A stretch of 64,000 bases of DNA from Sphingomonas sp. LM7 (GTDB taxonomy: Bacteria > Pseudomonadota > Alphaproteobacteria > Sphingomonadales > Sphingomonadaceae). Of this stretch, positions 1 through 64,000 are shown piece after piece; position 1 is the first letter of the stretch, and each line of letters opens with the position of its first letter. The position numbers and the translations under genes are program-made. Location: NCBI RefSeq assembly GCF_002002925.1, contig NZ_CP019511.1, positions 1,364,001 to 1,428,000 of the forward strand, given 5' to 3'. Under the pieces are notes generated by a model that did not search any database, was not told the DNA's origin, and worked only from the letters and a program-made list of their open reading frames with translations.

Positions 1-825
1 AGCGAATTCCTCCAGGCCGGCGGCGTGTTCACCACCGAGAAGATGAAGCCCGCGCTCGACAAGCTCAATCCAGTCGAGGGCTTCAAGCGGATGTTCAGTA
101 TCGACAACCTCGTCGAGCTCGCCAAGACCCTGGCCAAGGCGGGGCTAATCGTGTTCGTCGTCTGGCTGGTGCTGCGCGGCTCGCTAGCCGACATCATCGA
201 GCGCACCGGCCCGACCTTGCTGCCGGTCGCCGACACCGACGGCCGCGCCGCCGCCGCGTCGATCCTCGTCTTCACCGGCTCGCTGGTACGCACCGCGCTG
301 CTGTGGACCTTCGGCGTCTTCCTGCTCGTCGCAGTGCTCGACATGGCCTGGCAGAAGCACAGCTACACCAAGAAGCTGCGGATGAGCATGCGCGACATCC
401 GCGAGGAGACCAAGGAAAACGAAGGCAACCCGCTGATCAAGTCGAGCCGCCGCCAGCTCCATGAGGAATGGGCGAGCCAGAACGCGGTCGGCGCCACCCG
501 CGACGCCAATGTGCTGGTCGTCAACCCGACTCATATCGCGATTGCGATCGCCTATGACGAAGCGAGTTGCCCGGTGCCGATGATGACCGCCAAGGGTGAA
601 GGCCCGCTCGCCGCCGCGATGCGCGCCGCCGCCGAGGAAGCCGGCATCCCGATCATCCGCCACGTCCAGGTGGCTCGGAAACTCTACGAAGACGGCGCCC
701 CCGACGAACTCATCCCGCGCGACATGTTCGACGCGATTGCCCAGATCATCCTGTGGGCAAAGCGCGTCCGCGACGGCCAGGCCGCCCCCGATCTCACCGA
801 ACCAGAACTGACGAGGCACCATTGA
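1..825 (+). CDS. sctU: Type III secretion export apparatus protein SctU (5' partial)
   Basis: This is the C-terminal three quarters of the FlhB/SctU export-switch protein; the reading frame enters from the left edge, so the start lies outside the window. Two membrane segments are visible before the cytoplasmic domain. The autocleavage motif NPTH sits in the context VLVVNPTHIAIAIAY, followed by the conserved AEEAGIPIIRHVQVARKLY stretch and a closing IP..MFDAIAQIILW. These fit SctU of injectisomes at least as well as FlhB. The gene overlaps the next start by one base (TGATG), so it is translationally coupled to the export operon. Identity as an FlhB/SctU family member is secure; the injectisome assignment rests on the sctR, sctS and sctT genes downstream. 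Confidence 0.9.
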   Translation, partial: SEFLQAGGVFTTEKMKPALDKLNPVEGFKRMFSIDNLVELAKTLAKAGLIVFVVWLVLRGSLADIIERTGPTLLPVADTDGRAAAASILVFTGSLVRTALLWTFGVFLLVAVLDMAWQKHSYTKKLRMSMRDIREETKENEGNPLIKSSRRQLHEEWASQNAVGATRDANVLVVNPTHIAIAIAYDEASCPVPMMTAKGEGPLAAAMRAAAEEAGIPIIRHVQVARKLYEDGAPDELIPRDMFDAIAQIILWAKRVRDGQAAPDLTEPELTRHH

Positions 826-1163
826 TGGATTCGACGATCGGCACTGCGCTTTCCGGACTGCTGGGCACGATCATCGCGCTCGCGGTGGTGCTCGGGCTGG
901 CCTGGGTCAGCCTGCGCGCATTGCGCAAATGGCAGGACCGCGGCCTGGGCGGACGCGACGGGGTGGCCGAACGCCAGATCCGCTTCGTCCGCGCGCTCCC
1001 GGTCGGCCAGCGCGAGCGGCTGGTGCTGATCGAGGCCGAGGGTGAGCTCATGCTGGTCGGTGTCACGCCGGGATCGATCTCCCTGCTGCGCAACTGGGGG
1101 AACGGCGCCCCTCCGGTGCCGACCGAGGATGGCGTGCCGCCCGCATCGGAGACGATCCAATGA
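825..1163 (+). CDS. FliO-like type III export accessory protein
   Basis: This 112-residue protein has one N-terminal membrane segment (about residues 8-32) and a cytoplasmic tail with the FliO pattern: an ALPVGQRERLVLIEAEGE stretch followed by LVGVTPGSISLL. FliO assists assembly of the FliP pore in flagella and is usually absent from injectisomes. Its place between sctU and sctQ is therefore notable. The gene starts in the TGATG overlap with sctU and its stop overlaps the ATG of the next gene (ATGA). The family call is from the short motif and topology only. Confidence 0.7.
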   Translation: MDSTIGTALSGLLGTIIALAVVLGLAWVSLRALRKWQDRGLGGRDGVAERQIRFVRALPVGQRERLVLIEAEGELMLVGVTPGSISLLRNWGNGAPPVPTEDGVPPASETIQ

Positions 1164-2152
1164 ACGCGCGCTCCGAACAGCTCCGCGCCAATCTCCGCTC
1201 GATCGACCAGCCGCGCGCGAATCTGCAGACGACGCTGATCGGCGCACTCAACCGCCGGCTGATCGACGAACTGCAGACCAGCATTCGCCTCGCCACCGAG
1301 CGTGATCGCCGCGCCGCGGTGGCGTGGATCCAGTTCCGCAGCGGCGAGCATCTGGTGCAGATCGCGCCGTTGCTGGTCGATGGAGCTCTAGCCCGCGTCT
1401 CGGGCGCGCAGGGCAGCGTCGATGCCGCCGCCGCCGCGGCCACGCTCGGCCGGATCGAGCCCTTGGTCGGCGCCCTCGAGCTGGTGCTCGGCTGCGAGCT
1501 TCAGCCCGCCGGCCTGCACAAGAGCTATACCGGCGAACCGGTGTTGCTGCGGCTCGACGCGACCACCGGCAACGGCGTGATCCAGCATCGTCTGCTGCTC
1601 GCGGTCCCGCCCGATATCGCCGTCGAGCCGCTTGCCGAGATCGAGCTTGCCTCGACGGCGATCGGCGGATTGCGGCTGCGCTGGACTGCGCGGTTCGAAG
1701 GGCCGGCGGTACGCGACGCCAGCCTGGCCGCGATCGCACCGGGGGACCTGCTGCTGCTGGGAACCGGCGTACCGGTCGCGAAGTTGTCATTGCCCGGCCG
1801 CAACGATGCGCCGCGCGCACGAATCGCGTTCAACGATGGGGTGCTCGTTTTGCAGGATGATGCCGCAATGGACGTACCGCATGAGGCACTCGCCGCCAGC
1901 TCTGCGGGCGGCGAGACCGGCTGGGCCGATGTCCGACTGCCGACCACGATCGAGATCATCGGCTCCGGGATGACCGCGGCGGAACTCGCCACGCTGGGCA
2001 AGGGCAGCGTGCTTCCCCTGCCCGTCGCCGGCGGCACCCTGCTGGTGCGCGTGATCGCCGGGGAGCAATGCGTTGCCGAGGGCGAACTCGTCGCGGTCGG
2101 CGACGGCTTCGGCGTGCTGGTCACCGGAGTTACCGCCGACGGGGACGCTTGA
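1160..2152 (+). CDS. sctQ: SctQ-like C-ring protein with tandem SpoA domains
   Basis: The 330-residue product resembles SctQ/FliM-FliN cytoplasmic ring components of type III secretion systems. An N-terminal region of about 160 residues is followed by two SpoA-like segments: one near residues 170-235 (LRLRWTARFEG..., GDLLLLGTGVPVAKLSLPG) and one near 255-325 (DVRLPTTIEIIGSGMTAAEL, GSVLPLPV, AEGELVAVGDGFGVLVTGV). Two SpoA domains in one polypeptide are typical of injectisome SctQ rather than separate FliM and FliN. It lies in the export operon, overlapping both neighbours by a few bases. Confidence 0.8.
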   Translation: MNARSEQLRANLRSIDQPRANLQTTLIGALNRRLIDELQTSIRLATERDRRAAVAWIQFRSGEHLVQIAPLLVDGALARVSGAQGSVDAAAAAATLGRIEPLVGALELVLGCELQPAGLHKSYTGEPVLLRLDATTGNGVIQHRLLLAVPPDIAVEPLAEIELASTAIGGLRLRWTARFEGPAVRDASLAAIAPGDLLLLGTGVPVAKLSLPGRNDAPRARIAFNDGVLVLQDDAAMDVPHEALAASSAGGETGWADVRLPTTIEIIGSGMTAAELATLGKGSVLPLPVAGGTLLVRVIAGEQCVAEGELVAVGDGFGVLVTGVTADGDA

Positions 2153-2814
2153 TGGAACTCTCCAGCTTCACGCCCGGCTCGGCGCTCGTTGTCGTCGTCG
2201 CGCTGGCACTGGCGCCGTTCTTCGCGGTGATGGTCACGTCGTTCACCAAGATCGTCGTCACGCTGAGCCTGCTGCGCAATGCGCTCGGCCTCCAGCAGGT
2301 GCCGCCCAATATCGTCCTAAACGGCCTGGCGCTGATCCTGACGCTGTACGTCATGTACCCGGTCGGCCAACAGATCCAGGACCGGATCGCGGCGCAGCAG
2401 GTGGAGGGAAGCATGATGCAGTCCACTGCGTCTATCAGCACCGCGATCGATGTTGGCAAGGAGCCGCTGCGCGAGTTCCTCATCAAGCACAGCGATCCCA
2501 ATGAGCGCGCCTTCTTCCTGCGCACCGCCCAGCGCGTCGGCAATCCCGAACACGCCAAGGAAATGACCGATCGCGACCTGATCATCATCATCCCCGCCTT
2601 CGTTGTGAAGGAGCTGAGTTTGGCCTTCCAGATCGGCTTCCTGATCTTCCTGCCGTTCCTCGTCATCGATCTCGTCATCTCGAACATCTTGCTCGCGATG
2701 GGGATGATGATGCTGTCCCCCACCACGATATCGCTGCCGTTCAAGCTGCTGCTGTTCGTGCTGGTCGATGGCTGGGTGAAGCTCAGCCACGGGCTGGTGC
2801 TGTCCTATGCCTGA
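2152..2814 (+). CDS. sctR: Type III secretion export pore protein SctR
   Basis: This 220-residue integral membrane protein is the SctR/FliP core pore subunit. It has the family hallmarks MVTSFTKIVVTLSLLRNALG, QQVPPNIVLNGLALIL near the N-terminus and DLVISNILLAMGMMMLSP and PFKLLLFVLVDGWVKLSHGL at the C-terminus. The ending and the total length match YscR/SctR. FliP proteins are usually longer because of a cleaved signal peptide, and differ in the ending. The start codon overlaps the sctQ stop (TGATG). Confidence 0.93.
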   Translation: MELSSFTPGSALVVVVALALAPFFAVMVTSFTKIVVTLSLLRNALGLQQVPPNIVLNGLALILTLYVMYPVGQQIQDRIAAQQVEGSMMQSTASISTAIDVGKEPLREFLIKHSDPNERAFFLRTAQRVGNPEHAKEMTDRDLIIIIPAFVVKELSLAFQIGFLIFLPFLVIDLVISNILLAMGMMMLSPTTISLPFKLLLFVLVDGWVKLSHGLVLSYA

Positions 2815-2826
2815 GGAGAGAGCCCC

Positions 2827-3096
2827 ATGAACGGCGACTTCATCGGCCTCACTAACGATGCGCTGTGGCTCGTGCTGATCCTGTCGGCGCCGCCGATCAT
2901 CGTCGCGTCGGTGGCCGGGCTGCTCGTCGCGATCGTCCAGGCGGCGACGCAGATCCAGGAACAGACGCTGCAATATACCGCCAAGTTCTTCGCGATCGTG
3001 CTTACCCTGTTCGTCACCGCATCGCTGATCGGCGCATCGCTCTATCGCTACACCGACCGCATCTTCAGCGAATTCCCGGCGATGATCCGCCGGTGA
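2827..3096 (+). CDS. sctS: Type III secretion export protein SctS
   Basis: This 89-residue protein has two membrane helices and the conserved TQIQEQTL loop between them, followed by FFAIVLTLF. That composition is typical of the SctS/FliQ subunit that surrounds the export gate, with the loop closer to injectisome SctS. It follows sctR by 12 bases with an AGGAGAG ribosome binding site, and its stop overlaps the GTG start of sctT. Confidence 0.92.
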   Translation: MNGDFIGLTNDALWLVLILSAPPIIVASVAGLLVAIVQAATQIQEQTLQYTAKFFAIVLTLFVTASLIGASLYRYTDRIFSEFPAMIRR

Positions 3097-3869
3097 GCGA
3101 CTGGAGCGATCCGATGCTCCTGCTCGGCGTCGCGACTGCGCGGATCGCAGTCGCGTTCATGCTGATGCCGATCTTCTCGCCCGATCTGATCCCGGCGATG
3201 GTGCGCAATTCGATCCTCGTCTCGCTGGGCATCGTCTCGCTCACGCTCCAGCCCACGCTCGACGTATCGATGATGGGCTCGGGCCAATGGGGCGCGATGT
3301 TTGCCAAGGAAGTGTTCGTCGGGCTGGTCATCGGCTTTTTCTTCGGATCGGTGTTGTGGGCGCTCGAAGCCGCGGGGCAGATCATCGACACCAAGATCGG
3401 CGCGACGATGGCGCAGATCGTCGATCCGCTCTCGGGACACCAGACCTCGCTCAACGGCGCATTCCTCGGCCGTCTCGCCGGGATCGTCTTCATCTTCTCG
3501 GGCGGCCTGTCGCTGCTCGTCCATGTGCTGATGGAGAGCTATGCGCTGTGGCCGGTCGCCGCGCCGATGCCGACGCTCGACGCGCGCGGGCTGGCGCTGT
3601 TCGAAGCCGAATTCGGGCGGCTGATGGTGCTCGCCACGCTGTTCGCCGCGCCGGTGCTGACCGTGCTGTTCCTGATCGACGTTGGCCTGGGCCTGATCAA
3701 TCGCTTCGCCCAGCAGCTCAACGTCTTCACCCTGTCGATGTCGATCAAGGCATTCGCCGCCACCGCGATCATCCTGCTGCTCGTCGGCTCGTTCGTCGAG
3801 GCGATCACCCGCGACATCCTCAGCCGGCCGGACTTGATCCTCAACATCCTGCGGGGGCTGATTCATTGA
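3093..3869 (+). CDS. sctT: Type III secretion export protein SctT
   Basis: This is a polytopic membrane protein of about 258 residues in the SctT/FliR family. The motif IIDTKIGATMAQIVDPLSG followed by HQTSLNGAFLGRLAG corresponds to the conserved export-gate loop and reads like injectisome SctT. The start chosen is GTG at 3093, which overlaps the sctS stop (GTGA); an in-frame ATG at 3114 is an alternative. Its own stop overlaps the TTG start of the next gene. Confidence 0.9.
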   Translation: MSDWSDPMLLLGVATARIAVAFMLMPIFSPDLIPAMVRNSILVSLGIVSLTLQPTLDVSMMGSGQWGAMFAKEVFVGLVIGFFFGSVLWALEAAGQIIDTKIGATMAQIVDPLSGHQTSLNGAFLGRLAGIVFIFSGGLSLLVHVLMESYALWPVAAPMPTLDARGLALFEAEFGRLMVLATLFAAPVLTVLFLIDVGLGLINRFAQQLNVFTLSMSIKAFAATAIILLLVGSFVEAITRDILSRPDLILNILRGLIH

Positions 3870-4234
3870 CCCTCGCCGCCCCTGCCCCGCAGCCGATGGC
3901 CGAGGACGAGCGCCTCGCCGCGATCGCCGAGCTGCTGCGCAAGGCCGATGCGATGCCCGGCGCGCCCGAGCGCGTCGCGCTGGGCGAGCACATGATCGAG
4001 GCGGCGCGCGTGCCCAAGCGGCACCGCGAGGCGCTGCTGCGGCTCACGCCGACCGAGATCACCTGTATCCGCTTCCTCGGCTGGGGTCGCTCGAACGGCG
4101 ACATCGCCACGCTGCTGCTGATGGCGGAGAATACCGTGCGAGTGCATTTGTCGAACGTTGCGCGCAAGCTCGAGCTCGATGGAATGCGCGAACTGGCGGC
4201 GCTGGCAGGGCTGCTTTTCTACCCCTCGGACTGA
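3866..4234 (+). CDS. LuxR-type HTH regulator at the end of the type III operon
   Basis: This is a 122-residue protein with a C-terminal LuxR/GerE helix-turn-helix: LTPTEITCIRFLGWGRSNGDIA, then LLMAENTVRVHLSNVARKLEL. The N-terminal 55 residues are helical and lack a receiver or ligand domain. The start is TTG at 3866 (TTGA overlap with sctT), supported by a GGGGG stretch nine bases upstream; ATG 3896 has no such site. Being the last gene of the export operon, and followed within 5 bases by the first of four identical-type dyads, it is the obvious candidate for controlling the type III regulon. That link is inference. Confidence 0.8.
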   Translation: MTLAAPAPQPMAEDERLAAIAELLRKADAMPGAPERVALGEHMIEAARVPKRHREALLRLTPTEITCIRFLGWGRSNGDIATLLLMAENTVRVHLSNVARKLELDGMRELAALAGLLFYPSD

Positions 4235-4238
4235 ACTA

Positions 4239-4253
4239 TAATCGGATCGACTA
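4239..4253. promoter_or_regulatory. Dyad TAATCG-N3-CGACTA, candidate operator site 1
   Basis: The site is an inverted repeat of two 6-base arms with a 3-base spacer and one mismatch to TAATCG-N3-CGATTA. It starts 5 bases after the LuxR-type gene and lies about 120 bases before the ATG at 4375. Three further copies of this dyad precede other genes of the same region. Confidence 0.6.
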
Positions 4254-4374
4254 GCCCTTCCTAGTCGTTTCGCGGAGAGCAAGCCTCGAGGAAAAGTGCT
4301 GCAAGGTCATGGTCGATCAGGAGCATCGGCACCTGACCATCCGGCGGCAGGACCGCCTCGTGAGGAGTACGGCG

Positions 4375-4980
4375 ATGTTTGGTGGCATTCTGAACAATGT
4401 AGTCAATCCGACCAATCTGGCGATGCTGGCGATGGGCCCGGGCGGCTGGGCCGCGCTGGCGGCGAAGACGCTGATGTCCGCGGTTGGTCAGCAGATCATC
4501 CAGCAGATCGGCGACAAGCTGGGTCTGCCGCAAGAGACGATCGATGTGGCACAGGGCGCGTTCTGCGCGTCGATAGGCGACACCCGCGGCGCAACCCAGA
4601 ACCTGTCCGAAGTGATTTCCGGCATCGCCGACCGCACCGGCGCATCGCCCTTCGAGGCGGCCGAAGCCGAGCGTAACATCAACGACGAGATCGCCGACAT
4701 CGCGACCCGCGCGTCGGAGAGCCAGGAAGCCAAGGACGCCAAGGCCAGCGGCGGCCGCAGCTGGCTGATGGCGATCGCCGAAGCGCTCGGCAAGACTGCC
4801 GACAAGCTCGCCAACGAGATGGACAAGATGTCACAGAATCTCGGCGAAGGCGAGAACAAGGCTTCGGAAAACCTCAAGTTCAGCGCCAAGTCGCAGGAGT
4901 TCAACCAGTTCTTCTCGGCATCGAACACGGTGCTCAAGACCCTCGGCGAGGCACTCGGACAAGGTGCCCGCAAGCAATAA
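4375..4980 (+). CDS. Candidate type III filament or translocator protein
   Basis: The 201-residue product has no Sec signal. A hydrophobic segment near residues 12-40 is followed by a long, charged, helical C-terminal half (about 125-201) with coiled-coil character: KTADKLANEMDKMSQNL, then SAKSQEFNQFFSASNTVLK. This layout recalls EspA-like filament or translocator proteins, but no family was recognised with certainty. ATG 4375 was chosen over 4309 because GAGGAG lies at the right distance. The dyad at 4239 lies upstream and a hairpin follows the stop, so it is probably its own transcription unit. Confidence 0.65.
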   Translation: MFGGILNNVVNPTNLAMLAMGPGGWAALAAKTLMSAVGQQIIQQIGDKLGLPQETIDVAQGAFCASIGDTRGATQNLSEVISGIADRTGASPFEAAEAERNINDEIADIATRASESQEAKDAKASGGRSWLMAIAEALGKTADKLANEMDKMSQNLGEGENKASENLKFSAKSQEFNQFFSASNTVLKTLGEALGQGARKQ

Positions 4981-5002
4981 CCTCTCGCCTCTGGCGCAGG
5001 TG

Positions 5003-5030
5003 CGCCCCGGGACCATTCGGTTCCGGGGCG
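5003..5030 (+). terminator. GC-rich hairpin after the filament-like gene
   Basis: The stem CGCCCCGG pairs with CCGGGGCG, with further pairing inside around an ATTC loop. No strong T-run follows, so it may be a processing or stabilising hairpin rather than a full intrinsic terminator. Confidence 0.5.
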
Positions 5031-5067
5031 TCACTCGTTCTTCGCACGCGTAACTCAGGAGCCGCAT

Positions 5068-5988
5068 ATGCATCGCCCCGGTCCCCTTGCCAGCATCCTC
5101 ACCATCGCATCGGCCTTCGTGCTGGCAGCGCCTGCGGCCGCGCAGGACGGCGTCGATTGGGGCGGCCTGATGTCGGGCATCGCCGAAGGCAGCGCGATGG
5201 ACGAGGCGGCGCAGGGATCGGTCTCTTCCAACCGGCGCGGGAGTGCGCGCAGCACACGTGTAGCCCCTGCGCCCGCGGTGCGACTCACATACAAGCCTTC
5301 GATGGAGCGCCGACGCGCCAATTTCGCGCAATTCGTTGCCAAGACGCGCAAGAAGGATCCCGAAGGCGCTGCGCTGCTCGAGAAGGAACTCGCCTCGTCC
5401 GATGTGATCGGCAAGATGGGCCGCGCGCTCGCCGGCTATGGCATGCGCACCGATAATGTCGCCGACGCCTATGCCGCCTGGTGGCTCAATGCCTGGCTCG
5501 CCTCGCGCCAGCGGACCGACACTCCGCCCGCACGGCAGATTGCCGCAGTGCGCGCCCAGGCCGCGCGCGCAATGTCGTCCCTGCCGCAGATGGCAACGGC
5601 GAGCGACGCAGTGAAGCAGGAAATGGCCGAGGCCAATCTCGTCCAGACTGCGCTGATCGGCGCCTATCTCGAACACGCCAAGAACGATCCCGCGCTGCTG
5701 CGCCGCATCGCCGCGGCGGTTCGCCAGGGCGCGCGCGAGTCGGGCCTGAATCTAGGCGGGATGGAGCTCACCGACGACGGCTTTGTCGGCGGCGGCGTCG
5801 GCGCGGTCGACAATGAGTCGGTGGAGCAACCGGCGGTCGCGCCGGACAAGGAGCAAGTAGCAGCAGCGCGCGAGGAGAGCGGCGACGATACGATCGTCTA
5901 CGCCGTCGGTGCGGCCGCGGCTGCGGGGTTGATCGGCGGGATCTGGCTAGCCCGAGGCCGCAAGCCGGGCATCGACCGCCAGGGCTAA
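5068..5988 (+). CDS. Exported DUF6683-like protein
   Basis: The 306-residue product has a Sec signal peptide ending in APAAAQ (about residue 26). A helical domain at residues 85-235 contains RANFAQFVAKTRKKDPEGA, DNVADAYAAWWLNAWLA, then KQEMAEANLVQTALIGAYLE and a closing LTDDGFV. This pattern matches what I recall of the DUF6683 family; no activity is known. A hydrophobic segment near residues 275-292 suggests the C-terminus is membrane-anchored. The gene sits between the filament-like gene and the next dyad, whose left arm overlaps its TAA stop. Confidence 0.75.
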   Translation: MHRPGPLASILTIASAFVLAAPAAAQDGVDWGGLMSGIAEGSAMDEAAQGSVSSNRRGSARSTRVAPAPAVRLTYKPSMERRRANFAQFVAKTRKKDPEGAALLEKELASSDVIGKMGRALAGYGMRTDNVADAYAAWWLNAWLASRQRTDTPPARQIAAVRAQAARAMSSLPQMATASDAVKQEMAEANLVQTALIGAYLEHAKNDPALLRRIAAAVRQGARESGLNLGGMELTDDGFVGGGVGAVDNESVEQPAVAPDKEQVAAAREESGDDTIVYAVGAAAAAGLIGGIWLARGRKPGIDRQG

Positions 5989-6000
5989 TCGTTGCGATTA
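5986..6000. promoter_or_regulatory. Perfect dyad TAATCG-TTG-CGATTA, candidate operator site 2
   Basis: This is the perfect copy of the regional dyad. The flanks also match the copy at 10177: both read GGGC before and TATGGCGC across the right edge. It ends 50 bases before the ATG at 6050 and begins on the stop codon of the preceding gene. Confidence 0.7.
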
Positions 6001-6049
6001 TGGCGCGCGCGCGCCGGTATCGCCACATAGGCGTGGAATGGAGATAGCC

Positions 6050-6271
6050 ATGTCGATCGAGATTGGCGCGAAAGTCGGTAACTTGAGCCTGGGTGCGACG
6101 CTGGTCTCGCCGCGGCAGCAGAAGAACGATGCCGCGACGGCGACGCAGGAGCTGACAGGCGACGTCATCCGCGATGCGGCGAAACCCTCGCAGCTGCTGC
6201 AGGTCGGGCCATTGGAGCAATTGCTCAATACGCCTTCGCCGCTCGACCGGCTTTCGGAGACCAGGAAGTGA
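6050..6271 (+). CDS. Small protein of unknown function in the type III region
   Basis: This encodes a 73-residue protein with no signal peptide or membrane segment, preceded by a GGAG ribosome binding site and the perfect dyad. The sequence opens MSIEIGAKVGNLSLGATLV and has a polar, Gln/Ala-rich middle. It overlaps nothing and is followed after one base by the next gene, with which it is probably co-transcribed. A chaperone or small secreted-substrate role would fit the position, but nothing in the sequence proves one. Confidence 0.6.
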   Translation: MSIEIGAKVGNLSLGATLVSPRQQKNDAATATQELTGDVIRDAAKPSQLLQVGPLEQLLNTPSPLDRLSETRK

Positions 6272-6272
6272 T

Positions 6273-6827
6273 ATGCCGCCGGCCCCGCCGGACGCAGCTC
6301 ATGGAAACAGGATCATGACCAGTATCGACCGCCTTTCGGGCCTCTCGCCCCTTTCCCCCACCGGCCTTGCCGGATCAAACGACGCGCGCGGCGCGGCGAT
6401 CGAGACGTTGGGCGAAATCGGCCACCGCGTGCTCGCCTGGGTCGATGCCGCGAGCCGGGGCAACGGCAGTGGCGCGCAGGCATGGAGCCAGACTGCCGGC
6501 AATGGCAGCGGCTTCGCGCCGGACATGGGCGAACTCGCGCGGCGCGGCGACGTCTATGGCCTGGGCGATATCACCCGCGACCTCTCGGCGCGCTTCGGCG
6601 CCAGCCCCGCGCAGGAAGGCGAATTGCGCCGCGCGCTCGATGATTTCACCCGCCAGGCGGTGGTCCAGATCGCCGGCCTTTCGGGCGCGAGCGGCGACCA
6701 GCAGATCGGCGGCGTTCGCGCTGCCCTCGACAGCGCTGCAGGGGCGGATGCGCCTGCCGGACTCGACGGCGTCATCGCGCGCTTCGAAACCGCCACCGCC
6801 GATCTTTCCGCACAAAATCGCGCCTGA
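6273..6827 (+). CDS. Hypothetical protein, candidate type III substrate or chaperone partner
   Basis: This is a 184-residue protein without a Sec signal and with an Ala/Gly-rich helical body. I chose ATG 6273 because AGGA lies six bases upstream and the gene would couple to the previous stop. The internal ATG 6315 would give 170 residues but has AGGA only two bases away. The N-terminus is rich in Ser, Pro and Leu, which is common in type III substrates. No family was recognised. Confidence 0.6.
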   Translation: MPPAPPDAAHGNRIMTSIDRLSGLSPLSPTGLAGSNDARGAAIETLGEIGHRVLAWVDAASRGNGSGAQAWSQTAGNGSGFAPDMGELARRGDVYGLGDITRDLSARFGASPAQEGELRRALDDFTRQAVVQIAGLSGASGDQQIGGVRAALDSAAGADAPAGLDGVIARFETATADLSAQNRA

Positions 6828-6891
6828 CGCGGAACCCGCGCCCACTTTCGCGCGTGCTACCCGCGTAATTCCCAATCCTGAGAGGTACTCG

Positions 6892-7737
6892 ATGCCAAGG
6901 CCGTTGATGCTGCTCGCCGCTCCCCTGCTGCTGTCGGCGGGCGGGACGGCGCTGGCTGCCGACCAGAAGGCGACCGTCGTCTCGGCCGGGAGCGAGCAGG
7001 CAATCAAGCTTGGCAGCACCGTGATCTCACGCCCGTTCGGCGTCGAACTGGTCGATCACCTCGCGGTGGTCGGCAGCTATACTGTACAAGGCGCACGGCT
7101 GCACCTGATCCGCGGCAAGAGTGGGTCGGACTGCCCCGCACGCTATGCCGTGATCGTCACACAGGCAGGCCAGGCGCCGCGCGTCACCGATGCGTTCGGA
7201 ACCTGCAGCGCCGCGGCCAAGCCGCAGCTGCGCCGTGGCGTGTTCAGTGTGGCGATGCCGGCGACGACGGCCGGTGGCCCGCTGGTCCAATATCACTATG
7301 CCAATGGCCGGATGCACGCGCGCCAGGCCGCGCTCACCCAGGGCGCGGGCATCGTCGGCCCGGCGGCAACAGCCTCGGTCTGCCGGCCCGCACATTCGCT
7401 CGACGCCGCGGCACAGGCTGCCGCAATCGATTCGTTCGAGCGCGACTTTCCCAGGGCCTATCGCCGCACGGGTACGCTCAAGAAGGTCACATTCGGACAG
7501 GGCGAGTTGCGCCGCCTGACCACCGATCTCGCCTGCATGGCGAGCTGGCCCGCCGGCGAGCGCCGCGTGCCCGAGCTGGCAACGCCGCTGTTCCGCAGCA
7601 AGCAACATCGCGAAGCCGCCTTCGCCGCGCTCGAATCGGTCCAGCGCGATCCCGAAGCCGATGCCAATCTCAAAGCCGTGACGCGCAGTTTCTCCGCAGA
7701 GATGCGCTACCGTGCCGCGCTCGACCCGGTGATTTGA
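6892..7737 (+). CDS. Exported protein of unknown function
   Basis: The 281-residue product has a clear Sec signal peptide (hydrophobic core PLMLLAAPLLLSAGG, cleavage after TALAA near residue 22). The mature part has four or five cysteines (for example SDCPARYAV, FGTCSA, SVCRPA, LACMASW) that may form disulfides in the periplasm. I do not recognise the family. ATG 6892 follows GAGAGGT at a good distance. The gene lies in the same orientation as the type III genes but lacks the regional dyad. Confidence 0.65.
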   Translation: MPRPLMLLAAPLLLSAGGTALAADQKATVVSAGSEQAIKLGSTVISRPFGVELVDHLAVVGSYTVQGARLHLIRGKSGSDCPARYAVIVTQAGQAPRVTDAFGTCSAAAKPQLRRGVFSVAMPATTAGGPLVQYHYANGRMHARQAALTQGAGIVGPAATASVCRPAHSLDAAAQAAAIDSFERDFPRAYRRTGTLKKVTFGQGELRRLTTDLACMASWPAGERRVPELATPLFRSKQHREAAFAALESVQRDPEADANLKAVTRSFSAEMRYRAALDPVI

Positions 7738-7749
7738 GCGACTGGCGTT

Positions 7750-7844
7750 CCCCGGCGAAGGCCGGGGCCAGTTTCGACCAACCCCGCGAGCTGATACCCG
7801 CCTCTCTAACCTGACAGCAACTGGACCCCCGGCCTTCGCCGGGG
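7750..7844. repeat. Pair of inverted REP-like hairpins
   Basis: Two 18-base units, 7750-7767 (CCCCGGCGAAGGCCGGGG) and 7827-7844 (its exact reverse complement), face each other across about 60 bases. Each unit can also fold on itself (CCCCGGC with GCCGGGG). The match continues outside the units as CCAGTT and AACTGG. This is the layout of a REP/BIME-type intergenic repeat and may also stop transcription from the preceding gene. Confidence 0.7.
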
Positions 7845-7883
7845 ATCAGGTATCGAGCGCATCGCAAATCACGAGCAACAGCC

Positions 7884-7898
7884 TAAGCGTTCCGATTA
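7884..7898. promoter_or_regulatory. Dyad TAAGCG-TTC-CGATTA, candidate operator site 3
   Basis: This copy has one mismatch to the perfect dyad and the same arm length and spacer. It ends 65 bases upstream of the ATG at 7963, the start of the peptidoglycan hydrolase gene. Confidence 0.6.
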
Positions 7899-7962
7899 GC
7901 GACCCGCCCGTTCGCCTCCGCTACCACGCTGCAACACCATCGTTTCTGGCGGAGTAAGGGCC

Positions 7963-9300
7963 ATGACGGGCGTCTCTTCGGTTCAACAGACCCAAAGCAA
8001 TTCGAGCAGCGGCAGCGGCGACAGCGGCTATGTCGTCAAGTCGGGCGACACCGTGAGCGCGATCGCGCGCGACAAGGGCGTTTCGCTCTCGGCGCTGGTC
8101 AAGGCCAACCCGCAGATCCTCCATCCCGATCTGATCCGCCCGGGCCAGCATCTCAACGTTCCGTCGGGTTCGGGCGCTGGCGAGGCGCCGCGCGAATATA
8201 CGATCAAGTCCGGCGACACGCTCTCTTCCATTGCCGGGCGCTTCGGCACGAGCTGGCAGGCGCTGGCGCAAGCCAACAACCTCTCCAACCCCAATCTGAT
8301 CTTCCCCAACCAGACGCTGACCATTCCCAATGGAACCGGCGCTACCGGGGGAAGCGGCGCCGTCGAGGGCGGATCGCCGGTCGGAGGCACCGGCAGCGGA
8401 TCGGGCGACGTCGCGGCGATCGCCGAGAAATATCTCGGCCAGAACGCCTCGTCGCTCAAGGTCAACAGGAACGACAATCTGCCGATGAACGCCGGCGTTC
8501 CGTCGAACGTGTGCTGCGCGAACTTCGTCTCGGCGGTGCTGACCGAGGCGGGCCGGCTCCCGGCCGGGCTCCACACCGATTCGGTAGCCCAGCTCAAGAC
8601 CAATCTACTCGCACAGGGCTGGACCGCGGTTCCCGCCTCCGAGGCCAAGCGCGGCGACGTCGTCATCATTCAGGGCGGCGGCGTCTCGCATACCGAGATC
8701 GTCTCGGGACCTGGCAAGATGATCGGATCGAACAACGTCAATGCAGACGGCACCCAGCGCATCTCGACCAACAACCTCAGCTGGGCGGTGGCCAAGGGCG
8801 CGGTGATCCTGCGCGCGCCGGGCGGCACCGGCGGCGGCGAGACCCAGGGCACCCAGGCGACCGGCGGAGTGGTCCCTACCGGCCAGGGCAGCCGCCAGGA
8901 TCGCATCGACCAGGCGATCAGCTACTTCGAGGGCCAGGGCTGGACCCGCGCCCAGGCGATCGGTCTGGTCGCCAACCTCGATGCCGAGAGCAAGATGGAT
9001 CCGGGCATCCGCCAGATCGGCGGCGGTCCCGGCTATGGACTCGCGCAATGGGAGGGTCCGCGCCAGCGCGACTTCGCTGCCTGGGCCGGCCACGACATCC
9101 GCGGCTCCTCGTTCGCCGAGCAGCTTCGCTTCATCCAGCACGAGCTGACGCACAGCGAGTCGGGCGCGGGCCGGGCGCTCCGCGGCGCGACCGATGCGCG
9201 GTCGGCCGCGGAGATCGTCACGCGGCTCTACGAACGGCCCGCCGACACTGCCGGCGAAGCCTCTCGCCGCGGCGATCTCGCGGCGCAGATGGCACGCTGA
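7963..9300 (+). CDS. LysM-CHAP-lysozyme peptidoglycan hydrolase without Sec signal
   Basis: The 445-residue protein carries two LysM domains (about residues 24-66 and 74-118, both with SGDT...IA), a CHAP/NlpC-like amidase domain (about 145-287, with [10 protein letters not shown] supplying the cysteine and SHTEIVSG the histidine) and a C-terminal phage-tail-lysozyme-like domain (about 305-445, [28 protein letters not shown]). It should bind and cut peptidoglycan. There is no Sec or Tat signal; instead the N-terminus is Ser/Gly/Gln rich, as in type III substrates. With the dyad upstream, the likely role is opening the cell wall for the secretion apparatus, or acting as a secreted effector; that is inference. 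Confidence 0.85.
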
Positions 9301-9338
9301 TCGCGGAACGGCCAGCGGCGCGCGGCGTTCGACCAGGC

Positions 9339-9695
9339 ATGCGGATTTCCATCCTGATCGCGCTCGGCGCGGCGACGCTGCTCCCCGGCTCGGTGGGCGC
9401 GCAAGGTGCAGCATCGCGCGAAACGGTGCGCTGCTCGATCAACGACGGGCCCGAGCGCGCCTGCAGCTTCACCGATCAGGCCGGGCGCAACGGCACGCAC
9501 CGGATGACCTTCACAGGCCCCGGCGTGCGCGTGACCTTTGTCGGCCGCTCGAATAGCGGCTGGTGGTCCGGTCAGCTCAACGGCAAGCCGGCAATGGGAT
9601 TCGAGCGCAACCGCGGCAACATCGTGTTCAGTACGAACGATCTCGGCACGCGCTTCGCCTGGTGGTATCCGCGCGACGCGCACGGAAGCTATTGA
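9339..9695 (+). CDS. Small exported protein of unknown function
   Basis: The 118-residue product has a Sec signal peptide (ISILIALGAATLLPGSVGAQG). The mature domain of about 95 residues has two cysteines (VRCSINDGPERACSF) that may form a disulfide and an aromatic end (GTRFAWWYPRDAHGSY). ATG 9339 has only a weak ribosome binding site. It lies 38 bases after the hydrolase and may share its transcript. No family was recognised. Confidence 0.6.
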   Translation: MRISILIALGAATLLPGSVGAQGAASRETVRCSINDGPERACSFTDQAGRNGTHRMTFTGPGVRVTFVGRSNSGWWSGQLNGKPAMGFERNRGNIVFSTNDLGTRFAWWYPRDAHGSY

Positions 9696-9697
9696 AG

Positions 9698-10102
9698 TCA
9701 GCGCGCAGTGAACAGCTGCGCAGGCGCGCCGTAACGCTTCGGCCAGTCTTCCCAGGCGACATCGCCCGGCCCGATCGCCTTGGCCACCACTTCCCATCCG
9801 CCCGCCTTGTGGCGCAGCAACGCGGCATAGGTCCGCGACACGAAGCCCTGCTTCGCAGCATCGCCAAGCGGCGTGCCGGAATAGTCGAACGGCGAGCCGT
9901 CCGCCTCCTGCATCGTCGCGAGCAGGAACGCCCAGTCGCCCTCGCGATGGAGCTGATCCACCCGGAATTTCGGCGCCTTGCCGAGTTCCGCCCGCACCGG
10001 CGCGCGCGCTGCTTCGAGCAACGCCGCGCGTGCGTCCTGATCGATGGTCATAAGCGGGCTCGCAACTCCAATCGCCGTCACGATGAGGATCGAATGCAAC
10101 AT
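9698..10102 (-). CDS. Hypothetical exported protein
   Basis: This encodes 134 residues with a short hydrophobic N-terminus (MLHSILIVTAIGVASPL) that could be a signal peptide. A mixed alpha/beta body with FRVDQLHREGDWAFLLATMQ and GGWEVVAKAIGPGD suggests a small secreted domain related to those often found near periplasmic peptidases. The gene runs against the preceding gene, with stops two bases apart. The family is not certain. Confidence 0.6.
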   Translation of the reverse strand: MLHSILIVTAIGVASPLMTIDQDARAALLEAARAPVRAELGKAPKFRVDQLHREGDWAFLLATMQEADGSPFDYSGTPLGDAAKQGFVSRTYAALLRHKAGGWEVVAKAIGPGDVAWEDWPKRYGAPAQLFTAR

Positions 10103-10176
10103 GTCGGTACTCGCGTTACCCGGCCACTCGTCGTCCTCTCAAAACGGCAACGGAACATTGTGGTTCCGGCCCGGGC

Positions 10177-10191
10177 TAATCGCTTCGAGTA
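10177..10191. promoter_or_regulatory. Dyad TAATCG-CTT-CGAGTA, candidate operator site 4
   Basis: This copy has one mismatch to the perfect dyad and shares its flanks with site 2 (GGGC before, TATGGCGC at the right edge). It ends 55 bases before the ATG at 10247. Confidence 0.65.
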
Positions 10192-10246
10192 TGGCGCAAA
10201 GTGACCTGCGACCTATCCTCGAACTGAGGTCCGAGGAGTATTGGCC

Positions 10247-11776
10247 ATGTATGTTTCAGACGCGGGCGGCGGCGGTTCGGTCACCAACACAGCGCCTCCG
10301 GCGTGCGTGGCGGGCGACACACAGGTCAAGTCGGCCGTCGAGCAGACCGTCGCGGCGACTGAATTCGGCCAGCCTACCGATGGCGCGCAGGCATCGTATC
10401 AAATCCAGCAGACACTGGCGCGCGACGACCTGACACAGGATCAGAAGGACGAATATCTCGCCGCAGTCGTGCAGATGGCGGGCGGGCAATCGACCTTCTG
10501 CGGTTCGGTCGACGATCGCACGGCCGACAAGCTGCTGCGCGGTCTCAACGACATCGGCACCGCCTGGACCGATCCCGCCACCCCCGCGCTTCGCGACGAA
10601 GTGACTGCGGGCATCGCGCGCGGCGTCGCCGATGGTCGGCTCGACGCCGACGATCTCCACGGCCTCGTCTCGGAACCCGGCACGCATGGCGCCCGCCAGT
10701 TGCTGACCGGCGTGCGGGACGGCACCGCGCTGGCGTCGGTCGCGAACCGCCTGGTCGATGATGCGCGCGCGCAAGGCTACGACATCAACAAATACCAGAC
10801 CGGTCCGGAAACGCTCACGGCCGCCGCCGACATCGCCAACATGGCGGCGGCCGGCGGCAATCGCTCGGCAGCCAACGCCGTCCTCGCCGAGGTGACGCGT
10901 GTCGAGACAAGCGGCCCGGTCGTCGGCGACATGACGCTGACCCAGGCGATGATGGCGACCACGGTGGGCGGCGGCCAGTGGAACAATCTCTATGCGCGAG
11001 ACGGTTTCCACGCGCTTTCGGGACTGCTCACCTCTGCCACGCAGAATGCCGCCAACCAGCCCGGGCAGGACAAGCTGTTCGCCGGTCTCGTCCGATCCGG
11101 CGGCGAGGGCTATGTCGGCGGCCTGGAGGAAGGCGGGGATCGCGGCCCCGCGCTCGACCATCTCGGCAGCTATTTCGACCGCAATGTCGCCCGCCTCGCC
11201 GAGACGGACTGGCGGATGGACAATACCGGCGACTTCCACAACGGCCTCACCCGGGATTTCACCCGGAACGTCCTGCTCGACTCGGACTATGGCCGCAGCA
11301 CGCAGTCTCAGGACGCATTGACCGGCGAGATGACGCGGCTCGCGCTGCAGATCGGGGACAAGAGCCTGTCGCCGGACCAGCGCGAAAGCGCCGCCAGCAC
11401 ACTTGGCGCAGTGATGGGCTCGCTCGAGCAAGCCGGCGCCGACTATATCGCCAATGCCGAGGGCAAGGCCGAGGCCAAGGTCGCCTTTGTCCGCCAGTTC
11501 ACCGATATCGTCACCGACAAGCTGATCGGCAAACTTGCCGACAAGATTCCCGAGGGCGAAGTTCGCGGCGGCGCGACGAAAGCAGGCGGAAGCTTCGTCG
11601 ATGCGCTGTGGCAGAAGCTCGTCGATCACGAGCGCCAGGCCGCGCAGGGCCAGGTCGACAAATCGACCGGCGGCATCCTCGATCTCGCGCAGGCGATCCG
11701 CACCACGATGGCAACCGGCGAGGCGAACCTGCTCAACGCCTTCGACCTCCGCGTCGAGCTATATTACGACAAGTGA
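10247..11776 (+). CDS. Candidate type III effector, unknown family
   Basis: The 509-residue protein has no Sec signal. The first 30 residues are Gly/Thr/Ser/Val rich (MYVSDAGGGGSVTNTAPPAC), the rest is largely helical, with many Asp, Ala and Gly. I could not assign a family; helical segments near residues 380-480 (QRESAASTLGAVMGSLEQAG, KVAFVRQFTDIVTDKLIGKL) may form a bundle. ATG 10247 follows GAGGAG at a good distance. The dyad at 10177 places it with the type III regulon, so a secreted effector or translocator is the best guess. Confidence 0.7.
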   Translation: MYVSDAGGGGSVTNTAPPACVAGDTQVKSAVEQTVAATEFGQPTDGAQASYQIQQTLARDDLTQDQKDEYLAAVVQMAGGQSTFCGSVDDRTADKLLRGLNDIGTAWTDPATPALRDEVTAGIARGVADGRLDADDLHGLVSEPGTHGARQLLTGVRDGTALASVANRLVDDARAQGYDINKYQTGPETLTAAADIANMAAAGGNRSAANAVLAEVTRVETSGPVVGDMTLTQAMMATTVGGGQWNNLYARDGFHALSGLLTSATQNAANQPGQDKLFAGLVRSGGEGYVGGLEEGGDRGPALDHLGSYFDRNVARLAETDWRMDNTGDFHNGLTRDFTRNVLLDSDYGRSTQSQDALTGEMTRLALQIGDKSLSPDQRESAASTLGAVMGSLEQAGADYIANAEGKAEAKVAFVRQFTDIVTDKLIGKLADKIPEGEVRGGATKAGGSFVDALWQKLVDHERQAAQGQVDKSTGGILDLAQAIRTTMATGEANLLNAFDLRVELYYDK

Positions 11777-11827
11777 CCGCCTGGCGCCGAAGCCCCGGCG
11801 TTCGTCCGCCGCGGCTCCGGCGGGTGG

Positions 11828-12814
11828 TCAGCCTCTGATAAAGGCCAGGATGTCGCGGTTCACCACGTCTGCATGCGTGGTGATCATCCCGTGCGGGAAG
11901 CCGTCATAGACCTTGAGCGTGCCGTTCCTGAGCAGCTTGACCGACAGGCGCGCGCTATCGTCCACCGGCACCACCTGATCGTCGCTGCCGTGCATCACGA
12001 AGGTCGGCACGTCGATGCTCTTGAGGTCCTCGGTGAAGTCGGTCTCGGAGAACGCCTTCACGCCGTCATGATGCGCCTTGATGCCGCCCATCATGCCCTG
12101 GCGCCACCAATTCTGGACGAGGCCCGGAATAGTCTTCACGCCCGGCCGGTTGAAGCCGTAGAACGGCCCGCTCGGAATATCGAGATAGTTCTGCGCGCGA
12201 TTGTCGGCTAGGCCTTTGCGGAAGCCGTCGAACACCTCGCGCGGCAGGCCGCCGGGATTGGCCGCGGTCTTGAGCATCAGCGGCGGAACCGCGGCGATAA
12301 GCACCAGCCTGGCGACGCGGCCCTCGCCGTGCCGGGCGACGTAGCGCGTGGCTTCGCCGCCCCCGGTCGAATGGCCGATATGCACTGCGCCGCGCAGATC
12401 GAGATGCTCGGTCACCGCCGCGGCATCGGCGGCATAATGATCCATGTCGTGCCCGCCATCGACCTGGCTCGACCGCCCGTGCCCCCGCCGGTCATGCGCG
12501 ACGACGCGGAAGCCCTTTTCCAGGAAGAACATCATCTGCACGTCCCAGTCGTCCGCGCTCAGCGGCCAGCCATGGTGGAACACGACCGGCTGTGCAGTCC
12601 TGGGCCCCCAGTCCTTGTAGAAGATCTCGACGCCGTCCTTGGTGGTGACATAGTTCATCGCTTGGGTCCTTCTGGTGGGAGAGACGGAATGCCCGGCGGA
12701 ACTGCGGGCGAGCGCTTCGAAGGGCAGCGCCGCAGCGGCGACCGTGCCGAGCCCGGCCGCGAGGAAATCGCGACGGAGCAGCTGTGTCGATTGGGGTTGG
12801 TCCTGGTTCGGCAT
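11828..12814 (-). CDS. Tat-exported alpha/beta hydrolase, haloperoxidase-like
   Basis: The 328-residue protein starts with a Tat signal ([25 protein letters not shown]). The rest is an alpha/beta hydrolase of the non-haem haloperoxidase/esterase type. The nucleophile is the Ser in GHSTGGG, the acid Asp lies in HGSDDQVVP and the His in DGFPHG; the oxyanion region is [11 protein letters not shown]. It probably cleaves an ester in the periplasm; halide oxidation is a side activity of this fold. ATG 12814 was chosen because GAGGAG precedes it. The gene ends downstream against the effector-like gene. Confidence 0.85.
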
Positions 12815-12929
12815 GCGATGCTCCTCGGCGCTGGATCGATTCGACAATGCCGGTGAGACGCAGCTCCGCTCAATCAGACGAGGTATGTGCGCGGGCGGGC
12901 CAATGGGATCACGCAGCCTGTACCAAGGT

Positions 12930-13260
12930 CGAGGTCGCCCCCGCCAGGTCAGCGTGACGTCGAGCAAGTCCCAAGGCGCCGCGGCGGCATCGTCGCAATG
13001 GTCGCCCCTGTGGCGCGAAGGCGTGGCTGCAGCTCGGATAGGAATAGACCGTCACGCTGGAGTTGGCGGCAAATGCCTCGCGGATCGCACTTTGCGCGCC
13101 GTGCGAGATATATTCGTCTACCTCGCGGAGATCGACGAGCATCGACCAGCCGCACCTCGACCAAGGCATAGACCAAGCGCTCTGGCGCGTCGTCCAGCAA
13201 CCTGAATCCATCCACGATAGCATAGGTGGTTGCAGCAGCGCCTCCCCCGGCCGGGGGATC
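12930..13260 (-). pseudogene. Decayed dienelactone hydrolase fragment
   Basis: Three minus-strand frames together read like the C-terminal half of a dienelactone hydrolase (COG0412): GFRLLDDAPER in one frame near 13200, then DEYISHGAQSAIREAFAANS followed by [14 protein letters not shown] near 13118-13010 in a second, then [15 protein letters not shown] near 12990-12940 in a third. The His of SHAF would be the catalytic histidine. No open frame covers the whole fold and the nucleophile part is missing, so this is a remnant with at least two frameshifts. It explains most of the otherwise empty 12815-13404 stretch. Confidence 0.5.
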
Positions 13261-13404
13261 ATGCACTCGCGGAGTCCGGGCTTTCGGCCACAATCCCGTC
13301 TGCGATGATGCTCGGGCCAATGTTTCCATCCTGGAACCGACTGTGACCCTGATACCCAAGCCCCCCTTCCCGCCTGACGACGCACCAGCGGACAGCCGCT
13401 GACC

Positions 13405-14913
13405 ATGCATGGCGGCGGACAGCGCGCGCAGGCGTTCACCGAGCCCTTGCCGGCCTTTGCCTGGCGTACCGACGCCGTTGGCAATTTCCTTCATCTCGAT
13501 CCGCGCTTCCTCGAATGGCAAGGCGCCCGGATCGAAGACCACAAGGTCAACGCCGACGGCAGCTTCGCCTATGTCGATGCCGTCCACCCGGAAGACGCTG
13601 CGCGGGCCCTGGGCGCCTGGGCGGAAAGCTTGCGTACCGGCGTCCCCTATTTCTCGCAGCACCGGATGCGCGGTGCCGACGGCTCGTATCGCTGGTGCCA
13701 GTGCGACGGCGTGCCCGTCCGCGATGCCGCCGGCAGGATCGCCGACTGGTACGGCACGATCATCGACATCGACGAGTTCAAGCAGACCGAAACGCGCCTG
13801 CGCGACCGCGAGCATGAGCTGGTCCGGCTGGCGGACACCGTGCCGGTGCTGATCTGGATCACCACAGCCAGCGGCGAGCCGATCTTCATCAATCGCCGCC
13901 TGTGCGAATGGGCCGGGATCGAGCTGGCGGATCTCGACGATCCCGATCGCTCGCGGCTTGCGGCGGCGGTCGCACAAGCGGTTCATCCCGAGGATGCCTC
14001 CATCGTCGGCGCGGCGTTGCAGCACTCGTTCGAAACCGGCGCGCCGTTCGCGATGCGCTATCGCCATCGCTACGCCGACGGCGGCTATCGATGGGTGGAA
14101 GGCAAGGCCGAACCGCTTCGCGACGATGCCGGCCGGATCGTCCGCTGGTACGGCGTATCGCACGACATCGAGGACGAGATCGGCGATCGCGAGGCACTGC
14201 GCAAGGCGCGCGAGCGGCTGGCACGCGCGACGCAGGCAGCGAGCCTGTCGGCACTGTCGGCCTCGATCGCGCACGAAGTGAACCAGCCGCTCGCCGCGGT
14301 CGTCACCAATGCCCAGGCGTGCCAGCGCTGGCTGGCGGTGGAGCCCCCCAACCTCGATCGCGCACGCCTGACCGTCACCCGGATCGTCCGCGACGCCTAT
14401 GCCGGCGCGCAGGTGCTCGACCGGATCCGCGCGCTGTTCGGCGAGACCGACCAGCAGCATGTGCCCACGCAGCTCAACCATGTTGTCGAGGAAGCATGCT
14501 CCCTCCTGGACGAGGAGATGCGTGCGCAGGGCGTCGAGGTCGTGCGCTCGCTGAATTTCGACCTGCCCCCGCTCCTGCTGGACCGCGTCCAGATCCAGCA
14601 ATTGCTGGTGAACCTGATGCGCAACGGTGCCGAGGCGATGGAGACGATGGCGGCGCAGGGAGCCCGGCGGCTCGATCTGTACACACGGCGCGATGCCGAT
14701 TGGGTCACGCTGGAAGTCCGCGACTTCGGGATCGGCATCGACGATCCGGACTCTGCATTCGAACCCTTTGTGACGAGCAAGCCGCGAGGGCTGGGAATGG
14801 GTCTGGCGATATGCCGCTCGATCGCCCGGGCGCATGGCGGCAACCTTCATGCCGAAGCTGCCGAACCCCTCGGCACCCGCATGATTCTTTCGCTTCCAAC
14901 TCCCCCGCGCTGA
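13405..14913 (+). CDS. PAS-domain sensor histidine kinase
   Basis: The 502-residue protein has no membrane segment. Two PAS/PAC modules (about residues 10-135 and 140-265, each ending in DWYGTI..DI or RWYGVSHDI) are followed by a HisKA domain with phospho-acceptor His in SIAHEVNQPL and a HATPase domain with NLMRNGAEAM, DFGIGID and GLGMGLAI. It is a soluble kinase, perhaps sensing redox, light or a ligand through the PAS domains. No response regulator of matching type is adjacent. The start has no strong ribosome binding site. Confidence 0.88.
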   Translation: MHGGGQRAQAFTEPLPAFAWRTDAVGNFLHLDPRFLEWQGARIEDHKVNADGSFAYVDAVHPEDAARALGAWAESLRTGVPYFSQHRMRGADGSYRWCQCDGVPVRDAAGRIADWYGTIIDIDEFKQTETRLRDREHELVRLADTVPVLIWITTASGEPIFINRRLCEWAGIELADLDDPDRSRLAAAVAQAVHPEDASIVGAALQHSFETGAPFAMRYRHRYADGGYRWVEGKAEPLRDDAGRIVRWYGVSHDIEDEIGDREALRKARERLARATQAASLSALSASIAHEVNQPLAAVVTNAQACQRWLAVEPPNLDRARLTVTRIVRDAYAGAQVLDRIRALFGETDQQHVPTQLNHVVEEACSLLDEEMRAQGVEVVRSLNFDLPPLLLDRVQIQQLLVNLMRNGAEAMETMAAQGARRLDLYTRRDADWVTLEVRDFGIGIDDPDSAFEPFVTSKPRGLGMGLAICRSIARAHGGNLHAEAAEPLGTRMILSLPTPPR

Positions 14914-14992
14914 AGGAAATCGCCGTATCAAGCGCGGGCCGACGGCTCCGAACAAGCCATCCGACGGATCAGTTATCGAAGATGGTTCTCGA

Positions 14993-17900
14993 CTACCAGA
15001 ACGGGTTCTTGCGGGCGCGCTGCGGGCCATAGGCCGCCAATGCGGGTACGGTCAGCATGATCTCGGTGCCTCTGCCGCGGCGGGCAGACACGCTCAGCGT
15101 GCCCCCGGCGTGCAAAGCGCGTTCGTCCATGCCGATGAGACCGAAATGCCCCTGTTGGCGCTTATGCGCCGCTTCCTCCTGATCGAACCCTCTGCCGTCG
15201 TCACGGACCACCACGGTCAATGCATCATGACCATAGGTGACCACGACCTGGACGTGCGCGGCCGCGGCGTGCCGATGTGCATTGCGCAACGCCTCTTCGG
15301 CGATGGCCGCGGCCTCCTCCGCTGCCCGGCGGGAAACCGGGCGGGGCGTGCCCTCGACGGTCAGCGCGGTTCGGGTGCCGCCATCCTGTGTCAGGGCCTC
15401 GAGAATATGGCGTATCCGCTCCTCCAGCGGCGGACCATTTGCCTCGTTGCGCAGATCGGAAACCTTGTCACGGCTTTCGACCAGCACCGCTTCCGCACGA
15501 TCGAGCGCCTGATCGACCGAGCTGCGGAGCGGGTCATCGGGCAGCAATCGATTGGCGACGACCTGGAATCGCAGCATCAGGCCCTGAAATCCCTGGAGCA
15601 GCGTATCGTGAAGGTCGCGCGCGATCCGTTCGCGCTCGTCGAGCCGCTCCCTCAAAAGCGCGTTGAAGCGATGGCGCAGGTGTCGGATGCGCAGGGAATA
15701 GAGCAGCCAGCCGACGGTCAGCGCGGCCACCACGCACAGCAGGAGGAACCAGCGGGACTCCACGAACGTCGGCGGAATGACGATCTCCATGATGAAACCG
15801 GTCCGGTTCCAGACATGGTCGTCGTTGCTGGCGATGACTTGGAAGCGATAGGTGCCCGGGCCGAGCCCGGTATAGATCGCCTGCCGGCGCGCGCCCGGAT
15901 CGATCCAGTCCGCATCGACGCCGGCCAGGCGATACCGGAACGACACGCGTTTCGGCACGCCCAGGCTCGCCGCAGTAAAGTCGATCTGCAGTCCGCGCGT
16001 GCCCGCTGCCAGGCGAAGTTGCGGCGCGGGCGCAATGGGCCTGCCGTCCGCCGAGACTGCGCGCACCACCACCTCGGGCGGCAGCGAATTGCGCGTGAGG
16101 CGGCGCGGGTCGATCGAATAGATCCCGGTCTGGTTGGCGAACCACAGGCGGCCATCCGCCGCTTCCACCAGATCGGTGAAGCCCTGGATGCTGCTGCGCG
16201 CGAGCACGCCGTCGTCCTGATCGAAAATGCGCAGCGGCAACGCACCCGATCCTTCCTTGAGCCGCGCCGACAGTGCGGCACTGGACAATCGCACCAGCCC
16301 GGCCTGCGACAACAGCCAGGTCTCGCCCGCAGCATTCTGCACGAGCCCGGATACGTCGCCGAACACGCCCTTCTCACCCGCCGGCATCATGCGGATGCGG
16401 CCGTCGCGCAGCATGCCGAGGCCGCTCTCGCCGCCGATCAGCAAACCTTCCGGCCGCTGGAGGATCGTGCCGATGAAGGTAAACGGGTTGGGCTGATAGC
16501 CCAGGATCATCCGGAATGCCCGGCCGCCGAACGCCGCGGTGTAGCCATAGCCGACATAGGTGACCACGCCGCTGCCGCCCTGCGCGATCATATAGGGGAT
16601 CGTGCCCGGCCGGTCGTCGAACGACACAGCCTGCGGGTTGCGATCCTGTGAATCGTATCGGATCAGGCCGGAAGGCGCGATGCCGACCCACAGCCGCCCG
16701 TCGCGGTCTTCGAAGCACCGCGAGTCCGCGCCGAATCCTGCCGGCAGGCGCACGCTCCGGGCGCGTTCGCCGCCCACAAGCCGCACCGTATCGCGCATCG
16801 TGCGCACCCACACGCCCGCATCCCTTGCGGCACATTCAACGTCCTGCGCGCTGAGCCCCGCCATTGCCAGTGGCATGGCGCTTCCGTCCGGGGCGATGCG
16901 GAACAGGCGGCGATCGACGCGAACGAAGACCGTCCTCTGCCCATCGACGAGGAGCTGGTACGGGTTCTCCTCGATGGGAACCAGTGCAAGCAGCCTGGGA
17001 TCGGTCGCGCTATTGTGGACCACATCGACGGGATGGAAGCGGTCGATCCCACGGTCCGTACCGACCCACCAATTGCCCTCGCGATCCTCGAAGGCGCCCG
17101 TCGCATACCCCGCCGCGCCGCCGGGGCTCTCAAACGTGGCGGTCTCACCGACCCCGGCCCGGCCGATGCCGTGCAACGCCACTCGGAAGATCCGGCGCGA
17201 GAAGCCGGCGATCCAGGCGTCGCCGTTGCGACCCACCGTGATCACCGCCTCGGACATGGGCGCCGGCAGGGTCGCGCGCGGTATCAATGCGTCGGACATG
17301 CCCGCGCCGACGCGTATCCGCGTCTGATCCGCGACGACGATTGCGCCATCCGGAGCTTCGGCAATCGCGCACGCGCCGTTACCGAGTTCCGCGATGACCG
17401 TCGGCGAAAACGAACGCGCGTCCAGCCGCAACAGCCGGCTCCGGGTCGCATCGCGAATGCAGACCCAGACCGAGCCGTCGCGGCGGACAAGCGCCCGCTG
17501 CGCGCGTCCGAACTGGCTATAGCTGCGCTTGGTCCATCGCCCGGCGGCGTAGCGATACATCGCGCCGCCGCTCACTGCCCATATCGCGCCGTCCGGAGCC
17601 TCTGCCAGGCTGTAGACCCAACCCTTCGGCGCGTCCGCGGCGTCAATGGAAAGAATGCGGCCTCCGCGAGCCAGCGCCACGCCGCCGAAACCGTAGCCGA
17701 TCCACAGATCGCCACCGCGCGTGACGAGCAGCGAGCGTACGCCCGATCCGCCGACCTTCTCCAGCGTAGCAACCCGCTCGAACCTGACGCCGTCGAACCG
17801 CCAGAGACCCTGCGACGTCCCGATCCACAGGAACCCGTCGGGCGTCTGCGCAATTGCAGTGGCAGCGCTCGGCGCGCCATCCTCGACGGTGAAGGCAGTG

Positions 17901-17998
17901 CGCTTATATCCCGGCATCAGCGGCAGGGTCGGCCCGGCGGCGGCGGGCGATGCCCATGCCATCGTCGCCAGCATCGCCAGCTGCAGGATCCATCGCAT
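14993..17998 (-). CDS. Beta-propeller (Reg_prop/Y_Y_Y) sensor histidine kinase
   Basis: This is a large kinase of 1001 residues. A Sec signal (LQLAMLATMAWASPAAAG) leads a periplasmic propeller of repeated DGFLWIGT and GDLWIGYG-like strands (about 40-640), then a Y_Y_Y domain (FRYRLAGVDADWIDPG...GLGPGTYRFQV), one membrane helix (WFLLLCVVAALTVGWLLYSLR) and a HisKA_3 domain with RIARDLHDTLLQGFQGL. A HATPase part (EEALRNAHRHA, DDGRGFD) closes it. ATG 17998 was chosen because it opens the signal peptide. The natural partner is the NarL-type regulator at 18621, and together they should sense an extracellular, perhaps carbohydrate, signal. Confidence 0.88.
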   Translation of the reverse strand: MRWILQLAMLATMAWASPAAAGPTLPLMPGYKRTAFTVEDGAPSAATAIAQTPDGFLWIGTSQGLWRFDGVRFERVATLEKVGGSGVRSLLVTRGGDLWIGYGFGGVALARGGRILSIDAADAPKGWVYSLAEAPDGAIWAVSGGAMYRYAAGRWTKRSYSQFGRAQRALVRRDGSVWVCIRDATRSRLLRLDARSFSPTVIAELGNGACAIAEAPDGAIVVADQTRIRVGAGMSDALIPRATLPAPMSEAVITVGRNGDAWIAGFSRRIFRVALHGIGRAGVGETATFESPGGAAGYATGAFEDREGNWWVGTDRGIDRFHPVDVVHNSATDPRLLALVPIEENPYQLLVDGQRTVFVRVDRRLFRIAPDGSAMPLAMAGLSAQDVECAARDAGVWVRTMRDTVRLVGGERARSVRLPAGFGADSRCFEDRDGRLWVGIAPSGLIRYDSQDRNPQAVSFDDRPGTIPYMIAQGGSGVVTYVGYGYTAAFGGRAFRMILGYQPNPFTFIGTILQRPEGLLIGGESGLGMLRDGRIRMMPAGEKGVFGDVSGLVQNAAGETWLLSQAGLVRLSSAALSARLKEGSGALPLRIFDQDDGVLARSSIQGFTDLVEAADGRLWFANQTGIYSIDPRRLTRNSLPPEVVVRAVSADGRPIAPAPQLRLAAGTRGLQIDFTAASLGVPKRVSFRYRLAGVDADWIDPGARRQAIYTGLGPGTYRFQVIASNDDHVWNRTGFIMEIVIPPTFVESRWFLLLCVVAALTVGWLLYSLRIRHLRHRFNALLRERLDERERIARDLHDTLLQGFQGLMLRFQVVANRLLPDDPLRSSVDQALDRAEAVLVESRDKVSDLRNEANGPPLEERIRHILEALTQDGGTRTALTVEGTPRPVSRRAAEEAAAIAEEALRNAHRHAAAAHVQVVVTYGHDALTVVVRDDGRGFDQEEAAHKRQQGHFGLIGMDERALHAGGTLSVSARRGRGTEIMLTVPALAAYGPQRARKNPFW

Positions 17999-18112
17999 CG
18001 CGCACCAACCCCCGAATGATGGACGTCGCAAGGCGTACACCTCCACCAGCCGCTCAGCCAGCGTGCCGTGCATTGCGGATGCCCTGATCAATGCCGGTCC
18101 GGCAGGCGCCCC

Positions 18113-18472
18113 TCATGCATCGTCCCGATCGCGCGAACGCAGCCTGATATTGCGGCGCCCGAACAACCGGGCATCCAGCGAGAGCGATCCGGGACCGGTC
18201 AGGGCAAGCGCAAGCGTCAGCGCCGCGATCAGCAAGGGGCCCAATTGCCATTCGGCGATCAACAGGATCGTCGCCAGCGCCGCCAGCGCCGACCACCGGG
18301 TGCACAGGCCGACCAGGATCAGTGCCGATGCCCCGATGAGGAGCGCGTGCACCGCCGGACCGTTGCTTCTGCTGGCGACACACAGGACGAGAACCAGCGC
18401 GACGACGCCTCGCAGCAGGAACAGTCCCTGGCCGGCAAAGCCCGCCGGGAAGGACGAAGAGTCGGAGTCCAT
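18113..18472 (-). CDS. DoxX-like small membrane protein
   Basis: The 119-residue protein has three or four hydrophobic segments and the motif GPGSLSLDARLFGRR at the end, which is characteristic of the DoxX family. DoxX-like proteins are inner-membrane subunits or thiol/redox-related proteins whose role is often unknown. ATG 18472 was chosen; a TTG nine bases earlier is possible. It lies between the propeller kinase and its probable regulator, on the kinase strand. Confidence 0.6.
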   Translation of the reverse strand: MDSDSSSFPAGFAGQGLFLLRGVVALVLVLCVASRSNGPAVHALLIGASALILVGLCTRWSALAALATILLIAEWQLGPLLIAALTLALALTGPGSLSLDARLFGRRNIRLRSRDRDDA

Positions 18473-18620
18473 TCCGATCAATCGCCGCTATGGGGCTCGC
18501 ATCCGACCCCCGAGCAGGTCACCGCGCGCTCACCCGTTCGAGTGTGGACCGGGCGGGGCCCCGGGCGCATGATGAGCGGTGACCGTGCCCGCGGCGATCG
18601 AATCGGATGGGGAACAGGCG

Positions 18621-19250
18621 ATGACCGCGAAGCAGCCGATCCGGATCCTGATCGCCGACGATCACCCGATGCTGCGCGATGGCGTCGCGGCACTGCTCGA
18701 TACCCAGCCGGACATGCTGCTGGTCGGCGAAGCGAGCGACGGCGCCGACGCGATCCGGCGGTTCGCCGCGCTGCGCCCGGACGTCACGCTGATGGATCTG
18801 CAGATGCCCGGAATGGGCGGCGTCGCGGCGATCCGGGCGATACGCGAACAGGCGCCGCGCGCACGCATTTTGGTGCTTACCACCTATGACGGCGACGCGC
18901 AGGCGGCGGAGGCGCTTCGGGCGGGCGCGGCCGGCTTCCTTCTCAAGACCACGCTTCGCCGCGAGCTGCTCGACACGATCCGCGCGATCCACGCCGGGCG
19001 GCGCTATGTGCCGCCCGAGATCGCGCAGGAGATCGCGCTGCATGCCAGCGACGACGCGCTCAGCCAGCGCGAACAATCGGTCCTGGCGCTGGTCGCCGAA
19101 GGGCTCGCAAACAAGGAAATCGCCTGGGAGCTTGGCCTTGCCGAGGACACGATCAAGACGCATCTCAAGAACGTCTTCGCGAAGCTGGGCGTCGCCGATC
19201 GCACGCTGGCGGTGACCACTGCGATGCGCCGCGGCATCCTCAACGGCTGA
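18621..19250 (+). CDS. NarL/FixJ-type response regulator
   Basis: The 209-residue protein has a receiver domain (IRILIADDHPMLRDG, phospho-acceptor Asp in VTLMDLQMPGMGG, LVLTTYD, GFLLKTT) followed by a LuxR HTH (LSQREQSVLALVAEGLANKE, AEDTIKTHLKNVFAKLGV). The ATG at 18621 has GGGGA upstream; a GTG at 18579 is less likely. It is probably phosphorylated by the HisKA_3 kinase encoded 600 bases away, because NarL-type regulators pair with that kinase class. Confidence 0.9.
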   Translation: MTAKQPIRILIADDHPMLRDGVAALLDTQPDMLLVGEASDGADAIRRFAALRPDVTLMDLQMPGMGGVAAIRAIREQAPRARILVLTTYDGDAQAAEALRAGAAGFLLKTTLRRELLDTIRAIHAGRRYVPPEIAQEIALHASDDALSQREQSVLALVAEGLANKEIAWELGLAEDTIKTHLKNVFAKLGVADRTLAVTTAMRRGILNG

Positions 19251-19345
19251 GCGTCACCCGGTCAGGTGACGCATCCCCGCCCCGTGCCGGCGATGCGAAA
19301 GCCGGAGGTGCTGCCATTCTCCCCGGATCCCCCAGGAGACCGACC

Positions 19346-20398
19346 ATGCGACGCCTGCGCTCGAAGTCCAGCTTTCCAGTTCTTGCCGCGTGCCTGTTCG
19401 CCACCGGCGCGAACGCCCAGCAATCGACGCTCCCGCCCGGGGTCCAGCCGATCTCGCCCAGGGAAGGGCGAACCGTCAGCGATCCCGAGCAATTGCTCCA
19501 GCGCACGCCGGGGCATCTCATGCAGGACATGCACGCGGCGTTCGGCGCCCATCAGGCGCGCGCAGTCCACACCAAGGGGACGATCCTGCAAGGCTGGTTC
19601 GATCCGGCCCCGGGCGGCGCGACGCTCTCCAGCGCGGCTATATTTCGCTCCCGCATCCCGGTGATCGTCCGCTTCTCCGACTTCACCGGCATCCCCGACA
19701 TTCCCGATACCGAGAAGAACGCCCAGCCGCGCGGGCTCGCCGTCAAGTTCCTGCTGCCCGACGGCAGCAATTTCGACCTGGTCAACCACAGCTTCAATGG
19801 CTTTCCGGTGAGTGCCGGCTGGGAATTCGGCGAGTTGCTTCGCGCGATCGGCGCGAGCGGGCCCGGCGTTGCCAAGCCCACGCCGCTCGATGGCTTTCTG
19901 GCCACCCATCCGATCGCCAGGCAGTTCCTGACGACGCAGACGCCACCGCCGGCGAGCTGGGCGACGACACCCTATTTCGGCGTCAACGCCTATCAGTTCA
20001 CCCGTCCCGCCGGGGCCGCACACTTCGTCCGCTATCGCTTCGTGCCGGAAGCAGGCGAACACTATCTCACCGACGCCGAACTGGCCCGGCGCGGCCCGAA
20101 TTATCTGGGCGAGGAGATCGCCGGCCGCGTGGCGAAGGCGCCGATCCGCTTCACCTGGTTCGCGCAGATCGCCCAAGCAGGCGACGCGATCGACAATCCC
20201 GCCATCGCATGGCCGGAATCGCGCCGGCTGGTGAAGCTCGGCACGATCACCATCGATCGCCTCGGCCCGAACACGCCGCTGGCCGACCGCTCGCTGCTGT
20301 TCCTGCCCGGAACCACCACGCCCGGCATCGCCGTGGCCGACCCCATGCTGTCGATCCGCAACGCGGCCTATCCGGTGTCGTTCAAGGAGCGGCCCTGA
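19346..20398 (+). CDS. Exported catalase-related peroxidase
   Basis: The 350-residue protein has a Sec signal (PVLAACLFATGANAQ). It is a small catalase-family haem protein of the SrpA/catalase-related peroxidase group: catalytic His in RAVHTKGT, distal Asn in FDLVNHSFNG, and the proximal haem ligand Tyr with Arg in SIRNAAYPVSF. It lacks the large C-terminal parts of true catalases. It should remove peroxide with an organic donor in the periplasm. AGGAG lies eight bases before the ATG. Confidence 0.88.
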   Translation: MRRLRSKSSFPVLAACLFATGANAQQSTLPPGVQPISPREGRTVSDPEQLLQRTPGHLMQDMHAAFGAHQARAVHTKGTILQGWFDPAPGGATLSSAAIFRSRIPVIVRFSDFTGIPDIPDTEKNAQPRGLAVKFLLPDGSNFDLVNHSFNGFPVSAGWEFGELLRAIGASGPGVAKPTPLDGFLATHPIARQFLTTQTPPPASWATTPYFGVNAYQFTRPAGAAHFVRYRFVPEAGEHYLTDAELARRGPNYLGEEIAGRVAKAPIRFTWFAQIAQAGDAIDNPAIAWPESRRLVKLGTITIDRLGPNTPLADRSLLFLPGTTTPGIAVADPMLSIRNAAYPVSFKERP

Positions 20399-20646
20399 CA
20401 TCGCCCGAAAGGTAGGATTTCACCTGCTGAGATCGGAGCTCGAGCCCCGGCCTCGCTGTTTGACAGTGTCGATTCCGGCCAGAACGCAAACGCGCGTTGA
20501 CTGAACCCTTCAGATTTTCCGCGGAGCCCTGCCACCGCTGAAACATGCGCGACAGTGTAACCCTGGTGTGGCCTTCGCATTCGCAGCGCTCGACGCTGCA
20601 ATGGTCCTCGCCTCGCCCAGCCAGAGCTTCCAATCAAGTCCGGCCC

Positions 20647-21900
20647 CTAGAACAGGCTCTCCGCCGCAGCTGCGATCGCCTCGTAAATCGTGTCGAGATC
20701 GGCATCGTCGATGCAATATGGCGGCATCACATAGACGGTGTTGCCCAGCGGCCGGAGCAGCACATCGCGCGCCCGGAAGAAATCGAGGAGCCGCGGCCCC
20801 AGCGCGGAGAGATAAGCGCCCTCTCCGCTCCCGAGCTCGACCGCCGCGATCGTGCCGAGGATACGAGGATTGTGTACGCCCGGGATGGAGGTCAGGGCCT
20901 CCAGCCGTGCCGCCTGCCGCAGGCCAAGCGCCGCCACGCGTTCGCGTACGGGCTCCTCGCGCCAGATCGCAATATTGGCGGCTGCGGCCGCACACGCGAT
21001 TGGATTGGCGGTGTAGCTGGAGGAGTGGAAGAACATCCGCGCGCGGTCGCTGGCATAATGTGCCGCGTAGATGGGCTCGATCGCCATCGTCACCGCTAGG
21101 GGCACCGCCCCGCCGGTCAGGCCCTTGGAGAGGCACAGGATATCAGGCACGACGCCTGCCTGCTCGCATGCGAGCAGCGTGCCGGTCCGCCCCCAGCCGG
21201 TCATCACCTCGTCGGCGATGAACAGCACGCCGTGATGCGAACAGATGCGACGCATCTCGGCGAGAACCCAGGGCGGGTAGATCAGCATGCCGCCCGCGCC
21301 CAGCACCAGCGGCTCGACGATCAGCGCGGCCGGCGCGGTGCGGCAATGCTTCTCGAGCGCGTCCAGCGTCGCCTGCTCGGCGCCGGCGGCAGGAAACGGG
21401 ATCGTCGCGACGTCGAACAGCAAGGGGGCATAGGCCCGGTTGAACACGCCGCGCGCACCGACCGACATCGCGCCGATCGTGTCGCCGTGATAGCTGTGTT
21501 CCATGACCATGATCCGGTCGCGCGGCTCGCCGCGATGGAGCCAGTAGCCGAGCGCCATCTTAAGCGCGACTTCGACGCTGGTGGATCCGGAATCGGAGAA
21601 GAACACGCGGGTGAGCGCCGGCGGCATCAACGCGCGCAGCCCTGCGGCGACGGCTTCGGCCGGCGCATGCGTCCAGCCCGCGAAGATGATCTGGTCGAGC
21701 TGCTCCGCGCAGGTGCGGATCGCCGCCATGATGGCGGGGTGGCAATGGCCGTGGGTCGTCACCCACCACGACGAGATCGCGTCGACGATCCGGCGCCCGT
21801 CAGCCGTATGGAGGACTGCCCCCTCGGCGCGCAGCACCTGCGGCACGGGCTCGCCAAGGCCGTGCTGGGTGAAGGGGTGCCAGATCGGGGAATCGTTCAC
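20647..21900 (-). CDS. bioA: Adenosylmethionine-8-amino-7-oxononanoate aminotransferase
   Basis: BioA converts 7-keto-8-aminopelargonate to 7,8-diaminopelargonate in biotin synthesis, with PLP and S-adenosylmethionine as amino donor. The 417-residue protein shows IWHPFTQ near the start, SSWWVTTHGHCHP, HSYHGDTIGAMSVG, the ADEVMTGWGRTG Asp and the PLP Lys in CLSKGLTGG. The start is GTG at 21900, overlapping the bioD stop (GTGA). It is the last gene of the bioF-bioD-bioA operon. Confidence 0.95.
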   Translation of the reverse strand: MNDSPIWHPFTQHGLGEPVPQVLRAEGAVLHTADGRRIVDAISSWWVTTHGHCHPAIMAAIRTCAEQLDQIIFAGWTHAPAEAVAAGLRALMPPALTRVFFSDSGSTSVEVALKMALGYWLHRGEPRDRIMVMEHSYHGDTIGAMSVGARGVFNRAYAPLLFDVATIPFPAAGAEQATLDALEKHCRTAPAALIVEPLVLGAGGMLIYPPWVLAEMRRICSHHGVLFIADEVMTGWGRTGTLLACEQAGVVPDILCLSKGLTGGAVPLAVTMAIEPIYAAHYASDRARMFFHSSSYTANPIACAAAAANIAIWREEPVRERVAALGLRQAARLEALTSIPGVHNPRILGTIAAVELGSGEGAYLSALGPRLLDFFRARDVLLRPLGNTVYVMPPYCIDDADLDTIYEAIAAAAESLF

Positions 21901-22520
21901 TTGAACGCCTCGACATCGAAGCCCTGGCGGAACGCGGCCGCCAGCGATGCCGCGTCGAGCGGATCGAGCCATGGCAGGCGTCCCAGCCGCCGCACGCGCC
22001 CAAGCCGCGCGATGGTCTGCTCGCTGTCGGGCATTTCGGGGCCGACAAAGGCAATGCCGAGGATCGGTACGCCGCGCGCGCGCAATGCCTCCAGCGAGAG
22101 GAGGCTATGGTTGATCGTGCCCAGCGCAGTCCGGGCGACGAGCACGGTTTGCGCCCCCCATCTGGCGAGCAGGTCGGCATAGAGCAGGTCGCCGTCGACG
22201 GGCACCAGGACGCCCCCCGCCCCTTCGACGACAAGCGGCCCGGCGACAGGCGGAAGCGCCAGCCGCTCCACGTCGATCCTGATGCCATCTAGCGCCGCGG
22301 CACGGTGCGGCGAACAGGGTGTGGTCAGGCGATAGGCCTCGGGGAGGACGCGGCGAACACCGAGCGCCTGCACGCTGGCGCTGTCGCCTCCCGCCTCCAG
22401 CCCCGCCTGAATCGGCTTCCAATAGCTCGCGCCGGTGACGGCGGCGAGGCCCGCCGCGAACACGGTCTTGCCGACATCCGTATCGGTGCCGGTGACGACG
22501 ATGATGCGGTCGCGGGTCAT
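21897..22520 (-). CDS. bioD: Dethiobiotin synthetase
   Basis: BioD closes the ureido ring of dethiobiotin using ATP and CO2. The 207-residue protein has the P-loop VVTGTDTDVGKTV, the YWKPIQAG substrate segment and EGAGGVLVPV. Its ATG at 22520 overlaps the bioF stop (ATGA), so the three biotin genes are coupled. The length fits the family. Confidence 0.95.
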   Translation of the reverse strand: MTRDRIIVVTGTDTDVGKTVFAAGLAAVTGASYWKPIQAGLEAGGDSASVQALGVRRVLPEAYRLTTPCSPHRAAALDGIRIDVERLALPPVAGPLVVEGAGGVLVPVDGDLLYADLLARWGAQTVLVARTALGTINHSLLSLEALRARGVPILGIAFVGPEMPDSEQTIARLGRVRRLGRLPWLDPLDAASLAAAFRQGFDVEAFK

Positions 22521-23638
22521 CGAACCGCCCGGATCGCCGCGGCGAGCGCGTCGATATCGTCCGGGCCGGCGTGAAGCGTCAGCGAGATGCGCAACCGCGC
22601 GGTGCCGGGCGGAACGGTAGGCGGACGAATGCCGCGAATGTCGAATCCCCGTTCCTGCAACGCGGCCGCCATCGCCATCGCCGGCACGTCCTCGCCCACG
22701 ATCAGCGGCAGGATCTGGCTGCCGGTCGGCTCGACGCCGCAGGCCGCCAACCTCTGCTCCGCATGCGCTATGAGTGACCAGAGCGCCGTGCGCCGCTCCG
22801 GTTCGTCGGCAAGGCAACGAAGCCCCTCGCGCACCGCGGCGGCCATCAGCGGCGATGGGGCGGTGGAGAAGATGAACGGGCGCGCACGATTGACCATGAA
22901 ATCGGCAAGCGTGCGCGGCAGGCAAAGCAATGCGCCTTCGCATCCCAGTGCCTTGCCACAGGTATGGAGCGTGACGAGGTTGTCCGCGCCGTGGAGATCG
23001 CTCGCCAGTCCCGTGCCACCGCTGCCGAATATGCCGGTCGCGTGCGCCTCATCGATGAGCAGGAAGGCGTCGTGCCGCGCCGCGATCGCAGCAAGATCGC
23101 CAAGCGGCGCACGGTCGCCTTCCATCGAATACAGGCTTTCTACTGCGATCCACGGGCGTCCGGTTCCACCGCGCCCGCGCCAGGCCCGGATGACATCCTC
23201 GAAAGCGCCGGCGTCGTTATGGGCGACGGCGGCGGTTTCGGCCCGGCCCAGCCGCATGCCGTCATGGGCGCTGGCATGGATTAGTGCATCATGGACCACG
23301 ATATCGCCGCGCTGCGGAAGCGCCGCGAAGGTCGCGACATTGGCCGCATAGCCGCTCGAGAAGAACAAGGCGGCCTCGGCTCCGAACAACGCCGCCGCTT
23401 CGGCTTCGAGCAGGTGATGCTCCGGATCGTTACCGCGCAGGAGCCGCGACCCGCCCGAACCTACCGTCACGCCGCGCGCGATGGCGGCCCGGACTGCAAT
23501 CCCGAGACGCGGCGACACGCCGAGCGCGAGATAGTCGTTCGAGGCGAAATCGATCCCGGCGCGCGGCTTCAGCGTTCGCAGGCGTCCGTTCGCCTTCAGC
23601 CGTTCGAGATCGTCGTGATGCGCACCGAGCAGGGACAT
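22517..23638 (-). CDS. bioF: 8-amino-7-oxononanoate synthase
   Basis: BioF condenses pimeloyl-ACP or -CoA with alanine using PLP. The 373-residue protein shows FASNDYLALG, GSGGSRLLRGND, FFSSGYAAN, DEAHATGIFG and the PLP lysine in HTCGKALGCEGA. It is the first gene of the operon; a TAGCGATTATC stretch lies about 10-20 bases before the ATG but no BioR or BirA box was recognised. No bioB or bioC is nearby. Confidence 0.94.
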   Translation of the reverse strand: MSLLGAHHDDLERLKANGRLRTLKPRAGIDFASNDYLALGVSPRLGIAVRAAIARGVTVGSGGSRLLRGNDPEHHLLEAEAAALFGAEAALFFSSGYAANVATFAALPQRGDIVVHDALIHASAHDGMRLGRAETAAVAHNDAGAFEDVIRAWRGRGGTGRPWIAVESLYSMEGDRAPLGDLAAIAARHDAFLLIDEAHATGIFGSGGTGLASDLHGADNLVTLHTCGKALGCEGALLCLPRTLADFMVNRARPFIFSTAPSPLMAAAVREGLRCLADEPERRTALWSLIAHAEQRLAACGVEPTGSQILPLIVGEDVPAMAMAAALQERGFDIRGIRPPTVPPGTARLRISLTLHAGPDDIDALAAAIRAVR

Positions 23639-23692
23639 GGCGCCGGGTCTGTAGCGATTATCCCGATCATGGCCAGCGCCACGAATGTCGGC

Positions 23693-25480
23693 CTAGGCGG
23701 CGATCGCCTCCGCCGTCCGCAGCTCCCCGGCGCGGCGCATGTCCCGTGCGCACCGCTCGGCATCGTCGATCGCCTTGAAGATTTCTGCGCGATTTTCGTA
23801 ATGCTCGGCGTTGCCGGGTTCCAGCGCGATCACGCAGTCCATGTCGGCCAGCGCAAGGCCGTAGGAGGCTTCGTTGAACCGCAGCACCGCACGATTGACC
23901 CGGGCGCTCACCGCGCCTTCGTCCGCGGCGATCACGCGGTCGAGATCGGCAAGCGCCTCCTCGTCGCGGTCGAGCACGCCGAGCACCTCGGCGCGCAGCA
24001 GATACGCCTCGGGCTGGTCGGGATTGAGCTCGAAGCTGTACGCGAAGCTCGCCAGCGCCTCGTCCCATTGCTCGAGCTGGCTGTGGCAGACCGCCTTGTT
24101 GAAATAGACTTCCGGATAAGGCGCGCTGTAGCGGATCGCCTGGTCATAGGTCGTCAGCGCCTCGTCATATCGCCCCAGGCCCTGGAGCAGATTGGCGCTT
24201 TCGTTGTAATATTCCGAGTAATAAGGGTCCATCGCGATCGACTTGGCGTAATGGTCCAGCGCCGCCTGCGGCTGGTCCAGCGCCACATAGACCTGCGCCG
24301 CGTTATATTGGAGCACCGAGCGGTGCAGCCGGTGCCGCGCGTCGCCCAGCGCCGCGGTGAGGCGCTCGAAGCCCGACTGGCACAGCGCCAGCGCCTCCGC
24401 CTTGCGGTTCTGCCGCACGCGCAGGAACGCCAGGCCGTTGTCGATGAACACCTTGAGGAAGTGGAAGTCGTCCGGCTCGATATCGCCTTCGGCCGCGTCG
24501 ATATAATCGACGGCTGCGAGGATATGCTTCTCCGCCAGCGGCAGATTGGGCACCACAGCGTAGCGCAGGTGGATCATCGAAAGCAGGTAGCTCATCTTCG
24601 CGCGCAGCTCGGGCCGCGTAAGATATGGCTCGGCCAGCGTCTCGACGACGCGCAGCGCCTCGTCCTGCCGGCCGATCATCACCAGACCCTGGAAGATGTT
24701 GCCGATATAGTTCCAGCGCGTGTTCTCGTCCGGTGCCAGCGCCGCGACATGCGGCAGCACGGTGTCGGCGAAGCTGCCGGATTCATGATAATAGCCGTAA
24801 TGATTGTACAGGCAGAGCGCCTTGAGCGCGATCTCCGCCGCGGCCAGCGCGTTTCCCGTCTCGCGATAATGCGCCAGCAGGGCCGAATAATGCTCCTCCG
24901 CCGCTTCCAGGCCCGATGCCGAGATCAGCCGCTCCAGCGCGTCCGCTTGCCCGCCGTCCAGCCGAGGCGCGTCCGCGGGCTGGTCGTTGGCGGTCGTCTC
25001 GATGCGGATATCGCCGCGTGCCGCCGCGCGCCGCGCCAGCTCGGTGAAGAAATGGCCGGCGAGATGCTGCGCTTCGTCGAGCCGAGAAACGCGGATCGTC
25101 CACGGCGCGGGGCCGGCGTCGGTGGCGCGCCATTCCAGCACCAGCCCGACCAGCCCATGGACGATGCGATAGGCGCGATCGAGCGGGAAGTTGCGCGTCT
25201 TCTCGACGCCGACCGAAGAGTCGGTCAACGACGCATAAGCGAGCGGGATTTCGGGACGCCGCTTGGGCAGCACCATGTGCAATTCGTAATTGTGCCGGTC
25301 GAGGATGTCGCGCCGGCCCCTGGCGAGCAGGTCGGCATAGGCCGCTTCGATGATGTCCGCCACGCCCGCCCAGGCGCCGCAGCGCGCGAAGCAGGCATCG
25401 ACTTCGAGGACACGGCCCGCTGCGTCCGGGCGGGCATCGCCCGTCGCAGGGGAGGCTGGAGAGATAAAGGCATCGATCAT
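23693..25480 (-). CDS. TPR-repeat protein of the peptide locus
   Basis: The 595-residue soluble protein has a unique N-terminal region of about 200 residues (VLEVDACFARCGAWAG, LDRHNYELHMVLPKRRPEI) and at least five tetratricopeptide repeats in residues 380-590, such as QPQAALDHYAKSIAMDP and RYDEALTTYDQAIRYS. It starts 13 bases after the M50 peptidase gene, with a GGGAG site, so it belongs to the same operon. A scaffold or peptide-binding role in maturation is possible, but the N-terminal domain was not recognised. Confidence 0.8.
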   Translation of the reverse strand: MIDAFISPASPATGDARPDAAGRVLEVDACFARCGAWAGVADIIEAAYADLLARGRRDILDRHNYELHMVLPKRRPEIPLAYASLTDSSVGVEKTRNFPLDRAYRIVHGLVGLVLEWRATDAGPAPWTIRVSRLDEAQHLAGHFFTELARRAAARGDIRIETTANDQPADAPRLDGGQADALERLISASGLEAAEEHYSALLAHYRETGNALAAAEIALKALCLYNHYGYYHESGSFADTVLPHVAALAPDENTRWNYIGNIFQGLVMIGRQDEALRVVETLAEPYLTRPELRAKMSYLLSMIHLRYAVVPNLPLAEKHILAAVDYIDAAEGDIEPDDFHFLKVFIDNGLAFLRVRQNRKAEALALCQSGFERLTAALGDARHRLHRSVLQYNAAQVYVALDQPQAALDHYAKSIAMDPYYSEYYNESANLLQGLGRYDEALTTYDQAIRYSAPYPEVYFNKAVCHSQLEQWDEALASFAYSFELNPDQPEAYLLRAEVLGVLDRDEEALADLDRVIAADEGAVSARVNRAVLRFNEASYGLALADMDCVIALEPGNAEHYENRAEIFKAIDDAERCARDMRRAGELRTAEAIAA

Positions 25481-25493
25481 TGCGGCTGCTCCC

Positions 25494-26699
25494 TCATGCG
25501 CGCCGCGCGGCCCACCGGCCCCGCAGCCACATATACACTCCGCCGACGAAGATGATCGCCGACAACAAGACAAAGATGCCGAGGTCGTACATCGTGTAGG
25601 TCGATGCGGCCGGATCGCGATACGCCTCGTAGCTTTTGGCCGCATACCGGGCCAGGGTCGGCAGGAAGACCAGCAGCAGCAACGAGAGCGCGGCGATCCG
25701 TCCCACGATCCACAGCACCGAAAACACGCGGAGGACGCGGACGCTGCGATAGGCGGGCGCTTCCGCGCTAGTTCCCAGCCGGCCGCCACTGACCCGATAC
25801 AGGCAATCGCGCAGATAGACGCGCGCGTCGGCATCGAGGTTGGGATAGCTCAGGTAATTGCTGAGCACGTAATAGACGTCGGTCTTGAGGAAGAGATTGA
25901 ACTGCCAGACGATCGTCACGACGACTTGCAGCACCAGCGCCTGCAGGAGGAATATGGCGAAGCCGGTCTCGCCCTCGCGCCGCAGGGCGGCGATGGCGAG
26001 CGTCACCAGCGCGATCACCAGGAGATCGACCATCATCCCGGCCATCAGCGGCAGATAGCGTTGCCGCTTGGGCAGCGCCCAGATACCCGACAGATCGGCC
26101 TCGGCGACGATGTTCCACAAGCGATTGCCGATCCCCAGCCGCGAGCTCACCCCGTGCCGTGCAGCGGCCAGCATGTGGCCAAGCTCGTGCAGCGCGACTG
26201 CCAGCGACGACAGGACCAGCAGGAGCACCAGCGTCAGCGCAAGGTCGCGTTCGATGAAAAAGGCATGGCGATCGATCCGCAGGGCAGGATCGAACAAGGC
26301 GAGATACCCCGCATAGCCGACCACGGCGAGATAGCCGACGAGCACCGGCGCGGAGAACACGGCGCGGGCGATCCCGGGGTCTGCGCGGAACAGGATCCTC
26401 TTGTCCTCGTCCCGCCCGGCAAGCCGTTCCTGGTGCAGATGCGCCTCGTTGACGGGATAGACGAAGCCGATTTCGCGCAGCATCGCGACGAAGTCATCAA
26501 CGTCCACCATCTCGCCGCCCTCCGCGGCGAGCATGGCCTTGATCTCGCCGGGCGTCTTTCCCGCCTGCAGCAGCGTCACCACGGTACGCCCAGCGGCCGG
26601 CACTTGATAGAATTCATCCATTTCCGCGCTGCCGATGAGGAAGTCTTCTCCCTCCGGCTGGATCGACAGCGGAACCACGAAATACTGCGCGTCGTCCAT
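25494..26699 (-). CDS. PqqD-like/M50 membrane zinc metallopeptidase (YydH-like)
   Basis: The 401-residue protein has two parts. Residues 1-85 look like a PqqD-type peptide-recognition domain (EMDEFYQVPAAGRTVVTLLQ, GEIKAMLAAEGGEMVDVDD). The rest is a polytopic M50 peptidase with zinc motif HELGH at residues 171-175 and the late motif KTDVYYVLSNYLSYPNL, where the third ligand is probably Asp 274. This is typical of putative peptide zinc metalloproteases such as YydH that mature ribosomal peptides. I chose ATG 26699 (GGAAA upstream); GTG 26747, overlapping the previous stop, would add 16 residues. Confidence 0.85.
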   Translation of the reverse strand: MDDAQYFVVPLSIQPEGEDFLIGSAEMDEFYQVPAAGRTVVTLLQAGKTPGEIKAMLAAEGGEMVDVDDFVAMLREIGFVYPVNEAHLHQERLAGRDEDKRILFRADPGIARAVFSAPVLVGYLAVVGYAGYLALFDPALRIDRHAFFIERDLALTLVLLLVLSSLAVALHELGHMLAAARHGVSSRLGIGNRLWNIVAEADLSGIWALPKRQRYLPLMAGMMVDLLVIALVTLAIAALRREGETGFAIFLLQALVLQVVVTIVWQFNLFLKTDVYYVLSNYLSYPNLDADARVYLRDCLYRVSGGRLGTSAEAPAYRSVRVLRVFSVLWIVGRIAALSLLLLVFLPTLARYAAKSYEAYRDPAASTYTMYDLGIFVLLSAIIFVGGVYMWLRGRWAARRA

Positions 26700-26743
26700 G
26701 GCCGTTTCCATGCCATTCGCCAGCGCGTCAGGGCCCGCGCGGC

Positions 26744-27262
26744 TCACTTCGCCACCGGCCGGATGCCGGTGTACTGCGCCGACACCAGCTTCCAGCTGCC
26801 GCCCTCGCGCCGCGCCACGAAGCTCGCACGCAGCGCCATCACGCGAGGCGACTGGCCCGGCACCTGCACCGTATAGGCGAGCCGGGCGATCACGATCGCC
26901 GTGTCGCCGAACATCCGCACCACCGGCTCTACGATCTCGACCGCAGGCGCATTCGACTTCTTGTCGGGTGCGTAGAAGCCGAGCATCTTTTCGCGGCTGT
27001 CCACTTCGCCGACGGGTGAAATCTCGAGATAGTCAGGCGCAGTCAGTGCCGTCAGGCGAGGCACGTCAAAGCTCTGTTGGGCGCGTACGAAATCGCCGAC
27101 CAGGCGGACGAGCGCCTCTTGCGCAGCGGGATCTTGCCGGGCGTGCGTGGCTGGCGGCCCGATCGGCGCAGCCTCCGCCGCAGCGACAGCCGCCGCTACC
27201 GGCATTGCCGCTCCCGCGACGAGCAGCGTCGCGGCAATCGATGCTAGTTTCCCATACCCCAT
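26744..27262 (-). CDS. Exported NTF2/SnoaL-like protein
   Basis: The 172-residue protein has a Sec signal peptide (LASIAATLLVAGAAMPVAAA) and a mature NTF2-like domain: VRLVGDFVRAQQSFDVPRL, TAPDYLEISPVGEV, VVRMFGDTAIVIARL, ASFVARREGGSWKLVSAQYT. Such folds bind small ligands or act as isomerases; the substrate is unknown. The start is fixed by GGGGGAG upstream. It follows the peptide gene and its hairpin, and its stop overlaps the possible GTG start of the peptidase gene. Confidence 0.8.
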   Translation of the reverse strand: MGYGKLASIAATLLVAGAAMPVAAAVAAAEAAPIGPPATHARQDPAAQEALVRLVGDFVRAQQSFDVPRLTALTAPDYLEISPVGEVDSREKMLGFYAPDKKSNAPAVEIVEPVVRMFGDTAIVIARLAYTVQVPGQSPRVMALRASFVARREGGSWKLVSAQYTGIRPVAK

Positions 27263-27341
27263 CCGCTTTTCTCCCCCGCGCGCCGGGCCGATCGAGCGCG
27301 CCTTTGCCGCTGCACCGTCACAACCGACGATGGAAAAGGAC

Positions 27342-27363
27342 GGACCGGCCGCGGGGCCGGTCC
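27342..27363 (-). terminator. Hairpin between peptide gene and NTF2-like gene
   Basis: On the minus strand GGACCGGCC pairs with GGCCGGTCC around a 4-base loop and is followed by GTCCTTTTCC. It lies 16 bases after the peptide stop. It may end or dampen transcription so that the peptide is made in excess over the operon genes. Confidence 0.65.
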
Positions 27364-27378
27364 ATCCCTCTCGACTGA

Positions 27379-27477
27379 TTAGAACCAGAACGGGAAAGGC
27401 CAGCATTCCCAAATCGGGTAGAGTGCCACCGAAGTGGTCTTGAGCTTCTGGGCCTTAAGGACAGAGATCTTCTTCAT
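27379..27477 (-). CDS. Short Trp/Phe/Pro-rich peptide, candidate RiPP precursor
   Basis: A 32-residue open frame too short for most gene finders. The N-terminal 19 residues form a basic, Lys-rich leader (starting MKKISVLKAQK). The last 13 residues are YPIWECWPFPFWF: seven aromatics, three prolines and a single Cys. A GAGGGAG ribosome binding site stands nine bases before the ATG, far better than chance. The hairpin at 27342 follows the stop and a PqqD-like/M50 peptidase is encoded downstream on the same strand. I read it as the precursor of a ribosomal peptide. The alternative, a leader peptide for transcription attenuation, is weaker because the following genes are not for aromatic amino acid synthesis. 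Confidence 0.75.
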   Translation of the reverse strand: MKKISVLKAQKLKTTSVALYPIWECWPFPFWF

Positions 27478-27504
27478 CGAAAAATACTCCCTCATGCAAC
27501 TGCC

Positions 27505-27518
27505 CGCAACAAGTTGCG
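27505..27518. promoter_or_regulatory. Dyad CGCAAC-AA-GTTGCG upstream of the peptide gene
   Basis: This is a perfect inverted repeat with a two-base centre, 28 bases before the peptide ATG. Related GCAAC/GTTGC dyads lie upstream of both TonB-dependent receptors of this region. A shared regulator is possible but unproven. Confidence 0.4.
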
Positions 27519-27832
27519 CTATCAATACATGGATATTGCATTGACAGCAGAACCACGCCCGCTGCTTCGAGAATCATTACCAATGCGTTCTCTGCGTGCT
27601 CTACATCCATGATTGGCCACTATATCGGATGAGTCAACTTGCAAACCGGCAGAAATATTTTAGGCTCATTTTGAGATCATCTGTTGCTTGCCTGATAACG
27701 AGAGAACTTACTTAAGGTTTTAATCCAAAATGGCGAAGAGAGCGCAGTAAAATGTCTGGATTGGCGCTTTCAACTTGGAACGCAGCCGTAACCTTCGCTT
27801 GCATATTCTGCGCGACCGGCGCGCCACCCCGC

Positions 27833-27847
27833 TGCAACACAGTTGCA
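27833..27847. promoter_or_regulatory. Dyad TGCAAC-ACA-GTTGCA upstream of TonB receptor 1
   Basis: A perfect inverted repeat with a 3-base spacer, about 98 bases before the ATG at 27945. The arms match those of the dyad next to the peptide gene. Confidence 0.4.
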
Positions 27848-27944
27848 ACCAAAAACCCGCCTGGTCGCGCGCAACCGTAACGAACCTGCCGCGAGCGCTT
27901 CACATCCGGTGTCCAGCAGCCCCGCTCCACCTCGGGGAATAAAA

Positions 27945-30257
27945 ATGACAAATCGTATCTCGTTCGCGGCTTTGCTCGCCACCGCTTCGCTCATCGCCAT
28001 GCCTGCGTTCGCCCAGAGCGCGATCGAAGACGGCGCCGCCGCCCGCGACGACAATGACATCGTCGTCACTGCGCAGAAGATCGAGCAGCGCGCCGTCGAT
28101 GTGCCGATCACCATCTCGGCGCTCACCGGCGAGCGCATGGCCGAACTCGGCGTCAGCGATCTCGACGAGCTGTCGAACTACATCCCCGGGCTGAATATCC
28201 AGGAGCAGAGCGCCAACAATCCCGGCATCGTGATCCGCGGCATCACCTCGGACTCGGGCTCGGCGCAGCAGGGACCGCGCGTCACCCTCTATTACAACGG
28301 CGTCGACATCGCGCGCTCGCGCGGCTCGTACCAGGCAGTCTACGACCTCGAGCGCGTCGAAGTGATCAAGGGCCCGCAGGCGACGCTTTTCGGCACCGCA
28401 TCTGCAGTCGGTGCGATCAGCATGACCTCGGCGCGCCCGCGCGAAGGCTATTCGGCGGCGCTGACCGGCGGCTACGGCAACTACAACACCACGCTATTGT
28501 CGGGCTATGTCAACGCCGGCACCGACGTGATCGCCGGTCGCCTCGCCTTCGAATGGAAGACGCGCGATGGATTCGTCGAGAATCTGTCGCCCAACCAGCA
28601 CAAGGATCTCTACGCGCAGGACCAGCTCGGCATCCGCGCCTCGGTTCGCTACACGCCGATCGACGCGCTGACCGTCGACCTGATCGGCACCTATGACCGC
28701 CAGCGCAATGGCGGCACGCCGTTCATCTCGCGCGCGCTGCCGACTCAGGCAGGCCCGGGCAACCCGTTCGGCAAGGCTAATCTGGGCGGCTCGCCCTATT
28801 CGCAGCAAGTGCTCGGCAAGGACCAGCTCGGGCTCTACCGCGACGTTTACGACATCAACCTGACTGCGTCGTGGGAGTTCGCACCCGACTTCACCTTCAC
28901 TACGGTCAACGGCTATCGCAACTTCGACAGCCTCGAGATTTTCGACGCCGACGGTTCGGCGGCCTGGTATCTCGAATTCGGCGAATATTCGAAGGGCTGG
29001 CAGGCGAGCCACGAGGGCCGCTTCGCCTATGCCAGCGATACGCTGCGCGCTTCCGCGGGCTGGAACTTCTTCGTCGAAGACAATTTCCAGAACGTGCCCT
29101 TCTCGTCCGAAGAAGGCACTTTCCTCCAGTGCGCCGCCCGCGTGATCCCGGGCCTGCCGTGCATCGACGCCAATGGCGTGGTCCGCGCGGCGCAGGCGAC
29201 CTCGATTCTTACCGGCGGCGCAGCGACTGCGATCCCCTATTCTTCGGAATTCGAGAATCAGGGCCGCAACGCCAGCTATTCGGTGTTCGCCGACGCGACC
29301 TGGATCCCTACCCCTGCGCTCGAGCTGACCGCCGGCGTCCGGCTGCTGCTCGAGGATCGCAAGTCGGGCTATTTCGCCCGCGTGCCGCGCCCGGTGCTCA
29401 ACCCGACCGCGACATCGCTGATCCCCGGCCAGATCGACACCGGCGGCCAGACCTTCGAAGCAGAAGAAAATTACTCGGCAGTGCTGCCGCGCTTCAACAT
29501 CCTCTATCGCCTGAGCGATGCGGTGAACGTATTCGCCACCGTCTCGAAGGGCCGCCGCTCGCCGGTGGTCCAGCTCAACGCCCGCTTGGCCAGCGGCGCC
29601 CCGGTCGCCAACCTCCAGCTCGTGCCCGAGGAAGTCGTGTGGAACTACGAAGCCGGCCTGAAGGGCAGCGTCGGCCCAGTATCGGGTTCGCTCGGCGTTT
29701 ATTACCAGAAATATGACGGCTTCCAGGTGAGCGTGGTCCAGCCCAACGGCACCTCGCTCGCCCAGAGCGCCGGTGCGGCAAGCAACCTCGGCGTCGAGGC
29801 AGAGCTGAGCGTGCGCCCGACCAAGTGGCTCAACGTCTTCGGCAATATCGGCTATATCGACGGCGGCATCGACAAGAACAACAGCTTCGCCCCGGCCTTT
29901 TCGGGTGCGCGTTTCCGCCTCCAGCCTGAATGGCAGGCGGCCGCCGGCTTCACCTTCGATGCGCCGCTGGGCGGCGGCACCCGCGTCTTCGCAACGCCGA
30001 GCGTCACCTATCGCAGCCGCATCTTCTTCGAAGTGCCCAACAACATGGCGATCTCGCAGGGGCCGGTGACGCTGGTCAACGCGCGCGCCGGCGTGAGCTT
30101 CATGGAGGAGCAGTTCGAAGTGGCCGCCTATGTCCGCAACGCCACCAACGAGCGCTATCTGCTCGACGCAGGCAATACCGGCGGCGGCTTCGGCATCCCG
30201 ACCTTCATCCCCGCCGAACCGCGCTTCTACGGCGTGCAGTTCACCGCACGTTTCTGA
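27945..30257 (+). CDS. TonB-dependent outer-membrane receptor 1
   Basis: The 770-residue protein has a Sec signal (ISFAALLATASLIAMPAFAQS), a TonB box (DDNDIVVTAQK), a plug domain (LDELSNYIPGLNIQEQSANN, VIRGITSD, LERVEVIKGPQATLFG) and a beta-barrel ending in FTARF, a classic terminal Phe. It should take up an unknown ligand across the outer membrane using proton-motive force. ATG 27945 was chosen because it opens the signal peptide and follows GGGGAA. It is probably co-transcribed with the phosphatase 13 bases downstream. Confidence 0.93.
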   Translation: MTNRISFAALLATASLIAMPAFAQSAIEDGAAARDDNDIVVTAQKIEQRAVDVPITISALTGERMAELGVSDLDELSNYIPGLNIQEQSANNPGIVIRGITSDSGSAQQGPRVTLYYNGVDIARSRGSYQAVYDLERVEVIKGPQATLFGTASAVGAISMTSARPREGYSAALTGGYGNYNTTLLSGYVNAGTDVIAGRLAFEWKTRDGFVENLSPNQHKDLYAQDQLGIRASVRYTPIDALTVDLIGTYDRQRNGGTPFISRALPTQAGPGNPFGKANLGGSPYSQQVLGKDQLGLYRDVYDINLTASWEFAPDFTFTTVNGYRNFDSLEIFDADGSAAWYLEFGEYSKGWQASHEGRFAYASDTLRASAGWNFFVEDNFQNVPFSSEEGTFLQCAARVIPGLPCIDANGVVRAAQATSILTGGAATAIPYSSEFENQGRNASYSVFADATWIPTPALELTAGVRLLLEDRKSGYFARVPRPVLNPTATSLIPGQIDTGGQTFEAEENYSAVLPRFNILYRLSDAVNVFATVSKGRRSPVVQLNARLASGAPVANLQLVPEEVVWNYEAGLKGSVGPVSGSLGVYYQKYDGFQVSVVQPNGTSLAQSAGAASNLGVEAELSVRPTKWLNVFGNIGYIDGGIDKNNSFAPAFSGARFRLQPEWQAAAGFTFDAPLGGGTRVFATPSVTYRSRIFFEVPNNMAISQGPVTLVNARAGVSFMEEQFEVAAYVRNATNERYLLDAGNTGGGFGIPTFIPAEPRFYGVQFTARF

Positions 30258-30270
30258 AGGGTATCGGAAG

Positions 30271-31899
30271 ATGACGATCAATCGACGCAGCGCGCTCGCG
30301 CTGCTCGGCAGCGGCGCAGCACTCGGGGTTCCGGGTGCTGCGCAGGCAGCAGCGGTGGACGGCCGCTTCGCGCACGGCGTGGCCAGCGGCGATCCCGCCG
30401 CGGACGGCGCCGTGATCTGGACGCGCGTCACCGCGGATGCCGGGTCCGGCGACGTGCCGGTCACCTGGCACATCGCGACGGCTCAGGACGGCAAGCCGGT
30501 CGCCACCGGCAAGGCGACGGCGCGTGCCGCCGCCGATCACACGGTAAAGGTGGAAGTCACGCGGCTGAAACCCGGGCGCGATTATTGGTACTGGTTCGTC
30601 ACCGCCGGCCAGCGTTCGCCCAGCGGCCGCTTCCGCACATTGCCGGTCGGATCGGTCGATACGGTCGTCTTCGCCGTCGCATCGTGCCAGCTGTATCCGG
30701 GCGGGCTGTTCAACGCCTATGCCGACATGGCAGCACTGCCACGTCTCGACGCAGTGCTCCACCTTGGTGATTACATCTACGAATATGGCGCCGAGGGATA
30801 TGGCGCCGATGTCGGCCGCGCGCTGGGGCGCCTGCCCGATCCGCCGCACGAGATCGTCACGCTCGACGATTATCGCCGCCGTCACGCCCAGGTAAAGGCC
30901 GATGCCGATATGCAGGCCGCGCACGCCCGCGCCGCGTTCATCTGCGTGTGGGACGATCACGAGGTCGCCAACGACGGCTGGATCGGCGGCGCCGAGAACC
31001 ACGATCCCGCCAAGGAAGGCGACTGGAAAACGCGCAAGGCCGCGGCGATGCAGGCCTATTTCGAATGGATGCCGATCCGCGATCCCAAGCGCGGCCGGCC
31101 TTGGGAAGCGATCAACCGCAGCTTCGAATTCGGCAACCTGGCGACGCTCGCCATGGTCGAGACGCGGCTGCTCGCGCGTTCGCAGCAGGCCGAAGTGAAA
31201 GGCGGCACGCCGGGACCCGGCGAATATGCCGCGGTGATGGCCGAGCGCGACCGTCCCGAGCGCGAGATGCTCGGCGCCGAGCAGCAGCGCTGGCTCGAAG
31301 GCGTGCTCGCCGCCTCGACGCGCGCGAACAAGCCATGGCAGCTGCTCGGCAACCAGGTGGTGATGGCACGCGTCGCCGGCCCGGACCTGTCCGGCTTCGC
31401 GGCGCGCATCGACAAGCTTCCGCCGGTCTATCGCGACCGGCTTCAGGCCGCTGTCGCCGGCTACAAGGCCGGCCTGCCGTTCAACTTCGACGCTTGGGAC
31501 GGCTATCCCCCGGCGCGCGAGAGGCTCTACGCCGCCTTCCGTCGGGCGGGCTCCAAGCCGATCGTGCTGGCGGGCGACAGCCATGCCGGCTGGGCGAACG
31601 ACCTGTACGACGATGCCGGTACGCTGGTGGCTTCGGAGTTCGGCGCCACGGCGATCACCAGCCCGTCCTATGGGTCGCTACTGCCCGGCCTCGGCACCGC
31701 GCTAGCCGAGGCGAACCGCGAAGTCGTTTTCTGCGATCAGGACAGCAAGGGCTATACGCTGGTGACGCTGACACCAGCAGCGGCAACGGCGGAGTTCGTC
31801 ACCGTATCGACGATCCTGAAAAAGCCCTTCACCCGCAAGGTCGCCGCCACCTATCGCGCCGCGCCGGGCGAAAAGCGCGTTCCGCTCGAGCGCGTCTGA
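30271..31899 (+). CDS. PhoD-like alkaline phosphatase, Tat-exported
   Basis: The 542-residue protein opens with a Tat-type signal (NRRSALALLGSGAALG). It is a PhoD-family metallophosphatase with an N-terminal Fn3-like domain (about 35-135, FAHGVASGDPAADGAVIWTR) and metal-binding motifs HLGDYIYEYG, CVWDDHEVANDGW and LAGDSHAGWAND. It hydrolyses phosphodiesters or monoesters in the periplasm. The position after a TonB receptor suggests the pair scavenges an organic phosphate. A hairpin follows the stop. Confidence 0.9.
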   Translation: MTINRRSALALLGSGAALGVPGAAQAAAVDGRFAHGVASGDPAADGAVIWTRVTADAGSGDVPVTWHIATAQDGKPVATGKATARAAADHTVKVEVTRLKPGRDYWYWFVTAGQRSPSGRFRTLPVGSVDTVVFAVASCQLYPGGLFNAYADMAALPRLDAVLHLGDYIYEYGAEGYGADVGRALGRLPDPPHEIVTLDDYRRRHAQVKADADMQAAHARAAFICVWDDHEVANDGWIGGAENHDPAKEGDWKTRKAAAMQAYFEWMPIRDPKRGRPWEAINRSFEFGNLATLAMVETRLLARSQQAEVKGGTPGPGEYAAVMAERDRPEREMLGAEQQRWLEGVLAASTRANKPWQLLGNQVVMARVAGPDLSGFAARIDKLPPVYRDRLQAAVAGYKAGLPFNFDAWDGYPPARERLYAAFRRAGSKPIVLAGDSHAGWANDLYDDAGTLVASEFGATAITSPSYGSLLPGLGTALAEANREVVFCDQDSKGYTLVTLTPAAATAEFVTVSTILKKPFTRKVAATYRAAPGEKRVPLERV

Positions 31900-31912
31900 T
31901 ACTCGATCCCAA

Positions 31913-31948
31913 GCATCAGCGCGGCGGCAATCCCGACCGCGCTGATGC
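31913..31948 (+). terminator. Hairpin after the PhoD-like gene
   Basis: GCATCAGCGCGG pairs with CCGCGCTGATGC as a perfect 12-base stem around a 12-base loop. It lies 14 bases after the stop codon. No T-run follows, so termination may be incomplete. Confidence 0.6.
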
Positions 31949-31973
31949 CGCTTCGGCGCAAGGAGAACGGCGC

Positions 31974-31989
31974 TGTTGCAGACGCAACA
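31974..31989. promoter_or_regulatory. Dyad TGTTGC-N4-GCAACA upstream of TonB receptor 2
   Basis: A perfect inverted repeat whose arms are the same GTTGC/GCAAC elements as the two dyads near 27.5 and 27.8 kb, in the opposite arrangement. A degenerate GCAAT-CT-GTTGG in the usual arrangement follows at 31999-32010. Confidence 0.35.
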
Positions 31990-32156
31990 GGGCGTCACGC
32001 AATCTGTTGGGTTAACACCAGCCGCCCGGGTCCCACTTTTCCCGGAAGAAAGCACGATTTCATACATTTCATATACTTACGCCTTGTGGCACGTCGCTTG
32101 CTCAACCCTCCCCCGACCACGGCGCGCTCTCGCGCCAACAATCGGGGGATTTTACC

Positions 32157-34514
32157 TTGCTCAGCCTGTCCAGTCGCGCTGCCCTGTCTCTCCTGTCAGC
32201 GTCGAGTGCGCTGGCGCTCACGCTGGCCTGCGCGACCCCCGCGGGCGCAGCGCCTCGCGAAGAGGGCGTCACGGCGGACACCGCGGAGACCAGCGATCCG
32301 GAACCCGAGAACGAAACTGCGCGCGGGACCAACGACATCGTCGTCACCGCGCAGCGCCGCGAGCAGCGCCTTCAGGAAGTGCCGACTACGGTAACCGCGC
32401 TCAGCTCCGAGCTGTTCAGCGAAGGCGGCATCGGCCGCTCGGCGAACGAAGTGCTCAACCTCGTGCCCAACGCATCGGCAGGCACCCAGCAGCACGGCCG
32501 CCCACGCTGGTGGATCCGCGGAGTCGGCGCCGGCCAGCAGCAACTCGATCTCGCCAATCCGGTCGGTTTCTATCTCGACGACGTCTACATCAGCAACGCC
32601 AGCGCCACCGGCCTGCCGCTGTTCGATATCGAGCGCGTCGAAGTGCTCCGCGGGCCGCAGGGCACTTTATGGGGCAAGAACACCACCGGCGGCGCGATCA
32701 ACGTGATCTCGAAGCGCCCGTCGCTTACCGACGGCGCCGACCAGAATTACGTGAAGCTCGAATATGGCAGCTTCGATAACAAGATCGCCGAGGCCGGCGT
32801 GGGCGCTGCGATCGTGCCGGGCGTGCTGGCCACCCGTATCTCGGCGCGCATCGATGACCGCGAGGGCCGCTTCACCAATTTGTTCACCGGCGAGAAGTCC
32901 AACGCGATCCGTGACAGCGTCGTGCGAGGGCAGCTGTCGCTTGCCCCTTCGCCGGGGTTCGAGGCGCTATTGAGCCTCCATTACCGCGACTATCAGACCG
33001 ACGGCACTTATTGGACCACCGCGAGCTATGCACCGAGCGGGCTGTTCCGCAACGGCTACACGCCCTCGACCGACAAGGATGAAATCAGCACCAATGCCGG
33101 CGAATTCACCCGCGCCTCGCAATTCGGCGGATCGCTGCATCTCGACTGGGACGTCGGCGCGCTCTCGCTGACCGCCATCACCGGCTATGAGCGGTTCAAG
33201 ACGCGCGGCGCCGGCGACGGCGACTACACCCCGCTCGAAATCTCACGCAGCTACACCCAGGCGCGCAGCCAGCAATGGACTCAGGAGCTTCGACTTGCCT
33301 CCCCGCAGGCGGACCGGCTCAACTGGATCCTCGGCGCCTATTATTTCAACGAGAAGATCGTCTCGAACGCCTATTCGGCGACGCTGCCGGCGGGGTCGGT
33401 GCTCGCGCAGCCGGGCAGCACTGCGCCCGCGGCGTACAGCCTGGCCCGCTACGACCACAAGGCGAAGAGCGGCGCGGCGTTCGGCAGCGCAACCTTCGAC
33501 TTCACCGACGCGGCGAAGCTGACGGTCGGCGCGCGCTGGACCCGCGAGACCAAGACGCTCGATTTCGATCGCAGCGCCTCGCCGGGCGCCGCCGCGACTG
33601 CGTGGAGCAACTACGCCCATTGGTGGGACAGCTATACCGGCAGCTTTGGCGGGATCGGGACCTTCTCCGGAGATCTGCGGAGAACCTGGGACGCCTTCAC
33701 CTACGACGTGACGCCGTCCTGGACCGTCGCTCCCGACAATTTGGTCTACTTCAAATACTCGCACGGCGTTAAGTCCGGCGGTTTCAACACTGCCGCGACA
33801 CTGCCCGTCGCGCTGGTTGCGGTGGAGCCGGAGGAACTCGATGCGTTCGAGCTAGGCTATAAGTCACAATGGTTCGATCGGCGCCTCACCTTCAACGCCA
33901 CCTTGTTCCACTATGACTACCACAATGTCCAAATCAACGTAGTCGGCCCCAACCCCGGCGCCGTCGGAGGTGCGACCGTTTCCTATCTCCAGAATGCGGA
34001 AAAGGCGCACGTCAACGGCGCCGAACTGGAGCTGGAAGCGACGCCGGTCGACGGGCTGCGGCTGACCGGCGCGGTCGGCATCCTCGACACCAAATATGAC
34101 GAGCTGCAAGTGGTGAACGGCGGCGCCGATCTGTCGGGCGCGCGCTTCGTCCGCGCGCCCAAGCTGACACTCAACGGCAGCGCGACTTACACCATCCCGC
34201 TCGCCAGCAGCGGCAGCATCGATCTCACCGCCGACGCACGTTACACCTCGCGCCAATTCTATTACATCACGCCGCAGGACACGGTGAACCGCTATCTGCT
34301 GACCCAGAAGGGCTATACGATCGCCAATGCGCGGATCAGCTACACCGCGCCGAACGAACGCTTCACGCTCTCGGCCTTCGTCAACAATCTGCTCGATACC
34401 GAGTATCTCAACCATTCGCTGCCCGCGGCCAACGCTGCCCAGGCGATCACCGGCGACACCGTCGCCTGGGCCGATCCGCGGACGTACGGCGTGTCGTTCA
34501 TCACGCGGTTCTAA
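32157..34514 (+). CDS. TonB-dependent outer-membrane receptor 2
   Basis: The 785-residue receptor has a Sec signal (ALSLLSASSALALTLACATPAGAA), a TonB box (GTNDIVVTAQRREQRLQEVP), a plug (VEVLRGPQGTLWGKNTTGGAINV) and a barrel closing with VSFITRF. TTG at 32157 is the best start: GGGGGA lies nine bases upstream and it opens the signal. It is closest to the sphingomonad receptors for complex organics, but the ligand cannot be told. A strong hairpin ends the transcript. Confidence 0.92.
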   Translation: MLSLSSRAALSLLSASSALALTLACATPAGAAPREEGVTADTAETSDPEPENETARGTNDIVVTAQRREQRLQEVPTTVTALSSELFSEGGIGRSANEVLNLVPNASAGTQQHGRPRWWIRGVGAGQQQLDLANPVGFYLDDVYISNASATGLPLFDIERVEVLRGPQGTLWGKNTTGGAINVISKRPSLTDGADQNYVKLEYGSFDNKIAEAGVGAAIVPGVLATRISARIDDREGRFTNLFTGEKSNAIRDSVVRGQLSLAPSPGFEALLSLHYRDYQTDGTYWTTASYAPSGLFRNGYTPSTDKDEISTNAGEFTRASQFGGSLHLDWDVGALSLTAITGYERFKTRGAGDGDYTPLEISRSYTQARSQQWTQELRLASPQADRLNWILGAYYFNEKIVSNAYSATLPAGSVLAQPGSTAPAAYSLARYDHKAKSGAAFGSATFDFTDAAKLTVGARWTRETKTLDFDRSASPGAAATAWSNYAHWWDSYTGSFGGIGTFSGDLRRTWDAFTYDVTPSWTVAPDNLVYFKYSHGVKSGGFNTAATLPVALVAVEPEELDAFELGYKSQWFDRRLTFNATLFHYDYHNVQINVVGPNPGAVGGATVSYLQNAEKAHVNGAELELEATPVDGLRLTGAVGILDTKYDELQVVNGGADLSGARFVRAPKLTLNGSATYTIPLASSGSIDLTADARYTSRQFYYITPQDTVNRYLLTQKGYTIANARISYTAPNERFTLSAFVNNLLDTEYLNHSLPAANAAQAITGDTVAWADPRTYGVSFITRF

Positions 34515-34518
34515 AGCA

Positions 34519-34544
34519 GCGCGGGAGGGTTCGCCCTCCCGCGC
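34519..34544 (+). terminator. Hairpin after TonB receptor 2
   Basis: GCGCGGGAGGG pairs perfectly with CCCTCCCGCGC around TTCG, five bases after the receptor stop. Together with the next hairpin it separates two convergent transcription units. Confidence 0.75.
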
Positions 34545-34559
34545 CCGCAGACATAGAAA

Positions 34560-34587
34560 GGGCGCCGGTGGAATGCCGCCGACGCCC
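34560..34587 (-). terminator. Hairpin at the end of the organosulfur minus-strand operon
   Basis: On the minus strand GGGCGTCGGCGG pairs with CCACCGGCGCCC with two mismatches and is followed by TTTC. It lies 19 bases after the stop of the monooxygenase gene. Confidence 0.6.
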
Positions 34588-34605
34588 TTCTTGCATTCCC
34601 CAGTG

Positions 34606-35763
34606 TTACTCGGCGGCTTGCAGCAATGCCCCCGCGTTGCGCCCGAGCAGCGGCAGGACTTCCTCGCCGACGCGATACGCCTCTTCGAGATGCGGCGTGC
34701 CGGCGAGGATGAAAGCGTCGGTGCCGCGTGCGATCAGTTCGTCGAGCCGCGCGGCGCATTGCTCGTAGCTGCCAACGATGCCGAGCGCCGGCCCGCCGCG
34801 CAGCAGGCTGAACCCACCCCACAGGTTCGGTGCGACGATCAACTCGTCATAGCGGGTTGCGTCGCTGGGCCTGAGCGCCTGCTGGCGCGCGGCACCGACG
34901 GAGTCGGTCGGTCCACCCCGCGCCCGTTGCCGGCGCTCGGGGCTCAGGCTCTCGAAGCCGGCTCGGACTTCGGCCCAGGCTTCCTCCTCGGTCGGGCGCG
35001 CGACCAGATCGACGCGCACCGCGCATTTCTGCTCGCCGCCCAGCGCCGCGGTGCGCGCCTTCACTCGCGCGAACTTGTCGGCGAGCTGGTCGAACGGCTC
35101 GAGCCACGAGAGATAATAGTCGGCGTGCTTGGCCGCGGATTGCAACGCCGCGTCGGACGAACCCGAGAACCAGATCTCCGGGATCTCTTCGCGCGCCAGC
35201 AAGGGCGACAGCCCGCCATCGCGCACCTGATAGAAGCGGCCGTCATAGGAGAAACCCTCTCCGCCCCACACTCCCTTGAACACGTCGAGGAACTCGGTGG
35301 TGCGGCCATAGCGGTCGTCATGGCTGAAGCTGTCGCCCCACCAGAGCTGCGAGGGTCCGCCGCCCCCGGTGATGATGTTGAACACCGTGCGCCCGCCGGT
35401 CGCGCGCTGCAGGCTCGCCGACATGCGCGCGGCGTGCACCGGGTTGAGGAACCCCGGCTGGAACGCGATCATGAAGCGAAACGCCTTGGTCTCGCGCGCA
35501 AGCAGCGGCGAGATCACCCACGGATCGTCGGTATTGGGAAAGGACGGGATCAACCCACCGATAAAGCCGACGCTTTCCGCTGCCTTGGCGATCGCGCCGA
35601 GATGATCGACATAGCGAAAGCCGTCATCTTCGCCGTTACGATCGAGGCCGGGGGCGACGTTGCGCGGCCCGATCGGCGACCAGTCGCCGCGATCATAAGC
35701 CGTGTCGCGAAGGCTGCCGTGACAGCCGTGGCTCGGCAGGCGCCAGTAGAAATCGATGGTCAT
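34606..35763 (-). CDS. ssuD: FMNH2-dependent alkanesulfonate monooxygenase-like protein
   Basis: The 385-residue protein belongs to the bacterial luciferase-like flavin monooxygenases and reads like SsuD, which splits C-S bonds of sulfonates with reduced FMN and oxygen. Segments seen are FYWRLPSHGCHGSLRDT, ARMSASLQRATGGRTVFNII, TGGGGPSQLWWGDSFSHDDRYGR split over the barrel, and SSDAALQSAAKHADYYLSW. It is the last gene of the seven-gene minus-strand operon. The real substrate may be an organosulfur compound other than alkanesulfonate. Confidence 0.85.
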   Translation of the reverse strand: MTIDFYWRLPSHGCHGSLRDTAYDRGDWSPIGPRNVAPGLDRNGEDDGFRYVDHLGAIAKAAESVGFIGGLIPSFPNTDDPWVISPLLARETKAFRFMIAFQPGFLNPVHAARMSASLQRATGGRTVFNIITGGGGPSQLWWGDSFSHDDRYGRTTEFLDVFKGVWGGEGFSYDGRFYQVRDGGLSPLLAREEIPEIWFSGSSDAALQSAAKHADYYLSWLEPFDQLADKFARVKARTAALGGEQKCAVRVDLVARPTEEEAWAEVRAGFESLSPERRQRARGGPTDSVGAARQQALRPSDATRYDELIVAPNLWGGFSLLRGGPALGIVGSYEQCAARLDELIARGTDAFILAGTPHLEEAYRVGEEVLPLLGRNAGALLQAAE

Positions 35764-35772
35764 GCGGGCACC

Positions 35773-36729
35773 TCAGGCAGCGGCGGTCACGCGCTCGGTA
35801 AGCGCGCGGAAGCGGGGAAGCACATGCTGGCCGATGCGATACGCCTCTTCGAGCGAGGACGGCGCAGCGAGGACGAAATGGCGGAAGCCGGCACGCGCGA
35901 GATCGGCAAGCCGCTCGGCGACGTCGGCATAGGTCCCGACGATTGCCGCGTCGGGGAAGCCGGCACGCTCCGCGTCGCGTCGCGCATCCACGGCATCGTC
36001 GCGCGCCAGCACCGGCTGGATAAGACCGAACTCGATCGCTCGGCCCGCTCGCAACGCCAGCGCGTCGAGCGTCTCAACGAACACGCGAAGCTTGGACAAG
36101 GGCGCCGCAGCGAACAGATGCACATCCGCCACGCGTGCCGAAAGGGCGAGCGCTTCCTCGCTCTCGCCCTGAAGGAACACCTTGGGGAAAGCGACGCGGT
36201 TGAGCGGCTCCTGGAAGCCACCGCCCTGCACTTCGAAATGTTTGCCGGCAAAGTCGAACGGCCGTTCGGCATGGACACCGCGCGCGACGGTCAAGAACTC
36301 GTCGACTCGCGCATGCAATTCGTCCTCCGGCACATGATCGCCTTCGCGGGCGCGCGCCGCACTTTCGCCGGCATTGGTGATTGCCCAGCCAAGCCGTTCT
36401 TGCGTCTGGCGCTGAAAGCTCACTGCCTGTTTGGCGGCATATACCGCTGAACCCGCCGATGCCGGGAATTCCGGAATCAGCTTCAGCCGTGACACTTCGC
36501 GCGCGATTGCCGCGGCAACGATTCCGCTGTCGTCGGACTGCGGCCGGTGCGGCAGGAACAGGCCGTCGAACGCCGTCTGCGCCGCCGCCTGCGCCACCTG
36601 CGCGTAATAGTCATAGCGGTTGAGCGTGGCAGGACGAACGTCGCGGAACAGGCCGGATTGCCGCGCCCCCGGCTCGGATCGCCCGGCATCCTCCGCAACA
36701 TCGAGCTGCCAATAGGTCTGGATCGTCAT
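35773..36729 (-). CDS. Luciferase-like flavin monooxygenase
   Basis: The 318-residue protein is a second flavin-dependent monooxygenase of the luciferase fold (YYAQVAQAAAQTAFDGLFLPHR, VFLQGESEEALALSARVADVHLF, IVGTYADVAERLADLARAGFRHFVLAAP). It is shorter than SsuD and lacks part of the insertion region. Its ATG overlaps the nitroreductase stop (ATGA) and its stop is nine bases from the SsuD-like gene, so both act in the same pathway, probably on successive organosulfur intermediates. Confidence 0.8.
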   Translation of the reverse strand: MTIQTYWQLDVAEDAGRSEPGARQSGLFRDVRPATLNRYDYYAQVAQAAAQTAFDGLFLPHRPQSDDSGIVAAAIAREVSRLKLIPEFPASAGSAVYAAKQAVSFQRQTQERLGWAITNAGESAARAREGDHVPEDELHARVDEFLTVARGVHAERPFDFAGKHFEVQGGGFQEPLNRVAFPKVFLQGESEEALALSARVADVHLFAAAPLSKLRVFVETLDALALRAGRAIEFGLIQPVLARDDAVDARRDAERAGFPDAAIVGTYADVAERLADLARAGFRHFVLAAPSSLEEAYRIGQHVLPRFRALTERVTAAA

Positions 36730-37334
36730 GCCGCGTCCCTTTCGCTGGCGAAGACAGGCTCCCCGAGCCGCCCGGCGAAGACGCTCTCGGCGATCGGCCG
36801 GCGCTTGCTCGGGCTCTCGCCGGCGTGGAAATCGGCAGGGAGCGTATCGAGCCCGCCCTGCCGGCCGAGCGCGACGATCGTCTCGATCGCGAAGTCTTCG
36901 GGTACTGCCAGCAGCGTCCGCGCTGCATCGCGATCGAACCCGCCAATGCCGTGCGTATGCCAGCCGAGCAGCAGCGCCTGGTGCGCGAAATTGGTCCATG
37001 CCGCGCCGGCATCGAAGCTGTGCGAGACATTGTCGACCAGCGCGCCGCGGCGCTCGACCTTCAGCTCCGACAGCACGACGATCAGCGCCGACGCCCGCGA
37101 CGCCCATAGTGCGTTGCGCGGCGCAAGCAACGACACGAAGTCCTGCCAATGCGCGTCGCCATGCCGCGCGACCAGGAAGCGCCAGGGCTGCGCGTTCGAA
37201 GCTGAAGGCGCCCAGCGCGCCGCTTCGAATGCGCTTGCCAACACTGCATCCGGCACGGACTCGCCGGTAAAGCTGCGCGGCGACCAGCGATCGACGAACA
37301 GGGGCTCGACGGGGTGATCGGGGGTGCGGGCCAT
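36726..37334 (-). CDS. Nitroreductase-family flavoprotein
   Basis: The 202-residue protein has the FMN-binding start RWSPRSFTGESVP, AARWAPSASNAQPWRF and a C-terminal GGFDRDAARTLL...VALGRQGG, typical of the nitroreductase family. Its place between the transporter genes and two reduced-FMN-dependent monooxygenases suggests it may supply reduced flavin or reduce a pathway intermediate. Both ends overlap neighbours by ATGA. Confidence 0.8.
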   Translation of the reverse strand: MARTPDHPVEPLFVDRWSPRSFTGESVPDAVLASAFEAARWAPSASNAQPWRFLVARHGDAHWQDFVSLLAPRNALWASRASALIVVLSELKVERRGALVDNVSHSFDAGAAWTNFAHQALLLGWHTHGIGGFDRDAARTLLAVPEDFAIETIVALGRQGGLDTLPADFHAGESPSKRRPIAESVFAGRLGEPVFASERDAA

Positions 37335-38179
37335 CAGCGTGCCTCCAGGCCAGGAAGATGGACGAGGTTCGAAGGGCCGTTCGGGACAGCGGTCAGTTCG
37401 GCGAGAATCTCGTCCTTGAGCCGATGCAACAGCGGCGCGGCGCGATCGCGCGGATGCGGCAGATCGACCACGACGATCCGCTTGATGCGCCCAGGGTCAG
37501 GCGCCATCACCACGACGCGGTCGCCGAGATACAGCGCCTCCTCGACATCGTGCGTAACCATCAGCATCGTCGATCGCTGCGCCATCCAGATGCGCTGCAG
37601 CTCGTTCTGCACCCGCACCCGGGTAAGCGCATCGAGTGCGCCGAGCGGCTCGTCGAGCAGCAGCAGCTTGGGCTCGGTGACCAGCGCGCGCGCGATCGCA
37701 GCGCGCTGCGCCATCCCGCCCGACAGCTGATGCGGATAGGCAGTCTCGAACCCGGTGAGGTTCACCAGCGCGATATGCTCGGCGACGATCTGCGCGCGCC
37801 GTGCCTTGGGCACATCGGTGTTGAGCAGCGCCAGCTCGATATTCTGCTCGAGCGTCATCCACGGGAACAGGCGGTGATCCTGGAACACGATGCCGCGATC
37901 GAGGCTGGTGGTCGACACCCGCTCGCCGTCGAGGCGGATCTCGCCGCGGTAATCGTCGTCGAGCCCGACGATCAGCCGCAACAAGGTCGATTTGCCGCAG
38001 CCCGACGCGCCGACGATGCTGACGAACTCCCCGGGACGGATATCGAGGTTGATTCCCGCCAGCACCGCACGCGGCGCGCCGGCGATCGTGAAGCTCTTGT
38101 GCAGATCGCGGATTGCGAGCGCGCCGCTGGCGGCAGGGCCGCTATGGGGCGCGGGTCGCGCGAGCACTTCGTGGATCAT
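37334..38179 (-). CDS. ssuB: Sulfonate-type ABC transporter ATP-binding protein
   Basis: The 281-residue ATPase carries Walker A GASGCGKST, Q-loop VFQDHRLFPW, signature LSGGMAQR, Walker B LLLLDEPLGALD and the H-loop VTHDVEEA. The family and the neighbours (two permeases, a binding protein and SsuD) fit SsuB. It lies 11 bases after the first permease gene. Confidence 0.92.
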   Translation of the reverse strand: MIHEVLARPAPHSGPAASGALAIRDLHKSFTIAGAPRAVLAGINLDIRPGEFVSIVGASGCGKSTLLRLIVGLDDDYRGEIRLDGERVSTTSLDRGIVFQDHRLFPWMTLEQNIELALLNTDVPKARRAQIVAEHIALVNLTGFETAYPHQLSGGMAQRAAIARALVTEPKLLLLDEPLGALDALTRVRVQNELQRIWMAQRSTMLMVTHDVEEALYLGDRVVVMAPDPGRIKRIVVVDLPHPRDRAAPLLHRLKDEILAELTAVPNGPSNLVHLPGLEAR

Positions 38180-38190
38180 GATATTCTCCT

Positions 38191-38970
38191 TCAGCGCAGG
38201 GGCGCCTGCCAGCGCAGCAGATGCTGGCGGAGACGCAGGAACAGGCGATTGATCGTGAAGCCGAGCGCGGCGGTGACCAGGATCGCGACGAGGATGATGT
38301 CGATCCGCTGCTGCATCTGGGCGAGCTGCATCGTCACCCCCAGCCCCCCGCCGACACCGAGAAGTATCTCGCTGGCGATCGACGCGATCCACGCAAAGGC
38401 CAGGCCCTGCGTCACCCCGGTTAGAATCAGTGGCATCGCGCCGGGCAGCAGGATCAGCCGGAAGCGCTGCCACGGCGTGAAGCCATAGATCTGCCCGACC
38501 TCGACGAAGCGCCGTTCGACGCCTGAAACGCCTTCGAAGCTGTTGAGCAGCGTTGGAAAGAAGGCCGAGAGGCTGACGACGATCAGCTCGGTCCCCTGTC
38601 CCGTGCCCACCCACAGCCCGAGCAGCGGCAGCCAGCCCATCAGCGGCACCTGGCGGATCGCCTGAAGCAACGGATTGAGCAGCCGATCGAGCGGCCGCCA
38701 GATCGCCATCGCCACGCCGAGCGCGATCCCCAGCGTGCCGCCGATGGCCAGACCGCTGAGGCTTCGCCACAAGGTTGCCGCCATGTCGGAGAACAGGCTT
38801 CCCCGCACTGCCAGCTCCACAAAGGTCGCGCCGACCGACTCGATCGGCGCAAACGCCAGCGCATGCGCGCCACCCGCCTGCGCCTGAACCTGCCACCAGA
38901 TCAGGAACAGCGCCGGGGCGATCAGCCCGATGAGCGCGCGGACCCAGCCGCGTGCGAGCAGCGCGTTCAT
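38191..38970 (-). CDS. ssuC: Sulfonate-type ABC transporter permease 1
   Basis: A 259-residue inner-membrane permease of the SsuC/TauC type with about six helices and the EAA-like segment RRFVEVGQIYGFTPWQRFRLILLPGAMP. It overlaps permease 2 (ATGA). Together the two permeases should form the channel of one transporter. Confidence 0.9.
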   Translation of the reverse strand: MNALLARGWVRALIGLIAPALFLIWWQVQAQAGGAHALAFAPIESVGATFVELAVRGSLFSDMAATLWRSLSGLAIGGTLGIALGVAMAIWRPLDRLLNPLLQAIRQVPLMGWLPLLGLWVGTGQGTELIVVSLSAFFPTLLNSFEGVSGVERRFVEVGQIYGFTPWQRFRLILLPGAMPLILTGVTQGLAFAWIASIASEILLGVGGGLGVTMQLAQMQQRIDIILVAILVTAALGFTINRLFLRLRQHLLRWQAPLR

Positions 38971-39752
38971 GCCGCCCTCCAGCGCGATGCGCGACGCTCG
39001 ATCGCCTTGGCCCCGCGATCGAGCAGGAAGCCGATCACCCCGCTGACAACCACGCCGGCGAGCACGACGTCGATGCGGAACATCTGCCGCCCCATCTCCA
39101 TCATCTGTCCGATGCCGCTGTCCGCTGCGAGCAGTTCGGCGGCGATCAGCACCACCCAGGCGCGAGTCAGCGCCACGCGCAGTCCGGTGACGACCGCGGG
39201 AAGCGTAGCGGGCACGAGGATGCGCCAGATCAGATCGGGAAGCCGGGTGCGATAGACCCGCGCGACTTCGAACCACGCCTTGGGCACGCCGCGGATCCCG
39301 TCGAATGCGGCGAGCGCGACCGGGAAGAAGGCAGCGAGGATGACGATCGCGACCTTGAACTGCTCGTCGATGCCCAGGAAGATCACCAGCATCGGTACGA
39401 ACGCGATCACCGGCACCTGCCATACCGCGAAGAAGAACGGACCGAACGCCGCTTCGGCCAGCCGCGACAAGGCGATCGCCGCGCCGAATGCCAGCCCCGC
39501 CAGCGCCCCGATCGCGAAGCCCAGTGCCAGCCGGGTCATGCTCTCGCCGATGTGACGCTGCAGTTCCCCGGTTTCCGCAAGCTGCCAGAGCGTGCGCCCG
39601 ACTTCGCTCGGCGGGACGAGCACCTGCGGCGGAAACACCCCGCTCAGGCAGGCGAACTGCCACAATGCCAGCAGCACGACCGGCGCGAGCAGCGACGCCA
39701 GCGGCGACTGCCGACGCGGCGCAGGAAGCGCAGGAAGCGCGGCGCTGGCCAT
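38967..39752 (-). CDS. Sulfonate-type ABC transporter permease 2
   Basis: A 261-residue permease paralogous to the previous gene (ESMTRLALGFAIGALAGLAFG, KAWFEVARVYRTRLPDLIWRILVPATLP). Most Ssu systems use one SsuC as a homodimer; here two different permeases are encoded, so a heterodimeric channel is likely. Overlaps both neighbours. Confidence 0.88.
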   Translation of the reverse strand: MASAALPALPAPRRQSPLASLLAPVVLLALWQFACLSGVFPPQVLVPPSEVGRTLWQLAETGELQRHIGESMTRLALGFAIGALAGLAFGAAIALSRLAEAAFGPFFFAVWQVPVIAFVPMLVIFLGIDEQFKVAIVILAAFFPVALAAFDGIRGVPKAWFEVARVYRTRLPDLIWRILVPATLPAVVTGLRVALTRAWVVLIAAELLAADSGIGQMMEMGRQMFRIDVVLAGVVVSGVIGFLLDRGAKAIERRASRWRAA

Positions 39753-40879
39753 CAGGACGCCTTGGGCGCGACGGCCTGCGCCTGGGCGGGGGCGGGCGCC
39801 GTCGGGCTCCAGAATCCCTCGAGCTTGGCGTCGCGCAGCGCCGGGGCGACGAAGCGCCGGTCGATCAGCTTGTCGACATCGACCCTGTTGCGCACCAGCC
39901 CGCGCTCGAAGGCATAGTCGGCGACCGAACGATAATGCGCGACCAGCTCGGGGGTAAAGGTCGGCGAGAAGCGCTCGCGCCACGGAATCCCGTCATTGGC
40001 ATAATCGCGCGCGATGATCTCGACCGGCATCGACCCGCGCGAGGAATCGCGGATCACTCGCTCGCGATTGGAGTCCTGCGCCGACCACGCCGCAGCGCGG
40101 ACATAGGCGTTGACCACCAGCTGGGTCAGCTCGGGATTGTCGTCGACGAAATCGCCGCGGCCGAACAGCTCGGCGCGCATCCGCCAATCGGCCGGTCCCT
40201 GTTTGGTCGACCAGATCACCCGCCCCGCGCCCTTCTGCTCGAGCAGCAGTCCGTCAGAGAGCAGAAAAGTCGCGTCGATATTGCCCGATGCCAGAGCCGC
40301 AGGCGTAGCGGCGGGGTTGATATTGACGATCTTGAAGTCGCTCTGCTTGAGGCCGTTTGCGTCGAGCAGCTTGGAGAAGGGCAGCTCCCACGGCCGGCCA
40401 CGGTGGAGCGCGATGCGCTTGCCCTTGAGATCGCCGATGCTCTTGGCCGCCAGGCCGTTGCGCACCACCAGATAGCTGTGCAGCCCCTGCCCCGTCGGCG
40501 CTACGAGCCGGAGCGGCACCCCGCCCGAAATCGCGATGATCGCCGGGAAGTCGCCATAGGCGGCGAAGTCGATCCGCTTGCCCGAAAAGCCTTCGTTGAT
40601 CAGCGGCCCGCCGACCGCGGTCGGCACCGGGGTCAGCGCCAGCTCGACGCCGCGCTTGGCGAGCTCGGCCTTGAGCCAGCCGTCGCGGATCACCACCCCA
40701 GTCAGCCCGTTATAGACCTGCCTGCCCTCGAACGGGTAGGCGATCCCGGCGATCGTTACGGTCTTCGACTGCGCTCCCCCACTGCCGCGGAACTGGAAGG
40801 CGGCCAGCGCCACCACGGCGACCAGCACCACCGCGCCGATTGCCCACGCCTTGATCGATTTGGGTTTCTGGATCGCCAC
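39752..40879 (-). CDS. ssuA: Membrane-anchored sulfonate-type substrate-binding protein
   Basis: The 375-residue protein has one N-terminal membrane segment (AWAIGAVVLVAVVALAAF) without a lipobox and a periplasmic-binding domain of the SsuA/TauA type (GLTGVVIRDGWLKAELAKRG, IDFAAYGDFPAIIAISGG, DLKGKRIALHRG). I chose GTG 40879: AAGGAG stands nine bases before it, but directly touches the ATG at 40888, leaving no spacer. It is the first gene of the minus-strand operon, under the sigma-54 promoter at 40908. Confidence 0.87.
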   Translation of the reverse strand: MAIQKPKSIKAWAIGAVVLVAVVALAAFQFRGSGGAQSKTVTIAGIAYPFEGRQVYNGLTGVVIRDGWLKAELAKRGVELALTPVPTAVGGPLINEGFSGKRIDFAAYGDFPAIIAISGGVPLRLVAPTGQGLHSYLVVRNGLAAKSIGDLKGKRIALHRGRPWELPFSKLLDANGLKQSDFKIVNINPAATPAALASGNIDATFLLSDGLLLEQKGAGRVIWSTKQGPADWRMRAELFGRGDFVDDNPELTQLVVNAYVRAAAWSAQDSNRERVIRDSSRGSMPVEIIARDYANDGIPWRERFSPTFTPELVAHYRSVADYAFERGLVRNRVDVDKLIDRRFVAPALRDAKLEGFWSPTAPAPAQAQAVAPKAS

Positions 40880-40907
40880 GTTGCGCATCTCCTTTTACCG
40901 GAGGATG

Positions 40908-40926
40908 ATGCACTTCACGTGCCAAA
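40908..40926 (-). promoter_or_regulatory. Sigma-54 promoter of the minus-strand organosulfur operon
   Basis: On the minus strand the sequence reads TTTGGCACGTGAAGTGCAT, matching TTGGCACG-N4-TTGCA except for one base (GTGC). The GG and GC elements have the proper spacing. It lies just before the binding-protein gene. Confidence 0.7.
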
Positions 40927-41065
40927 CGGCACCCGCGAGAGGCGTGCAGGCCGCCTGCCGGTTCCGGCCCCTCAAGCTGCGCAATTCGGCGCAGTCCCGG
41001 GCACCCGGCTGCGCGAAATGCAGCGATTTGCGCATCGCTCCGCCCCGCCTGGCTTGCCGCACGGA

Positions 41066-41082
41066 TTGGCATGCCGTTTGCT
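41066..41082 (+). promoter_or_regulatory. Sigma-54 promoter of DszB-like gene 1
   Basis: TTGGCATGCCGTTTGCT matches the sigma-54 -24/-12 consensus with correct GG-GC spacing. It lies 44 bases before the ATG at 41126, divergent to the promoter at 40908. Candidate activator-binding dyads (CTGCGC-N6-GCGCAG at 40977 and GCTGC-N7-GCAGC at 41008) stand between them. Confidence 0.82.
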
Positions 41083-41125
41083 GAGCCCGAAATCGAAAAC
41101 CGCAACGATTGGGAGAGGTACGAGA

Positions 41126-42166
41126 ATGTCGACAGGCACCGCCGCCTCCAAACCCGCATGTATCTGGATCACCCGCTGCCCGGTGCCCGCGGCATCGGGC
41201 GTGGCATGGTCGCTCGGCTGGATGACCGAAGCGTTCGGGCGCGACGGCATCGGGGTCAAGCGCGTCCTCGAAACCGGGCTCAACCTCGTCTCGTCCGATC
41301 CCGAGCAACAGGCGCGCGCGCTGTTTCGCGAGGGCGGCAACATCCAGGCACTCGCCGCGCGCGCCGACGGCGCTCCCACCCGCGTGATCGGCCTCACCTG
41401 GATCGACGAGCGCCAGGCGATCATGGTCCGCCCCGACACCCGGATCATGGGGCCCGCCGACCTGAAGGGGCTGCGCTTCGCCCTGCCCGGCTTCGCACGC
41501 ACTCGCGGCGAGAGCATCGCGCGCGGCATGGCGCTGCACGGGATCAAGGGTGCGCTCACGCTCGGCGGGCTCGATCTCGACGACGTGGCTCTGGTCGACC
41601 TGCCCGCCCCACCGGTCGAGCAGCCCACCGCGGCGGGCATGCGCCGGCTGTGGCTCGGGCTCGAATGGCTCGCCGACGGGCGCGTCGATGCCGTCTATGT
41701 GAAGGGCGCCGCCGCTGCCGAGACCGCCGCCCGGCTGGGCCTCACCGTCGGCGTCGATCTCGATGCCTATCCCAGCCGCCTCGCGCGCGTGAACAACGGC
41801 ACGCCGCGCCCGATCACCGTCCACGAGCACATGATCGAGCAGCATTTCGACCTGGTCGTCCGCTTCCTCGAACAGACGCTGCGCGCCGCCGACTGGGCCT
41901 CGACCAACCTGGCGCAACTGCGGCACATATTGGCGCACGAGACCTTGGCCGGCGTCCCCGCCGTCGATGCCGCCTATCGCAACGATTTCCACCGTTCGCT
42001 CCATCCCGATCTTTCTCCCGACCGGATCGAGATGCTGCGAAACCAGGCCAACTTCCTCTGGCACCACGGTTTTCTTGACGAAGCAGTCGATGTCGATCGC
42101 TGGATCGACCCGCGACCATTCGAAGCCGCCCTACTGCGCCGATCCGCCCCTCTGGAAGCCGTGTAA
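41126..42166 (+). CDS. DszB-like desulfinase paralog 1, altered catalytic triad
   Basis: The 346-residue protein has the periplasmic-binding fold but no signal peptide, so it is cytosolic. It resembles 2'-hydroxybiphenyl-2-sulfinate desulfinase DszB, with the nucleophile context ITRCPVP (Cys 18) and the Arg in FREGGN (Arg 68). Rhodococcus DszB uses Cys 27, His 60 and Arg 70; here the residue ten before the Arg is Asp 58, not His. It may be inactive, act on another substrate or be a binding protein. GAGAGG lies upstream and a sigma-54 promoter at 41066. Confidence 0.78.
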   Translation: MSTGTAASKPACIWITRCPVPAASGVAWSLGWMTEAFGRDGIGVKRVLETGLNLVSSDPEQQARALFREGGNIQALAARADGAPTRVIGLTWIDERQAIMVRPDTRIMGPADLKGLRFALPGFARTRGESIARGMALHGIKGALTLGGLDLDDVALVDLPAPPVEQPTAAGMRRLWLGLEWLADGRVDAVYVKGAAAAETAARLGLTVGVDLDAYPSRLARVNNGTPRPITVHEHMIEQHFDLVVRFLEQTLRAADWASTNLAQLRHILAHETLAGVPAVDAAYRNDFHRSLHPDLSPDRIEMLRNQANFLWHHGFLDEAVDVDRWIDPRPFEAALLRRSAPLEAV

Positions 42167-42253
42167 AGCTCAGCTACGGCCCGCCAGTTATTTCCTACTT
42201 AATCGATAGGATTTTTACTGTTACCGTGCGCACCAACGGATCTGGAGGGATCT

Positions 42254-43378
<1,125 letters not shown>

Positions 43379-43474
43379 CCCGGCGGTGAAAACCCAACAC
43401 GCCGCCTGATCAATATCACGCACTATGAAGCCGCTCCGGGCCGCAGCGGCAAAGATCCCTCTCCCAGCCCCACC

Positions 43475-43491
43475 TTGGCATGCTCTTTGCT
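43475..43491 (+). promoter_or_regulatory. Sigma-54 promoter of the DszB2-aldolase-DszA-DszB3 operon
   Basis: TTGGCATGCTCTTTGCT fits the -24/-12 consensus with correct spacing and is nearly identical to the copy at 41066. It lies 34 bases before the ATG at 43525. Confidence 0.85.
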
Positions 43492-43524
43492 CCTTATTTC
43501 GGCAACACGAACCGGAGCAAGCCA

Positions 43525-44595
43525 ATGGCGACACAGACCCCGCTCGAAGAACTCTGGTTCACCCGTTGTCCGGTGCCCACCGCGACCGGCATCGCCTACA
43601 AGCTCGGCTGGCTGACCGACGAATTCGCCGCCGACGGCATCGCGCTGCGCACCTTGCAGGAATCGGGCTCCGAACTCGGCCGCCACCATTACGACCACCG
43701 CCTGCCCACCTTGATCCGCGAGGGCGGCAACATGCTCTCGATCGCCGCGCGCGCGCAGGGCGAACCGACCAGGCTGGTCGGGCTTACCTGGATCGAGGAG
43801 AGCCAGCTCATCCTCACCCGGCCCGACACCGGCATCGCGAGCGCCGCCGACCTCAAGGGCCGCCGCCTCGCGCTCCCCGGCTGGACGCACAACGACATCC
43901 CCAGCCACGTCCGCGGCACCAGCATCGCGCGCGGCATGTCGCTCGCCGGCTACAAGGGCGCGCTTGCCTCAGCGGGCCTGACGCTCGACGATATCGATCT
44001 GGTCGAAGTGCCCGATCGCCTCCGCAACATCGGCGGCAGCGGGCGCGATCTCGCCCCGCGCCGCTTCGGGCTCGGCCGACTATGGCCGATCGATGCGCTC
44101 GTCTCGGGCCGGGTCGATGCAATCTACGTCAAGGGCGCCGCCGCGCTCGACGATGCGCGCGAGGCGGGGCTCACGGTCGCGCTCGACCTCGACGCCCTCC
44201 CCGACCGCCGCTTCCGCGTCAACAACGGCACGCCGCGGCCGATCACCGTCCACCAGCACCTGCTCGACCAGCATTTCGACGTGCTGGTCCGCTTCCTCGC
44301 AGTGACGCTGCGCGCCGCCGACTGGGTCCGGGCCGAGCCCGACAAACTCCGCGGCATCCTCGAATTCGAGACCGAAGGCACCCCGCAGGCGGTCGACCAT
44401 GCCTATCGCCACCTGCACGAAGGGCTGCACCCGACGCTCGACGCCGAACGGCTCGCCCTGTTCGAGCAGCAGAAGAAGTTCCTGTTCACCCACGGCTTCC
44501 TCGACGCCGATTTTGCGCTCGCCGACTGGATCGACCCGCGCCCGCTCGAAGCCGCCCGCGCGCTCGCCGCGCAACCCCTTACCGAAGCCGCCTGA
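43525..44595 (+). CDS. DszB-like desulfinase paralog 2
   Basis: The 356-residue cytosolic protein has the full DszB-type triad: Cys 15 in FTRCPVP, His 55 in RHHYDHR and Arg 65 in IREGGN, with the same ten-residue His-Arg distance as His 60 and Arg 70 of DszB. It probably releases sulfite from an organic sulfinate, or is a specialised binding protein of the same fold. GGAG lies at the right distance before the ATG; a sigma-54 promoter precedes it. It is the first gene of the plus-strand operon. Confidence 0.8.
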   Translation: MATQTPLEELWFTRCPVPTATGIAYKLGWLTDEFAADGIALRTLQESGSELGRHHYDHRLPTLIREGGNMLSIAARAQGEPTRLVGLTWIEESQLILTRPDTGIASAADLKGRRLALPGWTHNDIPSHVRGTSIARGMSLAGYKGALASAGLTLDDIDLVEVPDRLRNIGGSGRDLAPRRFGLGRLWPIDALVSGRVDAIYVKGAAALDDAREAGLTVALDLDALPDRRFRVNNGTPRPITVHQHLLDQHFDVLVRFLAVTLRAADWVRAEPDKLRGILEFETEGTPQAVDHAYRHLHEGLHPTLDAERLALFEQQKKFLFTHGFLDADFALADWIDPRPLEAARALAAQPLTEAA

Positions 44596-44609
44596 GAGGA
44601 GACGCCATC

Positions 44610-45350
44610 ATGTCCGAACAATCCGGTCTTTCGCCCGCAACCATCGCCTTCATCGCCGAGCAGGAACAGGACGCGCGCCGCGCCTTCCGCCTGCTGCGCG
44701 AGACGCGCACCATCTCGGCGAGCGGCACGCTGTTCATCGCCGTGCGCATCCCCGGCGAAGACAAGATCATCACCTTCAACTATCAGGGCCTCTGGGCCGA
44801 CGATCCCGACGCGCCGCAGACCGCGGTGATCGATTTCGATGGCAACAGCTATTGGCACAACAAGCCCGGCGGCGCCGCGCGCTACGCCAAATTGTTCCGC
44901 ACGCACGAGGGCGTCCAGGCAGTCAGCCACGTCCACACCCCGCATCTCGGCGCCTATTCGCAGGCGCATTCCACGCTGCCCCTGCTCTACGTCCCCAACC
45001 GCCGCTTCCGCTTCACCAGCGAGCTGCCGGTCTACATCAACCGCCGCCAGCCCGAAGTCGACTTCATCCTCGATTCGATCGAGGCCGATCGTGAGGTCCC
45101 CGGCATCGTCGAGGCCAATGGCGGCGCGACGGTGTGGAGCTGGAAGGGCCTGCGCGACCTCGTCGACAACATCGTCCTGCTCGAGGAAGGCGCGCAGTTC
45201 CAGATCCTCGGCCAGGCGCTCGGCGGCTCGCAGCCCTTCGGCCCGGGCGTGCTCGAACAGCAATGGAAGATGGGCAAGCTCGTGCCCCCCGATGCCAGCG
45301 TCTCGGACGACGGCACCATCCAGTACGCCAACGCCGTCGCGGCCGAGTAA
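44610..45350 (+). CDS. Class II aldolase/adducin-like protein
   Basis: The 246-residue protein has the class II aldolase layout, with the metal motif HVHTPHLGAYSQAH near residue 110 and an N-terminal RLLRETRTISASGTLFIAVR. Fuculose-phosphate-type enzymes cleave or decarboxylate hydroxy-carbonyl compounds. Between DszB-like genes and a DszA-like gene it may process the carbon skeleton left by desulfurisation. The ATG follows GAGAGGAGA and is 14 bases after the preceding stop. Confidence 0.82.
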   Translation: MSEQSGLSPATIAFIAEQEQDARRAFRLLRETRTISASGTLFIAVRIPGEDKIITFNYQGLWADDPDAPQTAVIDFDGNSYWHNKPGGAARYAKLFRTHEGVQAVSHVHTPHLGAYSQAHSTLPLLYVPNRRFRFTSELPVYINRRQPEVDFILDSIEADREVPGIVEANGGATVWSWKGLRDLVDNIVLLEEGAQFQILGQALGGSQPFGPGVLEQQWKMGKLVPPDASVSDDGTIQYANAVAAE

Positions 45351-45355
45351 GCGCG

Positions 45356-46702
45356 ATGTCCAGCACCAAGCGCCAGCTCGCCCTCGGGGTATTCCTCACG
45401 CGCCATGGCCACCATCCCGGTGCGTGGCGTCAGCCCGGCGCGGCCAGCAGCGGAAGGCCCGACTTCCGCTATTGGGCCGAGCTCGCCAAGACCGCCGAGC
45501 GCGGCAAGTTCGACGTCGCCTTCTTCGCCGATTTCGTCGGCCAGGCGGGTGACAGCACCAAGGGGATCGAGCGGCGCCACGCGTTCCTCGACTTCGAGCC
45601 GCTGACGCTCGCCGCGGCGCTCGCCGCGGTCACCGACAGGATCGGGCTGGTCGCGACGGTCAACACCAATTTCGACCATCCCTATTCGCTCGCGCGGCGC
45701 TTCGCCTCGCTCGACCACATTAGCGGCGGGCGGATCGGCTGGAACATCGTCTCCTCGCTCGCCGACGGCGCGGCGAGCAGCTTCGGGATCGACCAGCCGC
45801 CGAGCCATGCAGAGCGTTACCAGCGCGCCGCCGAGTTCGTCGATGTCGCGCGGGCTTTGTGGGACAGCTGGGAGGACGATGCGTTCGACCATGCCGATCG
45901 CGAGAGCGGGCTCTATCTCGATCCCAAGGACGTCCATCCGGTCAAGCATGACGGCCGCTATTTCCACCTCAGCAGCGTCCTCGACGTCGCCCGCCCGATC
46001 CAGGGCCACCCGGTGTTCGCGCAGGCGGGCAATTCGGAAGTCGGCCGCGAGTTCGCAGCCAAATATGCCGAGATGATCTACGCCGCCGCCCAGTTCATAG
46101 AGGATGCGCAGGGCTTCTACGCCGATGTGAAACGCAGGATGGCGCGCTATGGCCGCGATCCGGACACGCTCAAGGTGATGCCCGGCCTGTCCTTCGCGAT
46201 CGGCACCAGCAAGCAGGAGGCGCAAGACAAGTTCGCCGCGCTCGAAGCCGCCGTCGATTTCTCGGGCGAGCTCAACCTGATGGGGCAGGACGTCAGCGGC
46301 TATCCGCTCGACGGTCCCCTTCCCGACCTCCCCGAGCCCGAGAACGGCAAGGGCCGCTGGCGCCAGCTCACCGCGCTCGCCCGCCGCGAGAATCTAAGCA
46401 TCCGCCAGCTCTTCCTGCGCTTCAACGCGGTGCGCGGCCACCGCGTGGTGATCGGCACGCCCACCGACATCGCCGACCAGATCCAGGACTGGTTCGAGCG
46501 CGGCGCAGCCGACGGGTTCAACCTGATCCCGCCGCTGCTGCCGAGTTCGCTCGACGAGTTCGTCGACCAGGTCGTCCCCGAGCTCCAGCGCCGCGGGCTG
46601 TTCCGCACCGAATATGCCGGCACCACGCTGCGTGATCACCTTGCGCTGCCCCGCCCCGCAATCGCCGCCGCCGCCCCTACGGGCCTCCTCTCCGCCGCCT
46701 GA
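45356..46702 (+). CDS. NtaA/DszA-family FMN monooxygenase
   Basis: The 448-residue protein is a luciferase-like monooxygenase of the NtaA/SnaA/DszA group: LALGVFLTRHGHHPGAWRQP, DHISGGRIGWNIVSS, HDGRYFHLSS, DVARPIQGHPVFAQAGNSEVGREFAAKYAE divided over the barrel, and RVVIGTPTDIADQI. DszA opens dibenzothiophene sulfone to a sulfinate that DszB then cleaves; DszB-like genes flank it here. The true substrate is unknown. It begins five bases after the aldolase stop. Confidence 0.88.
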   Translation: MSSTKRQLALGVFLTRHGHHPGAWRQPGAASSGRPDFRYWAELAKTAERGKFDVAFFADFVGQAGDSTKGIERRHAFLDFEPLTLAAALAAVTDRIGLVATVNTNFDHPYSLARRFASLDHISGGRIGWNIVSSLADGAASSFGIDQPPSHAERYQRAAEFVDVARALWDSWEDDAFDHADRESGLYLDPKDVHPVKHDGRYFHLSSVLDVARPIQGHPVFAQAGNSEVGREFAAKYAEMIYAAAQFIEDAQGFYADVKRRMARYGRDPDTLKVMPGLSFAIGTSKQEAQDKFAALEAAVDFSGELNLMGQDVSGYPLDGPLPDLPEPENGKGRWRQLTALARRENLSIRQLFLRFNAVRGHRVVIGTPTDIADQIQDWFERGAADGFNLIPPLLPSSLDEFVDQVVPELQRRGLFRTEYAGTTLRDHLALPRPAIAAAAPTGLLSAA

Positions 46703-46714
46703 AAGGAACTCCCC

Positions 46715-47758
46715 ATGGCCAATTCGCTCGACACGCTCTGGTATACGCGCTGCCCCGTCCCCACCGGGCTCGGCATCGCCATTCAGCAGGGCTGGCTGGA
46801 AGACGCATTCAAGGTGCAGGGCACCAGGGTCGAATCGATCCTCGAATCGAACGATTTCGCAACGCGCGAATCGCATTTCAGCCACAAGGTGCGCAATTCG
46901 GTGCGCCACGGCGGCAACATCCCCGCGATCAGCGCCCGCGCGCTCGGCCGCGACACGCGATTGCTCGGCCTCTCCTGGGCCGACGAGACCCAGCTGATCC
47001 TCGCCAGCCCCGAATCGCGGATCGAAAACGTCCGCGATCTCAAGGGCCGCCGCTTCGGCCTGCCCAACTGGAAGCATGTCGAGATCGACTTCACGCGCGC
47101 CCAGGCGCTGCGCGGGCTCGAGAATGCACTCAGCCTCGAAGGATTGAACGTCGGCGATGTCGAGCTGATCGATCAGAACATCGAGAGCCATTACAGCGAC
47201 GAACCCGCCGCCCGGGTCGCCGGCACGCTCGCCGGCCGCCGCGGCCGCAACAACAACCAGGAAGTCGTCGCGTTGCTACGCGGCGAAGTCGATGCGATCT
47301 TCCTGAAGGGCGCCCATGGCGCGCAGGTCGCGCACCAGTTCGGCCTCACTACCGTGATCGATACCGGCGCGCATCCCGAGCCGCTGATCCGCGCCAATAA
47401 CGGCACGCCCCGCACGCTCGCGATCGACGGGCATCTGCTCGACCATCATTTCGACGCGGCAGTGACGATCGTCGAGCAGGTGCTGCGCGCCGAGGCCTGG
47501 GCGCAGGATCATCCCGACGAGGTGCGCCGCTATCTGGCGCGCGAGACCAATGCGAGCGAATATTGGGTGTCGGTCGCCTATGGCAGCGACGCGCAGACCC
47601 GGCTGCGCACCGACCTCGCCGAGCAATCGCTCAACGCGCTGCAGGACTTCACCGACTTCCTCCACCGCTGGAAGTTCATTCCCGAAAGCTTCGACGTGCG
47701 GCAATGGGCCGATGCGCGTCCGCTCGAAGCCGCACAGAACGCCCGTATCGCCGTCTGA
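46715..47758 (+). CDS. DszB-like desulfinase paralog 3
   Basis: The 347-residue protein keeps the DszB triad: Cys 13 in YTRCPVP, His 54 in ESHFSHKVRN and Arg 64 in VRHGGN. The HFSHKVRNSVRHGG stretch aligns with HFTYDQPAYTRFGG of DszB, closer than in the other two paralogs. No signal peptide. It is 12 bases after the DszA-like gene in the same operon, with GGAA before the ATG, so it probably acts on that enzyme's product. Confidence 0.82.
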   Translation: MANSLDTLWYTRCPVPTGLGIAIQQGWLEDAFKVQGTRVESILESNDFATRESHFSHKVRNSVRHGGNIPAISARALGRDTRLLGLSWADETQLILASPESRIENVRDLKGRRFGLPNWKHVEIDFTRAQALRGLENALSLEGLNVGDVELIDQNIESHYSDEPAARVAGTLAGRRGRNNNQEVVALLRGEVDAIFLKGAHGAQVAHQFGLTTVIDTGAHPEPLIRANNGTPRTLAIDGHLLDHHFDAAVTIVEQVLRAEAWAQDHPDEVRRYLARETNASEYWVSVAYGSDAQTRLRTDLAEQSLNALQDFTDFLHRWKFIPESFDVRQWADARPLEAAQNARIAV

Positions 47759-47767
47759 CCTCGGCAC

Positions 47768-49567
47768 ATGCTGATGACGACCACCGCGCCGGAGACGGTC
47801 GCCTCCGGCGCGCCCTTGCTGCGCTGCCTCGCGATCTATCGCCGCATGCCGATCCGCTTCGCGCTTACCGCTACGATGCTGTTCGCCGTGAACCTTGCGC
47901 TGATCGCGCAGCAGGGGCTGGTCGGGCAGGCGGTGCATGAGGCGGGGATCGGAAAGCTGGTCGTCGTCGGCCCCGCCGGGCTCGACTATAGCCGGGCGTG
48001 GTTCTGGGTCGCGCTGCTGCTCGGACTCTCGGCGGCGCGCGCGGTGGTCCAATACGGCGCCGGGCTGCTGTCGCTGGCAATCGGACAGGAATTGCTCACC
48101 CATCTGCGCGAGCGAATCCTGATCCAGGTCCAGCGGCTCGACCTCACCTATCACTGGCGCCACGGCGTCGGCGAAATGGTCACCCGGATGACCCGCGACG
48201 CCGACAAGGTTCGCGATGCGCTGATCAACTTCTGGCGCCAGATGTTCGAAACCGGCGTGGTCGTGCTCATCTCGGTCTCGCTGCTCGCCTGGTACTCGCC
48301 GTGGCTCGGCATCGTACCGCTCGCCTTGATGCTCGGCGGGATCGCGACGCTAGCCGCGCAGGCCGACGCGCTGGTGTTGCTCGATCGCAAGATCGGCGCG
48401 GCCTATGACGCCGTAACCCAGGATCTGTCGGAGGGCGTCCACGGCGTCCGGGTGATCAAGGCGTTCGGGCTGCAAGGCGCCCGCATTGCCCGCTTCGACA
48501 CGCACATCGCTACCTTCCGCCGCGAAACCCGCAAGGCGATCGCCCACGCCGCGCGCAGCGTCCCGCTCCCACAAGCCGTCATCGCGCTCGGCCATGCCTG
48601 GGTGCTCGGCTATGGCGCCTGGCTGGTCGGTCACGGCCGGCTCGATCTCGGGGCGCTGGTCGGCGCCCTGCTCGTCGTCAACACGCTGGTGCTGCGCATC
48701 GAAGGCATTGCCGCGTTGCTCCAGATCGTCGCCGACGCCCGCGCCTCGGCGGCGCGGATCTGGGAAGTGCTCGATGCCGAACCCGAAATCGTCTCGGGCA
48801 CGCAGCCTCTGCCCGCCGGGACGCTCGGCTGCCGCCTGGACCATGTCTCGGTCGCCCCGCTCGGCGACGGCGCCGCAGTCCTGCACAACCTCTCGCTCAA
48901 CATCGAGCCTGGCGAGATCGTCGCGCTGGTAGGGTCCACCGGGTCGGGAAAGAGCATCCTCACTGCGCTCTTCCCGCGCCTGATCGAGGCAGCGGCCGGC
49001 ACAGTGCAGGTTGGCTCCAACCAAGCGGGCTGGCGCGACGTGCGCGACCTCGACCTCACCGAACTGCGCCGCCGCGTTCACGTCCTCCCGCAGGAATGCT
49101 TCCTCTTCTCGGACACGCTCGCCGCCAATCTCCGCGTCACCGCGCCCCACGCCAGCGACGCCGAACTCGAAGCCGCGCTCGAAGCGGCCGCGGCGGGCGA
49201 ACTGCTCGATCGCCTGCCCGATGGCCTCCAAACCAAGGTCGGCGACCGCGGCATCACGCTTTCCGGCGGCCAGCGCCAGCGGCTCTGCCTCGCCCGCGCC
49301 TTGCTCGCCGATGCCGACCTGCTGATCCTGGACGACGCGACCAGCGCGCTCGACGCCGCCACCGAACGCCGCGCGATCGCCAATATTCGCAACCGCCGCA
49401 ACGCCGCCACTCGACCCGTGACGATGCTGATCGTATCGAGCCGCCTGCCGACGATCCTCGCCGCCGACCGCGTCGTCATGCTCGCCGATGGCGGGATCGC
49501 CGCGGAGGGCATGCACGCCGAACTGGTCGCGTCCAGCCCGGCCTATCGCGGGCTGATGGGGCTATGA
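47768..49567 (+). CDS. ABC exporter half-transporter 1 (degenerate ATPase site)
   Basis: The 599-residue protein has six helices and an ATPase domain with Walker A GSTGSGKS and an intact signature LSGGQRQ. Walker B ends in LLILDDATSALD (Asp instead of the catalytic Glu) and the H-loop reads IVSSRLPT (Ser instead of His). Such changes mark the regulatory half of heterodimeric ABC exporters. It overlaps its partner by ATGA and follows the DszB-like gene by nine bases, so it belongs to the organosulfur operon. Confidence 0.9.
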   Translation: MLMTTTAPETVASGAPLLRCLAIYRRMPIRFALTATMLFAVNLALIAQQGLVGQAVHEAGIGKLVVVGPAGLDYSRAWFWVALLLGLSAARAVVQYGAGLLSLAIGQELLTHLRERILIQVQRLDLTYHWRHGVGEMVTRMTRDADKVRDALINFWRQMFETGVVVLISVSLLAWYSPWLGIVPLALMLGGIATLAAQADALVLLDRKIGAAYDAVTQDLSEGVHGVRVIKAFGLQGARIARFDTHIATFRRETRKAIAHAARSVPLPQAVIALGHAWVLGYGAWLVGHGRLDLGALVGALLVVNTLVLRIEGIAALLQIVADARASAARIWEVLDAEPEIVSGTQPLPAGTLGCRLDHVSVAPLGDGAAVLHNLSLNIEPGEIVALVGSTGSGKSILTALFPRLIEAAAGTVQVGSNQAGWRDVRDLDLTELRRRVHVLPQECFLFSDTLAANLRVTAPHASDAELEAALEAAAAGELLDRLPDGLQTKVGDRGITLSGGQRQRLCLARALLADADLLILDDATSALDAATERRAIANIRNRRNAATRPVTMLIVSSRLPTILAADRVVMLADGGIAAEGMHAELVASSPAYRGLMGL

Positions 49568-51381
49568 ACGCGCTCGCGGGCGATCGCCCGCTCTCCGATC
49601 TCGAGCTCGAAGAGAAGCTCGCCAAAAAGGCGCTCGACCGCGGCATGCTCCGTCGCCTGTGGCCGTTGCTCCACCCGGTCCGCCGGCTGGTCACCGCGGT
49701 GATCGCAATCGAGCTGGTGCAGGTGCTCGCAATCTTCGCCCGCCCGTTGCTGATCGGGCTGGTGATCGACAGCGCGCTCCAGCCTTTCGACGCCCGCCTC
49801 GTCGCGCTCGCCTGCTTCGGGCTCGCCGCCACCTGGACGCTGCGCTTCGCACTCGGCGGCCTCTCGCAATATTTCGCTGGCAGCGCCGCCACCGAATTGC
49901 TGGGCGCAATCCGCAGCCGCGTCTTCGCCCATGTCCAGTCGCTCAGCGTCAGCTATTTCGATCGCACCAAGGCCGGCCGGATCATGTCGCGCGCCGACCG
50001 GGACGTCGACACGCTCGAACCGATGCTCATCCAATGCCCGCCGCAATTCCTGTCGGCGGTGCTGCGGCTGGTATTGGCGGCGATACTGCTCTGGGTGATC
50101 GCCCCCACCCTGCTTATCGGCCTAGCAGCAGTAGTGCCCATACTTCTGCTCGCGACTGTCGCGTTCAAGCGGCTCGCGCAGCGCAGCTGGGGCCGCGTCG
50201 CCGAAAACCGCAGCCGCTTCACTGCGCATCTCGTAGAGACCGTTGCCGGCGTCCGCCTGATCAAGCAGGTCGGGCGCGAGGCGGAGAATCTGACCCGCTA
50301 CCGCGGCCTCCTTCGCGACTTCAACACCGCGCTGGTCGCCGGCAGCGCACGCTCAGGCTGGTTCGCGCCATTCACCGGGCTGCTTACCACAGCGGGTCTC
50401 GCGCTCACCCTCGTCATCGGCGGCCGCGGCATCGCGCTCGGCACGCTTACCCTCGGTGAGCTCACCCAGAGCCTGTTCTACGTCTTCTTGTTCCTCGCCC
50501 CGCTCCAGGAATTCAGTGACCTTTTCGAGCGTTTCGCCAATGGCTCAGCCTGCGCCCAGCGCATCTTCCTGTTGCTCGATACCGAACCGGAGGTACGCGA
50601 CGTCTCCGACGCGCTCGATCTTCCGCGCCTCAAGGGCGAAATCCACTTCCGCGACGTCGGCTTCGGCTATCATCCCGGCCGACCGGTGATCCGCGACCTC
50701 GATCTACACATCGCCCCCGGCGAGGTGCTCGCGATCGTCGGCCCCACCGGGCACGGCAAGAGCACGCTCGTCCAGCTGCTGACGCGCTTCTACGATGTCG
50801 ATACCGGCGCGGTGCTGCTCGACGGCCACGACATCCGCACCGTCTCCGAAGCCAGCCTGCGCCGGCAGGTCGGCGTCGTGCTGCAGGACAATGTCCTGTT
50901 CGGCGGCACCGTGCTCGACAATCTCCGCCTCGCCAAGCCCGGCGTCAGCGATACCGAACTCATCGGCGCTGCCGGCGAGCTCGGCGCCGACGAAGTGCTC
51001 CGCGCGCTCCCCCATGGCTATCACACCGCGGTCGGCCCGCTCGGCGCGAACCTCAGCCAGGGCCAGCGCCAGCTCGTCTGCCTCGTCCGCGCCTATCTCG
51101 CGGATCCGGTCGTCCTCGTCCTCGACGAAGCAACCTCCGCAGTCGATATCAGCACCGAACGGCGGATCCAGGCCGCGCTGCGCCGTCTCTGCCATGGCCG
51201 CACGGCGCTGATCATCGCGCACCGTCTCGCCACGATCCGCGACGCCGATCGCATCGCCGTCATCCGCGACGGTGCGATCGTTGAACTGGGAAGCCATGAG
51301 CGATTGATCGGCCTGGGCGGCCCCTATGCGGACCTGTACGGGGCATATGGCAATTCACGGATCGCTCTCATTGAAGCCTGA
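49564..51381 (+). CDS. ABC exporter half-transporter 2 (catalytic ATPase site)
   Basis: The 605-residue partner has Walker A GPTGHGKST, Walker B LVLDEATSAVD with the catalytic Glu and H-loop IIAHRLAT, but its signature is LSQGQRQ instead of LSGGQ. Paired with half 1, one ATP site is complete (Walker B and H-loop of this protein with LSGGQ of the other) and one is degenerate. It probably exports a product or toxic intermediate of the pathway. Its stop ends the operon. Confidence 0.9.
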   Translation: MNALAGDRPLSDLELEEKLAKKALDRGMLRRLWPLLHPVRRLVTAVIAIELVQVLAIFARPLLIGLVIDSALQPFDARLVALACFGLAATWTLRFALGGLSQYFAGSAATELLGAIRSRVFAHVQSLSVSYFDRTKAGRIMSRADRDVDTLEPMLIQCPPQFLSAVLRLVLAAILLWVIAPTLLIGLAAVVPILLLATVAFKRLAQRSWGRVAENRSRFTAHLVETVAGVRLIKQVGREAENLTRYRGLLRDFNTALVAGSARSGWFAPFTGLLTTAGLALTLVIGGRGIALGTLTLGELTQSLFYVFLFLAPLQEFSDLFERFANGSACAQRIFLLLDTEPEVRDVSDALDLPRLKGEIHFRDVGFGYHPGRPVIRDLDLHIAPGEVLAIVGPTGHGKSTLVQLLTRFYDVDTGAVLLDGHDIRTVSEASLRRQVGVVLQDNVLFGGTVLDNLRLAKPGVSDTELIGAAGELGADEVLRALPHGYHTAVGPLGANLSQGQRQLVCLVRAYLADPVVLVLDEATSAVDISTERRIQAALRRLCHGRTALIIAHRLATIRDADRIAVIRDGAIVELGSHERLIGLGGPYADLYGAYGNSRIALIEA

Positions 51382-51547
51382 GCGGAGAGCTGCCTGCACA
51401 AGCGCAACCACTGCGGACCAAAGGCGGGCTCTAATAGATCTGGATCAAGCTACGGAGAGCGCCCGACAAAACGCCGAATGTCTCAGGTGACATCCGCGCG
51501 AATTTCGCGCATTTGCATCCGTCTTCGATGCTGCACAAGGGTCCAGG

Positions 51548-54118
51548 GTGGCAGAAATCAATACTCGCGTCGATCTGACCAACTGCGATCGAGAGCCCAT
51601 TCACCTCCTCGGCGCCATCCAGCCGGTGGGTTTCCTGGTTGCGCTGAGCAAGGATTGGCTGGTCGCCCGCGTTTCGGGAAATGTCGGCGGGTTCCTGGGG
51701 GTCGAGCCACAGGATATGATCGGAAATCCGCTATCCGATTTCGTCCCCGCGCAGCTCATCCATGATCTCAGGAACCGCGTCGCGCTGCTGTCCACGCCCG
51801 ACGCCATTGAGCGGCTGTTCGCGTGCAAGCCGACAGCGAGCGACGCATGTTTCGACGCCGCGATTCATGTCGCCGGCGCGCAGATCATCCTCGAGTTCGA
51901 GCCGGGGGTCGAGACCAACGGCGACGCCAGCGGCTCAGTCCGCGCGATGATCGCCCGGCTGGACACCCAGCCCGACGTCGCCGCCTTCTACCGCGAAGGC
52001 GCTCGCCAGGTACGCGCGCTGCTCGGCTACGACCGCGTCATGGTCTATCGGTTTGCGGCCGATGGCGCTGGCGAAGTCGTCGCCGAAGCGTGCAAGTCCG
52101 GGATCGGTTCGTTCAAGGGCCTGCATTACCCGGCCAGCGACATCCCCCGGCAGGCGCGTGCGCTCTACAAGCGCAACCCGCTGCGGCTGATCCGCGACGT
52201 CAGTCAGGTGCCGGTGGCGATTGTCCCGGCGCTCGACGCCAATCGCGAGCCGCTCGACCTGTCGCTGTCGGTGCTGCGATCGGTGTCCACGATCCATATC
52301 GAGTATCTGAAGAACATGGGGGTGGAGGCATCGCTGTCGATCTCGATCCTCGTCGATGGCGAGCTGTGGGGCCTGTTCGCCTGCCATCATTATTCCCCCC
52401 GTTCGCCGACGTTCGAGCGCCGCTCGGTCGCCGAGCTTTTCGCGCAGATGTTCTCGATGCGGCTGGAGAGCCGCGAACGCCGCGAACTGGTGGAGTATGA
52501 GCGCAGGGCACGCGACATTTCCGACCAGCTGCTCGGCGCAGTCGCGTCGGACGAAACGCTCCTCAAGGATCCGGACTGGCTCGCGGACATCCTGACCAGC
52601 GCCATCCCCGCCGATGGCGTCGCCGTGTGGATCAACGGCAATTATGCCTTTTCCGGCCAGACTCCGCCGACCGACGATTTCCGCCGCATCGTCCGCGCGC
52701 TCAATGCGACTGCGGCCGGCAAGGTATTCGCCACCGACCATATCGGATCGTTGGTCGACAAGGCGGAAAGTTTCTCCAAGACCGCGTCGGGATTGCTGGC
52801 GATCCCGATCTCGCGCTCGCCTCGAGACTATGTCGTCCTGTTCCGCTCGGAAATGCGCGAAAGCGTGCGCTGGGCCGGCGACCCGCACAAGCCGATCGAC
52901 TATGGCCCCAACGGGCCGCGCCTCACCCCGCGCGAAAGCTTCGCCGAGTGGCACGAACTGGTCGAGGGCAAGTCCGTACCGTTCAATGCATCGGAGCAGC
53001 GCGTCGCCGAGACGCTGCGCGCGACTTTGATCGAAGTCGTCCTGAGGCTGGCGGACGAAGCCGCCGCGCAACGTCAGCACGCCAATGCCCGTCAGGAGCT
53101 GTTGATCGCGGAGCTCAACCACCGGGTTCGCAACATCCTGGGGGTAATTCGCGGGCTGGTCCGCCAATCGCAGCCGGATAACGACGTCGTGCGCGAGTTC
53201 GTCAGCGTCGTCGATGGCCGCATCCATTCGCTCGCGCGCGCGCACAACCAGATCACCGACGATCATTGGGGGCCTGCTCCGCTTCAGGCGCTGATCGACG
53301 CCGAAGCGGCGGCGTTCGCCGCGCACAAGGAAAGCTCGATTTATTCGGAAGGGCCACCGATCCTGCTAAACCCGCAAGCCTATTCATCGATGGCGCTGGT
53401 CGTCCACGAACTGGTCACCAACTCGACCAAATATGGCAGCCTGTCCGGCGACGGCATCGTCGAATTCAAATGGGCGCGGGAAGAGAATGGCGATCTCACG
53501 CTGACCTGGTCCGAAAGCGGTGGGCCGGCGGTGAAGGCGCCGACCCGCAAAGGCTTCGGCACCACGATCATCAAGCGCTCGGTCCCCTATGACCTCGGAG
53601 GATCCGCAGCGATCGACTACGACCCTGCCGGCGTCCAGGCGCGCTTCTGCATCCCCGCACGCCACGTCTCCGAGCCGAGGGTCGTGAAGGGACCGGAGGT
53701 TCGGCTCCCGCGTAAGAACCACCCGCCGCACCCGTCACAGGCGCCGGCAAAGCCCGACCTTCTCGCCGGCCTGTCGGTCCTGCTTGTCGAAGACAGCCTG
53801 ATCATCGCACTCGATGCCGAGGACATCCTCGTCCGCTTCGGCGCCAGCATCGAAACCGCGTCCACGCCCGAAGCCGCCCATGACATGCTGGACGGCTGGA
53901 AGCCCGACTTCGCCATCCTCGACATCAATCTGGGCGACCAGACCAGTTTCGGGATCGCCGATCGGCTGAGCGACCTGGGCGTGCCGTTCTTCTTCGCCTC
54001 GGGCTATGGCGAGCAGGCCAATCTCCCGGACGAGCATCGCGTGCGTGCGGTGGTGCAGAAGCCCTACACCACCCACAATATCGCACGCGCTTCGGAAGAA
54101 CTGCTCGGGCTCGACTAG
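51548..54118 (+). CDS. bphP: Bacteriophytochrome HWE kinase with receiver domain
   Basis: The 856-residue protein has the chromophore Cys 13 (DLTNCDREPIH) of biliverdin-binding phytochromes, PAS-GAF-PHY modules (ACKSGIGSFKGLHYPASDIP, VPVAIVPALDANREPLDLS), an HWE-type kinase (AELNHRVRNILGVIRGLVRQ, NSTKYGSLS) and a C-terminal receiver domain (LSVLLVEDSLIIALDAEDIL, FAILDINLG). It is a red/far-red photoreceptor kinase with a fused output receiver. The start is GTG 51548 with AAGGG upstream. No other signalling gene adjoins. Confidence 0.92.
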   Translation: MAEINTRVDLTNCDREPIHLLGAIQPVGFLVALSKDWLVARVSGNVGGFLGVEPQDMIGNPLSDFVPAQLIHDLRNRVALLSTPDAIERLFACKPTASDACFDAAIHVAGAQIILEFEPGVETNGDASGSVRAMIARLDTQPDVAAFYREGARQVRALLGYDRVMVYRFAADGAGEVVAEACKSGIGSFKGLHYPASDIPRQARALYKRNPLRLIRDVSQVPVAIVPALDANREPLDLSLSVLRSVSTIHIEYLKNMGVEASLSISILVDGELWGLFACHHYSPRSPTFERRSVAELFAQMFSMRLESRERRELVEYERRARDISDQLLGAVASDETLLKDPDWLADILTSAIPADGVAVWINGNYAFSGQTPPTDDFRRIVRALNATAAGKVFATDHIGSLVDKAESFSKTASGLLAIPISRSPRDYVVLFRSEMRESVRWAGDPHKPIDYGPNGPRLTPRESFAEWHELVEGKSVPFNASEQRVAETLRATLIEVVLRLADEAAAQRQHANARQELLIAELNHRVRNILGVIRGLVRQSQPDNDVVREFVSVVDGRIHSLARAHNQITDDHWGPAPLQALIDAEAAAFAAHKESSIYSEGPPILLNPQAYSSMALVVHELVTNSTKYGSLSGDGIVEFKWAREENGDLTLTWSESGGPAVKAPTRKGFGTTIIKRSVPYDLGGSAAIDYDPAGVQARFCIPARHVSEPRVVKGPEVRLPRKNHPPHPSQAPAKPDLLAGLSVLLVEDSLIIALDAEDILVRFGASIETASTPEAAHDMLDGWKPDFAILDINLGDQTSFGIADRLSDLGVPFFFASGYGEQANLPDEHRVRAVVQKPYTTHNIARASEELLGLD

Positions 54119-54122
54119 CCGC

Positions 54123-55805
54123 TTATCCGGCGCCGCCGCGCAACCCCTTCACGGCATGATCGGCCGCGCGCGCGGTCAGCGCCATGAAGGTGAGCGAGGG
54201 GTTCACGCACGACACCGATGCCATCTGCGCGCCGTCGGTCACGTACAGGTTCGGCGCGTCGTGCGCCTGGCTCCAGCCGTTGAGCACCGACTTGCCCGGA
54301 TCGACGCCCATGCGCGCGCCGCCCATTTCGTGGATGGCGTCGCCGGGGACATGTTCGTCCTCGGAGCTGGTGACGTTGAGCAGCCCCGCGGCCTTGAGCA
54401 TCGCCTCACCCTGCGTTCGGGCATCGGCCATCATCTTGAGCTCGTTGTCGCGGAAGCGCACATCGAAGCGCATCAGCGGCACGCCGAAGCGATCGACTTT
54501 TCCGGCGTGCAGCGAGACGCTGTTGTCCTTGTAGGGCAGGCATTCGCCGAAGGCGCCCATGCCGAATTTCCAACCGCCATATTTGCGCATGCCGTGCTTC
54601 ATCGACGCGCCGAAGCCGACCGGCGATGCGGGATCGCGCCGCGCGCCGCCCTGATAACCATAGCCGCGCTTGAAGCCGACATCCTCGTTGCCGCCGATGT
54701 TGCGGAAACGCGGGATGTAAACGCCCCCGGGGCGCCGGCCATATTCGATAAGGTCGGTCATCCCCGGGATCTCGCCCTGGATCCCGACGCGGAAGATGTG
54801 ATCCATCACATATTTGCCGAGCGTCCCGCTCGCGTCGAAATGGCTGCGGCCGCTGCCCGGTGCGCGCGAGTTCATCAGGATCTGAGTCGACGCCATCGCC
54901 GACGCGCACAGGAAGACGAGGTCGGCATTGATCACTTCGGCCTGCCGCGTCTTCGCGTCGATGAAGCGGACTCCGGTGACGCGCTTCTTGGCGGCATCAT
55001 ATTCGAGGTTGGTGACCACCGCGTCGGACCGCAGCGTCAGCCGCCCCGTCGCGCGCGCGGCGGGCAGCGTCACTGCCTGCGTCGAGAAATAGGCGCCGAA
55101 CGAGCAGCCGTTGCTGCACTGGTTGCGGAACTGGCATTTGGTACGGTTCTGCTCGGGCTTATCCTCGGTCATGTTGGACAGGCGCGTATTGATCAGCTTG
55201 CGGCCCGGGAACTTGCTCTCCAGGTTCTGCTTGAGCCACTTCTCCGCAACGTTCATCGGAATGGGCGGCTGGAACTCGCTGTCGGGCAGATACGGCAAGT
55301 TTTCGCGCGAACCCGACACGCCGATATATTTCTCGACATAGCTGTACCACGGCGCGACGTCGTCATAGCCGATCGGCCACTCGCCATCGATCCCGTCGCG
55401 CTTGTTGGCGTCGAAGTCCTCCGGTGCCCAGCGGAAGCTCCAGCGCCCCCAGATCAGCGACTTGCCGCCGACCGCGCCGGGCCGGATCCAGTAGAATTTG
55501 TCGCCTTCGTCGAACGCATAAGGGTTCAGGCGGTCGTCATTGTAGAATTTCTGGTTGCTCGGCGCGACATAGCCGTGGCGCGCAATGAAATAGTCGCTGT
55601 CGGTCAGTGGCTTGGGCATGATGTTGCGCGCCGGTATCTCATATGCCGGCTTACCGTCATACGGATAGCCCTCGCCATGCTCGACCATCACGCCGCGGTC
55701 TAGCATCAGCACGCGCAGTCCCTTTTCGGTCAGTTCCTTGGCGGCGAAACCGCCGCTGACGCCCGAACCGATGACGATCGCATCGAACCTGTTGGTCGAA
55801 GCCAT
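54123..55805 (-). CDS. GMC-type oxidoreductase, glycoside 3-dehydrogenase-like
   Basis: The 560-residue flavoprotein has FAD motif AIVIGSGVSGG, a Cys-rich insert (KCQFRNQCSNGCSFGAYFST) and the GMC C-terminal MGGARMGVDPGKSVLNGW with NLYVTDGAQMASVSCVNPSLTFMALT. The closest named type is the LacA-like subunit that oxidises the C3 hydroxyl of glycosides, passing electrons to cytochrome c. Partners are encoded in the operon (subunit-3-like at 56671, cytochrome c at 59001). ATG 55805 follows GGGAAAG. Confidence 0.88.
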   Translation of the reverse strand: MASTNRFDAIVIGSGVSGGFAAKELTEKGLRVLMLDRGVMVEHGEGYPYDGKPAYEIPARNIMPKPLTDSDYFIARHGYVAPSNQKFYNDDRLNPYAFDEGDKFYWIRPGAVGGKSLIWGRWSFRWAPEDFDANKRDGIDGEWPIGYDDVAPWYSYVEKYIGVSGSRENLPYLPDSEFQPPIPMNVAEKWLKQNLESKFPGRKLINTRLSNMTEDKPEQNRTKCQFRNQCSNGCSFGAYFSTQAVTLPAARATGRLTLRSDAVVTNLEYDAAKKRVTGVRFIDAKTRQAEVINADLVFLCASAMASTQILMNSRAPGSGRSHFDASGTLGKYVMDHIFRVGIQGEIPGMTDLIEYGRRPGGVYIPRFRNIGGNEDVGFKRGYGYQGGARRDPASPVGFGASMKHGMRKYGGWKFGMGAFGECLPYKDNSVSLHAGKVDRFGVPLMRFDVRFRDNELKMMADARTQGEAMLKAAGLLNVTSSEDEHVPGDAIHEMGGARMGVDPGKSVLNGWSQAHDAPNLYVTDGAQMASVSCVNPSLTFMALTARAADHAVKGLRGGAG

Positions 55806-55828
55806 GATCTTTCCCTTTCGATGCCCGG

Positions 55829-56674
55829 TCAGAAACGCAGTGCGTGGAGCGTGTGGAAGCTGGTGGTGATGTCGGGGAGATAGGGCGCAGGCGCCCGATC
55901 GTTCTCGACATAGAAATGCTGGACCCCGGTGCTGCCCTTCAGCCTGAACAGCGATGCGAAATCGATCGTGCCCTGCCCTACGGCGGCCATGCTGCGGTCG
56001 GCGCGCATGTCCTTGACGTGATAGGCGTAGAGCCGGCCGGCGAGCCGATCGATCAGCGCCGCAGGGTTCTCGCCGGCGAAGATCGCCCAATATAGGTCAA
56101 GCTCGACCTTCACGAGCGCCGGATCGGTCTCCCTCAGGAACCGGTCGAACAGGCTGACGCCGCCCGGCTTGGCGGTGAATTCGAAGTCATGGTTGTGATA
56201 GGCGAAGCTCAGCCCGACCTTCTTCAGGTCCGCGGCGAAGCGATTGAAGTTGGGAAGCGCCGCCTGCCAGCCAGCCTCGGTGCGGTGCTCGTCAGTCATA
56301 TACGGCAGCACGACGGTGTCGGCGCCGAGGGTCTTGGCCATCGCCACCGACTGGTCGAACTTCTGGAGCAGCGCGTCATAGCCGATATGGACTGAGGGGG
56401 AGCGCAGCCCCAGCCGATCCATCGTCTTGCGCAGCAACGCGTGGTCCATGGCATCGTAGCCGCCACCGCCATATTCGACTTCGCGATAGCCGATGCGGGC
56501 GATCTTCTCGAGCGTGCCCACCGGGTCCTTCTCGAAGATGTCGCGCACCGTGTAGAGCTGGATCCCGATCGCCTTGAGCTGCGCGGCCGAAGCCGCCAGG
56601 ATCGGAAAACCGGCAAGGCCGAGCGCGGTGCCCGCGCCCACACCGGCGAGCAGATTTCTGCGGCTGAGGATCAT
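55829..56674 (-). CDS. Exported TIM-barrel isomerase/epimerase-like protein
   Basis: The 281-residue protein has an RR-type signal (LSRRNLLAGVGAGTALGLAG) and a sugar phosphate isomerase/epimerase barrel (GIQLYTVRDIFEKDPVGTLEK, FAYHNHDFEF, VKVELDLYWAIFAGENP, HVKDMRADRS). Metal residues are expected in the Glu, Asp and His at HNHDFEF, DLYW and HVKD. Its export places it with the periplasmic 3-keto-glycoside steps. Confidence 0.85.
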   Translation of the reverse strand: MILSRRNLLAGVGAGTALGLAGFPILAASAAQLKAIGIQLYTVRDIFEKDPVGTLEKIARIGYREVEYGGGGYDAMDHALLRKTMDRLGLRSPSVHIGYDALLQKFDQSVAMAKTLGADTVVLPYMTDEHRTEAGWQAALPNFNRFAADLKKVGLSFAYHNHDFEFTAKPGGVSLFDRFLRETDPALVKVELDLYWAIFAGENPAALIDRLAGRLYAYHVKDMRADRSMAAVGQGTIDFASLFRLKGSTGVQHFYVENDRAPAPYLPDITTSFHTLHALRF

Positions 56675-57240
56675 GCGGAATACACCTTGTTGATCTGGGA
56701 ATAGGGGAAGGCGCCGTTATATTCGCCGGGCACCGGCAGATATTCGCGCTCCTGGGTAATGCCGATCTCCGACGTGTAATAGCCGGTGATGACGAGCTGC
56801 CGGAACGCCTCGAAAAACTTCCCGCTTGAGGGCAGCTGCTCGTTCATCGCGAGGGTGAGCAGTGCATCCTGCTGGGCCGCGGTCGCCTTCGCGGCCGGGA
56901 CCTTATAATCCTGCTGACTGCGCGCCTCGATCGCGTCGAGCCCGGCAACGATCGGCACGCGGTCTTCGGGCTTGGCCCAGTCCGCGAGCAGCTTTTCGAT
57001 ATAGGCCGGCACGCCCGCGGAGATCGCGCCGGGGGTGTCGGTGGTCGGGATGACGCGCTCGCTGAGCGCGGTCATCAACGCGCGCTGGGCGGGGTTGAAC
57101 ACCGTCACACTCGGCGGCCCCTCGCTGATCACCGGTATGTTCGATCCCTGCACGGCGGCGGCGGCGCGCGCGATCGGCGCGAACAGCCCGGCACCGAACA
57201 TGCCGACCACGCCGGCCAGCGCGGTTCTACGGTCGATCAC
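56671..57240 (-). CDS. Gluconate 2-dehydrogenase subunit 3-like protein
   Basis: The 189-residue protein has a Tat-type signal (IDRRTALAGVVGMFGAGLFAPIARAA) and the subunit-3 domain (FNPAQRALMTALSERVIPTTDTPGA, YTSEIGITQEREYLPVPGEYNG). Such small subunits chaperone and export the flavin subunit of sugar dehydrogenases. It is the likely partner of the GMC protein. Overlaps both neighbours. Confidence 0.9.
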   Translation of the reverse strand: MIDRRTALAGVVGMFGAGLFAPIARAAAAVQGSNIPVISEGPPSVTVFNPAQRALMTALSERVIPTTDTPGAISAGVPAYIEKLLADWAKPEDRVPIVAGLDAIEARSQQDYKVPAAKATAAQQDALLTLAMNEQLPSSGKFFEAFRQLVITGYYTSEIGITQEREYLPVPGEYNGAFPYSQINKVYSA

Positions 57241-58064
57241 TTGCCCTCTCCTCCCAGATCGATCGCCGCTTCGGGGAGCGGACGAACCCAGATGTTGCGG
57301 AACGACACCGGCGAATCATGATCCTGCAACTGGATCGGCGCGGCGTCGGGATGCGCTTTGTAGCCGGCGACTTGCCGCCACACGGTGGTGCCGAGCATTG
57401 CCTGATGGTTCTGGACGAGCACGCCGTTCAGGAACGCAGTGACATAGGCCGGACGGACCAGCTTGCCGTCGGCGGCGAAGCGCGGCCGTTCGAACACCAC
57501 GTCATAGCTTTGCCATTCGCCGGGCTTGCGCGCGGCATTCGCCAGCGGCGGCCTCCAACCATAGACTGCGCCGACGGTGCCGTCGGCATAGGTCGGGTTC
57601 TGATAGCCATCGAGGATCTGCACTTCGTAGCGCTGCATGAACCAGATGCCGCTGTTGCCGCGATCCTGGGAGGCCTTGGTCGGCGGATTGGGCGAGCGGA
57701 ATTCGAGATGGAGCTGGACGTCGCCGAAGCTCTGCTTCGAGACGAGGTTGCTTTCGCCGCCGCTTGCCGCACGCGACGGGATGGTCATCGCGCCGTCTGC
57801 AACCGGCCAGGCGCCGCGGTCGGCGCGCCAGGCGTCGGTCGATGTTCCGTCGAACAACACGACTGCGTCGGCAGGTGCGCCGCCGGGAGCTGCGGCCGGA
57901 GTCACCATTACCGGCGCCGGGCGGTCGGCATCATGGACGCGCCATTTGCCGTCAGGCAACACCGGCGTGTCCTTGAACCCGGGTTTATCCTGTGCGCCAG
58001 CCGGAAGCGCGGCCAAGGCGGCGGCGCTTGCGAGCAGGCCCAATTTCGTGCGGATGGCGGTCAT
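57237..58064 (-). CDS. Exported DUF1080 (3-keto-disaccharide hydrolase) protein
   Basis: The 275-residue protein has a Sec signal (LGLLASAAALAALPAGAQ) and a DUF1080/LamG-like jelly roll (VVLFDGTSTDAWR, GDVQLHLEFRSP, GNSGIWFMQRYEVQILD, PIQLQDHDSPVSFRNIWVRP). This family is known to hydrolyse glycosides that were oxidised at C3. Next to a GMC/subunit-3 dehydrogenase this is the hydrolytic step. ATG 58064 follows GGGAGG closely. Confidence 0.9.
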   Translation of the reverse strand: MTAIRTKLGLLASAAALAALPAGAQDKPGFKDTPVLPDGKWRVHDADRPAPVMVTPAAAPGGAPADAVVLFDGTSTDAWRADRGAWPVADGAMTIPSRAASGGESNLVSKQSFGDVQLHLEFRSPNPPTKASQDRGNSGIWFMQRYEVQILDGYQNPTYADGTVGAVYGWRPPLANAARKPGEWQSYDVVFERPRFAADGKLVRPAYVTAFLNGVLVQNHQAMLGTTVWRQVAGYKAHPDAAPIQLQDHDSPVSFRNIWVRPLPEAAIDLGGEGK

Positions 58065-58075
58065 CCTCCCTCCCC

Positions 58076-58987
58076 TCATTGCGTATCGATTGCGCGATAG
58101 GCGGCGATCAGGCGGTCTTCGCCCGCGCGTCCGGCTATCGAATTGCCATGCTCCATGCCGATCACGCCGGCATAGCGGCGCGCGCGCAACCATTTGACGA
58201 TGTTGGCATAATGGATCTCGCCCGTGCCCGGCTCCTTGCGGCCCGGATTGTCGCCGAACTGGAGATAGCCGATCTCGCTCCAGCACATCTCCAGCGCGGG
58301 GATCAAATTCCCGGACTGGATCTGCTCGTGATACAAGTCTGCGAGAATCTTGACCGCGGGGCTGTTCGCGCCGCGCGCGATGGCGAAGCCCTGCGCGATC
58401 GTCTGCATGTATACGCCGGGATGATTGGTCCGCGTGTTGAGCGGCTCCATCACCATTGCCAGCCCATGCGGCGCGACGATGTCGCCCGCACGGCGCATTA
58501 CGTCGATGACGCGCGCGGTCTGTATGTCCTGCGGCACCTTCGGGTCCAGGAAGCCGGTGACGACGGTCATGTGCTTCGCGTCGAGGCGCTTGGCGACGTC
58601 GATCGAGCTGCGGATGTCGGCGAGAAAGGCCTCGCGATCGGCATCGTCATTGGCACCGAGCAAGGGCCGCGACTGCGCCCATTTCGGCATGCTGGCGACG
58701 AACACGCCCATCTTCATGCCGCGGTCGCGCAGCGCTTTGGCCATCTGCTCCTGCTCGGCGACAGTGCGGCTGCGCGCCTCATTGTCTTCCCAGGCAGTGA
58801 ACCCCTGATCGGCGGCAAAGGCGATCTGTTCGATCCGCCCGCCACGGCTGGCGAAGCTGCCCTCGTGCGGCGCATAGCCGAGCGAGAAGCGCGCCGCATT
58901 CGACGCGCGGCCCTGCGCGCCCGCCAGCGCCGGCGCGAGCGTCGAAGCGGCGCCCGCAGCCAGCAGGGTTCGGCGCGAGACCGTCAA
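58076..58987 (-). CDS. Exported hydroxypyruvate isomerase-like TIM barrel
   Basis: The 303-residue protein has an RR-type signal (VSRRTLLAAGAASTLAPALAG) and an isomerase barrel with metal-site segments MVMEPLNTRTNHPG, ILADLYHEQ and GEIHYANIVKWLR. It is paralogous to the other exported barrel of the operon. Its probable substrate is a 3-keto sugar or its product. Confidence 0.82.
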   Translation of the reverse strand: MTVSRRTLLAAGAASTLAPALAGAQGRASNAARFSLGYAPHEGSFASRGGRIEQIAFAADQGFTAWEDNEARSRTVAEQEQMAKALRDRGMKMGVFVASMPKWAQSRPLLGANDDADREAFLADIRSSIDVAKRLDAKHMTVVTGFLDPKVPQDIQTARVIDVMRRAGDIVAPHGLAMVMEPLNTRTNHPGVYMQTIAQGFAIARGANSPAVKILADLYHEQIQSGNLIPALEMCWSEIGYLQFGDNPGRKEPGTGEIHYANIVKWLRARRYAGVIGMEHGNSIAGRAGEDRLIAAYRAIDTQ

Positions 58988-59000
58988 GCGCGCACCACGA

Positions 59001-59390
59001 TCATTTCGCGCCTTCCGCCTTGAGATAGGCGATGATCGCCGCGCGCTTCGCCGGATCGGCCATGCCGATGGGCATGCGCGAGCCGGGGACCTTCTTGCCG
59101 GGTGCCGCGAGATATTCGCTGAGCGTCTTCTCGTCCCAGCGCAGCTTCGACGCCTTCATCGCCGGCGAATAGTTGAAGCCGGGCGTCGAGGCAGCAACAC
59201 GCCCGACCACGCCGTGGAGATTGGGGCCCAGGCCGTTCTTGCCGCCCTTCTGCACGGTATGACACGCCTTGCAGGTGGCGAATGCCGGCGGCGGCGCTGC
59301 CGGCGCGGTCTGTGCGATTGTGGGTGCGCCGGCGACCATAAGCGTCGCCGCAGCGACAGTCCCCGCTCCCAGGTACGCGAGAAGCTTCAT
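59001..59390 (-). CDS. Periplasmic c-type cytochrome
   Basis: The 129-residue protein has a Sec signal (AYLGAGTVAAATLMVAGAP) and one haem site CKACH, with Met ligand in SRMPIGM. It matches small class I cytochromes c of dehydrogenase complexes and should take electrons from the GMC enzyme. Its ATG overlaps the upstream gene (ATGA). Confidence 0.93.
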   Translation of the reverse strand: MKLLAYLGAGTVAAATLMVAGAPTIAQTAPAAPPPAFATCKACHTVQKGGKNGLGPNLHGVVGRVAASTPGFNYSPAMKASKLRWDEKTLSEYLAAPGKKVPGSRMPIGMADPAKRAAIIAYLKAEGAK

Positions 59391-60538
59391 TCATTCTCTC
59401 CCGGATCAACCATGGTCCATTTCTGGTCCGATTCTGCGTTCGCTATCACGGCCTCGATGAACAGCATCGTACGAAGTCCGTCAGTGACCCTCGGGAACCA
59501 GCGATCTTCGTCGCCGCCATGGATCGCCGCGGCGAAGGCGCGGTAAAGATTGGCGAAGGCTTCGATATAGCCTTCGGGATGGCCAGAGGGGGTGCGCAAA
59601 AGCTTCGCTGTGCCGTCCTGCAGCCCGGGTCCGCCAGCACGAACGATTTCGGCCGGACGATCGAGCCAACGCAAAACGAGCGTATTGGGCTCCATCTGCG
59701 ACCATTCGAGCCCGCCGCGCTCGCCGTGGATGCGCAGCTTGAGGCCGTTCTCCTCGCCTGCTGCAACCTGGCTCGCCTTGAGCAAACCGCGCGCGCCGCC
59801 CGCGAAGCGCAGCAGAGCGCTGACGTCGTCGTCCAGGCGGCGGCCTGGCACATGGGTGGTGAGTTCGGCGGACACCGACTCGACCTGCAGACCCGAAACA
59901 TGCTCGGCAAGCTGGAAGGCGTGCGTACCGATATCGCCCAGACAACCGCCGAGCCCGGCGCGCGCCGGATCGGTCCGCCATTCGGCCTGCTTGTTGCCGG
60001 CATTGTCGATCGGCTCGCTGAGCCAGCCCTGTAGATACTCCGCCTGGATCAGACGGATCTTGCCCAGGTCGCCGCGCGCCACGCGTGCCCGCGCCTCTTC
60101 GATCAGGGGATAGCCGCTATAGGTGAAGGCGAGTGCGAAGCGGCGGCCGCTGGCCCGCGCGGCGTCGGCAATTGCGCGCGCCTCCGCGACGCTCATCGCC
60201 ATCGGCTTTTCGCAGAAGACATGGAAGCCGGCTTCGAGCGCAGCGATCGCCATCGGCGCATGAAGATGGTTGGGCGTGACGATCGCGAGCGCATCGATCC
60301 GCGCATCGGCGGGCAGCGCGCGCTCACCCGCGATCATCGCGTCAAACGATTCATAGACGCGCCGGGTGTCGAGCCCGAGTGCGTCGCCGGTCCGCGCGTT
60401 GCGCCCGGCATCGGTGCTGAACGCGCCCGCCGCCAACCGCCACTCGCCGTCCAGCGCGGCCGCCATGCGGTGAACGGCGCCTATAAAGGCACCTTCCCCG
60501 CCACCCACCATGCCCAGCCGAAGCGCGCGCGCAGTCAT
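59387..60538 (-). CDS. Gfo/Idh/MocA-family oxidoreductase
   Basis: The 383-residue cytosolic protein has the NAD(P) motif LGMVGGGEGAFIGAVHR, VTPNHLHAPMAIAALEAG and the catalytic FCEKPMAMS lysine, plus DIGTHAFQLAEHV. It oxidises or reduces sugars, here probably the keto sugar delivered by the periplasmic part. Overlaps both neighbours. Confidence 0.9.
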   Translation of the reverse strand: MTARALRLGMVGGGEGAFIGAVHRMAAALDGEWRLAAGAFSTDAGRNARTGDALGLDTRRVYESFDAMIAGERALPADARIDALAIVTPNHLHAPMAIAALEAGFHVFCEKPMAMSVAEARAIADAARASGRRFALAFTYSGYPLIEEARARVARGDLGKIRLIQAEYLQGWLSEPIDNAGNKQAEWRTDPARAGLGGCLGDIGTHAFQLAEHVSGLQVESVSAELTTHVPGRRLDDDVSALLRFAGGARGLLKASQVAAGEENGLKLRIHGERGGLEWSQMEPNTLVLRWLDRPAEIVRAGGPGLQDGTAKLLRTPSGHPEGYIEAFANLYRAFAAAIHGGDEDRWFPRVTDGLRTMLFIEAVIANAESDQKWTMVDPGENE

Positions 60539-61590
60539 CAGGAAAGCCCGAGCAGCGCCCGGACCGCCTGGCGATCGGCCCCGCTCGCCGCGAAATCGTC
60601 GAAAGGCCGCTCGGTCAGCCGGATGATATGGTCGCGAATGAACGGCGCGCCTTCGCGGGCGCCATCCTCGGAGCGCTTGAGCGCGCACTCCCATTCGAGC
60701 ACTGCCCAGCCCGAATAGCCATATTGCGCCATCTTGCTGAAGATCGCCGTGAAATCGACCTGCCCGTCGCCGAGCGAGCGGAAGCGCCCGGCGCGATCCA
60801 CCCAGCTCTCATAGCCGCCATAGACGCCCGTACGCCCGTTCGGATTGAACTCGGCGTCCTTGACGTGGAAGCACGAGATGCGGTCGTGATAGCGGTCGAT
60901 GAAGTCGAGATAATCGAGCTGCTGCAGCACATAATGCGACGGATCGAACAGTATCCGCGCACGGGGATGTGCGCCGACCGCGGCAAGGAACCGCTCCCAG
61001 GTGGCGCCGTCGTGGATATCCTCGCCCGGATGAATCTCGAAGGCGCAATCGACGCCGGCGTCCTCGAATACGTCGAGGATCGGTAGCCAGCGCCGCGCAA
61101 GTTCAGCAAACGCTTCTTCGACCAGCCCGGCCGGGCGCTGCGGCCACGGATAGACATAGGGCCATGCCAGCGCACCGGAGAAGGTCGCGTGCGCCGACAG
61201 GCCGAGATTGGCGCTGGCCCGCGCGGCCAGCTTGACCTGCTCGACTGCCCAGGCCTGGCGTTCGGCGGGCTTGCCGTGCAGCTCGGCCGGAGCGAATCCG
61301 TCGAACAGTTCGTCATAGGCAGGGTGGACCGCGACGAGCTGGCCCTGGAGATGCGTCGACAATTCGGTGACTTCAATGCCGTGCCCGGCCAGCATGCCCT
61401 TGAGGTCGTCGCAATAGCCCTGGCTCTCCGCCGCTTGCGCAAGGTCGATCAGCCGCGGATCGCAGGGGATCTGGACGCCGGTATAGCCAAGCCCGGCCGC
61501 CCATCGGGCGAGATTCTCAAGCGTGTCGAATGGCGCTGCATCGCCGAGGAACTGCGCGAGGAAGATTCCCGGGCCCTTCATCGCCTTCAT
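60538..61590 (-). CDS. Cytosolic sugar isomerase/epimerase-like TIM barrel
   Basis: The 350-residue protein has no signal. The barrel shows FEIHPGEDIHDG, LFDPSHYVLQQLDYLDFI and FHVKDAEFNPNGRTGVYGGY, the metal-site pattern of the isomerase family, with VLEWECALK at the end. It probably works with the Gfo/Idh/MocA enzyme inside the cell. Overlaps neighbours by ATGA. Confidence 0.87.
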   Translation of the reverse strand: MKAMKGPGIFLAQFLGDAAPFDTLENLARWAAGLGYTGVQIPCDPRLIDLAQAAESQGYCDDLKGMLAGHGIEVTELSTHLQGQLVAVHPAYDELFDGFAPAELHGKPAERQAWAVEQVKLAARASANLGLSAHATFSGALAWPYVYPWPQRPAGLVEEAFAELARRWLPILDVFEDAGVDCAFEIHPGEDIHDGATWERFLAAVGAHPRARILFDPSHYVLQQLDYLDFIDRYHDRISCFHVKDAEFNPNGRTGVYGGYESWVDRAGRFRSLGDGQVDFTAIFSKMAQYGYSGWAVLEWECALKRSEDGAREGAPFIRDHIIRLTERPFDDFAASGADRQAVRALLGLS

Positions 61591-62837
61591 GCCGCGGCCT
61601 CCGTCCTGCTGTTGTCGCGGAAGGTGAGCTGGAACAGCAACGCAATCACCCCCGCCGCAATCGCCGGATACCACCACATGCCCTGCCAGTCGGTAATCGT
61701 CGGCGTCGCGGGCAACTGCTCGTAGAGCAACGCACCAATCTGCGAGCCGAGCAGCATGCCGACGCCATAAGTGAACAGCGTCAGCATACCCTGCGCCTGC
61801 GCGTTGACGCCCTTCGGCGTGGCGATCGTGCCGGTATAAATCGCGCCGGCGACGAAGAAGAAGTCGTAGCAGATGCCGTGCAGCGCGACGCCGAGATAGA
61901 CCGCCCATAGTCCAGCGCCGCCATCGCCGATCGCGAACAGCGCGTAGCGCAACGCCCACGCCGCCATGCCGACGAGGAGCAGCGGCTTGACCCCGAAGCG
62001 CCGGTACAGCCAGGGCATCGAGAACATGAACGCCAGCTCGGACATCTGCCCGATCGCCAGCGTGCCGCTGACATTCTCGATCCCCGCCGCGCCTACATAA
62101 GGTGACGCATAGGCATAATACATCGCCAGCGGGATCGAGATCAGCGTCGCGCACACGATGAAGACGAGGAACGAGCGCTGCCGCAACAGGCCGAACGCCT
62201 CGACGCAAAATACCTGACGGAGCACGCTTTCGTCGCGCGGCGCGTCCGGCGCGACGTTGGGCAAGGTGAAGCTGTACAGGCCAAGCGCCACCGAGACGAT
62301 TGCCGCGACAGTGAATATCTGCGGGCTGGCCGACAGTCCGAGCCACCCGATGATCAGCCCTGCGACGATCCAGCCCAGGGTACCGAACGCACGCACGAAC
62401 GGGAACTTGTCCGTGCGATCGCCGAAGCTCTTTAGTGCGATCGTATTGGCGAGCCCGACCGTCGGCATATAAAGGATCATATAGCCCAGCAGCAGCCAAA
62501 CGAAGCTGCCGCCGCCCTCCGGCGTGATCAGCGAGGGCAGCGCGAACAGGATCGCGCCGCCGATCAGGTGCAGGATCACCATCAGCATTTTCGGGCTTAG
62601 ATAGCGCGTAGCGACCATGCCGAGCAGGAAGGAACCGGCGATCGATGCGATCGGGCCGACCGAGAAGGCATTGCCGATCAAGCTGCCGATCCCGACGGTC
62701 TGCATCACCAGCCCGAGCGTGACCGCCCAGGCGCCCCAAACGAAGAACTGCATGAACATCAGCGCGCTGAGACGCCCCGTCAGCAGTGCCGATCCCGGGC
62801 GTACCGCGCCCGTCGATGCGCCTTCCGCAATGGCCAT
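61587..62837 (-). CDS. MFS transporter, NupG-like nucleoside/sugar permease
   Basis: The 416-residue protein has about 12 helices and reads like the NupG/Nuc_H_symport family (MFMQFFVWGAWAVTLGLVMQ, GVALHGICYDFFFVAGAIYT). It is the first gene of the operon and should import the sugar product. GGGAGG lies before its ATG; the repressor operator is 62 bases upstream. Confidence 0.88.
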   Translation of the reverse strand: MAIAEGASTGAVRPGSALLTGRLSALMFMQFFVWGAWAVTLGLVMQTVGIGSLIGNAFSVGPIASIAGSFLLGMVATRYLSPKMLMVILHLIGGAILFALPSLITPEGGGSFVWLLLGYMILYMPTVGLANTIALKSFGDRTDKFPFVRAFGTLGWIVAGLIIGWLGLSASPQIFTVAAIVSVALGLYSFTLPNVAPDAPRDESVLRQVFCVEAFGLLRQRSFLVFIVCATLISIPLAMYYAYASPYVGAAGIENVSGTLAIGQMSELAFMFSMPWLYRRFGVKPLLLVGMAAWALRYALFAIGDGGAGLWAVYLGVALHGICYDFFFVAGAIYTGTIATPKGVNAQAQGMLTLFTYGVGMLLGSQIGALLYEQLPATPTITDWQGMWWYPAIAAGVIALLFQLTFRDNSRTEAAA

Positions 62838-62898
62838 GCGCCATCCTCCCTTTATGCAGTTTCGCTGCTTTTCGACTCGAAAGCTATCGAGGTAAAAG

Positions 62899-62922
62899 TC
62901 CGATGTAAAGGATTACATCGGA
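62899..62922. promoter_or_regulatory. Perfect operator for the LacI-type regulator
   Basis: TCCGATGTAA pairs with TTACATCGGA around AGGA, a perfect 10-base inverted repeat. It lies between the divergent MFS operon and the LacI-type gene and is typical of a LacI operator controlling both. Confidence 0.85.
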
Positions 62923-62963
62923 TATCTGTCGACACGTTCTCCGACACGCTACATGAAGGCGCA

Positions 62964-64000
62964 ATGCCGACGATCATCGAAGTCGCCGCGATGGCCGGCG
63001 TGTCCACCGCCACGGTTTCCCGCGTGCTAAGCAGCCCCGAACGCGTGGCGGAACCGACCCGCCAGCGCGTTCTCGAGGTGGTACAGACGCTGGGCTATGC
63101 GCCCAACGTCGCGGCGCGGACATTGCGAACCTTGCGCGCCGCCAAGATCCTGCTGACCGTGCCCGACATCTCCAACCCGTTCTTCGCCAGCGTGATCCGC
63201 GGTGCGGAGGAAGCCGCGCGCGACGCCGGCTATGCAGTCGTCGTCGGCGACACCCGCCACGACCCGCAGGTAGAGGACCAATATGCCGAGATGCTGTCGC
63301 GCCGGGAAGTCGACGGGCTGATTTTCCTCGGGCATCGCCTGCCGGAAAGCCTGGGTGCGCTCCTCTCGCGGCAAGGCCCGGCGGCACCGATCGTCAACGG
63401 CTGCGAATACAGCCCGGAAATCGGCGTCCCCAGCGTGCATATCGACAATGCCGTGGCGAGCGACGACGCAGTCGAGCATCTGATCGCGCTAGGCCACCGC
63501 GACATCGGCATCATTACCGGACCGCCAATCAGCCCGATCAGCCGCGACCGCCTTGGCGGAGCACTCGGCGCCGCGACACGTCACGGCCTTCAGGATCGCC
63601 TGGAGGTGCGAACCGGCGACTATTCCGCGCGCGCGGCCTTCGACCAGGCCGTCGATCTGCTCGCCAGCAACGTCACTGCGATATTCTGCTTCAGCGACGA
63701 AATGGCGATGGGCGCGCTCAGCGCGATCAGCCGTGCCGGACTTTCCTGCCCGGGCGACGTCTCGGTCGTGGGTTTCGATGACCTTCCCTTTGCCTCGTTC
63801 TTCCAGCCCGCGCTTACCACCGTCGCCCAGCCTAAGGGGCTGATCGGGCGCCGGGCAGTCGAATTGCTGGTCGATATATTGCGCGGCACCGAGCACCCGA
63901 CGCGGCAAGTCACCCTGCCGCATGAGTTGGTCATCCGGGAAAGCACCGGCCCGGTCGGCGGCGGCTCGGCTCAGCCAGTCATCGCAGCGTCGCCGCAACC
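62964..64000 (+). CDS. LacI-family transcriptional regulator (3' end outside window)
   Basis: The frame runs to the window edge, 345 residues without a stop, so the gene is nearly complete. It opens with the LacI HTH (PTIIEVAAMAGVSTATVSRV, then LSSPERVAEPTRQRV, QTLGYAPNVAARTLR) followed by a periplasmic-binding-type effector domain (ILLTVPDISNPFFASVIRGA, CFSDEMAMGALSAI, VSVVGFDDLPFASFFQP). It probably represses the divergent glycoside operon until a sugar binds. ATG 62964 was chosen by homology of the HTH. Confidence 0.93.
   Translation, partial: MPTIIEVAAMAGVSTATVSRVLSSPERVAEPTRQRVLEVVQTLGYAPNVAARTLRTLRAAKILLTVPDISNPFFASVIRGAEEAARDAGYAVVVGDTRHDPQVEDQYAEMLSRREVDGLIFLGHRLPESLGALLSRQGPAAPIVNGCEYSPEIGVPSVHIDNAVASDDAVEHLIALGHRDIGIITGPPISPISRDRLGGALGAATRHGLQDRLEVRTGDYSARAAFDQAVDLLASNVTAIFCFSDEMAMGALSAISRAGLSCPGDVSVVGFDDLPFASFFQPALTTVAQPKGLIGRRAVELLVDILRGTEHPTRQVTLPHELVIRESTGPVGGGSAQPVIAASPQ

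Follow-up and report, generated by a model that had tools for sequence, protein, structure and literature searches.

The window analysed here, by which we mean the whole stretch of 64,000 nucleotides, contains a short peptide gene that stands first in a co-directional run on the minus strand, followed by the genes of a DUF4440 protein (27262-26744), an RRE-M50 protease (26699-25494) and a TPR protein (25480-23693). The features of this region are:

27379..27477 (stop codon included), minus strand: precursor-like peptide gene of 32 aa, MKKISVLKAQKLKTTSVALYPIWECWPFPFWF, defined from its frame, homologues, alignment and dN/dS; its parts are a basic leader MKKISVLKAQKLKTT, a spacer SVAL and an aromatic segment YPIWECWPFPFWF
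27487..27492 (read 27492-27487), minus strand: Shine-Dalgarno sequence AGGGAG, 9 nt ahead of the peptide ATG
27333..27372, minus strand: 18-bp hairpin just 3' of the peptide stop codon (MFE of 70 nt -45.3, z -6.2)
26744..27262, minus strand: DUF4440/SnoaL (NTF2-like) protein of 172 aa (Pfam PF14534, E 1e-13)
25494..26699, minus strand: RRE(PqqD-like)-M50 intramembrane metalloprotease of 401 aa (Pfam M50 E 3.1e-5, below the curated cut-off)
26433..26699, minus strand: RRE (PqqD-like) domain, about residues 1-89 of the protease, from the N-terminal profile
23693..25480, minus strand: cytosolic TPR protein of 595 aa, with an N-terminal alpha/beta domain (about residues 20-165) and a TPR superhelix, from its predicted structure and TPR matches

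The preliminary description of this DNA had proposed a frame at 27379..27477 with a strong ribosome binding site, a basic leader and a C-terminus more than half aromatic with one Cys, leaving the strand unstated. The frame lies at these positions on the minus strand, starting with the ATG at 27477, and the remaining properties were all recovered: the AGGGAG sequence at 9 nt from the start codon, five Lys and no acidic residue within residues 1-19, and seven aromatic residues among the last 13, together with the single Cys. A purine-rich, Shine-Dalgarno-like stretch was also recognised by eye ahead of 14 other copies of the gene and of the copy at locus L057. The peptide has no NCBIfam or Pfam family match at E up to 1. 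The plus-strand frame at 27379-27477 is unrelated to the peptide.

A database search with the window peptide, for which the 48-aa TTG-extended frame served as the query, returned eight matching proteins that share the same form, each with E <1e-8. Genome contigs were scanned with an alignment of 27 proteases, and one scan yielded 12 loci. Almost all of them belong to named members of the Alpha-, Beta- and Gammaproteobacteria; the genera are Sphingomonas, Lysobacter, Duganella, Pseudoduganella, Acidisphaera and Aestuariibacter, along with an alphaproteobacterial MAG and a record that bears the label Bacillus. This last record (Bacillus sp. 2B10, L024) is probably mislabelled or contaminated, since its TPR protein falls together with two Sphingomonas proteins (100/100). 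A related peptide is encoded upstream of the protease in all 12 loci, in ten of them recognised by the core motif; the other two are L016, whose core lacks Trp and ends in ...YPICRCFPDFPGCPVIDR, and the Acidisphaera locus L022, whose divergent peptide MKTISITKMQQIKTTRVPITVIAHYCLVALA is also devoid of Trp, ends in ...ITVIAHYCLVALA and, by eye, has its Tyr and Cys at other positions. Two loci, L020 and L025, carry two tandem copies each. The linkage was further tested with L057, a locus whose protease comes from another family sample and whose peptide was absent from every profile, and there the peptide MKKINTAKVQKLKTTAVAMYPIWMCWPF is encoded 117 nt upstream. With the window and the divergent copy from Acidisphaera included, the peptide is present in 16 copies, distributed over 14 protease loci. 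Conservation beside the peptidase, which the preliminary description had set as its own test, thus extends to 14 out of 14 loci, each with a related peptide upstream of an RRE-M50 gene.

The alignment of 20 peptides, which leaves out the divergent L022 copy, gives the consensus MKKISxxKxQKLKTTxVAxYPIWxCWPF, followed by a tail of 0-9 residues and variable sequence; M1, K2, K3, Q10, L12, K13, T14, T15, A18, Y20, P21, I22, C25 and P27 are invariant. The codons of these invariant residues vary, with the exception of M1 and C25, and dN is lower than dS in all 47 computable pairs of peptide genes (medians of 0.147 and 1.179, respectively), out of 91 pairs of which 44 gave no usable dS, L022 being left out. 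When whole genomes were searched with a peptide profile, the peptide site was found at E <1e-16 in 12 of 13 genomes, with no second site that strong in any of them; these E-values are inflated because the profile was built from these same peptides (L022 apart), which does not apply to the uniqueness of the site. For the Acidisphaera genome the correct place ranks first, at E 0.074. The copies at protease loci, the purifying selection and these site-specific matches put the conservation of the peptide far beyond chance, and the short frame is a real gene. The system is rare in its genus: the peptide is present in three of 201 same-genus genomes, the very three that hold a close protease, and two more show distant M50-like matches only (28 and 31% identity).

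At all 14 loci the shared unit consists of the peptide, the RRE(PqqD-like)-M50 protease and the TPR protein. The claim that the peptide stands first in an operon with the peptidase agrees with the co-directional run, but the DUF4440 gene lies between both genes, and a strong hairpin follows the peptide stop codon. Folding of the 70 nt after the stop codon, with z computed against 100 mononucleotide shuffles, gave z <= -3 in 10 of 16 copies. Weak folding was seen, among others, in L016, L018, both copies of L025 and the first copy of L020; L015 has a z of -2.3, yet it retains a long stem. A consensus terminator scan of this stretch of the window found none, and the hairpin at 27372-27333 was unscored by it. 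The hairpin may act as a partial terminator or an mRNA stabiliser, which would be expected to make the peptide message more abundant.

A short frame with many Trp codons and a strong hairpin behind it could also be read as a trpL-like attenuation leader, sensing Trp or Phe through that hairpin. This explanation is disfavoured, and we regard it as highly improbable. Even though the hairpin accompanies most copies, the L016 and L022 peptides have no Trp at all and there is no conserved run of control codons; residues outside the putative control codons are invariant as protein while their codons vary; two genomes carry tandem copies; and the shared unit includes no amino-acid pathway gene.

The reading that we favour, of a leader-carrying precursor processed by its own protease, turns on the product of the RRE-M50 gene. 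The window protease has HELGH at residues 171-175 and several hydrophobic segments, as judged from hydropathy. Among 27 protease homologues, Pfam M50 was matched by 27 and PqqD by 10 at E up to 1, and H187, E188, H191 and D290 (in a 417-aa numbering) are invariant in all of them. A profile of 12 protease N-termini had TfuB1 as its best match among solved structures (E 0.0016), with TbiB1 at E 1.1, ranked below unrelated chains; we take both to be lasso-peptide RREs. At E up to 1, seven of these 12 N-termini matched PF05402, that of the window only weakly (E 0.096). The PqqD-like/M50 neighbour of the preliminary description is upheld by the RRE-like profile match and by the invariance of the M50 catalytic residues, although the window protease itself scores under the curated cut-offs of both PqqD and M50. 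According to PMC10885120, fusilassin maturation requires an RRE. At one locus, L026 (Sphingomonas oligophenolica S5.1; 9785-11213, plus strand), the protease frame is interrupted, giving two ORFs beside open peptide and TPR frames, so this copy may be broken, misassembled or affected by a sequencing error.

The TPR gene directly follows the protease gene in 14/14 loci. The structure model of the window's TPR protein has a pLDDT of 93.2 and a pTM of 0.90, and hydropathy revealed no hydrophobic segment. Its N-terminal domain has a predicted alpha/beta fold, for which the nearest chains among the matches listed are those of barstar; a Pfam search with the N-terminal domains of six TPR proteins returned nothing at E up to 10. 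The TPR superhelix aligns with PlcR-PapR7, as it does with many TPRs.

A short peptide, a membrane zinc protease and a TPR partner are also the components of SHP/Eep/Rgg and PapR/PlcR (RRNPP) signalling, where Eep processes the streptococcal SHP pheromones and the TPR receptor of RRNPP systems bears an N-terminal HTH, or Rap helix-bundle, output domain. By analogy, the M50 protease could release a short hydrophobic signal that would be exported, re-imported and bound by the TPR protein, as a Gram-negative counterpart of SHP/Eep/Rgg. A strongly conserved core would suit a target that is itself conserved, a receptor for instance, which makes this pheromone reading one of the main rivals; we nevertheless hold it to be unlikely, and the system differs from RRNPP in its Gram-negative hosts, in the RRE on the protease and in a TPR protein where a DNA-binding domain was not recognised.

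The second partner, the DUF4440 protein, is probably exported or anchored, judging from its hydrophobic N-terminal segment. A homologue is present at 10 of the 14 loci, either between peptide and protease (window, L015, L019, L021, L024 and L026) or 3' of the TPR gene (L017, L020, L025 and L057); it was not found in L016, L018, L022 and L023, the stretch after the TPR gene of L018 being partly masked. A self-protection role for this protein, the TPR protein or both would be implied if the peptide gave rise to a secreted toxin-like product, such as a microcin or bacteriocin, an alternative to which we assign a low probability.

With these partners in place, we consider it likely that the peptide is a RiPP-type precursor whose leader is read by the RRE-M50 protease, which would free the aromatic core. 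In such a pathway, the leader MKKISxxKxQKLKTT would be bound by the PqqD-like RRE fused to the membrane M50 (site-2-type) protease, which would cut in or next to the membrane, probably within TTxVAx|YPI. This cut would free the Cys-containing, aromatic C-terminal segment YPIWxCWPF with its variable tail. The cytosolic TPR protein may bind the precursor or the product, as an adaptor, a receptor or a self-protection partner, and the exported or anchored DUF4440 protein may be an accessory one, possibly a carrier or an immunity protein, while the hairpin would allow the peptide to be produced in excess over the enzymes. Several points speak against a RiPP-type pathway: modifying enzymes or exporters common to most loci are lacking, the PqqD and M50 matches of the window are below the curated cut-offs, the L026 protease is split, DUF4440 was not found at 4 of 14 loci, and the peptide core is far more conserved than expected for the core of an antimicrobial RiPP.

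The first of these points comes from a comparison of the flanks of 13 loci, up to 10 kb each (L022 offers no more than about 0.5 kb on the upstream side of its protease match), with Pfam annotation that covered part of the flanking genes. The families widely common to these loci were TPR, M50 and DUF4440, plus further frames within the same genes. Apart from the unit, 5/13 loci was the most that any gene family reached, and most loci have no modifying enzyme or exporter in common. For this reason, the term RiPP can only be used here to mean a peptide whose processing is directed by its leader, any modification being putative. The RiPP-precursor features of the preliminary description hold in that restricted sense, with a conserved leader, a separate C-terminal segment and an RRE-like domain. 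A modifying enzyme may be encoded elsewhere in the genome. The family that reached 5/13 loci is GST-like, at varying distance and strand:

L015: 6157-6843, plus strand
L017: 5504-6187, minus strand
L020: 3508-4170 and 16155-17282, minus strand
L023: 8603-9484, minus strand
L025: 3439-4230 and 16145-16960, minus strand

These neighbours perhaps reflect the commonness of such genes alone, or perhaps a tie to the invariant Cys of the peptide. ABC-type genes lie near three loci (L018, L021 and L022), the clearest exporters being those of L022 (HlyD, MacB/FtsX, C39-ABC) and L021 (ABC, FtsX). LysR regulators recur in three loci as well, and the remaining three-locus families mostly represent synteny among three Oxalobacteraceae. 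The aminotransferase-fold genes downstream in the window, which we take to be biotin-pathway genes, and a PrmC-type methyltransferase gene near L018 do not recur in the family clusters of the 13 loci.

The lack of a modifying family in more than 5/13 loci also bears on the possibility that the peptide is a scaffold, from which a small molecule or cofactor would be made out of one or few core residues, following the logic of PQQ, mycofactocin and pearlin. A strongly conserved core with invariant Y20 and C25, together with a PqqD-like domain, would fit such a role, and in pearlin pathways it is M50 proteases that release amino-acid products from their scaffolds (PMC10885120). Given that flank result, and given the Tyr and Cys that the L022 peptide has elsewhere by eye, we judge this scaffold role to be quite unlikely.

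Returning to the leader-directed precursor, its closest known counterparts are the daptides, which were discovered through an RRE fused to an intramembrane site-2 protease (PMC10036551). As in our system, their M50 protease is of the site-2 type, carries an RRE at its N-terminus and is encoded next to short precursor genes. The leader here, however, is not the daptide ELExMEAP, the invariant C-terminal Thr of daptides is present in none of the 20 aligned peptides nor in those of L022 and L057, no oxidative decarboxylase, aminotransferase or methyltransferase genes recur, and the hosts are Proteobacteria instead of Actinomycetota and Bacillota. The NCBIfam models matched at E<=0.001 among the 27 proteases were daptide_HExxH (16), YydH/LiaK (2) and lasso PqqD (1); the window protease matches daptide_HExxH at E 8.9e-10, with 38.2 bits against a cut-off of 300.

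Epipeptides require a radical-SAM epimerase, and no radical-SAM-type family recurs beside the unit in the family comparison of the 13 loci. Their likeness to our system lies in the M50 intramembrane protease that matures a short precursor (YydH/EpeP and YydF/EpeX, respectively), the type of protease that acts in epipeptide and pearlin pathways (PMC10885120), and in the 2/27 proteases that match the YydH/LiaK model; the protease here differs by its fused RRE, and the TPR protein is always present. Lasso systems share the RRE-like N-terminal domain, with TfuB1 as the best match, but here the protease is an M50 one, and recurrence of another protease or of a cyclase family was not observed among the 13 loci. 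By the tests made, the peptide system is outside daptides and epipeptides. A literature search, whose coverage mostly excluded subscription papers, found no description of the peptide or the gene set, and one on five fragments of such peptides found no papers, in line with the earlier suggestion that no known RiPP class has this core. All this suggests a family of processed peptides in bacteria that has yet to be described, belonging to the RRE-plus-membrane-protease kind of pathway.

Genes this short evade ordinary annotation. This precursor family has a clear signature, its own protease and its own TPR partner across Alpha-, Beta- and Gammaproteobacteria. It is probably amenable to experiment, since two of its hosts, Lysobacter enzymogenes ATCC 29487 and Sphingomonas trueperi DSM 7225, bear collection numbers. 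The questions that can be addressed include the role of an RRE-guided site-2 protease with no obvious modifying enzyme, whether such short aromatic peptides are signals or antimicrobials, and what the TPR protein reads. A bolder proposal is that of a Gram-negative signalling class in which an RRE-guided intramembrane protease frees a Trp/Phe/Pro-rich, nonapeptide-like YPIWxCWPF signal, read inside the cell by its own TPR protein, in which the N-terminal domain has a barstar-like arrangement; it is speculative and we think it rather improbable, but if true, it would link RiPP leader recognition with Rgg-type signalling.

Some observations concern the surroundings of the unit. Divergent from the peptide, the plus strand of the window encodes two TonB receptors with a PhoD-like phosphatase between them (27843-34514), followed on the minus strand by two luciferase-like monooxygenases (34606-37149), all outside the conserved unit; a TonB receptor is also found behind the unit in L023. 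In the Acidisphaera locus L022 (3655-11662, plus strand), the peptide, M50 and TPR genes are followed by those of HlyD, an ABC ATPase, MacB/FtsX, HlyD and a C39-peptidase ABC exporter. L024 has a gene for a phage-type integrase right after the unit, and in L057 (G1490; reverse strand, about 8,500-9,230) a REP-associated transposase-like protein adjoins the unit by eye, a hint of mobility.

Other observations concern distant relatives of the protease. L004, from the same genus, holds another candidate RiPP locus on its plus strand, with three genes (822-959, 1051-2349 and 2356-3534) encoding a 45-aa peptide ending in ...ELAGRCNGRCDAPTVPIKPA, a distant M50-like protein (28% identity to the window protease) that matched nothing in Pfam at E<=1e-4, and a protein with an arginase fold (PF00491, E 3e-15). 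This locus recalls the peptide arginases, which make ornithine. Finally, the Streptomyces plasmids L055 (4808-7185) and L056 (4937-7305) encode on their plus strands a relative of about 31-32% identity, its gene coming straight after those of a ThiF-like adenylyltransferase and a BTAD regulator, which is another M50 context with no known product.
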